From Watersipora subatra (lineage: Eukaryota > Bryozoa > Gymnolaemata > Cheilostomatida > Watersiporidae): 64,000 bases of DNA. Position numbers and translations under genes: made by a program. The stretch lies in the NCBI RefSeq assembly GCF_963576615.1, contig NC_088717.1, positions 17,594,108 through 17,658,107 on the forward strand. The letters run 5' to 3'. The notes beneath the pieces are model-generated. The model was given only the letters and a program-made list of their open reading frames with translations. It did not search any database and was not told the DNA's origin. Every line of letters begins with the position of its first letter. The stretch's first letter is position 1. Positions 1 through 64,000 of this stretch are shown here, one piece after another.

Positions 1-226
1 TGTCTATGCAACCATAGCTAATACATCAGGTCGATGTTATTCAACAGTATATCAGTGCAGCACTAGATTTAAATATTAAAATTGTTAATGTTGTCATTCG
101 AAAAAAATTTGTAATTATTTTTTCGCAATATGAAGTGATAATTATCATCATTAAAATCATATACATGTATATAATAATAATATTCGTTCTATCACTTTCA
201 AGCTAAAACTATTACTACTAGCTAGC

Positions 227-330
227 TTGGCACATAAGAGCTGGCTAGTGGCGGTGCTTACTTGCTGGGAGGTTTGATTCTGTTAAGGATCTTCTTCAGA
301 TAGAGCGTCAGGCTCGAAACGCCAGGGTCT
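227..330 (+). repeat. Possible tRNA-derived SINE fragment
   Basis: The stretch holds a box-A-like run (TGGCTAGTGGCGGTGC) followed at a suitable distance by a box-B-like run (GGTTTGATTCTG), then a short tail with two small inverted repeats around GCTCGAAACGCC. This order is what a tRNA-headed SINE looks like. There is no second copy in the window to align it with, so the call is weak. Confidence 0.3.
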
Positions 331-441
331 TAACTCTTCAGAATTTGACATTTTTTATGATCGCAACTCGGACATGTACACGTATGTTGAATAGTCGGAC
401 GGAATGGCCAAGCTGAAACTGTAAAGTAGCGAGCATCTATA

Positions 442-643
442 TGTTCAAATATTATTATATCATATTAGTTTAGATAATGTTGGATTATGTTTTAGAGTTG
501 TCTGCTCGTCTTTATTATTATTCAACTTATATTCTACCAACAATTCTTTTTCTTCTTCCCTTGCTTGATTGTATCCTGATAATGGTGGCTGTATAATAAA
601 AGGACTCAACTATAAATCCCTTATAATCGCGTATAAAACAATA
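442..643 (+). repeat. Left LTR of the Copia element
   Basis: 202 bp, beginning TGTTCAAATATT and ending ATAAAACAATA, nearly identical to 4713-4914. Preceded by CTATA, the 5-bp target duplication, and followed directly by the tRNA-Met-type primer-binding site. Confidence 0.95.
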
Positions 644-3600
644 GGTTATGGGCCCAGGAAGACTCTAATATCAAGCAAGCACCATGGATGATAAACTGTC
701 TGTGGATAAACTTACTACGTCCAACTATTCTACATGGCGATTCAAACTGAAACATTTGCTCATTGCAAAGGAACTTTATGAACATTGTGACGGTAGTATT
801 ACAGAGCCAACGGAAGGTGCAGATGCTAAGAAAGCTTATATAAAACAATCACAGAGAGCTCTTAGTCACATTGTATTGGCGATCAGTGATGAATTCATAT
901 ATTTGATCACTGAGTATGAGACACCGAAAGCAGCGTGGGAGAAGTTACAGTCTCACTTCGACAGAGACACACTAGCAAATCGGATATATCTAAAGAAACC
1001 ATATTTCAGAGCTATCATGCGTGATGGTACATCTATAGAAAATCATCTAAAATATATGAAGGATATTGTAAACAAGCTCACGGCTATCAAAGCCCCGGTG
1101 AGCGAGGAAGATCAGGTAGTAACACTGTTGGGCAGTATGCCGAGTAGCTATGCAACTGTCGTGACAGCCTTAGAAGCGCAAAAGCCTGAAACCCTAACAT
1201 TAGAATTTGTTCAAAACGCGTTACTCAATGAAGAGCAGAAACATGGCGTAAAAGCTGCTGAAATGGATTCTGGTGAAAGCGGCAAGTATGGAAAAACGAC
1301 TTCAAATTCTGACACTGCCTTATATACCGTCGGAGATAACACGTATGAGAGAAGATGCTATAACTGCAATTCACCATATCACATGGTCAAAGATTGCACA
1401 GCGCAACAGAATAGTCGAGGTAACTACAATCGTGCTAACTACAATCATGGAAACTATAGTCGCGGAAACTACAGTCGTGGTCAGGGCCGTGGTCGTGGTC
1501 AGGGCCGTGGTCAGGCGAATCAGCATGGAGCTAAATTTGTGACTGAATCTCAAGCAACTGGAATTAAAAGTGAGGAGAGCGCTTTTCTAGTAGGAGAAAA
1601 TATAGCGGCAGCGAAAGAATGGCTCATTGACAGTGGGGCAACTCATCACATGACTCCTGAAAACAGTGGTTTCAGTACATACACAAAGTTTGACCAGCCT
1701 GAGAAAGTTGCTATAGCGGACGGCAGAGTATTGGATGCCATAGGCTCAGGTAACATTATGATATCAGTGTCCGTTAGCCGGAAAGTGAAAAGAAAAGCCA
1801 CTCTCCACGATTTACTTCATGTACCAGATTTGAAACAAAATCTATTCTCTGTACAGTCGGCCGCTAGTAAGGGTATGATAGTACAATTTGGCCACAGTAG
1901 ATGTTGGGTTAAGAACAAACCCCACCAAATACATGCTATGGGAACTCTCGTTGGGAAACTTTACTATTTAGATCTGGAGTCGTCTGATCATAAAGCTAAT
2001 CTAGCGTCGTCGTGTAACGATATATGGCATAAGAGACTCGCTCATATCAATCCTACCAGCATCGGACTTATGAACCGTGAACAGCTTGTTACAGGTGCCG
2101 ATCTGTCTAGCGTAAGTGTAGGTACCATATGTGACCCTTGTGTGAAAGGTAAAATGGCTCGAAAACCGTTTATAGCTAGAGATTGTATTAAATCTACTAG
2201 AGTGCTAGAACTAGTTCATAGCGATGTATGTGGTTCAATGCAGAATAAATCAATTGGTGGCAGTAAATATTTTGTGAGTTTTATCGATGATTTTAGTAGA
2301 TTTTCGTATGTGTATTTTATCAATGAGAAATCGGATGTATTTTCTGTATTTAAAGAGTTTGAAGCCTTGGTGACCAAACAAACCGGCCAGCCAATCGGAA
2401 CCCTTCGAACTGACGGTGGAGGGGAATAAGTATCAAGCGAATTTGAAGAATACCTGCGCTCTCAAGGTATTCAGCATCAACTAGCCGTTAGATATTCACA
2501 ACAGCAAAATGGTGTAGCAGAACGGTATAATCGCACTGTATGTGAATTAGCCCGCGCGTTAGTAATCGACGCCGCATTACCGAAACATTTCTGGGCTGAG
2601 GCCATTTCAACAGCTGTTTATGTTAGGAATCGTGCCCCACTACTGCTCACCATGAGCCCACAACTCCATACCAGCAATGGTACAACTGTAAACCAGATAT
2701 TAGTAATCTAAGGGTGTTTGGTTTTTTAGCCCATGCTCATGTACCAAGTGAGCTCCGTCAGAAACTGGATGATAAAGCAGAGACAATGATGTTTGTTGGC
2801 TATAGCCTTAGATCGAAAGGCTATCGTTTATATAATCCTTCTACTAAGAAAGTCGTAGTACGCCGAGATGTCGTGATAGATGAAAATAGGTTAGGGTTAC
2901 CAGAGTCCGACACTAACCAATGTGAGGATGAAGACAACTCCGAAAAGCTGATAGTTGAATTACCAGAACCTGAAAATCACTCAGCAGTTACACGAAAATC
3001 ACAGCGAAACCCCAATCCTATTGTAAGATTCGGGGTTGATGAGTATGTCAATCATGTGGCTTGCCTCACCAGCAATATAACTGAACCGCTAACAATGTCA
3101 GAGGCTATGTCTAGTCCCCAATCGAAGCAATGGATGAATGCTGCCTCCGAAGAATACACCGCATTAATCGATAATCAAACCTGGACATTAGTAAAACTAC
3201 CGGCTGGTCGTAAAGCCATTGGTAGTAAGTGGGTGTTCAAAACCAAGTGCAAACCCGATGGAAGCGTGGACAGATTCAAAGCTAGATTAGTAGCCAAAGG
3301 GTATAGTAAAAAACAAGGAATAGATTACGATGAAACATTTGCACCAGTAGTGCATCGGTCATCACTTCGAGCGCTTCTATCATATGGCACGGATAGAGGC
3401 ATGTTGATACATCAAATGGACATAGTAACAGCTTTTCTCAATGGTAAAGTTTCTGAGGAATTATTTATGACACAACCTGATAGATTTGTATCGCCTGGAA
3501 ATGAAGAGTTGGTATGCAAATTGAATCGCTCCTCTGTATGGCCTAAAGCAATCATCACGATGTTGGAATCTAGTCCTCGATGAGTATCTGCGGCAGCTTG

Positions 3601-4712
3601 GCTTCTCTCCTTCGAGCGTTGAACAATGTGTCTATGTACGTAACGACCATGGCGATCAAACGATATTAGCGGTCTATGTAGATGATATCGTAATCCTAAG
3701 TAACACTGATCAATCGATGAAAATAATCAAAGAATCGTTAAGTTCAAAGTTTCAGATGGAAGACCTAGGGCAACTGCAATTTTGTCTAGTTACAAACGTG
3801 GAATTCACAGACACCTCAGTGAAGCTGCACCAGAAACATTATATTCAGCAGATTCTTGAGAAGTATGATATGTCCGACTGCAAAAGTGTAGCAACCCCGT
3901 TCGCTACAGATATACAACTAGTGAAGGATGACGGCAGTAAATCTGTGGATCACACTCCATATCAATCGATCGTAGGCAGCCTTCTCTACGCATCTACAGC
4001 TACACGACCAGACATCGCACATTCTGTGGGAGTGTTGTCGAAATTCAATTCCATGCCGACCCAAACGCACCTCACTGCCGCAAAGCGCGTTCTCAGATAC
4101 TTAAAAGGCACCATGGACTATGGGATTACATTCAACAAAACTGACACACAACCCGTTGGTTATTCAGATGCTAACTGGGCTGAGAACAACGAATCTAGAC
4201 ACTCGATATCCGGAAATGTTTTTGTCTAGCAGTGGGCCAATCAGCTGGTTCAGTAAACGCCAATCGACAATCGCTCTGTCTTCAACAGAAGCCGAGTATA
4301 TCGCAGCTTTCGAAGCTGCAAAAGAGGCAGCCTGGCTACGGCAATTATTTGTTGACATTACTCGAGAGACATTACCACCAATAGTACTCCGCATAGACAA
4401 CCAATCGGCTATCAGCATAGCAAACAACACTAACGTTAGTAAGCGCAGCAAGCATATGGATATAAAATATCATTATATTCGACAAGAAGTCCAAAACCAC
4501 AATATAGTCACAGAATATTGTCCAACTGATGATATGATAGCCGATATCTTCACCAAACCCCTACCTAAAATTCGTTTCGAGAAACTTCGTGTTATGTTAA
4601 ATGTGGGATAGACGCCTGGCTGGCCGGTAACTAGGAACATTATTATTACAGGGTGTACGCTTCGTATTTGCATACATTATTTTGTTGTGAAATTATCAAA
4701 ACTATGTGGGAG

Positions 4713-4914
4713 TGTTCAAATATTATTATATCATAGTAGTTTAGATAATGTTGGATTATGTTTTAGAGTTGTCTGCTCGTCTTTATTATTATTCAACTTA
4801 TATTTTACCCACAATTCTTTTTCTTCTTCCCTTGCTTGATTGTATCCTGATAATGGTGGCTGTATAATAAAAGGACTCAACTATAAATCCCTTATAATCG
4901 CGTATAAAACAATA
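4713..4914 (+). repeat. Right LTR of the Copia element
   Basis: 202 bp, the same length as the left LTR, with about three mismatches. Preceded by a purine-rich tract (TGTGGGAG) and followed by the second copy of CTATA. Confidence 0.95.
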
Positions 4915-5228
4915 CTATATTTGATACGGGGTCTTAGGTAAAACCTGAAGTGTTTGTCATTAACTATTGCTACGATAAGTTTGATATTGAGCTTTGTATT
5001 GGCCTTTCAATTCACGCGAGAACATCACGTGACAAGACAATAACCAAAATCCGCGGATACGTCATCGAAATCAAGAGATTCCAATCTACGGCGGCTTTTT
5101 GTTTTTAAGCTTTTAAGAGCTTGTAATCAGATTTCCACATATTTGGCACCTACCACACAACAGAGTAAGACATGGCGAACCTTTTGATACCAAATAGCTG
5201 TAATGTGAATTTTGTTGCAAGTCAACCT
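4915..5228 (+). repeat. Right part of a TTAA-target inverted-repeat element split by Copia
   Basis: From 4915 the sequence matches, in reverse complement, the interior and end of the element at 35483-36395. The last bases are GCAAGTCAACCT followed by TTAA at 5229-5232. The piece left of Copia (about 418-441) is the other side of the same repeat: joining the flanks across one CTATA gives the sequence found uninterrupted near 35826-35850. The left end of this copy is not recognisable. The TTAA target suggests a piggyBac- or Kolobok-type non-autonomous element. Confidence 0.75.
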
Positions 5229-5232
5229 TTAA

Positions 5233-6099
5233 CATTGATGCAGATGGCAACAGTGTTTTACAAGATCGTGTCCAGGTGTAATGGTGGATTCAGTGGTTAT
5301 TATGTAAATGAATGTCTTAAGAAATGAATACTAAGAAAACGTATGTAGATCTGTTACACAATCTTCTGAATGGAATAATATAGAATATAATGGAATGTCA
5401 TATAGAGATATCGAAATATTTCAATGTCGAGATAGGCATATCTCACACAAATCAACAGCAAAGTTCCGCCATTTAGATGTACGCTTAGTACCACCCTAAC
5501 AGCAGGAGTAGGTAAGAGTGTAATATTTGGGTGCGATGTGTAGTTAGACTACCAACTATCTTTGTATCAAATAAGAGATGAGCTTGTGGATTATTATCAA
5601 ACTTTATTGTATTATGCTCTCACAGCCCGCTTACTAACTTACGCACACTAATGATTCTCATACACAGCCTTATATACTATTTACAAAACAATAGGAATCC
5701 CAGAACCGAGTGGCTACGATATCAATTAAATAGAAAAAAATTTGTTCATACAAGAAGCAAGATACAAAGACACTTGAACAGATTGGAAGGATGACCATGC
5801 CAGACCATAATTAACATATCATTATAACAGATTGGATTGTACAAACATGGAGAGGAAAACCCTTGTTGACTTCCTCCGATTATTCCATAAACATTGTGCC
5901 ACCTGTTGGTCATTGTCTTCATCGCAACATTTAGGTGGTGGCAGCCTAATGAAATGTCTCTAACATATCTATTGTGTGGTAATATCCAACCAGATTTTCG
6001 AAATGAGTCTAATGAGTCAAATATGTATTTTATGTGAACATAATGAGTGTCGTAAGATAGGGAAAATAAAGTGCTATAAGATTGTATTCGACTTCTATC
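5233..6099. other. No recognisable feature
   Basis: AT-rich sequence with no open frame of note and no repeat I can match elsewhere in the window. The downstream end of the Tigger element that begins at 6100 may lie here, but I found no inverted partner. Confidence 0.4.
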
Positions 6100-8234
6100 T
6101 CACAAGAGCGCGACTATGTCATCAATGTGCACAATAGCGTTTTTCCCTTTCGACACAATGAATTGATTCGCCCCTACAGTTTTGAGAAAATCTACCAATA
6201 TCTCATCAGTATCTTTTATTACCTCTGAGATGACAGCCACAAAATACTTGATCGTTTTCTTGCTATGCACAGAAGCCAATACATATTCTGATACATTCAA
6301 GCTGTCAATATTGAGGATATTTCCAATTTCATCTCCAGCTTCACTTATCAGCTCATCATCACTCTTGTCTCCCAGTTGTTTTGCCAACCAACTCTCCTCA
6401 GCTTTGATTTCCTTGTCATCACTAGATTCAGGAAGAACTTCCTTTCTTGGCCATTTCTGTAATAAACTCAAATTTCAAGACCTTTCACAATGCAATTGAA
6501 ATGACAAGATAAGATGATTCTTTGTCTAGGAAATCCCACAAAAAAAATTTTAGTAATTGCCTTGTTTACTTCAATTTTATCTTGTAACTCTCACCACACC
6601 TCTAATCTTACATATTTGGAACAAATAACAATTTTAACGTGGTAAATTATGAAAAATAAAAAAACATTCACCTTTTTTGTCTCAACTTTACTGTGACTTC
6701 TGCTAGCTCTTTCCTCTGCGGTTTTGGCTATGTTCCCCTTCCCAGGCGTGTCAGTCAAGATGGCGGTAGGATTTCTTTTGTATTGCAAGAACCTTTACAG
6801 GGTGCTGCTTTTGGAAATGGATGAATCTGTTCCGGTGCGACAATTTGCATTGTGGAGCAACCAGGGAAAAATCATCAATAGGGACGATGGAAGACGAAGG
6901 TGAGGCTGCTTTATGCGAAGGAGGGATATCATCTGAAGCGGTTACTTCAAGAGTGGAGAGAACATCAGGTGGTGCTGTGATGACTTGTAAATTATTATCT
7001 TTGTTAGGATCGACAACATCAACTGCATATGGCCTGTTGGTCAGAGAAAAAAAACAAAGAACTAATCATCAGAGAATGTGCCGAACGCACAACGAGATGC
7101 CAGGTTTACGAAACTCTACTACGATGTTAGGGGCAGTCATAACTCTACCAAAGGTTAATCTGAGCATTTCAGCCATGTTAAAGTGTAGATGCTGGATGTT
7201 GCTGGAAGTGTTTTTCGTGGATTTTCTAGTTGCCACGAATTATCAGAAATATCCAGGGGCTGTAACTTGTGGGAGCAATGTGGTGGGAAAGTGAGTATAA
7301 CTACACCATTCTCCTTTGCAACATCAATTGCGTCAATAGATATGTGGCTATCATGGTTATCTAAAATTAATAGAATGGGTTTATCATTCGACGCTCGAGT
7401 ATTATTGATAAAATGCTTTAGCCACTGCAGAAATATGAGGAATTAGCAGCACCAACAGTGCCTGTTGGAGCATCTGACAGCATGTAGTTCTTGAAGTTGA
7501 CCCTTGGGAAGACCAGCATCAGTAGAATTAAGCCTCCAGCGGCATTCACACAACATATCACAGTAGTCAAGACTCCCCACTCGACAGAGGTAACTTGTCC
7601 AACTTGTTTTGTTTTTCTGTCAGCTATCACCTTGGGTGGCTTTTGGACTGTAGTCATACCTGTCTCATCCATACTCCAGATGGATGTGTATGAATATCTA
7701 CTTTAAACATCATATAGATTTTCATGAAATTTTTTCACATTTGCTTTATTGAAGCTGGTACCTCAGCTCAGACTTGTTGCCTCTGGTTTTCCACACAAAA
7801 GGTCTCTGTGTCTTTTCAAGTATCTGCTTATTCAATCTTCCCCCAGCACTATCGGTCTCATCCTATCTGAGATGATAGCTACAGTGGTTTTGTTTAACAT
7901 AGTCCCATGATAACTTTCTTAGTTGCTTTTTTATCAGTCCGTGTTGATGCCTCGAAGCTGTGAGCAAGTATTCTTTCATTAACAGTTCCCAATGAACTGT
8001 AAAAACTGTTGGATGTGCTTTTGTTTTTGAGAAGGACTCGACATTATTTATTCCTTTGTCTTGTGCCTCATTTACATAACGAGTCAAGGTAAGTCTCGAT
8101 ATCTTCTGGTCCTCAGCGACTCTGCACACTGCAAGGCCTTTCTCAACCACCATCTTCACAGCAGCCCTCATTTCGACAGCAGGGGTTCGACTTTTCTTAC
8201 GGCCATCAGCCTTTTTCTTACATGTATGCACCAT
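6100..8234 (-). pseudogene. Tigger/pogo-type DDE transposase gene, decayed
   Basis: Read on the minus strand. The N-terminal part (from ATG at 8234) has a Psq-like helix-turn-helix: KKSRTPAVEMRAAVKMVVEK, then VCRVAEDQKISRLTLTRYV. Next come FNKANVKKFHENLYDV, then the catalytic DDE_1 region: MDETGMTTVQKPPKV near 7670, LLILDNHDSHIS near 7340 and TFPPHCSHKLQPLD near 7270, which carry the expected acidic residues. A C-terminal part follows (LTDTPGKGNIAKTAEERASR near 6750). A GT-AG intron (donor AAAAAG|GTGAAT near 6669, acceptor TTACAG near 6459) joins it to a last exon ending at 6100. Breaks are plain: a TAA after NLYDV, a stop and frame change near 7440, and frame changes near 7180 and 7850. Non-functional copy of a DNA transposon. 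Confidence 0.85.
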
Positions 8235-8351
8235 CTCTTTCTTTTTAGTAGCGGTCTCAATACTGATCCTTTTATATAAAAATAATATATAAAAGCGAAC
8301 ACCTTTTAAAAGCCGTCCCAAATATAAACGAAAGTGAGTCTGAGCAACCAA

Positions 8352-9200
8352 ACTTAATGAGTTGAGGTGATTATAATTGGTACAAATTGTGATTGAGATC
8401 TGAGGCCAAAGTGTTTCAAAATTAGCCTAACTGTATTTTAGCTTAAAATTACCTTTTTATTACCCTTGTTCTGGTGTAGGAGCACTGAGAATAAAGAGGG
8501 GTATAGTAGACCATGTTCAGTGTGCCCCACTTCACATTGTTCATTGTGCCCCAACTTCGCCTTGTGAGAAAAATTGAGATGAAAATTTCACAGCTTCTGC
8601 CCATTGCTTATGTTGAGTATTGAAAAAAGAAGAGATCATTCATGCTCATCTATATTTACATTAAGAAATACATACCTATGACAGTGTAATGTATATGTTC
8701 ATTTTTAGCTTGAATGGCATACAAGAGCTTTTCCTCTTTTAGCTATCTATTACGAAATGATGAAAGTAAACTTCTGACATCATTTCCTGTGAACTATAAC
8801 TGGCGTGACAGCTCTCAATTAATTGTATTTCAGTAAAAAAGGATGTTAATTGTGCTCCCATGTTTAACGTGTTGAAGAAAACTCTTAGGAGTGGGGTGGA
8901 GACAAATCTTACTTCTAGCGTATTTGCGCTGAACCCGATGCTGCCGACGATACAGCCTGCTGAACCCAACATGAAGAATATGAAACCAACTCACTTGTTA
9001 TCTAATTATTTGTTGCAATCTTGTCCGAGCTTGCTGCTAGTATTTTAATAACGACCAGAAATGATATTGCTCCAACGAATAAATGATTTTACTATGGTAA
9101 TAATATTATGTGTCTCTTTTAAGAACAAAACACGAGCTGACTTTCCCAACAAATTTCAGCAGTTCTCCTTTATATTAGTGGAATGCCTTGACATTACATT
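8352..9200. other. No gene seen; possible transposon end
   Basis: Non-coding, AT-rich. At 8516-8560 a run CAGTGTGCCCCACTT with a second GTGCCCCA nearby looks like the kind of CAGT-starting terminus used by pogo-group elements, and would suit the upstream end of the transposase copy at 6100-8234. No matching inverted end was found near 5.2-6.1 kb. Confidence 0.3.
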
Positions 9201-9201
9201 C

Positions 9202-9645
9202 TTGTTCAAACTCGCCAATCTCATCGCTTTCCCTACTGCTGACTATAAAACTTTCCCATTCGTAACAATAAAAATATTGATGGAAAACTAGCTATTGCAT
9301 TCACAATACTCTAAACTCTAACAAAACGTCCATAAAATTCTGCATATTCTATGTAGAGAACAATATTCTAGGGAAACAGTAAGACATCTTAATAACGAAA
9401 AAGACTAGATACAAAACATTATTGTTCAAACTCGCCAATATCATCGCTTTCCCTACTGCTGACTGTAAAACTTTCCCATTCGTAACAATAAAAATATTGA
9501 TGGAAAATTAGCCATTGCATTGCAATAATCTAAACTCTAAAAAAACGTCCATAAAATTATATATATTCTATGTGGAAAACAATATCTAGGGAAACAGTAA
9601 GACACATCTTAATAACGAAAGAGATTGGATTCAAAATATTGTATT
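9202..9645 (+). repeat. Two-unit tandem duplication of about 222 bp
   Basis: The block starting TTGTTCAAACTCGCCAAT at 9202 recurs at 9423 with the same internal landmarks (CATCGCTTTCCCTACTGCTG, ATTGATGGAAAA, AGGGAAACAGTAAGACA). A short third echo (TTAATAACAAAGAGGACTAG) follows near 9668. The units differ by scattered substitutions and small indels, so the duplication is not recent. Confidence 0.85.
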
Positions 9646-9734
9646 TCGTTAGTAATATGTTGTATATATTAATAACAAAGAGGACTAGATAGATTTTCGT
9701 TATATTGTATCCTGTGAAACCATAACGATGAAAT

Positions 9735-10200
9735 TTGTTATGGTTTCATAGGCTTTGGGGGAAGAAGAGAGAGAGAGAGTACTTGGTGAGAGTGGAAAAG
9801 TTGAGTAGAGATATGGATTTTGGTGATGGTAATGATGATTTGAGGCAGCTCTTTTGTATAGCTCTAGCGGTGAATTGTTTGCGTGATTCCAGCGCGAAGA
9901 AAGAGTTAATGCAGGAGACTGACTTAACTTGGGAGCAATTATCCAACAGATTAAAAGCTAGACATAGCTAGGGAATCAGTTTATTATCATTAGGGATAAG
10001 AGAGATATCAAGGTAGAAGTCACAAGGTGAGAGCAGATAGCGAATTTAGTGACAGTAGTCCTGTTGCACTTGTTTGCCGAGTTTCTGAGAAGAGTGAGAA
10101 ATCTTGTGGAGAGCGTTCTAGTTTTAGTCTAGAAGAGATAGTTCAGATAGTGATAGGCCTGACACCTTTTCACCTGGAGAGGTAGACGAAGTTATAAAGG
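9735..10200 (+). mobile_element. Gag-like fragment of an LTR retroelement, fossil
   Basis: The frame from about 9735 reads LRQLFCIALAVNCLRDSSAK then KELMQETDLTWEQLSNRLKA. This resembles the Gag segment of Gypsy-type elements in which a predicted 'LRDRLV.GLRD..IQ..LL.E.DLT' run precedes the zinc knuckle. Only a fragment is visible and no LTRs were found. The identification is tentative. Confidence 0.4.
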
Positions 10201-10379
10201 GTTCTCATCTAGGCGATATAATTCTCCTGCTAGAAGTATTACTTGCTTTGACCTATTTACCTATGCGATATATGTCATTGTATGGGAGCAAATACCCAAC
10301 GGCTTTGTGTACTACGCAGAGTGATTGCCTAATGTCACCGAGAGGGTAGCTACATATTATTAGTACGCTTACTCAAATT

Positions 10380-10479
10380 ATGCATTGGCAATGCACCAAG
10401 CTAATAGCAAATAGCAGGCAAATCTTATTGCTTATAAACTGATTTTTAATATCCGGGCAACACCGGGTAGCACAGCTAG
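10380..10479 (+). mobile_element. Helitron 3' end
   Basis: Ends with a short GC hairpin (CCGGGCAACACCGG) followed by GTAGCACAG and CTAG, then T in the flank. This is the Helitron terminal signature: a hairpin a few bases before CTRR, inserted at A|T. How far the element extends upstream is not clear. Confidence 0.55.
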
Positions 10480-10485
10480 TATATA

Positions 10486-11064
10486 TATATTTCTCAAAGT
10501 TGGCCGTATGTCGTCTGTATGTGCATTCGGCTTTAGCGCAGCTGATTATTTTACCGATGCGGCCACGCGTCACGATGCCCCTCTTAAGAAATATTTTTCG
10601 TAAGGTATGATTACTATATCTGAGGTCGTCTATGCTTATCGCAGGCGAACAATTATATTGTTTTCTTATCATCGTATTCAAAGTTTTGATGGATAGCTTC
10701 TAGTGGAACAGCAACCTTTTTTATACACACACTTCTATGCAAAAATTGTTATTATTAATTCTACATATTCAGGATTTTTACTTTGGTTGCTCAGTTTGTA
10801 TTAATTGTACCATTACCGAATCATCTTTTATTGTATTCGTAGCAAAGCAAACTTAATTTAGCTATTACTTGCTGATTATGTCACATTTACAACTAAACCT
10901 TTTTGTAGTCGTTTTATTTTTTTAATTTATTTGACCGCACGAAACATTTTCCTCATGATATAAAGTTAAAAAGTTACAATGGCAAATACTGTTATATTTT
11001 AAATACAAATCACTTTTCTGACCAAAAGCTTTTATTAACCAGGCAACGCCGAGTAGCACAGCTA
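10486..11064 (+). mobile_element. Non-autonomous Helitron, interrupted at its 3' end
   Basis: Begins near ATTTCTCAAAG, like the 5' ends of the other copies. It shares with 36650-37125 the interior landmarks CTATTACTTGCT, TTTTCCTCATG and TTTTATT. It ends with the hairpin CAGGCAACGCCGAG and ACAGCTA. The final CTAG is split by the transposon at 11065-13170: CTA lies at 11062-11064, and after the inserted element comes a duplicated CTA followed by the last G at 13174. About 580 bp, shorter than the 1.1-kb copy at 49286. Confidence 0.65.
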
Positions 11065-11654
11065 GGCCACTCATTTTTGATCATTAGGTTCACAAATCCG
11101 CCGACGCGAGATAAAAACTACCGCTGAAAAAATAAAAAGTCTATGTGTACTTTTATTTTTATTTGAACCGCCGAAACTTGCAATTTGTTGATTAATGTTT
11201 TTTTGAAAACGTAACGTTAGCTTTCTTGTAACAGCATTATATACACAGTACTATTAAACAGATCTACTGCATTTGGTCGAATTCGGTTAGGAAATTCCCA
11301 CTGGTATTACGAGTATACATTTGCGTTTGGTCACTATGTGCAACAATCTAACCGCAGATGATTTACAAAGGGTCAAGCTCGGTATCGGAAAAAATGACTT
11401 TCCCAGTTAACACTGGAGAATAACATGTCGTAAACACTGTTTGTTGTAAATTTCCGACTGGGATACTGGCAATTACCATTGAGAAGTTGCTTATCCAATT
11501 CACCAACTTATCTGTCAAGGAAAAACGTAAATGCAAACAATTGAGTGTGTACTTATGTTGACTTTCAACCACGGAAATCTTTTATGACATTCCATGTGAT
11601 TTGTGACCGCTTTACCTCAACATAAACCACGTGCGAATCCTCCGTGATGGCAAA

Positions 11655-13124
11655 ATGGCTTCGGACTGTTATGTCAACATTTCTTGCAGCGGTAAGAAAT
11701 CATTTCATGGAGTCGGTTTATCAAATTCACAGAACATCGGCGACTATATATCGCAAAAACTAAATGTGGACAAAGAAAGTATAAAATCTGTGTTCGCTTT
11801 CACGAAGGAGGGTCGATCCGATACTAGAGCAGTGCTCGACATGCCAGTGGTAACCATAGTCAGAGACTTTGACTGCCACTATATCACTGTTGAGCTTGAA
11901 GACGGATACAGCACAGACGCTATCAAATGTGAACCGGACGTCAGACACCCGTCAGCACTCGATGTGCTCATGGCATGTATGTATATATATATATATATAT
12001 ACATATATATTGTGTCCCTTGCCTAAGCTCTGAGCTGCACTGATGAGGCTTCAATAGCCGAAACAGTACTGTCTGTAGCATGAGTATATATATATATATG
12101 TGTATGTATATATATATATGTATATATATATATCTACAACAAAAATGTTAAAAATTATATATATATATATAATTTTGAACATTTTTGTTGTAGGAAAGTG
12201 GCTACCCAAAAGGTTGTTGTGTTCAACACCTTATTGAATAAGATGAAGAGTATGGGCATCGGCTTCCTTGCAACTCAGGTGGAGGGCATCGGTCGAAATG
12301 TTGTGAGCACACTCACAAGTGTAAGTGTGCTATGGCTCCTAGATACCCATCGCGAAACTATCAAGGAAAGAGCTATTGTTTTACCCTTTGAAGAATTTAC
12401 AGGGTACAACGACTACAAAATGCAAAAAAAAACCTGTGTTGCATGTGGATGAACTGAAGCAGAACATTGATCGTTTGTGTGAACTCTTGAACCATCCATG
12501 GTTTTCAAACAAAAATTTCCAGGATTTCCAAAGTGAAGAGTCCAAGCTTGTTCAAGGAATGAAGTCCTATCACGACTATCTTCTTCGTCAAAGAGAAAGA
12601 ACAGCTTCCAACCACGCATCTCTTGAACCAATCAGAGCCATGAAAGACACCTGGACTCTGCGTCATCTTCCTGCCTCTCTGGGACCAATTCCATGTTGTG
12701 GATGCAGTCCAGAATCTTCATGCATATTGTCCAGTATCACTACTGGACCTGGAACCTGAAGACAGACATGAACGGCGACAGTAGTTAGAAAAGCTATCAC
12801 TTCCCTTTCCAGCCACCTTGTACTCCTACCACCATGGCAATTCTCTGGGAAACAAACTTCCTATGGCAGCGATCTGGAGAGAAAGATGATGAAGATACTA
12901 TCAAAACTGTGACTTCACTAAAAGAAACAATACCAATCTACTCGACACGTACAATGAGGCGAGAGTTCACAAACCGGTACCCCTCTGTTAAACCAGCACT
13001 TCTAAGGTCAATGTACAACTTTTTGAGAGAAGACGCATCAGCCCCAGTAAATGCAGCAACAGCCAGTGTTGATTATCGATTAGAGGAGTGTCTGCTTGCT
13101 GCTGATGATACCGACATACTCTAA
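11655..13124 (+). CDS. Unrecognised gene inside the TIR transposon
   Basis: Start ATG at 11655 lies in a good context (AAAATGG). Exon 1 (11655-11980) encodes about 109 residues beginning MASDCYVNISCSGKKSFHGV. An intron of 213 bp (11981-12193; GTATAT...TTGTAG) joins in phase to KVATQKVVVFNTLLNKMKSM. The frame then changes by one base at a run of nine A near 12420 and continues as KPVLHVDELKQNIDRLCELL. After a further frame change the C-terminal part (to a TAA at 13122-13124) contains REFTNRYPSVKPALLRSMYN followed by FLREDASAPVNAA. The A-run shift could be real decay or a read error. I do not recognise the family, and there is no visible DDE or HUH motif. Whether it is the element's own transposase or an accessory protein is unknown. 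Confidence 0.5.
12034..12079 (+). ncRNA. Hammerhead self-cleaving ribozyme (type I, minimal stem III)
   Basis: All conserved parts are present in order. Stem I is GCTGCA (12034-12039) pairing with TGTAGC (12074-12079), five Watson-Crick pairs and one G-U. The core CTGATGA follows at 12040-12046. Stem II is GGCT/AGCC (12047-12050 with 12056-12059), loop TCAAT. Then GAA (12060-12062), stem III ACAGT/ACTGT (12063-12072) with no loop, and C at 12073 as the predicted cleavage position. A stem III with no real loop is known from retrozyme and Penelope-associated hammerheads in animals, which work best as dimers. Here it is a single copy, flanked by TA microsatellites, in the sense strand of a transposon intron. 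Confidence 0.85.
12134..12193. repeat. 60-bp palindrome abutting a splice acceptor
   Basis: CTACAACAAAAATGTTAAAA on the left is matched by its reverse complement on the right, ending ACATTTTTGTTGTAG, with a TA-rich centre. The only clear mismatch is A versus C in the TTAAAA/TTCAAA part. The last bases TTGTAG serve as the intron acceptor of the transposon gene. Confidence 0.85.
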
Positions 13125-13174
13125 AATGTGTTGAAAAATCTGTGAACCTAAAAATAAAAAATGAGTGGCCCTAG

Positions 13175-13529
13175 TTTTCTATAGACCTCAAAAATGGCGT
13201 CTGTCATCTTCTTTTCAGTCTATTGTAAATAAAAGCTTATGGCGTTGCTCTCCCATAGCTCTTTGTGAGGCCATCACTAATTTATAGTTTGCTCGCTAGA
13301 ATAGTTGGCTAAGTTTTTAATAAGTTTACTATTAGGCTTACATATTTTTATCCGTTTGGTACCTGTTCAATAAAAAAGTGTCAGCTTATAACACCAGTTA
13401 ATCACAGTTATCTCAGACCTCGTGGAGCATAAAACACTATAATAACACTGATAGTGAAAAGGAGAAAGTGCCTTATATGGTGTATGATTAGAGACTGTTG
13501 TAGTGTATCGTGATTACGACCAACCGAAA
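13175..13529. other. No recognisable feature
   Basis: Short AT-rich spacer between the Helitron/transposon nest and the Gypsy fossil. No open frame or repeat identified. Confidence 0.4.
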
Positions 13530-16500
13530 ACGATACCTACGGATGAGGCGAGCCTCACGAGTGATGCGAGAGGCCCGGTTTATACACTGAAACTAGCCAA
13601 GACTACGCGTACTGTCTAGAGAGTTACGTACCTACTATAGGTGTATACTGCATGGTGTCAGAATATACGAACCTTGTGTACTACTATTGTACATTGGGAA
13701 TTCAGCTATACTGATTGCTTGGTAGCTACTAGTGTTATTGGTTAGTTGGAACCTTATGAGAATAAAACACGGACGGTAGTTTATTATTAAGTTGTTGAAT
13801 TTGCAGGAATTCACATATTGTGCTTGTTCATTGTCACTGTACAGTGGTTTGTTGAAACCATTGTGAGTATAGTGTATGCATGTCCCATTGCTATATTTGA
13901 ACTGCTACTGATTCTTGGGTTGCTAGGCCCAATAGCACTAGAGTAATAGAGGTATACTGCACAACGTAAACATGGCAGAACCACAAGACTATAAGTTTAC
14001 ACAACGCCTGAACTTCAAAGACAGTAGTAGCTGGTCTGCGAGTTGGAAAACATTCAAGTCACAGTTTGCTGTTGTTAAAATTGCCAAAAAGTACTCTACT
14101 ATGTCGGAGGAGGAAAGGGTAGCTAATCTGTTACTGTTGATGGGGTTGGACAGCGTAAAAATATACGACTAGTTCACATTTGACGATAGTAAAGATGAGA
14201 AAAACTCTAGACAATGTAATAAAATATTTTGATCCGGTTAAAAATGTAATTTATGAGAGAGACAAGTTCAATGATATGAAACAGGGAAATTCATCCATTC
14301 ACCAGTTTATCACTGATGTCCAAACACAAGCAGGGTATTGTGAGTATGATAATATGAAAGATAAACTCATTCGTGATAGGGTAGTAGGAGTGAACAATAG
14401 AAAAATGAGTAAATATCTCATTCACCTAGACAATTTGACTCTACACAAAGCGATTCAAACGGCCAAACAATATCTTGCTCACCATTCATCCGTATTAAAA
14501 ATGAGCAGTAATGCATCAGCAATTGACAATTTGGATGAAGTCAGAGCTCGACAACCATGAGGGTTCAGTAGGAGTGGAACCAAAACAGCACCAGGGCAAA
14601 AGCAAAAGTGCCCATACTGTAGCAGAAGGCAGGTGCACACGGAGGATAGATGTCCAGCAAGGAACGCTGTATGCTTTGCATGTAAAACTAAGGGGCATTA
14701 TAGCAAAGCTGCAGTCTGCGAAGGAAAACAATCACAAGCTCGTGCAGCAGATTAAGTAGTGGACGAAAAAACCGAGCTGGGTGGCCTATATTTAGGATCG
14801 AAGTCGGAATGACTAGGCCTGGATTGCATAGATACTGTCATCACAGAGACCTCTACTATCTACTCTTTGTTATCGCATGGCTTGTCGATAACAAAGTTAA
14901 TTTAACCTCTGTGACTTATAAACTCAACACCGGCGCTGCGGTTACAGCTATCCCTGAGTCACTGAGACATTGTGTGTCGTTTGTTCAGCCTTCTGATAAA
15001 ATGCTGAAAGGGGTGGGTAATCACAAATTAGAAGTTCTGGGTGTAGCAGAGGCAGCCATAATGGCAGGGTCTAATGTCATAAAAGGATGAGTGTATATAG
15101 TGAAAAATCTTGTGATGCCATTACTGAGTAAGCCAGCTATAACAGGTTTAGGGCTTCTAGGTTCTGTAGACAATGTTCACCCAGACAGATTGGATGTCTG
15201 CGTTTCCTAAACTGTTTAAAAGACTAGGTACAATGGAGACGGAAGCGCAAATTGTTTTGAATGACTCGGCACTGTCTTTTGCGAAGAATGTACATCGGAG
15301 GGAGGCCGTGGCAAGGAAGCAACCCTTGTTCGAGGAACTGCAGAGAATAGAGTCTTTAGGAGTCATCGAAAAGATCGAAGTACCAACAGATTGGTGTGCT
15401 CCGTGAATTGTAGTCCCGAAAAACAGTGGGATGTTACGACCCTGTATAGACTTCACAAGACTAAATAAAGCAGTGAAACGTGAATTTTACCCACTGCCTA
15501 ACACACAGGAAACCCTCAGTGAACTAGGAAACTCTAAGATCTTCAGTAAATTGGATGCAAGTTGCTATTACTGGCAAATGAAGTTGCACTCAGAAGCACA
15601 GAGATTGACCTGTTTCATTACGGCTTTTGGGAGGTATATTTGCAAGAGGCTACCATTCGGGATGAGCTCTGCACCAGAGATATTTAAAAAAAAAGTGCAA
15701 AAGATTTTAAATGGAATCAATGGGATCATCTGCCAGATGGATGACATTCTGGTGCATGGCTCTACTAAGTATCAGCATGAAGGAAGATTAAGAGAAGTAT
15801 TGTTGAGGCTACAAGCTGGAGTTACACTGAATGACTCAAAATGTGAATTAGTATTAGAGTTGTTGGACTCTTTACAGACTTCATCAGGTAGGCTAAACAG
15901 GATAAGAGCAGCAATTTTGGAAGACGATGTCAGGAGGCTGTCGGATAAGTTTACGATAAAGGGTTGGCCATCAGGTAAGGAGGTCCCGGAAATGTTAAAA
16001 CCTTTTTATACTTTCAGAAACTACCTGACATCAATCGATGGAGTACTCTTCTCTCTAAATAGTCTTCATTCCGAATTTATAAAGAGGTAGAGTTCTACAA
16101 GAAATACATACCGGACATCAAGGATAGACCCAGTGCGTACGGAGAGCGGCTGAAGTGGTGTGGTGGCCGGGTATATGCAAAGATATCAGGGAAGTAGTGA
16201 GGGATTGTCCCGCTTTTGAAGAGTTTCAAAGGAAACCGAGGGAGCCACTTATAAGTACACCACTGCCGGAAAAGTCGATGTGGAGGCTTGCCATAGACTT
16301 ATTTAAACATGAGGGAATAGATTACATGTTGGTTGTGAACTAGTATAGTAGATATATCGCGTTACATGGGTTGAAGGAATTAACGAAAGCAGGACCGATA
16401 ATAAGCGAACTGGAAAAACTTTTTGCATGATTGGGGTTCCAAACACGATCATGAGTGATAATGGTCCGCAGTTAGTAGCTCAAAGTTTCAAAAGGTTTGT

Positions 16501-18535
16501 GACAAAATGGGACATTAACCATATCACGAGTGCGCCCAAGTGTGCCCAAAGTAATGGGGAAGCAGAGAGGGCAGTTCAAACGGTTGAGTCATTGTTAAAC
16601 AAGAATGTTAACCTACAAGCAGTGCTCTGCGCATATAGGGACACTCCTCTAGCTAATGGATATTCGCCTGGGCAGTTGTTTAATAGATCTATGAACTTAA
16701 TAGGCATAATGTCGAGTAAGCAAGTTAACATTGGTAGAATAAGGACATTTGAGAGAGACCAAAGAGAGAAACAAGGAACCAACTGTAATCATCGCAGACA
16801 CGCTGCTAGAGATAGAAGTCCGATCGCTATTGTTCAGAAAGTCATAGTGCAGGAGCCAAAAAGGGCACCAGCACCTGCGACAGTGATTGCAGCACAAAGT
16901 CGGGAGATAGTGGTTGTTAACAAACAACAGAGCTTGATTCGAAGGAATACGTCACAAGTAGCCCGTGCTCAGGCACCAGGGATAGTGAAACAGGCTTCGA
17001 AAGGTCAGAGGAAAGATCTAGAAACACTGTACCTGAGGCTACATAGCCGACACGAATTCCAGAAGAAAATCTGGTACAACGTAACAAATCGATGTTGTCT
17101 CCAAATAACTTTGAAAAACAACTAGAAAGGACGTATTTCGAAGTGGTTCAGAGCCCGGTCATCAAAACGACAAATGCAGCACGAACTAGGTTTGCAGAAC
17201 GTCTAAACCTGTGCAGAGAGTAAATTCGTAACACATTATTTAGGTTCTGTTAAATTTATTTAAATATGAATATCTTTGTGTTAGGAAAATCCAAAGCTCG
17301 ATGATTGTCGAATCTTGCATGGGAGTTGATCAGCATACCTGGGGCAGACTGGTATTGATTAATCACAGAATTATGTATTTGAGCATAGTCGGAAATTTGA
17401 AAATTCTATTATGTATAAACATATTGGCCCTATGAGATTTTCAGAACTCATCCACAAGAGAGGTGCTACGGAATGCCATATTCGCAACCATAGAACACTA
17501 TCCAGTGTGTCATCTGTATTTAGGGACTGGTTACGGTTACTCGCACCGTATAGGATTCACCCGGTTATTTGCAACAGTATATCCTATGTGTTTCGCAAGA
17601 TATAACAGGCACAGAGGGGTAACCATCGATGCTCGCCATCGTAACCTACTTCAGTCATTAACCAGCAAAATCAAAAGCATGACTGTCATCGAAAAACAGG
17701 GACATCGTGGATTTTAATGTCAGCAACGACAGTGTAACGCCATACATGCACAGAAAAGTGTATACAAGACAGCGAGAAAGGTATGTCTTTAGAGACGAGT
17801 ACCGCTCAAATGGATTACATTCCGATGCCAGAATGGTTGAAGATTGGCGAAGAGAAATACATCGAGCTAATGATATCAACCAGGAGACATTGGATATTGC
17901 GAGGACACGTCATATGTCCATGTACGTGTGTGTGTAGGCACCGCTTGTCTCGAGTATCTTGGTGTGTAGGCATCAAAATTGTAAATATTGTATATATGCA
18001 TATCTAACATTCAATGTAAATACGATATTGGTGTGCAGGCACCGAACTAAATATCATATATACGTGTAGCTAACACTGACTGTAACTGTTATAATTAAAA
18101 GAGAAAAGAAAAAAATGCAGGGTGAGCGAGATGTTGTGATTAGTTGTGTTTTGTGCCGGTGTGTACGACTCGATAAGTATGATACTGCCGCGGGTTGTTA
18201 TTTTATTTGTTTTAGGTGTGTTGGCACCAGGCGTCTCAATCCAAGAGTGGGGCAATGCTTGAGATTTGGTTTTAGGGCAATTGATGTATCAATGATAGTA
18301 TATATATTATTGTGGAAATTGGGGCAAAAAATCTCACGCATTTTCATTTTTTATTTGGTGTGATTGCGTGAGAGTTGGCAGGCCTGGTTGGCACCTATTG
18401 GCTGAAGAGATATGCCATACATCTTAGAAGGATACCTACAGATGAGGCGAGCCTCACGAGAGATGCGATCTATACACTGAAACAAGCCAAAACTGCACGT
18501 ACTGTCTGGAGAGTTACTTACACACTACAGGTATA
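13530..18535 (+). mobile_element. Gypsy-type LTR retroelement, old broken fossil
   Basis: Parts in order: Gag from about 13972; two zinc knuckles near 14610-14740; a protease remnant near 14920; reverse transcriptase near 15340-15780 (LRPCIDFTRLNKAV, then LPFGMSSAPEIF, then a QMDD core); integrase near 16130-16720 (NTIMSDNGPQLVA). The order RT before integrase makes it Gypsy (Ty3), not Copia. A direct repeat of about 110 bp (GATGAGGCGAGCCTCACGAG) at about 13533-13640 and 18433-18530 is probably what remains of the LTRs; full LTR ends could not be set. It carries many breaks (at least seven) and the flanking repeats have diverged, so it is old. A loosely repeated segment of about 70 bp with GGTGTGTAGGCA lies near 17930-18045. 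Confidence 0.8.
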
Positions 18536-18609
18536 TATTACAACTGTGAGGCAGGAACAAAACATGCTGCTGAGGTTATTCTCGATTGTTTGTTGGCCTC
18601 ATATTTAAA

Positions 18610-21143
18610 TACAATGCAAATTGTCATTACTAATTATTGACTTTGGACGGACAAAGTAAAGTAAAAGAACGTGTTTGTTAGGCTTTGCATTCGAAGGCCT
18701 ACAAAACTCAAACTACACCTACTATCCTCTGACCAATAATACCATTCACCATATAGCCTTACCTATTTTAACCATTTCATATTACACTTTGTTTTCATGA
18801 CTAGAAAACTTGTCATATATTTGTATACTATTTTCACTGAGCTATTATTTGTCCACTTTTTGTTTAAACAATACTCATATCAATCCTCAAGCTTGTGTTC
18901 TACATATTTTATGCATTCAGTTCTAATATTATTATATTAGTTAGACTATTCACTAGTTTTTTAGTTAGACTATAGTTTCTTTGCGGTCCTTTTTATTTTT
19001 TTGTTGTACACCGCTTTTTAGTTAGTTTACTTGCCGTGGTACCTTGTGGAAAACATATTGTAAAATATGACTATTGATTACCACAATAAAGATTGCTCAT
19101 ATATAAGGCCTTGACACGATGTCACTACCGATAACTTATGGGAATAAAGGACAGCAGCAAATTCAAACCGAGATTAAACAGTGAAAAAATTGAATCGCGA
19201 AAACCCATAACAAGAAACCTAGGTTCCTGACTTTGTCTCAGTTGTATTCTTAGGTTCTTCAGTGATTATGTGTAGTTACTTTGATGGTTTAATGATTTTT
19301 AGTGAGCTTGCGCTAAGGGCATGCATCGCAGTTTAATTTTCGCGCACAACTGCAACATTTTGGTATCATAAAAATGTTGTATACTATTATAGCAGTTGCA
19401 AATGTATACTGGCGTATTTAGACTGTTAAGTCAAAGGTTGCTGAAAGTCGAAAATTGGTGCGTATGTGTCAAAATCACAGGCGTCAAGTCGTCACACTTT
19501 GTAGGATTGAATAGGCTGAGGACAATAGTAATGATTATTTCTATATTGAATTGAATAGGAGAAAAGCTTCAATTTGCAGGCGAGATGAAAGAGTGATATT
19601 TGTATCATATATAATGTAATCACAGCAAAACAAATTGATTTTACTGGCGGTTGTAATCATGAACTGAGGACAAACTGGCCGAGGACCTTGGTTAACATAT
19701 AGGTTTCGCAACTACTGTGTTAAATTTTTCACATTACAACTACTGGAAATACAGAATATCTGTTTATAATTTACACTTGATAAGAGCATTCCGTAAGGCA
19801 TTTGCTAAAGAGTTGTGTAGACCTTTAACATTTTCCATGAAATTTAGTCTCTTGAATATTCAAGCAAGTTCTTGCAATAAATATTTGGTTCCTGTTTAAC
19901 TATCTATAGGATTGTGGTCTACTTTTGCTTGAATAGGCAAAAACTAGTTTTGATAGTTCATGATTCCATAGTAGTGCAAGTGCATCCTTAGTACTGGCAT
20001 AATTCTAAATATTGGATAACTTATGTCTGTATGCAATGCAAAGGTTTTATAATTTGTTCTTGGCTGTCTACAGTCTGTTTAATAGTAATTAGTCATAACT
20101 ATTACTTGGCAGTAGTTATTTTTTTCAAACCAACAGTTTTATCTCAATAGTTCCCATATGAATGCATTTACTAAAAAACAGTAAGGAACATTGCAAACTC
20201 TTGATGGCCTATCCTATGAAGGCTCTATATCTAGGTTAACTTGTCAAGCGAAGGAGAGCATTAAATAAAAACCATAAAATTTTTAGATACCGTTTCAATT
20301 TCGGTTGGAGCTGATTACTTGGCATCCTTTGTTATGGATAGCACTGGCCATTATAACTTAGTTTAAATGTCTGTTTATGAATTTCTATTGTCCTAGTTAT
20401 AGGTTTTCATCCTTGCAGCGAGAACTTGAATAATGGCATAGTTCATGCTTATAATTTACCTGACATGAGCCGAAATGGTCTTTATCATTTCATCGGTATT
20501 CTTAGATGGTTGGAGCATCCTCAATTATTGGTAGGCTATAAGTGAACATATGGTTATAGGTGAAGATTTTTTGGCTCACTTTTGTTCTGCCTCATAGTCA
20601 AATTTTGCCTCAGCAAATCGCTGAGTGTTGTCATCTGAAGTGCCTCCATCACTCCGGCCTCAGCGTCTTATGTTTCTACTTTTGCTACTTCTATGATATT
20701 TTTGTATGATAAATAACATAGTTTGTCAAAAAATACAATGCTCGGGTCATTCAATTCAAGTACCGTAAAGGCATCAGAAGCTACAATACACTAATAGTAA
20801 ACTATACAAGGGTAAATATAGTGTATTTCATTGGCTATGTAACTATAATATCGCTAATATTTTAGTGGTTTTTTGCATGGTTACCCCTCCAACCAAAATC
20901 AGATGTGCCTTAGTGTACATCAAAAGTCAAAATGCCAGTGTATTGTTAATAACACCTCAACCCATCAATGAGGTCATGTACAGACTGCTGCCATAGACTA
21001 AAATGGTCACTCTTATTCTGCCAATGATAAAAATGCACACACTCACATTTTAACTGAGATGTCTATATCATGGCACATGGAGTATTCGTGTAGCTTCTAG
21101 TAGGTACTTCGGCATCTTTGGCTAATGCTAATCATTTTTGCAG
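18610..21143. other. Intergenic stretch upstream of the RNF26-like gene
   Basis: 2.5 kb, AT-rich, with no open frame that looks coding. A splice-acceptor-like run (ATCATTTTTGCAG) ends at 21143, 73 bp before the start codon of the next gene. A 5' untranslated exon and the promoter probably lie somewhere in this stretch. Confidence 0.4.
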
Positions 21144-21215
21144 CAGAAGTTTAGCGAAAATGGACAATTCCAGCTTATTGAAGCGTAAAGAGAAACATCA
21201 TGCAAACAGAGAGAA

Positions 21216-24200
21216 ATGAATATCGTGGAACCTGCCATTGAGAGTCTCTCCTACATCCTAGACTTACATTACCAAGTTGTAACATATTGTTTAATCACCA
21301 TTTATGGGGCAGTTGTTACTACAGTCAGCATTTTTCAAACTATTACCTTTGTTATCGGGCATTTCTTTAGTGGAATAGCGACACTGACACTTGATACATT
21401 TTGGGCTATAGTAAACTTTAGCAAGGTTATTGTTTGGATCATAGCATGGTTCGCTATTCTCATTCAACGCACCCTCCTGGCAGTCGAGTCTCTACTCTAT
21501 CATGTACGTATAGATACATTTTAATCTGCTTTATCTGATCCATTGACTATTTTAGCATACTAAAATAATTCATACTAGCATTGCTAGTTAGGAGCACTTC
21601 ACAGAAGTCATTGCGATGACATTAGTTATGTTAATAAAAGCTAAAAGTTTGATGTTTATCACTTATTAAACTGTTTTAACTAAATGTAAAATTACAAGCA
21701 CAATGCCATAAGATCACAGATATTAATTAAATTTGAAGTTTTGTATGTCCACGGAAGTTGGGTCTTGCTAGACTCTCGTACAATGGCAAGCGAAACTTAT
21801 ACGCTTTGCAATCACAGCATTCATAGGAATTTCCAATGGCGCAAACACTGTCAGTAACTTCTACATCTTTTGTGACGTATTATGAACCAGGTTATGAACA
21901 AATTATATTTGAACCAGGTTTAAAGGCCTGGCTACACATGCTGGGGTAATGTGTAGCCAATGTGTACTGCAGATATCTGCAGTAGTTACACACCAATGCT
22001 ACTCTCGAACTCGTAGACATATTTTCAAATAAATTGACCATTGAGAATTGGCCTTACTCATATGAGGATCATGAGATCCTTGATGGAACTTCTATTATTA
22101 TTATCAAAGTATTGTCAGCATATGGGTTTGCAGCTAATCTGACTCATCAGCAGTTTTTGATAACAGTATCGTTTGTGCATTTTTCTCAAGAATTATCATC
22201 TAGAGAGTTTCATGGACAGTTACAATTTACACTCGAGGCCTTTATACTCTACAGGATAAAATTATTCGCAGAGTTAAATTTCGCGAAAATTATCTTTTCA
22301 TGGCATATTCGCAGACTAAATTATTCGCGGATGAACACATTCGCGAATAAAATAATCTGTGAAAGCAGCTAGCAATAGAGTAAAACCTTCACGTGTGTAT
22401 ACCACAGGTTTAGGTTTCTATTTAGCTAGGAAATTTATGTTGATCATGCTGAGCTATAAATTTTTGACTGAATCTAGAGGTTTTTATGAATATTTATCGA
22501 TGTGGAGGCTTTTGGTGAACCAGCTTGTTGTAAGTTGGTTTTTTCAACGTAAAGAACTGCAGGAGAGATTTTTGCGATGATGACGCCGTGCCGAATTCCA
22601 AATAACTTGTGACACCCTTGAATAATTTTGTATAAAGAAGTGTGATGCATTGGCAATGGGCTTAGCTGAAAGCCCCGACGATGTTTTTAAAAGAGTTTAA
22701 AACTCGGCTACGTTTACTAACTCTGCCTAACGGTTAGTTTTTAATTTGAGGTAGTAGTTATTCTCCCTTGTGTTGAAAAGTAAAACAAATTATTCGCACA
22801 TTTTAATAATTCCCCGAATTGCCAGTACGTGAATTATTAAATCCATCGAATAATTTCATCCTGTAGAGTATATATGTTGAAAGTGTGACCTCTGTTGGTT
22901 CACAGATAAATGGTTACTTGTACGAAACTCTGTCGGTGTTCAAAAGCTGATGTTTAATAAAACCAATTAGCGATAATTAATAAAATAGAATTAAATTAAA
23001 ATGATGTTCATTTAAGTCAACGTTTTCAGCCTATCGCCGATGTACCAGTCTTATTTTTATAATGTCGACTGACATGTTTATTTTGATACAAAGCATTAAC
23101 AACGTGTTGGTTATGTAAATGGCCCATTTCTATGACTCGGAGATGTCCATCTATGATTCATAGATGTTCACCTATAATTCATAGAAGTTCACCTATGGTT
23201 CATAGAAGTTCACCTATGGTTCTTAGATGTTGTTCCTTATCTTTATTTTCTGGCGTTTGTTATTATGACGTCTGATACTTTATTTATTATGTTTGTTCCT
23301 TATATTTGTTTTACTGACATCACCTTTCCAACCATCCTCTTCAGTTGCGCTATTTTATTGCTTGGTCAAAAATTGTAGATTTGTTTGGGTGTGATGTCAA
23401 TAGTCTACAGGCTGTGGTCGGTGCTGACTGAGACTTATTTCTTCCTCCGGTGGACAATCTGTTTGCCCTATGTACATCTTATTTCTCTCGACAATCATCT
23501 CCGCTGGTGCTACACAGAAATCACCCGGGTGCTGTCCTACCTCAGTACAACAACCGTGCATGCCTTTATTAGTTGCTTCTACCACATACTCCTCATTCCA
23601 CATCATTTGGCAAGCTTTGGGTGGTGGACATGTTCCGGATTATTCCAGCTTATAAGTCGGTAAATTTTTAAAATAGTCAAACATGCCTAGATTGAGTTTT
23701 AACATCAACTGGAAGTGTTTCCATCATTTCATTCATTATGCTTAGAGATTACCTTGCACCAGATTTTACTAGAAAGTATCGGTATTTTTCCATCATTTGC
23801 GATTGTATTGATGCTTGAAGTGACCTTACCGCCAGGATGTTTCAAGATTAAAATCAACAAACTCGACCGCTGTTGAAACATCCAGTTAAATTAAAAGTGT
23901 GATTATGGCACCTATAGTTACAAAGAGATCGACAGAATAAAGGCAAGTAACGCTGCTTATATAACTTATATAGTTGTAAAGAGGCTGGCAGAATAGAGAC
24001 TCGTAACGCTGCAACTTGAACATAATATCCAATATCCACTATTATAACAAATTATAATCTTGAGACATCCTGGCAGTCAGATCGCCTCGACCATCAAAAA
24101 CAATCTCAACCGATAGAAAATATTAATTCTTTCTGTTAACACCTACTGAATTTTTTTGCAAGTCCATCTTTAACAATTGTTAAACAAATCGTTTTTGTGG

Positions 24201-27200
24201 TTTTAGTTTCTTGTGACGCCCCACCTTGCTCAACCCCTGACTCAGAGATGTCCATCTATGATTCATGGATGTTCACCTATGATTCATAGAAGTTCACCTA
24301 TGGTTCATAGATGTTCATCTATGATTCATAGATGTTCACCTATGGTTCATAGATATTCACCTATGATTCACAGAAGTTCACCTATGGTTCATAGATGTTC
24401 ATTTATGATTCATAGATGTTCACCTATGATTCATAGATATTCACCTATGATCCATAGATGTTCACCTATGATTCATAGATGTTCACCTATGACTCATAGA
24501 TGTTCACTTATGACTAATAGATATTCACCTATGATTCATAGATGTTCACCTATGATCCATAGATGTTCACCTATGATCCATAGATGTTCACCTGATTCAT
24601 AGATGTAACTGAACATCAGGAAGTTAGCGCTATCACTCATTGCTTCTCTCTAAATCACTTTAGCAAAGTTCATGAGAGACTGTTGACATAACTAGTATTA
24701 TCCAGTGTCTCTCATAAAACCGCTGACTCATCACATCGAGCTCATCCTCCTTTGACTCTTCCTTGAGTTAATTCGTGTTTAACTATTACCCTAGGACACT
24801 TATGTATTCGCTTCATCTAACTTTCGCATTTTCGCGGAGTCATCCTCTCGCGAAAATTTCATGTGCGAAACTAAACTATCATAACGAACGAGCGAAAACA
24901 CGAAATTAAATAGCTTTGTTCATTGATAGTCCAAGAAACAAATGGCAGCAAGCGATCAAATTGCATTATCGATCTCACCCATACCATTCTACCTGCGGTT
25001 CACAATTACAAACTAGTCTCAAATTGAAATTTTTTTTCTTATCGGTGAACCAAGCCCATATTCCCTGGGGCAGCTGGCCGGCTGAGCCGTCCCAACTTTT
25101 TAGGAACTTTCCACGGCTAAATAGTAAATACAGTCAAACTCGGATAACTCGCCCTCGGATAAAATGTAACATTTCATCTCAAACACAAGGTTAACTCGAA
25201 CGGATTTGTTTGGTCCGTTCCCACGCAATGATAAATGGCTTCAGATAACTCGACCTCAACATCATTTATTCGAAAATTTATTTGCCCAACGGCTATGGAG
25301 ACGGTTTTTATCGCTGTAGAGTATCATTTTATTCGAAGCCATAGAGACAAACATCAACTTTTAGTAGTTCTCAGGCATCATTATTATCGTCATCAGTGGA
25401 AAAATATTCTTGTTAACGACCTTTATAAAGGTTTGCAAAATATCAAGTTTTACCAAACATCCGCTTGGCCATGTCCCATCAAAAGCGTGGAAACTTCCGT
25501 ATGAACTTAAAATAAAATCGGCAAAATTGATCTTTGTTGAAACGCTCAAAAGAAAAAGATGACTTTTTTCTGAGCATTTTAACTGCGGTCAAGTTTTGCC
25601 TATTTTAATTTTAAAATCGTCTCGTCAGTCACATCACCTAAAACTAAACAAATTTCAAAAAATAGAAAAATATTGATTCTTTCCGATAAAAAAATTTTAA
25701 ACTTCACGCGAGAGGCCCGGCTGAGGCCCTACATAAGAAAAACCTGTTGGGCGCTTACACCGCCCCCCTCAACACACCCAGGTGTTCATAACTAGCCGCC
25801 TAACATTAGCCGCCCCAACTTGCAATCAGTGAATACAGGCCTGCGGTGAACTGAACCTGAGGAATCTAATTATGTTTGTTCCACTGCATTTATTTTCACA
25901 TCGTTATATTTTCGCACTCATCAGAGCTGCGAAATTAAGTTGCAATGAAATTTTACTCTGTATGCTACTCACGAAACTAAATACTAGCGAAATATAAGTG
26001 TCCTAGGGTACATCGGGCTTGCTGGGAATGCTAACATTCAATAACATTGTGGGATGATCTTTAATAGGCGTGAATGTCTAATGCTGGTACTTTGAGCTCA
26101 AGATATTGAAATCAATAAACTATAACCCTAAAAGTAAAAAAAAAGTTTTGGCTTTTAATTGATTACTGAGTTTAAAATTGATCTCTAACCAATGCACAAT
26201 GTAACCGGCAATCTTAGCATTGTTGATTGATAGTCACTAAGTCTCAAGAAGGCAAGGGTCCTTCGAAGATTATGTGAATATCCATACAAATATTTTTGTG
26301 TAACAGATAATCGATAGAATAACGTTTTATGTGTCAAGAACGCATTGTGAAGCTTGTACTCATTTCACTGAGAAGGCTATATCATAGCTTAAATGTTTTT
26401 TGCACGATGGCATCTTAAACCCTCTAATCAACGTTATAGGTCATGGAAGGTCTAAACTGATACGATGTTGCAAATTGAGGATTTGTCGATCAACTTAGTT
26501 TTTCAACGCACCTCGGTCAAAAAACTATATATTATTTGATGTGTTGGCTCGTTTTTATATATCATCAAACCATATCTTTGACATACCATCACCTCATTCA
26601 CACTTCAAGATTTATTCTATAGAACTTCAGCTGCACGATGCTTAATGTCATTATGAGAAAACAAATTAATAATCGACCGAAATTCAAGCATAGTTTGCAC
26701 TTCCGATCCTATTCTATCATTCAGGCTTGCTGGAAGTATACAAATACTAACTTTAGACTCCTATCAACACCTAAAATATTTGTCAAGAAATGCGACGGAT
26801 ACTTTGTCAATGACATTCAATGCAGTGAAAGACACATATATCTCCTCTGCTCAGTGGCTGGTCTCCCAAAGCTCTCCTTTTTACAGAAACTCATGTATTT
26901 GGAGCACTCATTTTATCGACGAGGTACAGAAATGTTCTTTCTAAGGTGTCTACAAATATTTTGTTGGTTGAATCTATTCATATATCTTAAGTTTCTTTAG
27001 TTTTACTTTTTCGTTTTTAACATTGTATGCTAACCTATTATACTGGATACCGACATGACCCTCATGTTACCAGCTTTTCAACGAGCAAAGATCTTGTTAA
27101 TGTCATTTTTAATTCCACTGACACTGGAAAACTTTCATTTTAATAACTTTTGATATTTAACGGTTTTTTATAAGGGAGCACAGGCTATGAATAATAAAAA

Positions 27201-30200
27201 CTTAGTGACTTGTCTAAATGGAGGTATCATGCTGATATGTTGTAATGGTTTACATTGACACATAGCCTTTTATGGAGGCATTGTGACAGTTGTTTTATGT
27301 AGTTAAAGTTGTGCTCGAGTCAATCAGTGAGTCAATTTATTCATCTAATATTATTTTAAGGTATACTTTGGGAATCTCTCTGTTGTCTTCAGTGGACAAT
27401 CTACCATTAGCAGTTTTCTGCATTGTCTCTTCCGACTACCCTTCAAGGTTCTTGTCACACTCACCAAAGATGTTTTTACCTATTTACAGCGAGTTTCTCA
27501 GCTCGGGTCGAGGTAAGTGTCCATGCACTGTGAGAAATTGTCATGAGTAATCAGTATGTAGATAATTATCCCTTGAAGTGGTAAGGTGACTGAGTGGTGT
27601 GGTGGTAGCGTGCTTGCCTTGGAATCTGATGCTCTAAGTTTGATTCTCGTGCAAAGCAATATTTTTTTGCTAATGCTCTGAGCGTGACTTTAGACGGACA
27701 CGGCTCTTATTATAGTAAAGTATTTTTGTCAGGGAGGTTTATGATTTCGTAAATGTGGACTTCTAAACATAAAATTCAGGAAAAAATACTTATCGAAAAG
27801 CTTCTTAATTTGTTTCTGCTCAGTAATGCATTGTTCTCAGCAAAAAGAGATCAGTGTCCGAATGGTCACCATGCGCTAATGAAAAAGTTCAGTACAGCGC
27901 ATCCTCAGGATAGGATTACCCTGATATACGATTTTTTTATCTTTCGAAGTTGAACATGATGGTTTTTTCACCTCACCATACCAATCTTATATCACCGTAC
28001 GAATTCAACAAAATTTTCACTTGAGTTCAAATTTGGCAGTTGCTGTGTTTATTACGCATGTCAAAATGACAAAGACACCATAATGCTATTCGCTAAAATA
28101 TTTTCACAACGCTTGAAAGAATCACAATGACAGATTTCTCTCAATTCAACAATTCTCCCGTGTAAGAAGTAATATTTTCCCTTTGAAACTAGTAACAAAG
28201 TTGGAGTTGCGATTCCTTCAAACAGAAGGTCAAACAACTTCCCTTAACCTGCTAACAAAAATCCAGTTCATTACAAAAACAATCATTTGAGCTTTTTTGT
28301 CGAATTAGGTTAAAAAAGGAATTAAACAGAGCCGCTAACAGCTATAGCGAAAGCGGTGACAGAAGCTGGTAAGTGATAAAATTTTAATGATAAAAAGTTG
28401 AAATTCAGTAAAATAGTTAAAAATACATATTAAAACTTAACTTTAAGTGTGTGTGTGCGTGTTTAGTAAGCTAAACTTGCTTGAGGTGAATTCAAAGTTT
28501 ATGTTATACACACGTCTGTCTTGAAGGTAAGAACTCCCTGCGGTACATACTGCTTCTACTGCATGTTGTACATTGTATTTTGTACGTCGCATTTTATTAC
28601 AATCCTACTCACAAAATACATGTACACTAAATACACTAAAGTTACTGTAGGTAACTATAGTTACTGAACTTAACACACTATTTTATTTCTAATTATGAAT
28701 ATGTATAGCACTTACCGGTATATAAAATTTTGAGGATTTTTACCAAGTGATGTTTGCATTATATAACTAGAAATTCCTCTGTCATACAGCCCACGACCAA
28801 AGTGATAATGGAAAAAAGAAAGGGTACTGTTGATTGTTGAAAAAGTAGTTCTCAACAGGAATTGACAGAGTATAGTGTAAATGAGACTTGTTTGAGATGA
28901 TATAAAATAAATTTGAGGGAGCACGACGGAGTAATTGGTTAATTGTTGATATTACAATATATGTTATAAGTAGGCGATACAGTATCTGTTAAATGTCGCG
29001 CAGTCTAGTCTCCTCTCTTTTGCGTTGTAAGATTTGGTCATTGATAGCTATTCAAGTGATGCGCTCCCTAGCGAAGTTGTTAACAAGTAAGTCATTGATG
29101 TTCCAAACTCTAGAGAGAGCAACAAACGATATTCCAGCGGTCATTACGCGGTGGCCTATATCAATGACAGCAGCTTTAGCCGTGGTAAGACCTTGACTCT
29201 TGTGTATTGTCAAACCCCATGCTAGATCGAGAAGAACGTCTCGTCATAAATGGGGCATTATAGTTCAGCCCTAGCTTGTACATAAGTTGTATAGAATTTT
29301 GGCTAACGTTTTAAATAGTTCAATGAAACCTTCGGTGATTGGACAAAAAAAACATAGGCTGATGAACTGTGTACCACAATTTCGTACCTGTAAATCGGTC
29401 TACGCCTCAAACGGTCTACGTTTATTACAGAGACCTTCGAATAAATTCGATTACAAGTAAACAAGGCCATAGACTGGTAAAATTAGCAAGGTTTTCTCGT
29501 GAAATGCGCACTGCTAAATAGTTCTACTATCTGTCGCACGGCTTTATTGGCGTTTCAATTTTCGGTCTTGACTTTTATTAAACTGAGCTTTTCAAGCGTT
29601 TTTCTGGCAATTTTCGTCCAAATAAATCTGTCTATTTGTGTATAATCCGATCAGATGGGTAAGTTTTAAGATAATAACGACGGTTTACAGAGACTTGGTA
29701 ACATATTTAACTAGGTTTGTATGTGTTTTGTATCGTTATTATACTTTAACGACTCTACAAAACGATGGTTAAATTTGTTGATGAGATTTCAAAACAAGGG
29801 TTCGTCTCATTGATGAATAATTTTCGTAAGTTGTGTGCACATGCATTTATCATAAAAACTCTCAAACTTCGCTCCACTCGTTTGGTCGTGGGATTACCAC
29901 GGTTTTTATACTCCTACATATGACTTTTTCATCATACGACGCCAACCCTGGAACGGATCAACATCGTATTCTGAGGGTGCACTGTATTGTATAATTGCAG
30001 TGAGATCACTCCTATCTATTATCCCTTCCCCAATATTCCGAGGGACATTTATTGTGTAGTGGAGGAGCTCATATGGCTTGCCTGGATCACACTGCTCACT
30101 AACTGGCAAGGAATTCTTCTCCTATCTGTTCTTGTCAGCGGAATCTATTTTATGATGAAACGGCACAGCTTCGTGGCTCAACGTTTCCATCGACCTGTCG

Positions 30201-33200
30201 ACGGTAACTTTTTACCATCACCTACAACGCTTAGATTCCTAACTAAGTACTACAGTCTTGCTGGTTAGAGCTCATTGAGACCTAAACATTTTTGCCGATC
30301 TAGTTGTCTCAGGCAGCCGATGGCTGTTCTATTCCTAGTGGTGGAATAATTTATCTACTCGTTCATTTTGCATGAGGTTTACTTGTCACAGCAGGTCAAC
30401 CTCAATAATACAGCGAATATAGAAAATGTATACTAGCTGTACATTCTATATTCTAATCTCCTTCCCTTTTTCCATTCTTCTCTGTCTCTCTCTCTTTTCA
30501 TCTCATTCTCTCCATCCCTATTTCTCCCCATCCCTATTTCTCCCTTTCTCTATTCCTCTCTTTCTCTATTCCTCTCTCTATTCCTCTCTTTCTCTATTCC
30601 TCTCTCTATTCCTCTCTTTCTCTATTCCTCTCTCTATTCCTCTCTTTCTTTATTCCTCTCTCTATTCCTCTCTCTATTCCTCTCTCTATTCCTCTCTCTA
30701 TTCCTCTCTCTATTCCTCTCTTTATTCTCTCTATTCCTCTCTCTATTCCTCTCTCTATTCCTCTCTCCATTCCTCTCTCCATTCCTCTCTCCATTCCTCT
30801 CTCCATTCCTCTCTCCATTCCTCTCTCCATTCCTCTCTCCATTCCTCTCTCCATCCCTATTTCTCTCCATCCCTATTTCTCCCTTTCTCTATTCCTCTCT
30901 TTCTCTATTCCTCTCTTTCTCTATTCCTCTCTCTATTCCTTTCTCTATTCCTCTCTTTCTCTATTCCTCTCTCTATTCCTCTCTCTATTCCTCTCTTTCT
31001 CTATTCCTCTCTCTATTCCTCTCTCTATTCCTCTCTCTATTCCTCTCTCCATTCCTCTCTCCATTCCTCTCTCCATTCCTCTCTCCATTCCTCTCTCCAT
31101 TCCTCTCTCCATCCCTATTTCTCTCCATCCCTATTTCTCCCTTTCTCTATTCCTCTCTTTCTCTATTCCTCTCTCTATTCCTCTCTCTATTCCTCTCTTT
31201 CTCTATTCCTCTCTCTATTCCTCTCTCTATTCCTCTCTCTATTCCTCTCTCCATTCCTCTCTCTATTCCTCTCTCTATTCCTCTCTCTATTCCTCTCTCC
31301 ATTCCTCTCTCTCTATTCCTCTCTCCATTCCTCTCTCTATTCCTCTCTCTATTCCTCTCTCTATTCCTCTCTCTATTCCTCTCTCTATTCCTCTCTCTAT
31401 TCCTCTCTCTATTCCTCTCTCTATTCCTCTCTCTATTCCTCTCTCCATTCCTCTCTCCATTCCTCTCTCTATTCCTCTCTCTATTCCTCTCTCTATTCCT
31501 CTCTCCATTCCTCTCTCTCTATTCCTCTCTCCATTCCTCTCTCCATTCCTCTCTCTATTCCTCTCTCTATTCCTCTCTTTCTCTATTCCTCTCTCTATTC
31601 CTCTCTCTATTCCTCTCTCTATTCCTCTCTCTATTCCTCTCTCTATTCCTCTCTCTATTCCTCTCTCCATTCCTCTCTCTATTCCTCTCTCTATTCCTCT
31701 CTCTATTCCTCTCTCTATTCCTCTCTCTATTCCTCTCTCTCCATTCCTCTCTCTCCATTCCTCTCTCCATTCCTCTCTCTATTCCTCTCTCTATTCCTCT
31801 CTCTATTCCTCTCTCTATTCCTCTCTCTATTCCTCTCTCTATTCCTCTCTCTATTCCTCTCTCTATTCCTCTCTCTATTCCTCTCTCTATTCCTCTCTCT
31901 ATTCCTCTCTCTATTCCTCTCTCTATTCCTCTCTCTATTCCTCTCTCTATTCCTCTCTCCATTCCTCTCTCTCTATTCCTCTCTCCATTCCTCTCTCTAT
32001 TCCTCTCTCCATTCCTCTCTTTCTCTATTCCTCTCTCTATTCCTCTCTCTATTCCTCTCTCTATTCCTCTCTCTATTCCTCTCTCTATTCCTCTCTCTAT
32101 TCCTCTCTCTATTCCTCTCTCTATTCCTCTCTCTATTCCTCTCTCTATTCCTCTCTCTATTCCTCTCTCCATTCCTCTCTCCATTCCTCTCTCTATTCCT
32201 CTCTCTATTCCTCTCTCCATTCCTCTCTCTATTCCTCTCTCTATTCCTCTCTCCATTCCTCTCTTTCTCTATTCCTCTCTCTATTCCTCTCTTTCTCTAT
32301 GCCTCTCTCTATTCCTCTCTCCATTCCTCTCTTTCTCTATTCCTCTCTCTATTCCTCTCTCCATTCCTCTCTCTATTCCTCTCTCTATTCCTCTCTCCAT
32401 TCCTCTCTTTCTCTATTCCTCTCTCTATTCCTCTCTTTCTCTATTCCTCTCTCTATTCCTCTCTCCATTCCTCTCTTTCTCTATTCCTCTCTCTATTCCT
32501 CTCTTTCTCTATTCCTCTCTCCATTCCTCTCTTTCTCTATTCCTCTCTCTATTCCTCTCTCTCTATTCCTCTCTCCATTCCTCTCTCCATTCCTCTCTCC
32601 ATTCCTCTCTCCATTCCTCTCTCCATTCCTCTCTCCATTCCTCTCTCTATTCCTCTCTCTATTCCTCTCTCTATTCCTCTCTCTATTCCTCTCTCCATTC
32701 CTCTCTCCATTCCTCTCTCCATTACTCTCTCCATTCCTCTCTCCATTCCTCTCTCCATTCCTCTCTCCATTCCTCTCTCTATTCCTCTCTTTCTCTATTC
32801 CTCTCTCTATTCCTCTCTCCATTCCTCTCTTTCTCTATTCCTCTCTCTATTCCTCTCTCCATTCCTCTCTCTATTCCTCTCTCTATTCCTCTCTCCATTC
32901 CTCTCTTTCTCTATTCCTCTCTCTATTCCTCTCTTTCTCTATTCCTCTCTCTATTCCTCTCTCCATTCCTCTCTTTCTCTATTCCTCTCTCTATTCCTCT
33001 CTTTCTCTATTCCTCTCTCCATTCCTCTCTTTCTCTATTCCTCTCTCTATTCCTCTCTCTATTCCTCTCTCTCTATTCCTCTCTCCATTCCTCTCTCCAT
33101 TCCTCTCTCCATTCCTCTTTCCATTCCTCTCTCCATTCCTCTCTCCATTCCTCTCTCTATTCCTCTCTCTATTCCTCTCTCTATTCCTCTCTCTATTCCT

Positions 33201-36200
33201 CTCTCTATTCCTCTCTCCATTCCTCTCTCCATTCCTCTCTCCATTCCTCTCTCCATTCCTCTCTCTATTCCTCTCTCTATTCCTCTCTCCATTCCTCTCT
33301 CTATTCCTCTCTCTATTCCTCTCTCCATTCCTCTCTTTCTCCGTCTGTCTCACTTCTTTCATCTCTTTCGCTCCCTCCATTCCACCTTCCCTCCTTTTTT
33401 TCTCTTTTTTTTCGTTCCTTCTCTACCTCTCTTTTCCCTTCTCTCTCTTCGTCTCCCTTGCTTTTTTGTCTCTCGTCTGATGAGTGTGGATATATGAGAT
33501 AGTTTATACCATAAACAGACTTTGGTTTAAGTTGAAGCCATTGTGTTTTCGTCGATTGTGTTATTATGTTACAACTCCTTGTCTGAGAAAGCAATTTCTG
33601 TTGATGGGACATTATCATTCCTTAAGCGCAACTTCTTGTGGCTTTCCTAGAAGTTGCTCCTGAAGAGTTGGAAGATGAAATTGGGCCAGAGATCCAGCTG
33701 CCTCTAATGACCTCTCGAAGAGTAACGAGGTCAAGGTCACAGACGCCTGACCTTTCTACTCCAGGGTAAACTCTCAATCAAGTTGTTCTACTAGTTTAGT
33801 AAGCACTTTGCTTAGGTGTTAATTTCACACAATTTCAAACTGTCTCAATTTGGTTGCTAATCACAAAATACACTTGATAACAGGGTGTTATTTGTGTTAG
33901 ACTGTATATAGTCATACCTCAACATACGAGCTCATCTGCTCACTAACTGGCAAGGAATACTCCTATCTGTCTTTGTCAGCGGAATCTTTTTCATGATTCA
34001 ACGATTCCATCGACTTACCGACGCTAATTTTTGCGTTGTGGGACTTCATTATAGCATATCTAAGTACAAATTAATCTGTTAGCATTCTATGAAAAAACAC
34101 CTAAACTGGATATTAGGGTGGAAAAACGTGTTTGTAATTGTTGTAATTCAGCACACGGGCTAAAAAAGTAACAAATACCTATGTAGATGTTTTTATCCGC
34201 AATAAAATGTAACATCACTATATACACTATGGAGTTTTTACCTTCGAGCCAAACGTTGTGGGTAACAGCCCTCTGAGAGCCTTTTGTGACTCAGCGTATT
34301 TGAAACTTTGAATTTAACTTCAATGGATTTAGCTTAATAAACACACACTTGAAGCAAAGTTTCATTTTGCACAAAACTTACTTCAATTATTTCATCATTA
34401 TTGTTAAGTATCCACTTCCAGTTAGCAATATTTTGCGTCGTATTCTCTATAACTTTTAGCCAACCTTTTAAATATTTTTCTCAAACCGATTTGAGAAGAA
34501 AGACCCAGCGATGCTGTTCTCGAAAGCGGCCTCTCACATACTTCACCGTATAGTGCCCATCGACAGCCAGCTCGTATCTCAAAGATGACTCGTATCTCAA
34601 AGATGACTCGTATCTCAAGGACGAAACTTGCTCCAAAATCAGCTTGTATGCTCCAATTTCTCGCGTGTCATGCCACCCGTATATAGAGGTATGACTGTAT
34701 AGCATCTCTAACCAAAATAACAGACTTCATAGTATGATAATTGTCTCAAGTACAGGTAGTCCTCATTTAACGATGACCTTGCTCAATGACACCTCAGAGT
34801 TACTATGGTATGTTAAATATTGTCAAAGTTGTATATATATAAAAATATATAAATACAAATATATATATAGAAGTTAAATAAAAAGAAAGTATATTTCTTA
34901 AAACCACTTAAATCTATAATTCTCAAAGAATGTCTTCTGTCTGCGTTCCGGCTATAGATCTTAAAATCTTGATATTTAAATTTCGCGTTTTAATGGATTT
35001 GAACTGACGACGAGTTCCTCGAATAGATTCTAATCCAGACGCTCTACCACTGAGCTAGAACACCATAGTGGTCAGAGGTGTTTTAATATAACGTATACAT
35101 CATGCGTGTGCTAATTATTTTAGCCTTGCATCTATGAGTTAGATGCTTCTATTCAGAAATATTTTGAGACCGGAGTATATGCAATGCGATGCTTATTCGT
35201 CTTTTTGCGTTAGGGCTCATTTATTTGGCCCCGCGATATCGACAATAATTTATCTCAAACTTAAAATTTGGCGATTTGTGTACTGATGATATAAGTTATT
35301 AAAAGATATGCGTCGCTGAACTTGCCATGGCGAGTTATCTGTATCCGTTATATGGTATGTCTGGTATCCGTTAAAATAAAAATGTTTCGCAATGATAAAA
35401 CTAATGTTAAAAGTTCAAGGTTTACTAAAATACCTACTAAAACTTCTTTCAAGTATGTGTTTAGTAAACTAAATTCATTTAAAGGTTGACTTGCAACAAA
35501 ATTCACATTACAGTTATTTGGTATAAAAAGATTCACCATGTCTTTCTCTGCTGCGTTGTAGGTGCAAGATATGTGGAAATGTGATTACAAGCTCTTAAAA
35601 GCTCAAAAACAAACAGTTGATCGCAGCCATCACGAAATCGCCGTATATCCATATATCTGTAGATCGGAATCAGTTTATTTCTCTGACGTAGTCATTACAT
35701 TTGGTTTTTGTTTTGTCACATGATGTTCTCACGTAAATTGAAAGGCCAATAAAAGGCTCAATATACAACTTCTCGTAGCACTAGTTTATGACAAACACTT
35801 CGGGTTTTACCGAAGACCCCGTATCAAATATAGATGCTCGCTACTTTACAGTTTTGTGGCGGCTTGGTCTAATCGTCAAGTCGTAATCTGATCACGTAAC
35901 CCATACTTCGCAAACATTTTCTGCAGCATTTTTCGATTATCACAGGTGACCAACAGGATCGTCATGTTTATCAAACAATGATATGTACTCTTTCGAGCTA
36001 AGGTTAAAAAATTAATCGAATTTTCACGGTAGGTTATAAGATATCAGTGCTGAACGTGACAGCATTACAATGACAATAAAATAGACGCGTAAGAACAATA
36101 GACATGGTTTTATTGAATGCGTGAAGTATATTTGTGAAAATATTTTGAAGAATGAGGTTGCGTGAAAGTGTAAACAGAAGCCATCTTGTACAACTACGTC

Positions 36201-38785
36201 TCATTTGGGCCGTTTTGGAAAGAGATTCCAACTTACGGCGTTTTTGTGATGGCTGCAATTAACTGTTCATTTTGAGCTATTAAGCGCTTGTAATCACATT
36301 TCTACATATTTTGCTCCTAAAACACAGCAAAGTAAGACATAGTAAACCTTTTGATACCAAATAACCGTAATGTGGATTTTGTTGCAAGTCAACTTTTAAA
36401 ATAGATTCAGCGTTTATGTTGCACGTCTGTCTCGAAGGTAAAAACTCTTCACGTAGTACATTGTAATGTTATACCATCTTGGGCACGCAAACCATAATCA
36501 CTAAATGCACTAAAGTCATTGTAGATACCTATAGTTACTAAGGTTAACATAGTATTTTGGCACTATTTTTAATGATGATGATTAGTACCTATAGCCTACG
36601 ATATTAGCCTACATGCCAATTTTTGCATGCCAACACTGAAACGAACTGAAATCATATGATTGTATATTAAATAATTTTGGATTGTAATCATAGCAAAATA
36701 GACTATATTTTGCTATTACTTGCTACTGATTTCACATTTAGATTTAAACACCTTTACATTTGTATTTCTCCTTCTAATTTATCCCAACGAAATGCTTCTT
36801 TCAAGTTATGAAATTTTAAATTTACAGTTGTTTGAAAACCTTTATACAGTTGTTTTATTTATTTTTAATGTAGTTGTCCTGCTCAAAACCTTTTCCTCAT
36901 GGTATGAAGTTTGAAAGTTGCAGTTGTTTGACAAAATTTGAAAACCTTTACAGTTGTTTTTTTTTTTCTCCCAATGTATTTCAATTACACAAAACACTTC
37001 TCTCATGATATGTAGTTGTAAGTTTAGAATGGCAAATGTTGTTATAATATGTTAAATACAAATCAATTTTATTTTCTGTCCAAAGACTTTTTTATTACCC
37101 GGGCAACGCCGGGTATTACAGCTAGTATACATACTGTATATATATATAAATACCATAAGCTGTTTTTTATTACCTGTGCAACGCAAAGTATTCAGTTAAG
37201 TGTTACATATGTATGCTAGCATGAGATTATATTCATGCACATATGGTATCAAATGTTAGACTGTCTGCGATAGCTGAAGCATCCTAGAATAAGATCATAC
37301 AGGTACATACCAATGTTAAATAAAAATAGATATGCCAAAAAAGTAAATATAAAGGATAGGTAAAAACCAAACATCTACCACAATGTGCTCTACAGTAGCC
37401 TAACATTTGTTTACACGCTTGTGCACACATGAAATCTTATTAGAGAAAAAAAGAGTTAAAATTCAATGTACTTGCTAAAAGTTTCGACGTTGAATGTATT
37501 AGTAAAAGCTAGTACAAGCAGAGAAATAACAAAGGTATAGAAGTACAGTATAGCGCGAACAGCCTCTGCGTATGCAATGGAGGCTTGAAAGGAGGTGTTT
37601 GTTTGTGTGACAGAATCTCTCAGTGTCAGGTCTTCAGAATGTCGTTGAGTGAGGAATACCTGTACTTTATTAATATTCTTCATTAATATAGTAGTAATAT
37701 TCCCCTGAAGCTAAAGCTATTTTTAATAATATTATGTATATGGAATATCTAATAAAGTGCAAATAACGCTTGCACTGGTATTTCAAACATTTGTGGTGTA
37801 AACAACCCTGGTCCTCTCATATACAGTATATTCATAGGTAAAGGACAAAGGTTTGAGCTCAAAAATAGAAACCTTCGATTTGTATGTTACTAAAGCCTGG
37901 TTCCCATATCGATTGCGAGACCCCTGCGGTAATATTGCACAGCAAAATGCTTGCGGCGCTAGGCTCGGCGGCTACTGTTCACGTGAAGCTGCATCTCTAA
38001 TAACTGTATAAAAAATGTTCGCTCGCTATGTCATTTCGATAATGGTGACCTTGACCTGTACAATGCATTTCGGAAGGTTTTGCTCGCAGCTCTTCACGAA
38101 ATTTGAACAGTGCTAAACTTTTGCGTTGATCGCCGGCAACTACCGGTGGTACCCGGTGTGTAGGTTCACATTTCATCGCTGATAGCCTGTGGTGCTGTCG
38201 CCGATCCTTTGCGGTGTATATGGGAACCAGGCTATATCAAAAAATGAAAATAAGGCCATGTCATCGTTAATCCTGTGATCCTATGTACTTTAAGAATGCA
38301 CTTAAAACACTTATCTGCTATGTGCATGTACTAACTGTATTTGTCTCGTCAAGTGTTGCCATAGCAATATTTGATTGTATTCAGTATGTGTAAATGAAGA
38401 TACACCAGAAAGTCCACTCTTTTTTGTTAGAGCTCATTGAATGGACTTAGTGATGATAACCTCAACTGATTAGCTCAATACTGTATATTAAACTACCATG
38501 CGATGTAACGACTAGCTAAATCAAGGTCATCCTGTAGTAACAGTCCTTCTTACTCGTTACAGAGCAGAGACGAGGTACATTCGTAAACTCAAAAGAAGAC
38601 TTGACGATGAGGTGAACAATCGGCGATGTGTCATCTGTCATCACCTCAGTAGAAATATCCTGCTCATGCCGTGCAAGCATGTCTGTCTATGCACCGACTG
38701 TGTCCAAGAGGTGCTGCGTCGCACCCCTGCTACATGCCCTCTATGCAGAGCAAGAATTATCCAAGTTGTTGATGTGTTTCTGTAA
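21216..38785 (+). CDS. RNF26: RNF26-like transmembrane RING E3 ubiquitin ligase, 5 coding exons
   Basis: Exons 21216-21507, 23404-23659, 30001-30203, 33651-33765 and 38563-38785 join in matching phases (1, 2, 1, 2) into 362 aa. Exons 1-3 encode hydrophobic segments: about three membrane spans in residues 18-90, more in exon 2, and one near 205-235 (LLLSVLVSGIYFM). Exon 4 is a short acidic and basic linker. Exon 5 ends with a C3HC4 RING (about 311-352): CVIC, CKHVCLCTDC, CPLC, closing IIQVVDVFL at the extreme C terminus, as human RNF26 closes NVYL. Human RNF26 (433 aa) is an endoplasmic-reticulum E3 ligase that anchors endosomes near the nucleus through SQSTM1 and acts on STING; I infer a similar location. 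The first donor is chosen for phase (GTATAG at 21508); GTACGT at 21504 would break the frame. Introns are large and packed with repeats. Confidence 0.88.
22247..22868. mobile_element. MITE with TA target duplication (intron 1 of RNF26-like)
   Basis: Left end CTCTACAGGATAAAATTATT and right end in reverse CTCTACAGGATGAAATTATT form inverted repeats of about 22 bp, each flanked by TA. 622 bp, non-coding, with further TTCGCG-type inverted motifs inside. The TA target fits the Tc1/mariner superfamily. Confidence 0.8.
23130..23234 (+). repeat. 21-bp minisatellite, short array
   Basis: Five units of about 21 bp (TTCATAGATGTTCACCTATGA type) after the leader ACTCGGAGATGTCCATCTATG. The same unit and leader recur at 24235. 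Both arrays lie outside the coding exons: this one is in intron 1, just before exon 2. Confidence 0.85.
24235..24608 (+). repeat. 21-bp minisatellite, long array
   Basis: About 17-18 units of TTCATAGATGTTCACCTATGA with GATG/GAAG and GATT/GGTT/GATC variants, led by ACTCAGAGATGTCCATCTATG. The unit length keeps one frame open, so a spurious repetitive frame appears. It lies in intron 2 of the RNF26-like gene, 575 bp past exon 2. Confidence 0.9.
24789..26008. mobile_element. Long TIR element with TA target duplication
   Basis: Left CCCTAGGACACTTATGTATT and right, in reverse, CCCTAGGACACTTATATTTC are flanked by TA on both sides. 1220 bp. Inside, near 25130, a run CAGTCAAACTCGGATAACTC looks like the end of another CAGT-type element nested in it. 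No transposase is visible. It lies in intron 2 of the RNF26-like gene. Confidence 0.75.
26011..27580. other. Intronic sequence, nothing recognised
   Basis: Open frames here (for example 26638-27000) have no recognisable domain and no splice-site support. I see no repeat with a partner in the window. Confidence 0.4.
27583..27660 (+). repeat. tRNA-derived SINE head
   Basis: Box A-like TGGTGTGGTGGTAGCGTGC and box B-like GTTTGATTCTCGTGC are about 35 bp apart, preceded by GGTGACTGAG, as in many invertebrate tRNA-SINEs. The downstream part to about 27720 is probably the SINE body. No anticodon arm folds well, so it is not a working tRNA gene. Confidence 0.5.
28430..28700 (+). mobile_element. Internal fragment of the Helitron family
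   Basis: Landmarks TTTAGTAAGCTAAA, ACACGTCTGTCT and ACTAAAGTTACTGTAGGTAA occur in the same order and orientation as in the complete copies at 34913-37125 and 49286-50418. The terminal hairpin is absent here. Confidence 0.6.
29052..29231 (-). pseudogene. PIF1-like helicase C-terminal fragment, probably from an autonomous Helitron
   Basis: The minus-strand frame reads LDLAWGLTIHKSQGLTTAKA, then GISFVALSRVWNINDLLV, then FARERIT and a stop. HKSQG and FVALSRV are helicase motifs V and VI of the PIF1/RRM3 group, the family fused to the Rep domain in Helitron replicases. Only 59 residues are seen and nothing upstream continues the frame, so it is a fragment. Confidence 0.75.
29895..29984. mobile_element. 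End of a Tigger-type MITE next to RNF26-like exon 3
   Basis: In reverse the right end reads CAGTGCACCCTCAGAATACG, then a body ending near 29895. TA follows at 29985-29986. The CAGT start, CCTC core and ATACGA run resemble the termini at 48968-49242 and 33909-34697. The opposite end was not found. Exon 3 starts only 16 bp further on. Confidence 0.55.
30470..33475 (+). repeat. 3-kb polypyrimidine satellite (12-bp unit) in intron 3
   Basis: About 250 units of a 12-bp block such as TTCCTCTCTCTA, with variants CTCTCCA and CTCTTTCTCTA. The sense strand is almost pure C/T for 3 kb, so the complementary strand is almost pure purine. Long frames on both strands (IPLS- and RNRE-type repeats) are artefacts of a unit divisible by three. 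A higher-order repeat of about 498 bp is visible (32291-32788 against 32789-33286). Confidence 0.97.
33909..34697. mobile_element. Tigger-type MITE carrying a copy of RNF26-like exon 3
   Basis: Left end TAGTCATACCTCAACATACG and right end in reverse CAGTCATACCTCTATATACG are inverted, with TA at 33907-33908 and 34698-34699. The family resembles 48968-49242. A triplicated CTCGTATCTCAAAGATGA lies near the right end. Just inside the left repeat is a damaged copy of the host gene's exon 3. Confidence 0.7.
33930..34035 (+). pseudogene. Degraded duplicate of RNF26-like exon 3
   Basis: Matches 30065-30212 with small deletions: shared runs are CTGCTCACTAACTGGCAAGG, TTGTCAGCGGAATCT and CGATTCCATCGACYTRCCGACG. 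Similarity runs past the exon-3 donor into intron sequence (GTAACTTTTT versus GCTAATTTTT), so this is a DNA-level duplication, not a retrocopy. The donor GT is changed to GC, so it is unlikely to be spliced in. Confidence 0.8.
34994..35062 (-). repeat. tRNA-like module inside the Helitron
   Basis: On the minus strand TAGCTCAGTGGTAGAGCG is a perfect box A with a D-arm stem GCTC/GAGC, and CAGTTCAAATCC is a box-B match about 40 bases on. The anticodon and T arms do not fold as in a real tRNA. The Helitron at 49286 has a similar module at the same place. Confidence 0.6.
35483..36395. mobile_element. TTAA-target element with about 210-bp inverted repeats
   Basis: Begins AGGTTGACTTGCAACAAAAT and ends with the inverse (GTTGCAAGTCAACTT), with TTAA on both sides (35479-35482, 36396-36399). 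The inverted similarity runs about 210 bp inward. Other copies end at 5228 and start at 57911. TTAA targets are used by piggyBac and Kolobok elements. No transposase is present. Confidence 0.85.
37894..38233. mobile_element. 340-bp MITE (AGCCTGGTTCCCATAT termini)
   Basis: Left AGCCTGGTTCCCATATCG and right in reverse AGCCTGGTTCCCATATAC give 16-bp inverted repeats. The interior is more GC-rich than its surroundings. The target duplication is not clear, so no superfamily is assigned. Ends 330 bp before the last exon of the RNF26-like gene. Confidence 0.75.
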
Positions 38786-39127
38786 TCACATTTTCTGTTA
38801 CCTTTTCACAATATTAATTTATGCTTTTTTACTTTTTTCCTATTTACATAGTGATCACTTTCCAATTATCTTCCTGGAAAGATTAAAGATTACTTTTCTA
38901 GCATTTAGCCTCAGAACTATTAGTGCAATTTATGGTATCTCTGCAGAGTAAAAATTGCTCATAGCGTAACAGATATAGCCGAGCATTGGTAGTTGCAATT
39001 TGTGTCTGATAGATCTAGCTTGTCTCTCTCACATGTTAAGAATATTTTGTTTAAAAAGCTATACCAATTTTATCTATTCTATATAATTATCTCATCAATT
39101 GCAATGTCTGTAGTTCGGTGAATCTAT

Positions 39128-39262
39128 GGTAACACTCCTCTATATAACATATATAACATCTATATAACATCTATAACACTCCTCTATATAACATATATAA
39201 CATCTATATAACACTCCTCTATATAACATATATAACATCTATAACACTCCTCTATATAACAT
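39128..39262 (+). repeat. Short tandem array, CTATATAACAT/ACACTCCT units
   Basis: Units CACTCCTCTATATAACATAT and ATAACATCTATATAACA alternate about four times. Confidence 0.8.
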
Positions 39263-39337
39263 CAACCAAAATTTTTATTACTATGAATTGTAAACAAAAA
39301 GCTTTATATTGTATTATAGGCAACCACCAGATAATAC

Positions 39338-39343
39338 AATAAA
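39338..39343 (+). terminator. Poly(A) signal candidate for the RNF26-like gene
   Basis: AATAAA 553 bases downstream of the stop codon, on the sense strand and before the convergent neighbour gene. No transcript evidence. Confidence 0.35.
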
Positions 39344-39364
39344 AATATAATTTCACTTTTTACA

Positions 39365-39630
39365 TAATCACAGTAGTCTGATTATAACACATGAGTGTTT
39401 CTATAGTCATAATCACAGTGATCTGATTATAACCCATGAGTATTTCTATAGTCATAGTCACAGTGATCTGATTGTAACCCATGAGTATTTCTATAGTCAC
39501 AGTGATCTGATTGTAACCCATGAGTATTTCTATAGCCATGATCACAGTGATCTGATTATAATTCATGGGTATTTTTATAGCCATGATCACTGATCCGATT
39601 ATAATCCATGAGTCTTTCTACAGTCATTAT
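39365..39630. repeat. 45-51-bp minisatellite, about five units
   Basis: Unit CACAGTGATCTGATTATAAC followed by CCATGAGTATTTCTATAGTCAT; one unit is six bases shorter. It lies between the two convergent genes. Confidence 0.85.
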
Positions 39631-40065
39631 TTTCTACTGATCACTGTTACCATACAGTGATCAGTACACTGTCAGTCATTCCATCACTGCTACGGAGTAC
39701 GACAGAATAATAAGCTGTATAAAAAATATTTATCACGAAACATGTGTCAGAGGTCGATAGGTATCCTTAATTAGGTTGGCTTTACGTTTAGCCTCGTTTA
39801 GCCTCGTCAACTTTGCTCTGAATGTATAGGTGAGTGGTCTTTTGTTTCCCTAATACAGATTAGACCAGTATACTAAAAACTTAAATACACATGCTAGATT
39901 CGCTTTTGTTTTTCCCTTTATGTGTATTTCTCTATAATATTGAAAATATTAACACACTACAGTAGAGAGATTGTGTTTCTCCTTTTTCCTTCCATGTAGA
40001 TTACCCCATTAAGATGAGAAAGTAGAGGTAACAAATGCTTAGCCAGGTTGTTTATCGAAAATAGA

Positions 40066-40071
40066 TTTATT
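40066..40071 (-). terminator. Poly(A) signal candidate for the EB-module gene
   Basis: AATAAA on the minus strand, 145 bases after the TAA at 40216-40218. Confidence 0.4.
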
Positions 40072-40215
40072 AGAACTATTAGCTTGTTTAAAAGGTATTA
40101 TCTATCATGATTACGCACAAACTTGACTCTGTTTTCACCATCTATTGTTTTGTGCTTTCAGCTGGCAACAATAGCGTTTCTTTGGTTCCGGTCAGGCAAC
40201 AGCTTCTGTCAAACA

Positions 40216-43200
40216 TTAGCCTTGTTTGCTGTTATCTTTCCTACTAGTCACATTCTTGTCTACTTTCCGTGTTGATTTTGATTTACTTGTTGTTTTATCT
40301 TTGGATGATTCAACTTTTTGCTTTTTATTTTTGTTAGGGAATTCTTTATGCTCCTTTTCCAGTGCCGCTTTAGGGACTTTGGCAACACTGGCTTTTTCTT
40401 CGATAGATGCTGATTTCACAGTGGCAGCTGATTGTGTGCCATGTTTGACCTCTTTTTGTTTGTTGGCAACCGTTACAGGTGCTTGAGAGTTATCACCCTT
40501 AGAGGAGCTGGTGGTTTCATCCGAAGAGCTACTCACCGTCTTCACCACAATGTTTGGCAGTGGCTGACGCCGCTCCATTGCAGGTACATCCGCTCTTGAC
40601 TGGCGGTGAACTTCGTCTTGACATAACAAAATTATTCATGTTTATGTATTACAATGACAGTTTTTCTATCAGGCATTCTACAACATTGACACTAGTAAAA
40701 GTTATGAGTTTGCATTATTTGAAACTATTACCAGCATTGTTTTACAATATTTAATAACATTATGATTTTGCTGATATTCCTGGTTTTATAGGTATGACCT
40801 TTTACACCGTGGGTTACGCATACAATATATATAACATATTCATGTGTGCCCTATACAATGACTAAAATTCAAACGATTCTATTCTAAGGTCTGACCCAAC
40901 TTTAGCAAATAGTGAACTATTTGACAGTGTACTGACAACAAACTGCTAACACTTAAATCTAAGGTGCAAGATAACCAGAGATGTAGTCATCTAAAAAACA
41001 AACAATGAAGCTATCTCAGTCTACATATAAAACTCTCAGTGACAGTGTTTGTCTTTTGTTTGCCCGTATTTCACTTGTCTGTCTTTTATTTGTCTGTCTT
41101 TCGCTTGTCCATCTTTCGCTTGTCCATCTTTTGCTTGTCTGTTTTCTATTTGTCCGTCTTTTGCTTGTCCATCTTTCATTTGTCCGTCTTTCGCTTGTCT
41201 GTCTTTTGCTTGTCCATTTTTTGCTCGTCCAATTTTGGTTTGTCTGCTTTTTGCTTGTCCGTTTTTCGTTTGTCCGTCTTTCACTTGTCCATCTTTCGTT
41301 TGTCCGTCTTTCGCTTGTCCGTTTTTCGCTTGTCCATCTTTCGCTTGTCCGTCTTTCTCTTGTCCATCTTTCGCTCATCCATTTTTGGTTTGTCTGTTTT
41401 TCGCTTGTTCATCTTACGTTTGTCCATATTTTGTTTGTCCGTCTTTTGCTTCTCCGTCTTTCATTAGTTTGTCAGTCTTATAGTGTTTGTTGAAGCAATA
41501 ATCACCTAAACCATGGTTACTCTATTAATCTGCACCTTGATTCGTACATGGTATCCATGTCATCAGTCCAAGTACATACCTAGATCTCTATCAGAAAGCT
41601 CAGCTCGACAATATGCCAGGAATAAGCCAGCTAGAAGACTTCCAACAGCGACCATGATAAACATTGAATATTGAACTACCAATGGGTACTCTCCATTCTG
41701 CCCCCATGGCTTCACAGTTTGGAGTTTCTTTGGATAACGCTTCACTTCATACTTCCATCCTGTGAAACGTTGTAGGTAGTGTAAGTCTCAAGCTAGTGAC
41801 AATAAAAACAGAAAATAAAATTTGGTATAATTTGAGAAAAGAAATAGCGAGGTAGAATAAAAAATATGTTGCTGCCAGCTGACTAAATTTGTGAAAGAGC
41901 TGTTTATTATGTCTGAATTAAATTAACGTGCTAACAACAGCTAAGGTGATGCTGACCTCACACTCCCCAGCAATAGAATAATTGATGAAAATGAAACTAG
42001 GCCAAACAAGAAGAAAAGAAAAACAAACATAATTTTATTCCAACACGAGTTTCATACTTAGCGACAGCTATAAAGAATTATGCCTTTACAAACACAGCGA
42101 CATGCAAAGTAATTATCAAAGCTATAACAACAAGTGTAGTTAGGCTAAGCGAAGAGTGATAAAATATGCTTGTGCGAGACTGCTACATGAAGTTGTGTAC
42201 TCTTGGTTCAAATGATTGAATAGACAATTCCCAATTTCGTAAACAGGACAATTAGCAGAGCCTACCGTGATTTAATGGTATAAAAAACCTGATCAGTAAA
42301 TAACATGGTCCAATTACCAAATAAGGCACTGTTGGTGACAGAAAAGGATTCAAACCTTAAATTGATCTCTCTACCAAATCACCTTGTACAAATTTGCATG
42401 CCTGTTGACAGGCAATCGTCTAAATTAAGTTCAGGGAAGGAAGCTAATGACAATCATTCGATATATTTACCACATACTATTAACTAAACAATGCATAAAC
42501 ACATCAATGAGTTGCAAACTAAATTTTTTAACAGAGAGGTTGTCACAGCTGCCATTCCCATACTTTGTGAGACATCTGAAAAAATCATGTTTTAGGATTC
42601 ATCTCCCTTTTCAATAAGATTTCGTAAGTAGCGATAATTGAAAGCAGATTTGCAATTTTTCTAATGATTGTTTTGCAGTGACTAAAGTCAATGCTGAAGT
42701 CAAAATTTATCTTCCATTTATCCTTCAACATTCTATTTACTACAATTACTCCATATGTTATATATTTATATATGTGTGCACATCTTGTATCTATATAAAC
42801 ATGTGTTTGTTTGTCTTTTGTTGATCTGTCTTTCCGTTTGTTCAGTACTAGCAACAATAATTAAAAATGAAAAATTAGCTGTGCACTGTATTTCAACATG
42901 GAACCTGCACTTCTGCAGACAAGCATTTATCCAGTACACTAGGTTGTCTAACTGGCTATACTATGAAATAAATTGTGCACATACTTATTACATATGGCAA
43001 TCTTTTATGGCTTCATGCTAATCATTTCAGCTGGCATTATGCCAACATTGTGCTAGAATTTCTGGTCAGAAAAAAATGCTTAAACTCACATGGGCATCAG
43101 GACTATTGCAATTAGTATAGAGCTGTAATAGGCACCGCAGCTGGTACAGTATGTACGAATTACGCAGAATAAGCACAGTGCACAAAAATAAACAAATACC

Positions 43201-46200
43201 TTCCTTTAAAAAGTAAAAGGTAGATGTTGTATATATACTATTCAAGATATCTAATACACTAATATCTATATAGATATACTATATCTATTAATAGCTACGT
43301 TATTCTAATAATAGCTATAGCCGGACAATCAAAACGACAAATACACACACCAACTTTGAAAAAATATATATATAGATATATATGTATAAAAAGTTACTCT
43401 CGGCCAATGATGGTATAGGCACACAGTTTTCAGCCTCAAACTTGCTGATGCCATATCCTGCTATACATGTGCAGAATTCATTGTCACAATGTGTATTGCC
43501 TATGCCTCTGCATTCAACATCTGTCTGGCAGGTGGTGTATGTGGCCTACAATAACATTAGTAAGGCCACTAGAGAAGCTTTTGGAAATACTCATGACAAT
43601 TATGGAGAAAAATCAATAATGATGATTATTTTATGAGTTGTAAAACACCCCATTCTTGATGAGTTCCATGAATTTTACATAACAAGCCACGCATTGAGAA
43701 AGCTGGAACAGCCATGAAGGAGATGGTGACTCTCGGTTGAATTATGTATTTTTTTGCAATGATTCTGCAATCCTTCCATGTCTGGCTGTAGAAGTTTATT
43801 TTTTATGTTTTCATGGATTTTGAGTAAACTTCATCATAGCCTGACCAAAGTCAATAGCTCAACTGCTGTAGAAGTAGAGTTGGAATATTGCAGCTCCGAT
43901 CCAATTTCCATTAGGGTCAGCCACTACATTATCTTTGATATGATTTGAGCAGAAGACTAACATAGATATCGTCCATAATATTATTGCTATTATGAATAAG
44001 CTTAAAAAAGAATATTAGTAATAACAGAAACCCTTAATAAAAGGACACTAATCTTTTCTGACATTTTCATGGTGACACCAGTTAGAGCACAACTAAATTG
44101 GAGAACCATCTAATAATGTTAAACGAATTTCAACATATTAAAAGGCTGCAAGTCATCAACTTATATAGCCAAGTTTTATCTCAAAATACCGTTCTAATCT
44201 CATTTCACTATGAACATTATTATTTACTTAAACTCATGCAAAACAATTATAATTAAGACTTTATTATAAAAATAAAAGGTTGATGGTAGCTTGTCTGTAA
44301 AGCATAGTTGCCCAAGCTGTTTGGATCTCTCTCAGCCAGCTAATCTATTGATGAAAACAATAGCAAGTTATTGAAACCTTCCCTTGAGAAAGGAACTGCT
44401 CATCATATTATATAAACTTTCAGTTTACTAGTTTACAATCTGATGTTTTAGCAGGCATTTGTATGTATTTGCTGTTTCTTCGGTCAGCGCTGTTGAAGAT
44501 ACGTATAACTTCCCACAGACAATCACCATGAAAATATCACACTCAAAGACAAGCAAAAACATGAAGAACGAGAAGCTCAATTTGTTTTTAATGCTTCAAA
44601 TTCAATGATTCATGATTGAATGATTCAGGCTTGGGCAGTCATGAATTAGTAGATAAATGAGTGTAGGAGCATCAAGCTTATGTACATGTGTACATAAGCA
44701 GATCAGGTATGTATTTAGGCTCCATACCTACACATGTCTATATAGATCAGTGTTAGTATTTTTGTCTTTTTGACTTTTCGTGCACCCTATGTCCAGTTAT
44801 AGCGGTGTCCCTATGTCCAGTTACAGCGGTGTCCCTATGTCCAGTTACAGCGGTGTCCCTATGTCCAGTTACAGCGGTGTCCCTATGTCCAGTTACAGCG
44901 GTGTCCCTATGTCTAGTTACAGCGGTGTCCCTATGTCCAGTTATAGCGGTGTCCCTATGTCCAGTTACAGCGGTGTCCCTATGTCCAGTTACAGCGGTGT
45001 CCCTATGTCCAGTTACAGCGGTGTCCCTATGTCCAGTTACAGCGGTGTCCCTATGTCCAGTTACAGCGGTGTCCCTATGTCCAGTTACAGCGGTGTCCCT
45101 ATGTCCAGTTACAGCGGTGTCCCTATGTCCAGTTATAGCGGTGTCCCTATGTCCAGTTATAGCGGTGTCCCTATGTCCAGTTACAGCGGTGTCCCTATGT
45201 CCAGTTACAGCGGTGTCCCTATGTCCAGTTACAGCGGTGTCCCTATGTCCAGTTACAGCGGTGTCCCTATGTCCAGTTACAGCGGTGTCCCTATGTCCAG
45301 TTACAGCGGTGTCCCTATGTCCAGTTACAGCGGTGTCCCTATGTCCAGTTACAGCGGTGTCCCTATGTCCAGTTACAGCGGTGTCCCTATGTCCAGTTAC
45401 AGCGGTTAAAATCCAGTAATGATAAACCCGTATTGCAGAGGATTTGACTAAACCATTAAGCTACACGGAATACACTAGCTTAATTGGGCAAAGTGATTAT
45501 CTGCGTTAGAATACACATAGTGATTCTGTGTTTCACGCAATGTCACTAAAGCTTGCTTTCACGGCTTGTCCTATCTTTACTCGGAGATTGTATAAAACGT
45601 ACCATTGAGTACAAACATTGCTGGTTCTTGCAACCATAGATTTTAGTATTAAAACCATAGCAGTCCTCTACTGACTGGCAGTCATGATTGAAGTCCTGGT
45701 GTAAAACTACAACAAACAAGTATTCTACCGCCTATAAATGGTAGATATCCATCTAATCTTATGATATTTTGTTATAAAACAAAGCTGGATTCAATAGTAT
45801 TTAATAATATATTGCATTATAATATATTATTTCGTATATTCATATATAAAAATCGGCTACATGTACATATATATAAAATATAGCAATAGCTAATGGGTAT
45901 ATAAGCTAGGTTATCTGATCAACAGTTTGTTGCATATTTGAGAGTCAATAAACTACATTTGTTATACTTCTACTGTTATTCATGCAGACTGCAGAGCAGC
46001 ATATCACTAACTACAAAAACAAAAAAACCATCAAAAACATGAACACCGAACTATTAACAAGGTTGCTAAGCTCATGCTAGAGTTGTCAGCAATATTGACT
46101 AGCCATGGAAACCAGGGTCATTGGCATATATGCTGTAGCCATAATATTAGCACCATGAGTTGAGCTTTTTAAGACATTTAGAATCACCATATCATGAACT

Positions 46201-46483
46201 TGAAGTAAGCTTGCTAGACATTCTATCAGCAGGTACACTAATAAAATTCCATAAATTTGCTCAAAGTAAATATTAAAACAAATTGAGCTGGCCTTTAGCA
46301 AATCTCGTACATGAAAGCTTTAGTCAATCGTATCTGAATATATAGATATCTGAATAAACTGAAAGAATACCTTGATAACGTACCTTGCAGTGGTGGCAGA
46401 GATATATTCAATGAAGCCTCCACTCTACTATGAGATGCAAAAGGGATCAATAACATACACAAGCCTGACGGGATAATTTTCAT
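40216..46483 (-). CDS. Single-pass membrane protein with two EB-like Cys-rich modules, 5 exons, 310 aa
   Basis: Exons 46384-46483, 45603-45706, 43398-43545, 41580-41759 and 40216-40616 join in matching phases (1, 0, 1, 1) with GT-AG borders. Exon 1 gives a signal peptide (MKIIPSGLCMLLIPFASH, cleavage near residue 23). Exon 2 is a Cys module (CQSVEDC, GCKNQQC). Exon 3 is an EB/EGF-like module: CQTDVEC, HCDNEFCTC, then C after 14 residues. Exon 4 has a basic stretch (KYEVKRYPKKLQTVK) and one membrane span (MFIMVAVGSLLAGLFLAY). Exon 5 is a cytosolic tail of about 130 residues, Ser-rich then Lys-rich (KNKKQKVESSKDKTTSKSKS). EB modules occur mainly in invertebrate secreted and surface proteins of unclear role. 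I do not recognise an orthologue; a receptor or adhesion-like surface role is only an inference. It converges on the RNF26-like gene. Confidence 0.78.
41050..41470. repeat. 15-bp minisatellite, about 28 units, in intron 4 of the EB-module gene
   Basis: Unit TTTCGCTTGTCCGTC with many variants (CATC, TTTG, TTTT). Divisible by three, so several frames on both strands stay open; none is a gene. Confidence 0.93.
44788..45407. repeat. 24-bp minisatellite, 26 units, nearly perfect, in intron 2 of the EB-module gene
   Basis: Unit CTATGTCCAGTTACAGCGGT plus GTCC, 26 times with only occasional T for C. Two plus-strand frames stay open throughout (MSSYSGVP and CPVTAVSL repeats). No start codon with upstream gene structure supports translation; the array lies antisense in an intron. 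Its uniformity implies recent expansion. Confidence 0.95.
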
Positions 46484-47891
46484 ATTTTAGCAGCCAGTTT
46501 TTAAAGTTAAATAGAAGTCATCCCATCTTTGACATGGCCAGATTAACAATTGGCATACAAAAGTCAAACTTGACACGAAAGGTCACACAGGAGGTTACAC
46601 TTTTGTAGAGCAAAAACAGTAAACAGTGGGAAGCACATAGCTTGATATACTGGAATTTAGCCATTATCATTCTTGAAATCTCTCATACAGGGTCTCTAAA
46701 TTCTGGAATGCTGCATATAAAGAAGTTTTAACATTTTTAGGCAAGGTAACCAGGCATGGCTTCATTTTACCATCCGCTTATATACCAAAGATATCAATCA
46801 TTAAACCTCTGACTGATACACTGCGCATCTCTATATTTCTCTCTTTCATCTTGTAAATCATCAAAATAACAGCAGGCTTATAATGTATATTATTATGTAT
46901 TTATCTTACATTCCTACAAAATGTACAGCATCATAAACACACCCTTGAGATATTTCCTAAATGAAAAGATAAAATAAAGCTTAGACGAGTAGAAATCACA
47001 TGGCAAAAAGAGTCTGGAGGAGATGATTGTTCACATGGAAATAGTTGGATAACTTCTGCTCGCTCCTACAATATAAGAGAGTATTATTACTGTGGTTCAA
47101 CTGCAGTGAAAGACTCTCTATGAATGAATTTAGGGCATTGAAGAGATCAATCATATTATACAGTTCTATCAGCAGCCTTTATAAATATTGATACAGACCT
47201 GCGATAGACTTTCAACTCAAACAGAATACAGCATATGACATATGGTAGAGACTTATTGAAAATAGTTGTGTCAAATGCGAAGTTAAAACGGAAACCAACT
47301 TTCAAAAGCACTAATACTGATGCATTGTAACAGCGCTTAGTAATTTCTCTAGTGAGTTATAGCAGAGACAACTGCTACTGCAATTATACATATTCAAGAT
47401 GACGATATTTCTGCTGTTATTTATAGATAACTTTTGATTGGCTACGCATTGTGAGAGCAGCCAATCAAAAGTAACAATACTTTAACCTGGTCATCACAGG
47501 AAGAAACATAGGACATAAGAGCGTGTGTAAGATTCTAAGCACAATTCATCATGTGACATCACATGACATCATGTTCCAAGTTATATTGCTTCTGGCTCAG
47601 CACTGGGTATAATATTGACATTCAGGAAACCCACGTAGTGCACACAATTATTTTCTTCACAAAACGTTAAACGAGGCTACACAATCCATGGTTTTTCCAA
47701 CACTAGCGATTATCAACATTAATGACAAGTAGTAGTAGTAGACAACGGAGTGAAACTGTTAAATTTGTTGCTTTATTTTATGTGTTCGTTTTAAGAGCAG
47801 GGCTGTCTACTTAGATCATCTAGCCTTAGGATACCTCTGAATACCAGACATTTGAGTTGGTACGTGTGCTCTTAAATAATAAGGTCATATA
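46484..47891. other. Upstream region of the EB-module gene
   Basis: No gene or repeat family recognised. A 13-bp inverted repeat (CTTTTGATTGGCT) occurs at about 47430-47472. The promoter of the minus-strand EB-module gene should lie in the first part of this stretch. Confidence 0.4.
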
Positions 47892-48289
47892 CCGTACTTT
47901 TCGGACTAATAGCCGCTACTTTTTTCTGACGATTTGAGCCATGCGGCTTATATAAGGATGGGGCTATTCTGTGGCATTTTCTTTCACCGCTAGGGCGTAT
48001 TAACCAGAATCTCCGGTTAGTGCGCCTCTAGCGCTGAAAGAAAATACAAAACAATGCCTAATGGTAATGTTCCGTTAGGCACTAGGTTAAAAAGTGTAAT
48101 AATACGAAACAGTGCCGTTAGGCACTGTTCCGTTTTAAACAGCAAAGTTGCTGCTGCGTTAAAAAGCACCGTCCTGAGTTCTGCGTCCTATACAAAGGTG
48201 TGGCCTATGTATTGTTTTATTATCATTTTTTGGAAAATAAAGCAGATGCGGCTTATATAGGGTTGCGGTTTATAGTCCAAAAAGTACGG
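47892..48289. mobile_element. 398-bp MITE with TA target duplication
   Basis: Left CCGTACTTTTCGGACTAATA and right in reverse CCGTACTTTTTGGACTATAA are flanked by TA on both sides. The CCGTACTTTTCGGACTATAAGCCGC type of end is widespread in animal genomes. No coding capacity; the small frame at 48054-48260 is incidental. Confidence 0.85.
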
Positions 48290-48967
48290 TAGCTATAAAT
48301 GGTACTACAATAAGGACGCCCCAACAACTGAAATAATGCGTTCTAAGAACGGTACATTATAGGGACTTTCCGATATACAAATAGTAAAATACATGTCAAT
48401 CGCATAATCCATTTCCATGATTGTCCCAAACTCCCTCTTTAGCTTTTTAAATAGGAAAAATCTAAACCTAACCTTTTTAATTTAATAGATGTACAGTAAC
48501 TTTGGTATTAATTGTTTGTATCAAGAACGTTTCTCTTTCTTCTTATCACTTTTACTTGGTTTAGGGTAAATGACTATGAATTAATTTTAGAATTAATTAG
48601 AATTAGAATTAATTAATTAGAATTAACTTAGAATTAATTTTTATCACTTTATTTTCCACATCAAGGACTATGCTGTTAAAAAATGTACTCGCCTATAATG
48701 AAGTTAAAAAAAATACCTCAGATACCTCTATACGTCATGTTGTTCCCATGTGTGGTAAGAGAGAAAACGATACTTTTATGGCTAACTAAGGGACACTCGT
48801 TATTCAAATCAAATTTGAGAACTTGTAGCAATTTGATTCTTTACCTTATTATATGGAATTTCTTACACAATATGATGCGAAAACCTTACATGAACTTTTT
48901 ACATTCAGTGTAATTTACATAAAAGTAGGTTCGTGTTATAGAAGCATCTACTTGACTGCAACTACTA

Positions 48968-49242
48968 CAGCAATACCTTGACATGCGAGCTTACCAACAT
49001 ACAAGAGATCTAAGATACGAGGAAAATTTTATGCTATTTTTGCCTCGAGATGTGTGACAAACTTGAGACACAAGCATAGGAGACAGTTCTCGATGTGCCT
49101 GCTAGTTGGCTGAGTACGGAAACAGAGTAATTTGTATTTAGTAAATCTATATAAAAAAAATCATTTGAGATACGAGCGAATTGACATAAACCTACAAACT
49201 GAGACCCACAATGCATTAAGCTCGTATGTTGAGGTACAACTG
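48968..49242. mobile_element. 275-bp Tigger/pogo-type MITE
   Basis: Right end in reverse CAGTTGTACCTCAACATACG; left end CAGCAATACCTTGACATGCG; both continue AGCTTA; TA on both sides. The CAGT...ACCTC...TACGAG end is typical of pogo/Tigger elements. Same family as 33909-34697. Confidence 0.8.
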
Positions 49243-49375
49243 TATTGATATACCTATAAATAGCGGTGCACAAAGGAGGTAGAAATCTATAAATATCTCA
49301 AAATTTGTTGTCGCCTGTCGTTATCTGTCTGTCCTGCTATGGCTATTAAAATCTTGGAATGAAAAGCTCGCTTCG

Positions 49376-49445
49376 TGCTGAACTTGAACTCACGAAGATT
49401 GCAACTGCAAGTTTCTAACCGCGCATCTAACCACTAAGCTACACA
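49376..49445 (-). repeat. tRNA-like module inside the Helitron
   Basis: Minus strand TAGCTTAGTGGTTAGATGC (box A) and GAGTTCAAGTTC (box B-like) lie about 40 bases apart, at the same relative place as in the copy at 34913. Not foldable as a full tRNA. Confidence 0.5.
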
Positions 49446-50384
49446 TATCTTACAATTCTATCACTCCTATCATATATTTATTTTTGAATTTATTTTCTGC
49501 AATACGGATATCAACAAAAATTTCTCTCAAAATGAAAATTTGGCGATTGTTCAACAGATTACACTGAAATAACAAAAATGTCGATATACTATTCGCAGAA
49601 ATACCTCCCGCAATGCCGGAAAAAGATGTACGTTGCTCAATATCTCAGTTTAGCATTATCCGTTTTTACTGTGACGGATATTCGCAAACAGATAAGTGGT
49701 AGAATTTTAGATGAAAGTTTGAAATTATCTAAAATGCTTACTAAAACTTTCTTCAAGTATGTCTTTAGTAAGCTAAATGCATTTATGTTAAATTCAGCAT
49801 TTATGTTACACGTCTGTCTCGAAAGCTAGAACTCTCCATGGTACGTACTACACCTAGTACATTGTAATGTTACATTTTTGCAGATCATACGCACAAAATG
49901 CACTGAAGTTACTGTAAGTAACTATAGATACTAGGATAACATTGTTTTGTTACTATTTTTTGATGATTTTTACCAGTTATTAGCATTAGATAATTGCCAT
50001 GGGTTTCCGTACACTCTATACAGTATTTACGCCTTATGATGCCAACAGTGAAACAAACTAAAATCATATAAATGTATACTAAATAATTTTTCATTGTAAT
50101 CGTAGCAAAACGGACTATATTTAGCCATTGCTAGCTAATGATTTCACATTCACATTTAAACACCTTTACATTTTTCTTTCTAATTTATTTCAACAAACAA
50201 TTATTTAATATAAAATTAAAAGGTACAGTTGTTTGAAAAAGTTTGAAAACCTTCAGTTGTTTTATCTTTTTTCTTAATTCATTTGAACTGCACAAAAAAC
50301 ACTGTTCTCATTATATGATGCTTAAAATTTAGAATGGTAAACGTTGTGTGTTAAATAAAAATAAATTTTCTGTCCAAAGACTTT

Positions 50385-50390
50385 TTTATT
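50385..50390 (-). terminator. Poly(A) signal for RanGAP1, Helitron-derived
   Basis: AATAAA on the minus strand, 24 bases after the RanGAP1 stop codon. It is the antisense of the TTTTTTATTACCC run that precedes the Helitron terminal hairpin, so it is supplied by the element. Confidence 0.5.
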
Positions 50391-50414
50391 ACCCAGGTAA
50401 CACCAGGCATTCAT

Positions 50415-53400
50415 CTAGTATGACAGTAAATGTGAGACGTACTGACGAGAGAGGTAGAAATGCAATGTCTTGACAGACTGTGATGGAAAATAGCCTTGTT
50501 GTACAATATGCTCCACCATGATTAGGGGGCCAGTCAGATCCTCCGAAGCAAGCTTGAACTTCTTATTCTCGCTCTAACATCAAACATCAAGTCATTAAAA
50601 CTTCAACTAGAAACGACTGGAACTCTGTAAGATTTTTGCCATTTCTCCAAACTACCAGTTAACAAAAGGCAAAAGAGGAACCATTAAAACAATCTCTATC
50701 TGCTAGGAGAGAGGCAGAACATGAAATATTAAGTTGCAGTGAGAAACACAATCATGAGAAAGAAAGATGGCTGAATGAGTGATATTTATGATTTACTCTT
50801 ACTTCAATAACAGAGAGAGTATTCCTATTGACATCCATACCGAAGGCTTCATATCTAGCTGGTTAAATAAATACAAAATAAAACTCCAGTCACTGATTGT
50901 ACACTCCAATACATTAGAGCCCATACCGCAAGAAATACTAGTAAAAAGCGGGCAATCCAACTCAAACCCTACGTCTCGCATATCAGTAAGAGTGATACAA
51001 TGTAATGTTACATTACAATGTATCACTATTTATCACTATCATTGTTACTATTTATGTTTATGAGGTACCTTTATAAGCCCAAGGTTCACCAATAGACTGT
51101 TACACAATGTGGAAGAAGCTTGTCGAGTGGAGATAACTTCAAATGTCTTATCTGCAATTTCAATGACACGGTTAAGACTGCAGACAATATAAAGTCGTTG
51201 TCTATTCAGAAAACTTGATGAAGGATACTGAAAGAGAGACGATAACCCTTGATCTGTTAGAATTTAGCCGAGCGGTTAAACAGAAATACGAGTGCACATT
51301 GGTCAGACTAAAAAGGCATAAAGATGTTTGGGTTGATCAAACATTTCTGTCGGTATTATACATCTTTTATGGTGAATGACTACTAGTGTTAATGAGGCTA
51401 GTAAACCATGTTATTGTAATTCAATGATGAGGTATACACAAAGCAAAATTATTCTAACTGAGAAAATTTTTTTTCTTTGGCGGTTAGTTACATGTAGTTC
51501 CTGTAAACTAAGGAACCCAACTTTACATAGGGAGATTGAATCACTGCTTCATATACTTCGTTCCTAACCTCGCAAAATAATAGACTTCTTGCAGAGTAAC
51601 TAATGTACATGTATACTCTATAGCGCAAGTGCTGACAACTCTTAAATGTACCATCAGACCGATGTAACAGATAACTAAAGGTCCAAACACACGAGGTGAT
51701 TTTATCGCGAGCGTCATGAAGAAGACGGAGATATCGCTGGCGTGTGCCTATACACACTTGAGCGATTCACTAGCAAACAATATAATGGGCACGCTCACAA
51801 ACTGCCAATAAAATTCTGTATCATTAGTTTCTTCGGAGTTGTCAATAAATTTAGGTAAGTCAATATGGCGCCGTCTAGGCGACAACGTAAACAACTTCCA
51901 CTTTTGATATTAAACCTATCTCACTTTCACGGATTGTACACTACAAGAAGACATTAGAAAAAAATGATTTTTGTATTTTTAACAGTAATATTTTACAATT
52001 TATATATATATATATCAGTTTACTTTATAGTAGTTGTTTATATTTATTATAATAAATATTTACCATTCTCAAGATGGTCAACCTGCGCAATGATTGACTA
52101 CAAATGTTGGTTTTCAACTGCGTTTTTTTGTAATTTTTGTTTGTTATGGTGTACAGGACTGGGAGTGCTTTTATTAAATCTATGAACAATTCAATGTCTG
52201 TTCTGATGAGGTTTCAATCGTAACAAAATAGCAAATTATCGCTGCTGTACGTTGGTGAAGATCAATCAGAAATAATTATCATATAATTATCATCCATAAA
52301 ATTGCATTCTGGTAAAAACCAACCAATCGAAATGCATCTCGCTAGCGATAAAGTTTTGATAGAGGTCTAGCGTTATCGCTCTGCATGAGCTTGCTGAGCA
52401 AGTTCTAGCGCAGACTAGCGCAATATCGCACTAAGTATCGCCTAGTATGTTTTTACCTTTGGAATTTATTTAAACATAAATTCAAAAATGAATACGTTAT
52501 GACATGTGCACTCAGGCAGTCTAATCAGAGTTGATTATTAACTGGAATGACTCATACATCAGCTGATAGAGATGAGTGGGCACTGGAGGTTAACTTACCA
52601 CACAAACTAAATGCTTTGTTAGTAATTTCACTTTTACAACTAGTTGTGAGTGGAGAAGCTAGCTTCATGCATAGGAAGACAACTCTATCAGATATGTCAG
52701 TTTCATCGTTGAGATGAGACAACTCCTGCTGGACATGCCTCAGCCAGTCATCCGAGGTTAGGCCAACCAGGTGGGATGCTGATGGGCTCTCTATAAACTT
52801 TTCAACTGGAACCTGCTGTGAGAAAAAGAGAAAGTGGATACCAATAATAACCACTTATCACAAATCATTATGACCAGACTTTTACCGCATCCCATGTACA
52901 AAAAGCGAGTCTGTTGGCGTACTAGATTCTCCAATAAAGCAGTGGAAGGCCAAATATTGTGTCTATTCATGACAGGACCTGCGTAATTAAACTTATAAGA
53001 CTATCAACATCAGAGGTCAGCTAGTACATTTACTAAGGAGACAGAGGATTGTTAATAAGGTGTACACTAAATACAGTCGTAGTTTCAACACTACCTCCTC
53101 TGTAATCTATCATACTATTCACTGACCATATTCATTACTCTGTATCAAGTTTATTTCGAGGCAAAATACATTTAAAGTGCAACACGACTGCTGATATAAT
53201 CAATTCCAACCACTGTAATTGGTTGGCAATAGTAACGACCTACAATTATTAATCAATAGGTCGCTGGTAATGATCAGCGACCTGGTGGTCTAAAACACCT
53301 GACCTGCAAACAACAGGTTGGCATTCAATGCCTAAACATCCTGTCAATCTTATCACTGGTGGATGTCATTCCTGTCATTGGTGGTGACAGCAATGACACC

Positions 53401-56400
53401 CACCCTTGAATTGCCCTCTGCAACTGGTCATGTCTCCAGTCGTTGAGTTTCCCATGGCAATGAACTCAGACATGTCCAGCTAAGAGCGCAGAGCCATTGT
53501 TCGTTCAACAATACTCTTAATAAAAACACCAACAACCTCTGCTTACAATAAGTTAAACCGACATCTGTGAGAGATTGATCACATACCAGGAATTGATACT
53601 CATGGTAACTGGATACATATCGTTTAAAGTGTAAAAATACTATAATATACAAAGGAGAGTAAAAAGTGCTCTCTGATACTGACTCTGTTTTACATGTAGT
53701 AAAAGCAAACACTGCTAGTTTTAAAGCAAGCCTTATGAAAAAGGATGAAGGTGATCTAGGCAATCCTCTTAAATAGCTTTAATTCTGTCCAACAGCTGCA
53801 CAGTTTAACCCCTGCAATGATAGCTAATGTTGCTCTATACTATTAAAGTAATTCCTCACTACTTCGCGGTTTTAGCATTTTGGGGACAAAAAATATTCAT
53901 TAAAAAATAAAAAAAATGAATTAGGAAAACATTAAAATACATTTATTTAGAAACGTGCGACTAGTATGAATACTCAGACCAGATCAAGCCCAAACTACAC
54001 CCGTTTCACACAGGTGCATTCTCTGGCTTAAAATACTGGGACAGAAGTTGAAATAGAAACTAAAAGTCAATAATGCAAACATGAATTTACTTACATGTAC
54101 TTTTTATATAGGAAATAAATACATTATATTTAGAAAGCAGTTCAATTGATTTGGTGTTAAAATACGGCTCATACATTTAGATCCGAGTTTAAAAATTAGT
54201 TTTTATTTCACAGATTTTCACTTCGCGGAAGATATCCCTTATTGTGAGGCATATCAGTCCCCATTAATAGTGAAAAGTGTGAGATTACTGTACCACATCG
54301 TTCATGACACCTCAAGGCAGTCAAAGTCTCACCACTTGTGCTTCATCAAGTCTATCTGTTGCGACATCCTCAATCTCCTCGTGACCATCTTCATTCTCAT
54401 CTTCAGTACCTTCATCGTCACTCAAAGAGGAAATGATGTCAGACTTGCCAGCTGACTCCAGGGTGGAGTAGATGAGCTCCTTGCCTGGTGGAAGGAAACA
54501 AACCTTACCCTTACCTTACTTCAAAAAAATCCCACACCGCAGATTATGCATGACTTTATTACATGAAAGCTAAAACTTAAACCTGCGATCAATATAGCCA
54601 ATCAGACAATAACATGGTTGGTAGCAGAAGAAATGAAACTACTTAAGCTAATGTTTTTCTTAGGAAAAACTCTGAAAAAGCTACTATTAAGATAGCAAAA
54701 ATATGTATTATGCAAGAAAGATTCAGGCTCATTCATATTCTGCAAATGGAGTATTTGAGCTCACAACTAGCCCAGGGGTTTACACTACACTGTGAACGTT
54801 TACCTTCTTCACCAAGGCTGTTACCATCTAACTGTATACATCGCAGGGAAGGTATCAGAGCAGCGACCTCTACGAGTGAAACGGCTCCTGACTTGTTTAT
54901 CTCATTGTAATTGCATAGTATCTCCTTTAAAATGAAAGGAACACGAAATAGATGACCTACGAACAAACTGCTGATAAACATTATCTGCAGATGAGTAAAG
55001 TTTTGCCATCGTAGCAGCAACTACTATAGAGGAAAAAAGAGAACACAACTCCTCATGTTTCTTAATAAAGATCATAAATGGCAGTCCCGATGCCAGACCA
55101 AAGAGAAAAGGTGAACAGAGCATATGTTGACAAGCAGAGTAAAATGGTCATACATAGCAAAGGAACATACATAGCAAAGGAACATACATAGCAAAGGAAC
55201 ATACATAGCAAAGGAATATACATAGCAAAGGAACATACATAGCAAAGAAACATACATAGCAAAGAAACATACATAGCAAAGGAATATACATAGCAAAGGA
55301 ATATACATAGCAAAGGAATATACATAGCAAAGAAATATACATAGCAAAGGAATATAGTTCAATATACATAGCGAAGGAACATACATAGCAAAGGAGCATA
55401 CATAGCAAAGGAACATACTTAGCAAAGGAACATACTTAGCAAAGAAACATACATAGCAAAGGAATATACATAGCAAAGGAATATACATAGCAAAGAAATA
55501 TACATAGCAAAGGAATATAGTTCAATATACATAGCGAAGGAACATACATAGGAAAGGAGCATACATAGCAAAGGAACATACATAGCAAAGGAACATACAC
55601 AGCAGACGAATCAAACGCAACAGATATCGTGTTGTGGCTGGCGATTCAGCCAACAAAAGAAGACTATGAAACACATATCTGTCATCATACCTTGAGATGA
55701 GGATATTTTCCATCCAGTGCTTTGGCGATAGACTTGGCCCCACCCGTGCGTATGAGACATGACTCCAAGTTGAGCGTCTCAAGATTCGTTAGCTTTGGTA
55801 TTGCCTGAAGGTAAAAAATTCAATATGAACAACAAATCAGCAACAATTACCTGAAGAATGGTGAAATTTTAACAGATCAAAATATATAGTCCGGTGAAGG
55901 TCATGGTCATTTTGCCAGATTTTTCATTAGCACCATTATGGTCATCAACGATTTTTTTTGCCAATAGTATTTCGGCAGCTATTTGTAATATTATATTTTT
56001 GGCTAAAAATGCTATATATTAACTATAAAAAACCAGCCTTCTAGAAAATCAGTGTTAGTACAAGAAACATACTAAACAAAACTTTTTAACAGTTTTCAAC
56101 AGGTTTAAAGGTTAACTGACAACTAAAAAAATTATGTTATCAGTAGCAGATAAAAGTACAGATTGGGGTCTCGACTTATCTTTGCATGTTTTAACGAACA
56201 CTAAGTTTTATTAACATTTTCAAGATGTAAAAATGGACAGAATATTCACGATAGTTGCAAAATATCTAGCCTGTCTTGACAAGCTGTTGTTTTTGCGGAG
56301 TTGTCTCTCGTTGCGCAGGCGAGCAACACAACAGCTTGTCACAAGACGTACTGCACCTGATGCATCAGCTGCACTTATAGGGAGTTGTTCTCTTCCATCT

Positions 56401-59400
56401 ATGCGGCTTGGTTGTGATGTTATATCGGTCGCTCCATTGGTAATCATAACTGATTTCACGCAAAAATTTATAACCATAACTCAAAACTCAAAGGGCCCTT
56501 AAAAGAACAACACAGCATTTTTCAGTATTTATGCAATTCGTTTCGACCTTGCTCCGTATCTTTAGAAGTTTCACAAAGCAATAAACTAATTATTATACTT
56601 TTAACTACAGAATAACTTATAGCTGTGTAAGAATTACTAATGATAACTTTATTTTTGCTGCCAATTTTCATTACTTACTTTATGTACGAGTTATTAAAAT
56701 GTTATGAAGCATTATCAGTAACATGGTAAATGATGGGACATCACAAAATGTCCCATCATTTACGCAAGTTGCACTTCATAGCTCCGGAACTACTATTTTT
56801 AAAGCAATAAATTTTATATTATCTGAAAGCCAAGAAACAACTGCATCAATTAATTCAAAAAATTTTCTAATGGGAGCAAATGCACATGTGTAGTTGGCAT
56901 CAAATAACTCTAAATGTCAAATTATTATTTATGGACACATCAAAATATAAAAGTTGTTCGTGTGAAGCCTTGTAATTGTTGTCCAAAACCAAATCTCAAA
57001 TAAAATCAGACAGTGCTGGACTAGAGTAACATGGAATCAGGCTTGCTTTCATAGACCATCAACTCTTTCAACCTAGCACATATTCACCAGAACCCTTTTC
57101 AAATAGCAGAGACCAACACGTTTGTTACCAAACAAAACGGTGTACAGCCATCAGCGATACACAGATATTGCTTCAGTCGAGCAAACGACGAACTTCATTG
57201 GTGTGACTATAATCTGGTAGCGATTGGATGCCCTCTGTAACATCTCTCTAATCTCAAACGGCGTAATTAGAATGAGAAGACTGACACACTGTCAGAACAT
57301 TATAAGAAGAGAGCATCTAACAGCCAGTCTTAAAATGAGACGAACAAGCATTTATATGAATGACAGTAGTATCTGGGGCTATGAGAGTAGTATTTAGGGC
57401 TATGATGCGAATGAGTTCCATTGGCTGTTAAGATATATAAGGGTAGATGTCTGCTTTGACTGAAAAACTGAAGACCATTTACCAGCAATATGTTCCAAAC
57501 TTATATGACCATTACAACTGTTGCAATACAAATGCAAGGTACTCAAACGAATACAGAATGTTATTCCAGAATATAGAGTGAACCAACCAAATAAGATTTT
57601 TTGTAAACAACGAAAGTATTTGTTTCGCCATTTCAAGTCGTCTGCAATACCCAAATATTTCACCTACAAATAAATGAGGAAATGAGGTGTCGACAGAAAC
57701 ACAGATGACTTACCTCCGCAATAGCCTGAGCTCCTGTTACCGTACATGTATTGTCGCAGAGATTTATGTGTTTCAGATTTGTGTTGAAAGAAAAGGCTTC
57801 AGCGAGGGCTTTAATACCCGGCGGGTTGATGCCATTCTGTGGCATCGATACGTATTCCAGACTTTTCATTTTCTGCAAAGACATAGGTATCAGAATCTCA
57901 TAATTCTTAAAGGTTGATTTGCAATAAAATTCACATTACAGTTATTTGGTATCAAAAATTTCACCATGTTTTACTCTACTGTGTTGTAGGTGCAAAATAT
58001 GTGGAAATGTGATTACAAGCCCTTAAAAGCTAAAAAACGAACAGTTAATCGCAGCCATCATGAAAACGCCGTAGATAGAATCCCTTTTCAAAACAGCTCA
58101 AATGGGACGTAGCTGAATGCAATGGCTTACGTTTACACTTTCATGCAGCCTCATTCGTCAAAATATTTTCACAAATATACTTCACACATTCAATGAAAAT
58201 ATGTCTATTGTTTTTACGCGTCTGTTTCATTATCATTTTCATGCTGTCACTTTGAGCAATGATATCTCAAAACCTACCAAAAAAATTTGTTCAATTTTTT
58301 AACCTTGAGAGTGATGATCGACTAAAAGGAAAATACGAAAACGCAAGGCTTGACAGTCGAGCAATGGTAACTTGATGAAACATACATTTAAAGTATTTAT
58401 ATTTAAAGAGTAAGGCATGCAGACAGAAGTGCAAGCGGATACCTTGAAAACATGAGATAACGCTATTGAACCCTCATTTTCAAGCCTTCCACGACCAGAA
58501 ACAAAGACTTTAAGAGCAAAGCGTTTACCAGCTTTGCAACTGGATTCGTATGTCTCATCCAGAACAGCAGCCAGCATCTACAAACATACACCTAGTTGAC
58601 TTTTGACTCTGCAGAAATTCTATTTTTAGGGTAGAATTCCTTTTAAGCAGCAATTCAGTAATGCTGTCTGAGAATATACATACAACCTATAGGCTATGGT
58701 ACAAAAGAACTATACATGTATGTGTATATATAACCTATATGCTATGTACAAAAGAACTATACATGTCTGTGTATATACAACCTATAAGCTATGTACAAAA
58801 TATCTATACATGTCTGTGTATATATAACATATATGCTATGTACAAAAGAACTATACATGTCTGTGTATATACAACCTATAAGCTATGTACAAAATAACTA
58901 TACATGTCTGTGTATATACAACCTATAAGCTATGTACAAAAGAACTATACATGTCTGTGTATATATAACATATATGCTATGTACAAAAGAACTATACTTG
59001 TCTGTGTATATATAACCTATATATGCTATGTACAAAAGAGCTATACATGTCTGTGTATATATAACATATATGCTATGTACAAAAGAACTATACATGTCTG
59101 TGCATATATCACATATACTATATGTACAAAAGAACTATACATGTCTGTGTATATATAACATATATGCTATGTACAAAAGAACTATACATGTCTGTGTATA
59201 TACAACCTATAAGCTATGTACAAAAGAACTATACATGTCACATATACGAAATCAACAAACTTGTGCAGAAAATACAGAAGTTTAATTTGGCTTGTAACAA
59301 AAAGCAGTTTACAAATGGTTGATGTTTCACTTCAAATTAACTACTCTTTGTCGATTAGAGTCCTTGAAACAAAAATCCAAACCTGCCCAACGTAAACGGA

Positions 59401-61613
59401 AAATGCAAGCATCATGCAACCACCTGTTTTCATATTTAGGAGATTAAAACCCAAACTTATCCGAATGTTATCCACTGGCATTGAAAAAAAAAAACAATCA
59501 AAAGACGAAAAGAATGCCCACTAGAGTTCTGTGTTCAATCGTGCGTGCTGGAGTAGGCAGTTAGTTATCCACCTAGCATCCAAGATTTACTATTTACCTT
59601 CCAGGCAAAGACTAAAGTCAATAAATCACACTGGTAGTGTGCAGGGATAATGTGGGTTGGCAGACATGCGAGGTAAGACACGCGGTCGAGTATTTATTGT
59701 TTATCAAATGTGGCATATATATTTTAGGTGTTCAATTTTAATAAACAGGTTCACCATAACCTTCAAATTTAGAATTCTATTTAAAATGAACAAGCTAGAA
59801 TAAAACTTAGTTTTAATAAAATGCTCATTATTTATTTTTCAAAATAACAGGTAGCAACAACAGAATTACGAGACGCCATCCAAGGCTCCTGAGTGTCGAG
59901 TTGCCAATATCTGGTATAGTGCTTAAAATGTTTTTAGTTGCTAGAAAGAAGATTTATCGATGGTCGTTCACATCAGCAATACGCAGTAATACACATAATC
60001 GATGGTCGTTCACATCAGCAATACGCAGTAATACACATAATCGATGGTCGTTCACATCAGCAATACGCAGTACATTTCGTAAAAAGAGTAAAAGTGATTT
60101 ACGAACTTTATCTGTCTGTTAAATCAGGTAATTGGCAGAATATCTCTTTTGAAAATACCACAAAGTTGTACTCTGGATTAAAAAATTTGCGAGTACAGAA
60201 AGTGATGGATTTATGTAAATTTTTGATATAATGAGACCAAGTCAGTGCCAAAATACTCATGATTGTTCCAGCTGTAATACTCAGAGGTTCTTTGTATACA
60301 TCGACTATTAACCATATCATTAATAAAATCTTTTAATAAAACAAATTTAATTATAATATTAAATGCATAATTAAATTTTAAAAAATGATTTCAATAATCA
60401 ACTAATAAATTATTTATTTATATGTACATAATTAAATATATCAATTAATTATATAAACATAAGCCAAGAGATCATCTAACATAATTGCGACTCACTTTTC
60501 CGCCACTTGGTCCTAATCCATTGTTGTTTAGCCTGAGCTCTTGCAGTGAGTAACAGCTATTACTTCGTAGTAAATCTGCAATGCCTTCAACTCCAATAGG
60601 ACCAAAGGCGTTATCACTCAAGTCCAATTCAACCAGATTAGCCCCAGAGTTCATAATACCATTTCCTAAGAATTTCTACAAAAATATGAAGTACTGGAAC
60701 AATTTTTTACATGATAATTACAAAGTAATTTAATTCAGTTAGATTAGTGAAACATACCAATGCTGGAGGAATCTCAGTCTTTAATCTCCCTGTAAACATG
60801 TCACTCCACTTTGCTCGCTGTAATAAAAATGCTCAGCATAAAGCAAAAGTTAAAAATTTACAGACTTCTAAAACCACAAAGCACAAATGCGACAAAAACT
60901 GAGGAGGTTTCTCACACGTAGTTGCCTGAATACTAACAAAGTAGTAGTAGGCCTACTGAGATGTTTGATAGATGATTACATTTATGTCTTGAGAGACTAG
61001 GTAGTCACCTGAAACTCTTTGTGAGTAGCAAGAGCTTTTCCAATAAGGTCGGCAGCTTCAACACCCATTGTGTTACCTTCGAGAATCAGAACTTTCAAAA
61101 CCTTTTGTTCCTCTACCGCTTTAACTATCTCTGAAGCTAAAGAACATAAGCAATGGAACCAATACACTCACGCACAGAACTTATGGTTGTTGCAAAACAG
61201 CAATATGCTACAGACTTGGCAATCAACTTTAAATATACTGTCTGCTAAATAAAATGGTTTCATTTATTTGTAGTCGAATCCATATAAAAAAAAGTAAACA
61301 ATTTAGGTCAGCATAAACAAAATCCAGTAGCTTTAAGGTAGTTAGCATCAAATTGTTCAATTTAACGACGATTTCAAGAAACCAGCAAAACACAGTTAAC
61401 ATATACGCAACGTTGACAACCGTAAGTAATATTTGCTGTCAATCAAGATAAAATAGTTTTCTATCCATCCTTCTGTTAAATATATACCATATCCAATAGT
61501 TGTTTACCATCGGCAGCATTATTCATTTTAATGGCTTTTCCAGCAAATGACAATATTCCATCTTCAACATTGGCGCCTTTAAATAAATTCGAAAGTTGGT
61601 CTACGTCTGCCAT
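50415..61613 (-). CDS. RANGAP1: Ran GTPase-activating protein 1, complete, 12 exons, 537 aa
   Basis: Exons (minus): 61508-61613, 61009-61136, 60758-60817, 60496-60675, 58443-58577, 57714-57872, 55691-55804, 54804-54924, 54333-54484, 52599-52815, 51069-51151, 50415-50573. All borders are GT-AG and all phases agree. It stimulates GTP hydrolysis by Ran at the cytosolic face of nuclear pores, setting the Ran gradient for transport. Residues 1-340 are the leucine-rich repeats, with the invariant arginine R89 in [13 protein letters not shown], then [13 protein letters not shown] and [16 protein letters not shown]. An acidic linker follows (about 355-374, [16 protein letters not shown]). The C-terminal domain has [12 protein letters not shown]484-K485-S486-E487 fits the SUMO consensus and aligns with human LKSE at K524. 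Human RanGAP1 is 587 aa; the acidic linker here is shorter. The first ATG (ATGGC) begins a family-like N terminus. The stop lies in a Helitron end. Confidence 0.96.
51677..52460. mobile_element. Possible TIR element in RanGAP1 intron 10
   Basis: Left AAAGGTCCAAACACACGAGG and right in reverse AAAGGTAAAAACATACTAGG are similar over about 24 bp (18 matches), and both are followed by sequence rich in GCGAT/CGCTAG. No clear target duplication. It spans most of the border between intron 10 and exon 10 without touching the exon. Confidence 0.5.
55148..55600. repeat. 17-bp minisatellite, about 26 units, in RanGAP1 intron 7
   Basis: Unit ACATAGCAAAGGAACAT with GGAATAT and AAACAT variants. A longer block containing GGAATATAGTTCAATATAC occurs twice about 163 bp apart, showing segmental duplication within the array. 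The frames on the minus strand are not genes. Confidence 0.95.
56726..56763. repeat. Perfect 16-bp inverted repeat with 6-base loop, RanGAP1 intron 6
   Basis: GTAAATGATGGGACAT, loop CACAAA, ATGTCCCATCATTTAC. The outer flanks (TATGAAGC / GCACTTCATA) also pair imperfectly, so the hairpin may extend to about 56703-56780. Confidence 0.85.
57911..58310. mobile_element. Partial TTAA element filling RanGAP1 intron 5
   Basis: Starts AGGTTGATTTGCAATAAAAT after TTAA (57907-57910) and follows the left half of the element at 35483 through GCAGCCATCATGAAAACGCC to AATTTTTTAACCTTGAG. The second inverted repeat is missing. It takes up most of the 570-bp intron between exons 6 and 5. Confidence 0.75.
58690..59240. 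repeat. 47-bp minisatellite, about 12 units, in RanGAP1 intron 4
   Basis: Unit GCTATGTACAAAAGAACTAT followed by ACATGTCTGTGTATATATAACATATAT, with CCTATAA variants. Regular spacing of 47 bp at 58741, 58788 and 58835. Confidence 0.95.
59956..60075. repeat. 42-bp tandem triplication in RanGAP1 intron 4
   Basis: ATCGATGGTCGTTCACATCA at 59956, 59998 and 60040, units virtually identical. Recent local duplication. Confidence 0.92.
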
Positions 61614-62068
61614 CCTGAAAAAATACCTCCTTAAAATAGCAAAAGGCAATGAATATGAAACTTGCTCGTGTCGGGCAAGAGTAGAAAAGCGCCAATTAGT
61701 CTCGGCGCCTGGTAAGATTGCCTTGTTCTTTGCTTAGCCTGAGTTCAGCAACCCTGTCACGAAAATGTGCAACTCCCTTTTATGTCGGCGAGGACTGTAA
61801 ACATGAAGACGTCAAGAGTAAAAAAGGCGTGGCTTCAGAAATCCTGCTGCCGTGTCCACGCTCCACGGTTTTTATTCGCCTAGTGTGGGTATTCCGCGAA
61901 TGTCCTTGAGGTTTGCTAATGACGGGCTAATCTATGTAGCTACAATGGCTCGTGCACGTCAGCTTGTTGCGAATTGTTCTGCAGTGACAAATATCACATG
62001 GTAATCAGAGAGTTGATAACAGTTGTTGAATGCGCGAGAATATCATATAAACAGTACACCTTTCAGGG
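61614..62068. promoter_or_regulatory. Divergent promoter region between RanGAP1 and the next gene
   Basis: The 455 bp between two opposed start codons (61613 minus, 62069 plus) must hold both 5' untranslated regions and either a shared or two back-to-back promoters. No TATA box placed convincingly for either gene is visible. Slightly more GC and CpG than the surroundings. Confidence 0.6.
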
Positions 62069-62347
62069 ATGGGTTCAATAGTTGATGGCTGTTGTTACTC
62101 TTTACCGCACAAAACAAATGAGGAGGCTAACGATCAAACTACTTCTGAAGAAATACTGAGTAGTTCTCCTGTTTCTGATGTGACTGCTACAACATCAAAA
62201 GACATCCGTCCCATCAACTTTAACAATACTTTAAGTACAACGGTATCTAGTGATTCGTCCGACGATGATGAAGCCAGCCATTTAGGAGTTAGACAGTCTT
62301 TTTCTTTTAGTCGAAAAATTTCAACGAAAAAAGGATTTAATAAGTCG
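62069..62347 (+). CDS. First coding exon of an unidentified gene, putative N-acylated protein
   Basis: ATG at 62069 opens 93 codons ending at a GTAAGC donor after 62347 (phase 0). The N terminus MGSIVDGCC fits N-myristoylation at Gly2 with nearby cysteines for palmitoylation, implying membrane attachment. The rest is Ser/Thr-rich with an acidic patch (SSDSSDDDE) and then a basic, Ser/Phe-containing run (RQSFSFSRKISTKKGFNK) that looks like a phosphorylatable membrane- or calmodulin-binding segment. It resembles MARCKS-type layout only in general design; I do not identify the gene. No second exon was found before 64000, so the gene probably continues outside. It diverges from RanGAP1. Confidence 0.6.
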
Positions 62348-62579
62348 GTAAGCCACTTTTTCAATTAACTACAATGTATGTCATTTGCCTCTTATAACCT
62401 TTTTACGTTGGATCTTGTTTTTGCACCAGTGATAGTTTACCTATTATGGATTCAAATAAATGTGACAATTCTTTAACAAAGGGACACTTACTCGATAGTA
62501 ATAGTACACTTGTAACTAGCCCCAGCGGCCTTGAGAAAGTGCCTCAGAAGTGAAATTTTGGTTAAGCTTTTGGTTCACC

Positions 62580-62890
62580 TAGATTCCAGTATTAAGCTGA
62601 GTTATGTTTGAGTCTCTAACGGTTTTGGGTAAGAAACTGTTACGAAAGAGGTGAGTCATGGCATATATTGATGTTGGTTCACCACGGGCAGCAGCACGTG
62701 TGATTATGGCAGTATCCTTTCTGTCAGTAGTAAGCTCATCATAAGCAGAAGCTAGAACATTATGCTTACTTTCATGTGATATGATCTTCATCAGTAAAGC
62801 TACTCTCTGATTTCTTCTTCTGGATTCAAGCGATTGTAAACCTAGCATTTTACGGGTGTTGCTGACACTATCTGATTTCTTCTGAATATT
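62580..62890 (-). pseudogene. C-terminal tail of a CR1/L2-like LINE reverse transcriptase
   Basis: The minus frame reads MLGLQSLESRRRNQRVALLM, then KIISHESK, and later HLFRNSFLPKTVRDSN. The order 'LgL.sLe.RR...r..l..Ki' and 'SF.P.tvrdWN' is the usual end of CR1/L2-clade proteins; here the final W is replaced by S. Only about 100 residues remain, so it is a 5'-truncated copy. Confidence 0.7.
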
Positions 62891-64000
62891 GATACATCAA
62901 GAAAAAATTGTGAACTTGTTTTAAATAAGCTTACTCTAGCAGTACATACATAGTTATGGGTCATCAGCTTTAGGTCACTTGCTTCAATATTTAATAGCGG
63001 GGTGATTAAAAAAATGTTCCTGGTAGCGTTTCAGCGTTTCCTGCGCATTATTTCTATGCTTAATACATTTATCTAAATAAACCTTGCCTTTTTGGTAAGA
63101 CAATCTGTTTTGGGGCTGAAAACTTTTCATCTGCTTTATATTTTGTGTATCATGTCAAAGTCTCAATAACTCTGAGAAACCACCTCATTTGTTGGTCATG
63201 CAACCATGTGCACATCAAAAAGCTATTTGAGATCTGATACCCATTCTTTAAAGCCAATATCTAGTATTATTTCTCACGTAACACTGTTACTTGTAGCATT
63301 GCGTCAAGTCAGGTTACCTACAGATTCGTCGACGAACTGCTTTACACGTAAGTGATTAGTTGTTGTGAGCATATCTGAGGCCCTCTTGAGCTAAAGATCA
63401 CACTAGGGAATCCTTGTCATATAGTCTTCTGGTTTCCATGATTAAATAGTTGCAGACACTTTCACTTGGGAATTGATGATCAATGAAGTGTTTTGCTGTG
63501 AGCTCTCAATCGAATTTTCCCATTCACGAACAATGAAAAGTAAACAATTCTATTTGTTATAATCAGCTCTGCTTCTGTAGTCTAGCTGACTGTGCTGTAG
63601 TATGATATTCTGGCGGAGGTTTTGTTAGTCAATTTTAACGTGTTTTCTCAAAGGCTATTTACCTCATTAAGCTATGGTTAGTAATGAATTTCTAATTATG
63701 TGCAGTGAATAATATTTTCACCCAAATGCGTCATTTCCTTGCATTGCTACGTGCATGTCCTTTATGTCCCAGGTGTATACCAAGGCTCGTGATGGCTAGT
63801 TGACAAATGAGAGATTTTGATGCATCTGTTCGTCATTAAAGATTTTATAAATCCTTCAATAAACATTAAGAGTGACTTTAATAGCAATAAATTTCATGGA
63901 AACATGTTATATATTTGGCAAAATTGCAATATTTTTGCTGTTTTAACTTTTAATCCAATATTAATTAAATTAATTTTTTTGTATATGTATGAATAGAAAC
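62891..64000. other. No recognisable feature
   Basis: AT-rich, presumably intron 1 of the divergent gene. No exon with convincing splice sites was seen. Confidence 0.4.

Follow-up and report, generated by a model that had tools for sequence, protein, structure and literature searches.

A type I hammerhead ribozyme in the probable intron of a decayed transposon-like element of Watersipora subatra

The window, by which we mean the whole 64-kb stretch of W. subatra DNA that was analyzed, contains at positions 12034 to 12079 of the + strand a complete type I hammerhead; the identification is convincing, and the ribozyme is of a known kind, in which only the location is unusual. It occurs once in the 64 kb and lies within an element with inverted ends. 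We infer that it is, on balance probably, a genuine type I hammerhead of the animal kind, the lone copy left by a retrozyme- or satellite-type element and carried as a passive passenger in a decayed transposon.

The hammerhead motif and its covariance scores

The ribozyme and its parts were located at the following positions.

12034-12079, + strand: type I hammerhead ribozyme, core with stems I, II, and III (pattern script, covariance model, and structure check)
12027-12085, + strand: extended ribozyme (structure check)
12063-12072, + strand: stem III, a perfect palindrome, ACAGUACUGU, short as a hairpin (palindrome check)
12073-12074, + strand: predicted self-cleavage site, of which the 5'-OH end would be 12074 (position from the structure)

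Stem I (12034-12039/12074-12079) has 6 bp with a single G-U pair at 12037/12076, and stem II (12047-12050/12056-12059) has 4 bp. The core letters are CTGATGA at 12040-12046 and GAAA at 12060-12063, and C17, the base 5' of the predicted cut, is at 12073. The features by which a type I hammerhead is recognized (the CUGAUGA...GAAA core, three helices, H17, and an open stem I) were all found. The earlier note on this DNA had given exactly these coordinates, with stems I (one G-U), II, and III and a C at the cut; all core letters were in place, and all three stems were present in the structure check. Its description of a single copy in sense orientation relative to the gene of the element was borne out as well, as the covariance scan returned no second hammerhead elsewhere in the 64-kb window and the ribozyme is on the + strand, like the proposed exons. 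Outside the span reported in that note, stem I is extended by an outer helix of 4 bp (12027-12030/12082-12085), set off by an internal loop (UGA at 12031-12033 facing AU at 12080-12081) that might contact loop II.

Three CTGATGA sites in the window accounted for 13 rows returned by a loose script, and only 12034-12079 passed strict criteria (stem I of at least 5 pairs, stem II of at least 4, stem III of at least 3, and C17). No site passed them in 150 simulated 64-kb sequences (first-order Markov), searched on both strands; the same 150 sequences gave 9 rows with a stem I of at least 3 in the loose script. A covariance model, built solely from 15 viral-contig sequences, selected from 47 pattern matches for a stem I of at least 4 and a stem II of at least 3, scored 12034-12079 at 48.1 bits (E = 6.1e-14, a rough value from a short calibration). 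The runner-up in the 64-kb window reached 11.7 bits (E = 0.29), and with filters off, no other match above 8.2 bits was found in 10000-14500.

Covariance scoring gave a divided answer, positive with the viral-contig model and below gathering in the Rfam check that the earlier note had suggested: an 81-base query scored 23.5 bits with Hammerhead_HH9 (gathering cutoff, 52) and 17.7 bits with RAGATH-1-hammerhead (gathering cutoff, 56.3). The layout of the HH9 alignment of this query was similar to that of the extended ribozyme. A whole-window (64-kb) Rfam scan at an E value of ≤5 missed the hammerhead. Its 13 matches were to microRNA families, all below gathering, and were discarded as composition; those at the ribozyme locus fall on TA runs.

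Stem III, folding, and viral-contig hammerheads

The pattern CTGATGAGGCTTNAATAGCCGAAAC had 110 matches in the viral contigs, at 109 loci and in 88 distinct contexts. It is common there (loci L032, L038, and L048-L154), with T as the central base in 42 matches, C in 27, G in 22, and A in 19. Nearly all matches (107 of 110) completed to a hammerhead with a stem I of at least 4 and a stem III of at least 3. A 25-nt stretch that begins with CTGATGAG, spans stem-loop II, and ends with GAAAC is shared without change by the window ribozyme and 27 of the 110, a likeness to these type I hammerheads that, on sequence comparison, likely reflects convergence: given that neither stem III nor the surroundings are alike, we read it as a commonly reached solution and not as common descent. 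Unlike the window ribozyme, none of the 107 completed viral-contig hammerheads has a palindromic stem III (whole stem, same stem II pattern), and in only 2 of the 107 is stem III that short (ten bases); the 15 model sequences likewise lack a palindromic stem III. In the viral contigs, no hammerhead core was followed by this exact stem III. Two matches in the genome contigs had no stem I by eye and were rejected as hammerheads.

When 12024-12088 was folded, a structure that opens stem III (-18.3 kcal/mol) was more stable than the hammerhead fold (-14.7 kcal/mol), and stem III pair probabilities were 0.0 in the nearest-neighbor fold. The stability of 12034-12079 folded alone was not unusual (z = -1.23). 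All hammerhead pairs were retained in the minimum-energy folds of 7 of the 15 model sequences and some were lost in 8; because these 8 also misfold, we take the fold that opens stem III as a caution about rate and not as a disproof.

The palindromic stem III could conceivably pair between two RNA molecules, and by analogy the ribozyme may be weak as a monomer and better as a dimer. The analogy is with the axolotl, for which the available text of one report (PMC7229834) describes a hammerhead family in which a stem III of a single pair is capped by a palindromic tetraloop and another, likened to invertebrate hammerheads, with a two-pair stem III and a tetraloop; both families cleave weakly as monomers and much better as dimers. 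According to the accessible portion of another source (PMC7761336), the majority of type I motifs in invertebrates are efficient as monomers, which speaks against a dimer requirement here.

The host element and the ribozyme spacer

The element and the spacer that holds the ribozyme comprise the following features.

11062-11064, no strand: CTA, left copy of a 3-bp flanking duplication (flank check)
11065-11097, + strand: left terminal inverted repeat, starting GGCCACTC (inverted-repeat search and simulation)
11655-11980, + strand: proposed exon 1, with no known domain (ORF list, Pfam, and frame check)
11978-12010, + strand: left TA run (repeat check)
11981-12193, + strand: proposed 213-bp GT-AG intron, the frame being kept across the junction after removal (GT at 11981, AG at 12193)
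12011-12084, + strand: 74-nt island of ordinary sequence with the ribozyme, a possible insert (between the TA runs)
12085-12133, + strand: right TA run (repeat check)
12134-12193, + strand: 60-nt near-perfect palindrome (97%) with a TA core, its right end being the proposed 3' splice site TTTTTGTTGTAG (inverted-repeat search)
12194-12452, + strand: proposed exon 2, with a stop after an A run (ORF list, Pfam, and frame check)
12343-12759, + strand: further open piece, in a frame other than that of exon 2 (ORF list)
12789-13124, + strand: last open piece (ORF list)
13138-13170, + strand: right terminal inverted repeat, ending GAGTGGCC (inverted-repeat search and simulation)
13171-13173, no strand: CTA, right copy of the flanking duplication (flank check)

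The cut-and-paste-like character that the earlier note had assigned to the element stood as far as its ends are concerned. The inverted ends agree at 29 of 33 bases, a value above that of every one of 300 simulated pairs (maximum, 23), and are flanked by the CTA/CTA duplication, which is short and has a chance of 1 in 64 if letters are equally likely. A transposase did not emerge: Pfam recognized no transposase domain in the four ORF pieces (11607-12026, 12084-12452, 12343-12759, and 12789-13124), among which there was one subthreshold match (GAIN_A, E = 0.015). Judged by its sequence, 11065-13170 looks like a decayed, non-autonomous DNA transposon. The reading frames suggest that the four open pieces are one broken gene, to which 12343-12759 and 12789-13124 probably belong. 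The 3-bp flanking duplication and the GG-starting inverted repeats are traits shared with PIF/Harbinger-like DNA transposons, from which the element differs in that no transposase domain was recognized.

The protein pieces are presumably similar to the N-terminal half of the members of a large uncharacterized protein family of invertebrates. No relatives were found for piece 12192-12449 in the viral contigs, genome contigs, or phages, for piece 12343-12756 in the viral contigs, or for the left-end pattern in the viral contigs. Because these collections cover viruses, bacteria, archaea, and phages but not animals, and the protein searches of viral and genome contigs used six short peptides each, this absence of relatives says little. 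Two PDB matches to piece 12192-12449 (E = 0.36 and 0.44) were unconvincing.

The 213-bp intron of the earlier note corresponds to a GT-AG interval of that length, the removal of which would preserve the frame, and the ribozyme spacer is probably an intron of the element gene. In the inverted-repeat search, 11975-12010 and 12092-12127 were 86% complementary, and the fold of 11970-12200 was much more stable than those of shuffled sequences (z = -9.4).

Origin and possible role of the ribozyme

We rank first the alternative offered in the earlier note, in which a small retrozyme-type element inserted between TA repeats. The host gene is broken, yet no ribozyme pair is disrupted, a contrast consistent with a younger or independent insert; together with the animal-type architecture and the location of the island, flanked by TA runs, this leads us to regard the ribozyme as a solo relic or insert. 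Also counted in favor are the presence of a stem III and of an internal loop in stem I, which set the ribozyme apart from the minimal Penelope-type motifs in the available part of PMC7761336, and the palindrome of stem III, absent from 15 of 15 model and 107 of 107 viral-contig sequences. Counted against a retrozyme or satellite origin are the lack of a tandem partner in the 64-kb window, the lack of a target-site duplication readable in the TA runs, and the 74-nt length of the island, far shorter than a retrozyme monomer. Retrozymes are tandem repeats of 150 to 450 bp, each with a hammerhead, in the source text available to us, and since the ribozyme is a single copy in 64 kb, we have not filed it as a retrozyme. 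As a solo relic, the hammerhead would have been left by a retrozyme- or satellite-type hammerhead element and would be hosted as a passenger by the TA-rich, probably intronic spacer of the decayed non-autonomous transposon. Upon sense transcription of the transposon, the RNA would cut itself at 12073/12074, within the intron, perhaps at a low rate; the short palindromic stem III would make a single copy slow, and two RNAs paired through stem III might be more active.

That such a sequence was assembled by chance, with no catalytic history, is extremely improbable in our view. The Rfam scores under gathering and a nearest-neighbor fold that favors a different structure would agree with it, but no site arose in 150 simulated windows, an independent covariance model gave an E value of 6e-14, and the 25-nt core with stem-loop II recurs letter by letter in 27 of 110 viral-contig core-pattern matches, the great majority of which (107) extend to a full hammerhead. 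It is unlikely, if far less so, that the hammerhead is integral to a DNA transposon family and cleaves the intron of its own transcript, modulating splicing or expression. The sense orientation, the in-frame GT-AG interval, the inverted ends, and the CTA duplication would suit that arrangement, as would the identity of the best Rfam match, HH9, which we take to be a family of intronic hammerheads of amniotes (RECK and C10orf118). The type I hammerheads in introns of human RECK and C10orf118 are active in vitro according to the accessible part of PMC3088659, and intron cleavage by another ribozyme class in Cpeb3 is timed to transcription of the next exon in that of PMC10919898. What weighs against an integral ribozyme is that it is a single observation, with no sister copy in collections without animals, that the gene is broken and its transposase domain unrecognized, and that the TA-bounded island looks inserted. 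In its strongest form, an animal cut-and-paste transposon family with a functional intronic hammerhead whose self-cleavage limits its own splicing, perhaps with a dimer switch at transcript abundance, this idea earns little credence from us; that the transposon family carries the ribozyme generally is possible.

Comparably doubtful is a reading in which the ribozyme and its TA arms (about 11975-12133) form a single small unit, mobile or satellite, folded as a rod-like hairpin that is tipped by the ribozyme, for which the transposon gene served as landing site and in which there is no intron. The arms, inverted at 86%, can pair around the ribozyme, and the fold of 11970-12200 is exceptional (z = -9.4), but TA runs would pair in any case and the second palindrome contributes to the z-score, which makes the fold poor evidence for such a unit, and excision keeps the frame at the exact GT and AG.

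In the portions available of PMC7229834 and PMC7761336, most descriptions of type I hammerheads in animals concern retroelements and their repeats. With metazoan non-LTR retrozymes, as covered there (PMC7229834), the window ribozyme shares type I topology, an extended, internally looped stem I, a low-GC setting, and a short stem III, here readable as two or three pairs with a tetraloop; they differ in forming tandem monomers of 150 to 450 bp, whereas the window ribozyme is single and lies between TA runs within an inverted-end element. Amniote intronic hammerheads are likewise isolated sense-strand motifs in an intron (proposed here), and theirs is the top Rfam match, HH9, but they sit in a conserved host gene and not in a decayed transposon gene, and the score is below HH9 gathering. 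Penelope-like elements and Terminons also have type I hammerheads tied to mobile DNA, in the text available of PMC7761336 and PMC6431247. Penelope-like hammerheads are described there (PMC7761336) as minimal motifs in PLE pseudo-LTRs, without stem III or loop contacts; membership was rejected on account of the stem III and the internally looped stem I of the window ribozyme. A nearby RVT_1 domain (15407-16087) is, moreover, closest to Ty3-like enzymes among solved structures.

Schistosome W elements share hammerheads in dispersed satellite-like DNA with the present case and set a partial precedent, in that hammerhead repeats and transposon fragments lie side by side; they differ in that the ribozyme families are satellite-like repeats, and a ribozyme within a transposon fragment is not stated in the accessible section of that report (PMC8490949). 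In the literature searched, represented by partial texts and with thin coverage of subscription journals, no DNA transposon with inverted ends was described as carrying a hammerhead. Carriage by a DNA transposon would offer ribozymes a second route into introns, a step preceding RECK-type domestication; a stray insert would be one more dispersed hammerhead, and ordinary.

Other mobile DNA was seen in the window. A copia-type element on the + strand (669-4611) has gag, integrase, and RVT_2 pieces broken across several frames, and the RVT_1 domain mentioned above belongs to a decayed LTR-type element (14159-17125, + strand) with a weak integrase match at 16352-17122. On the - strand, 7155-8426 is a DNA transposon remnant with a DDE_1 domain at 7155-7439 (E = 5e-11), which we assume may be of pogo/Tigger type. 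Exon-like fragments at 57660-57932 and 54733-55017 (54733-57932, - strand) had Ran GTPase-activating protein 1 as their best solved match. Taken with the copia-, Ty3-, and DDE_1-type remnants, these RanGAP1-like pieces mark the genome as eukaryotic and probably animal. A 3-kb C/T-rich repeat tract (30423-33497) is open in all three forward frames, and short-unit tandem arrays lie at 44757-45460 and at 24240-24540, the latter made of variants of a repeat like ATTCATAGATGTTCACCT.
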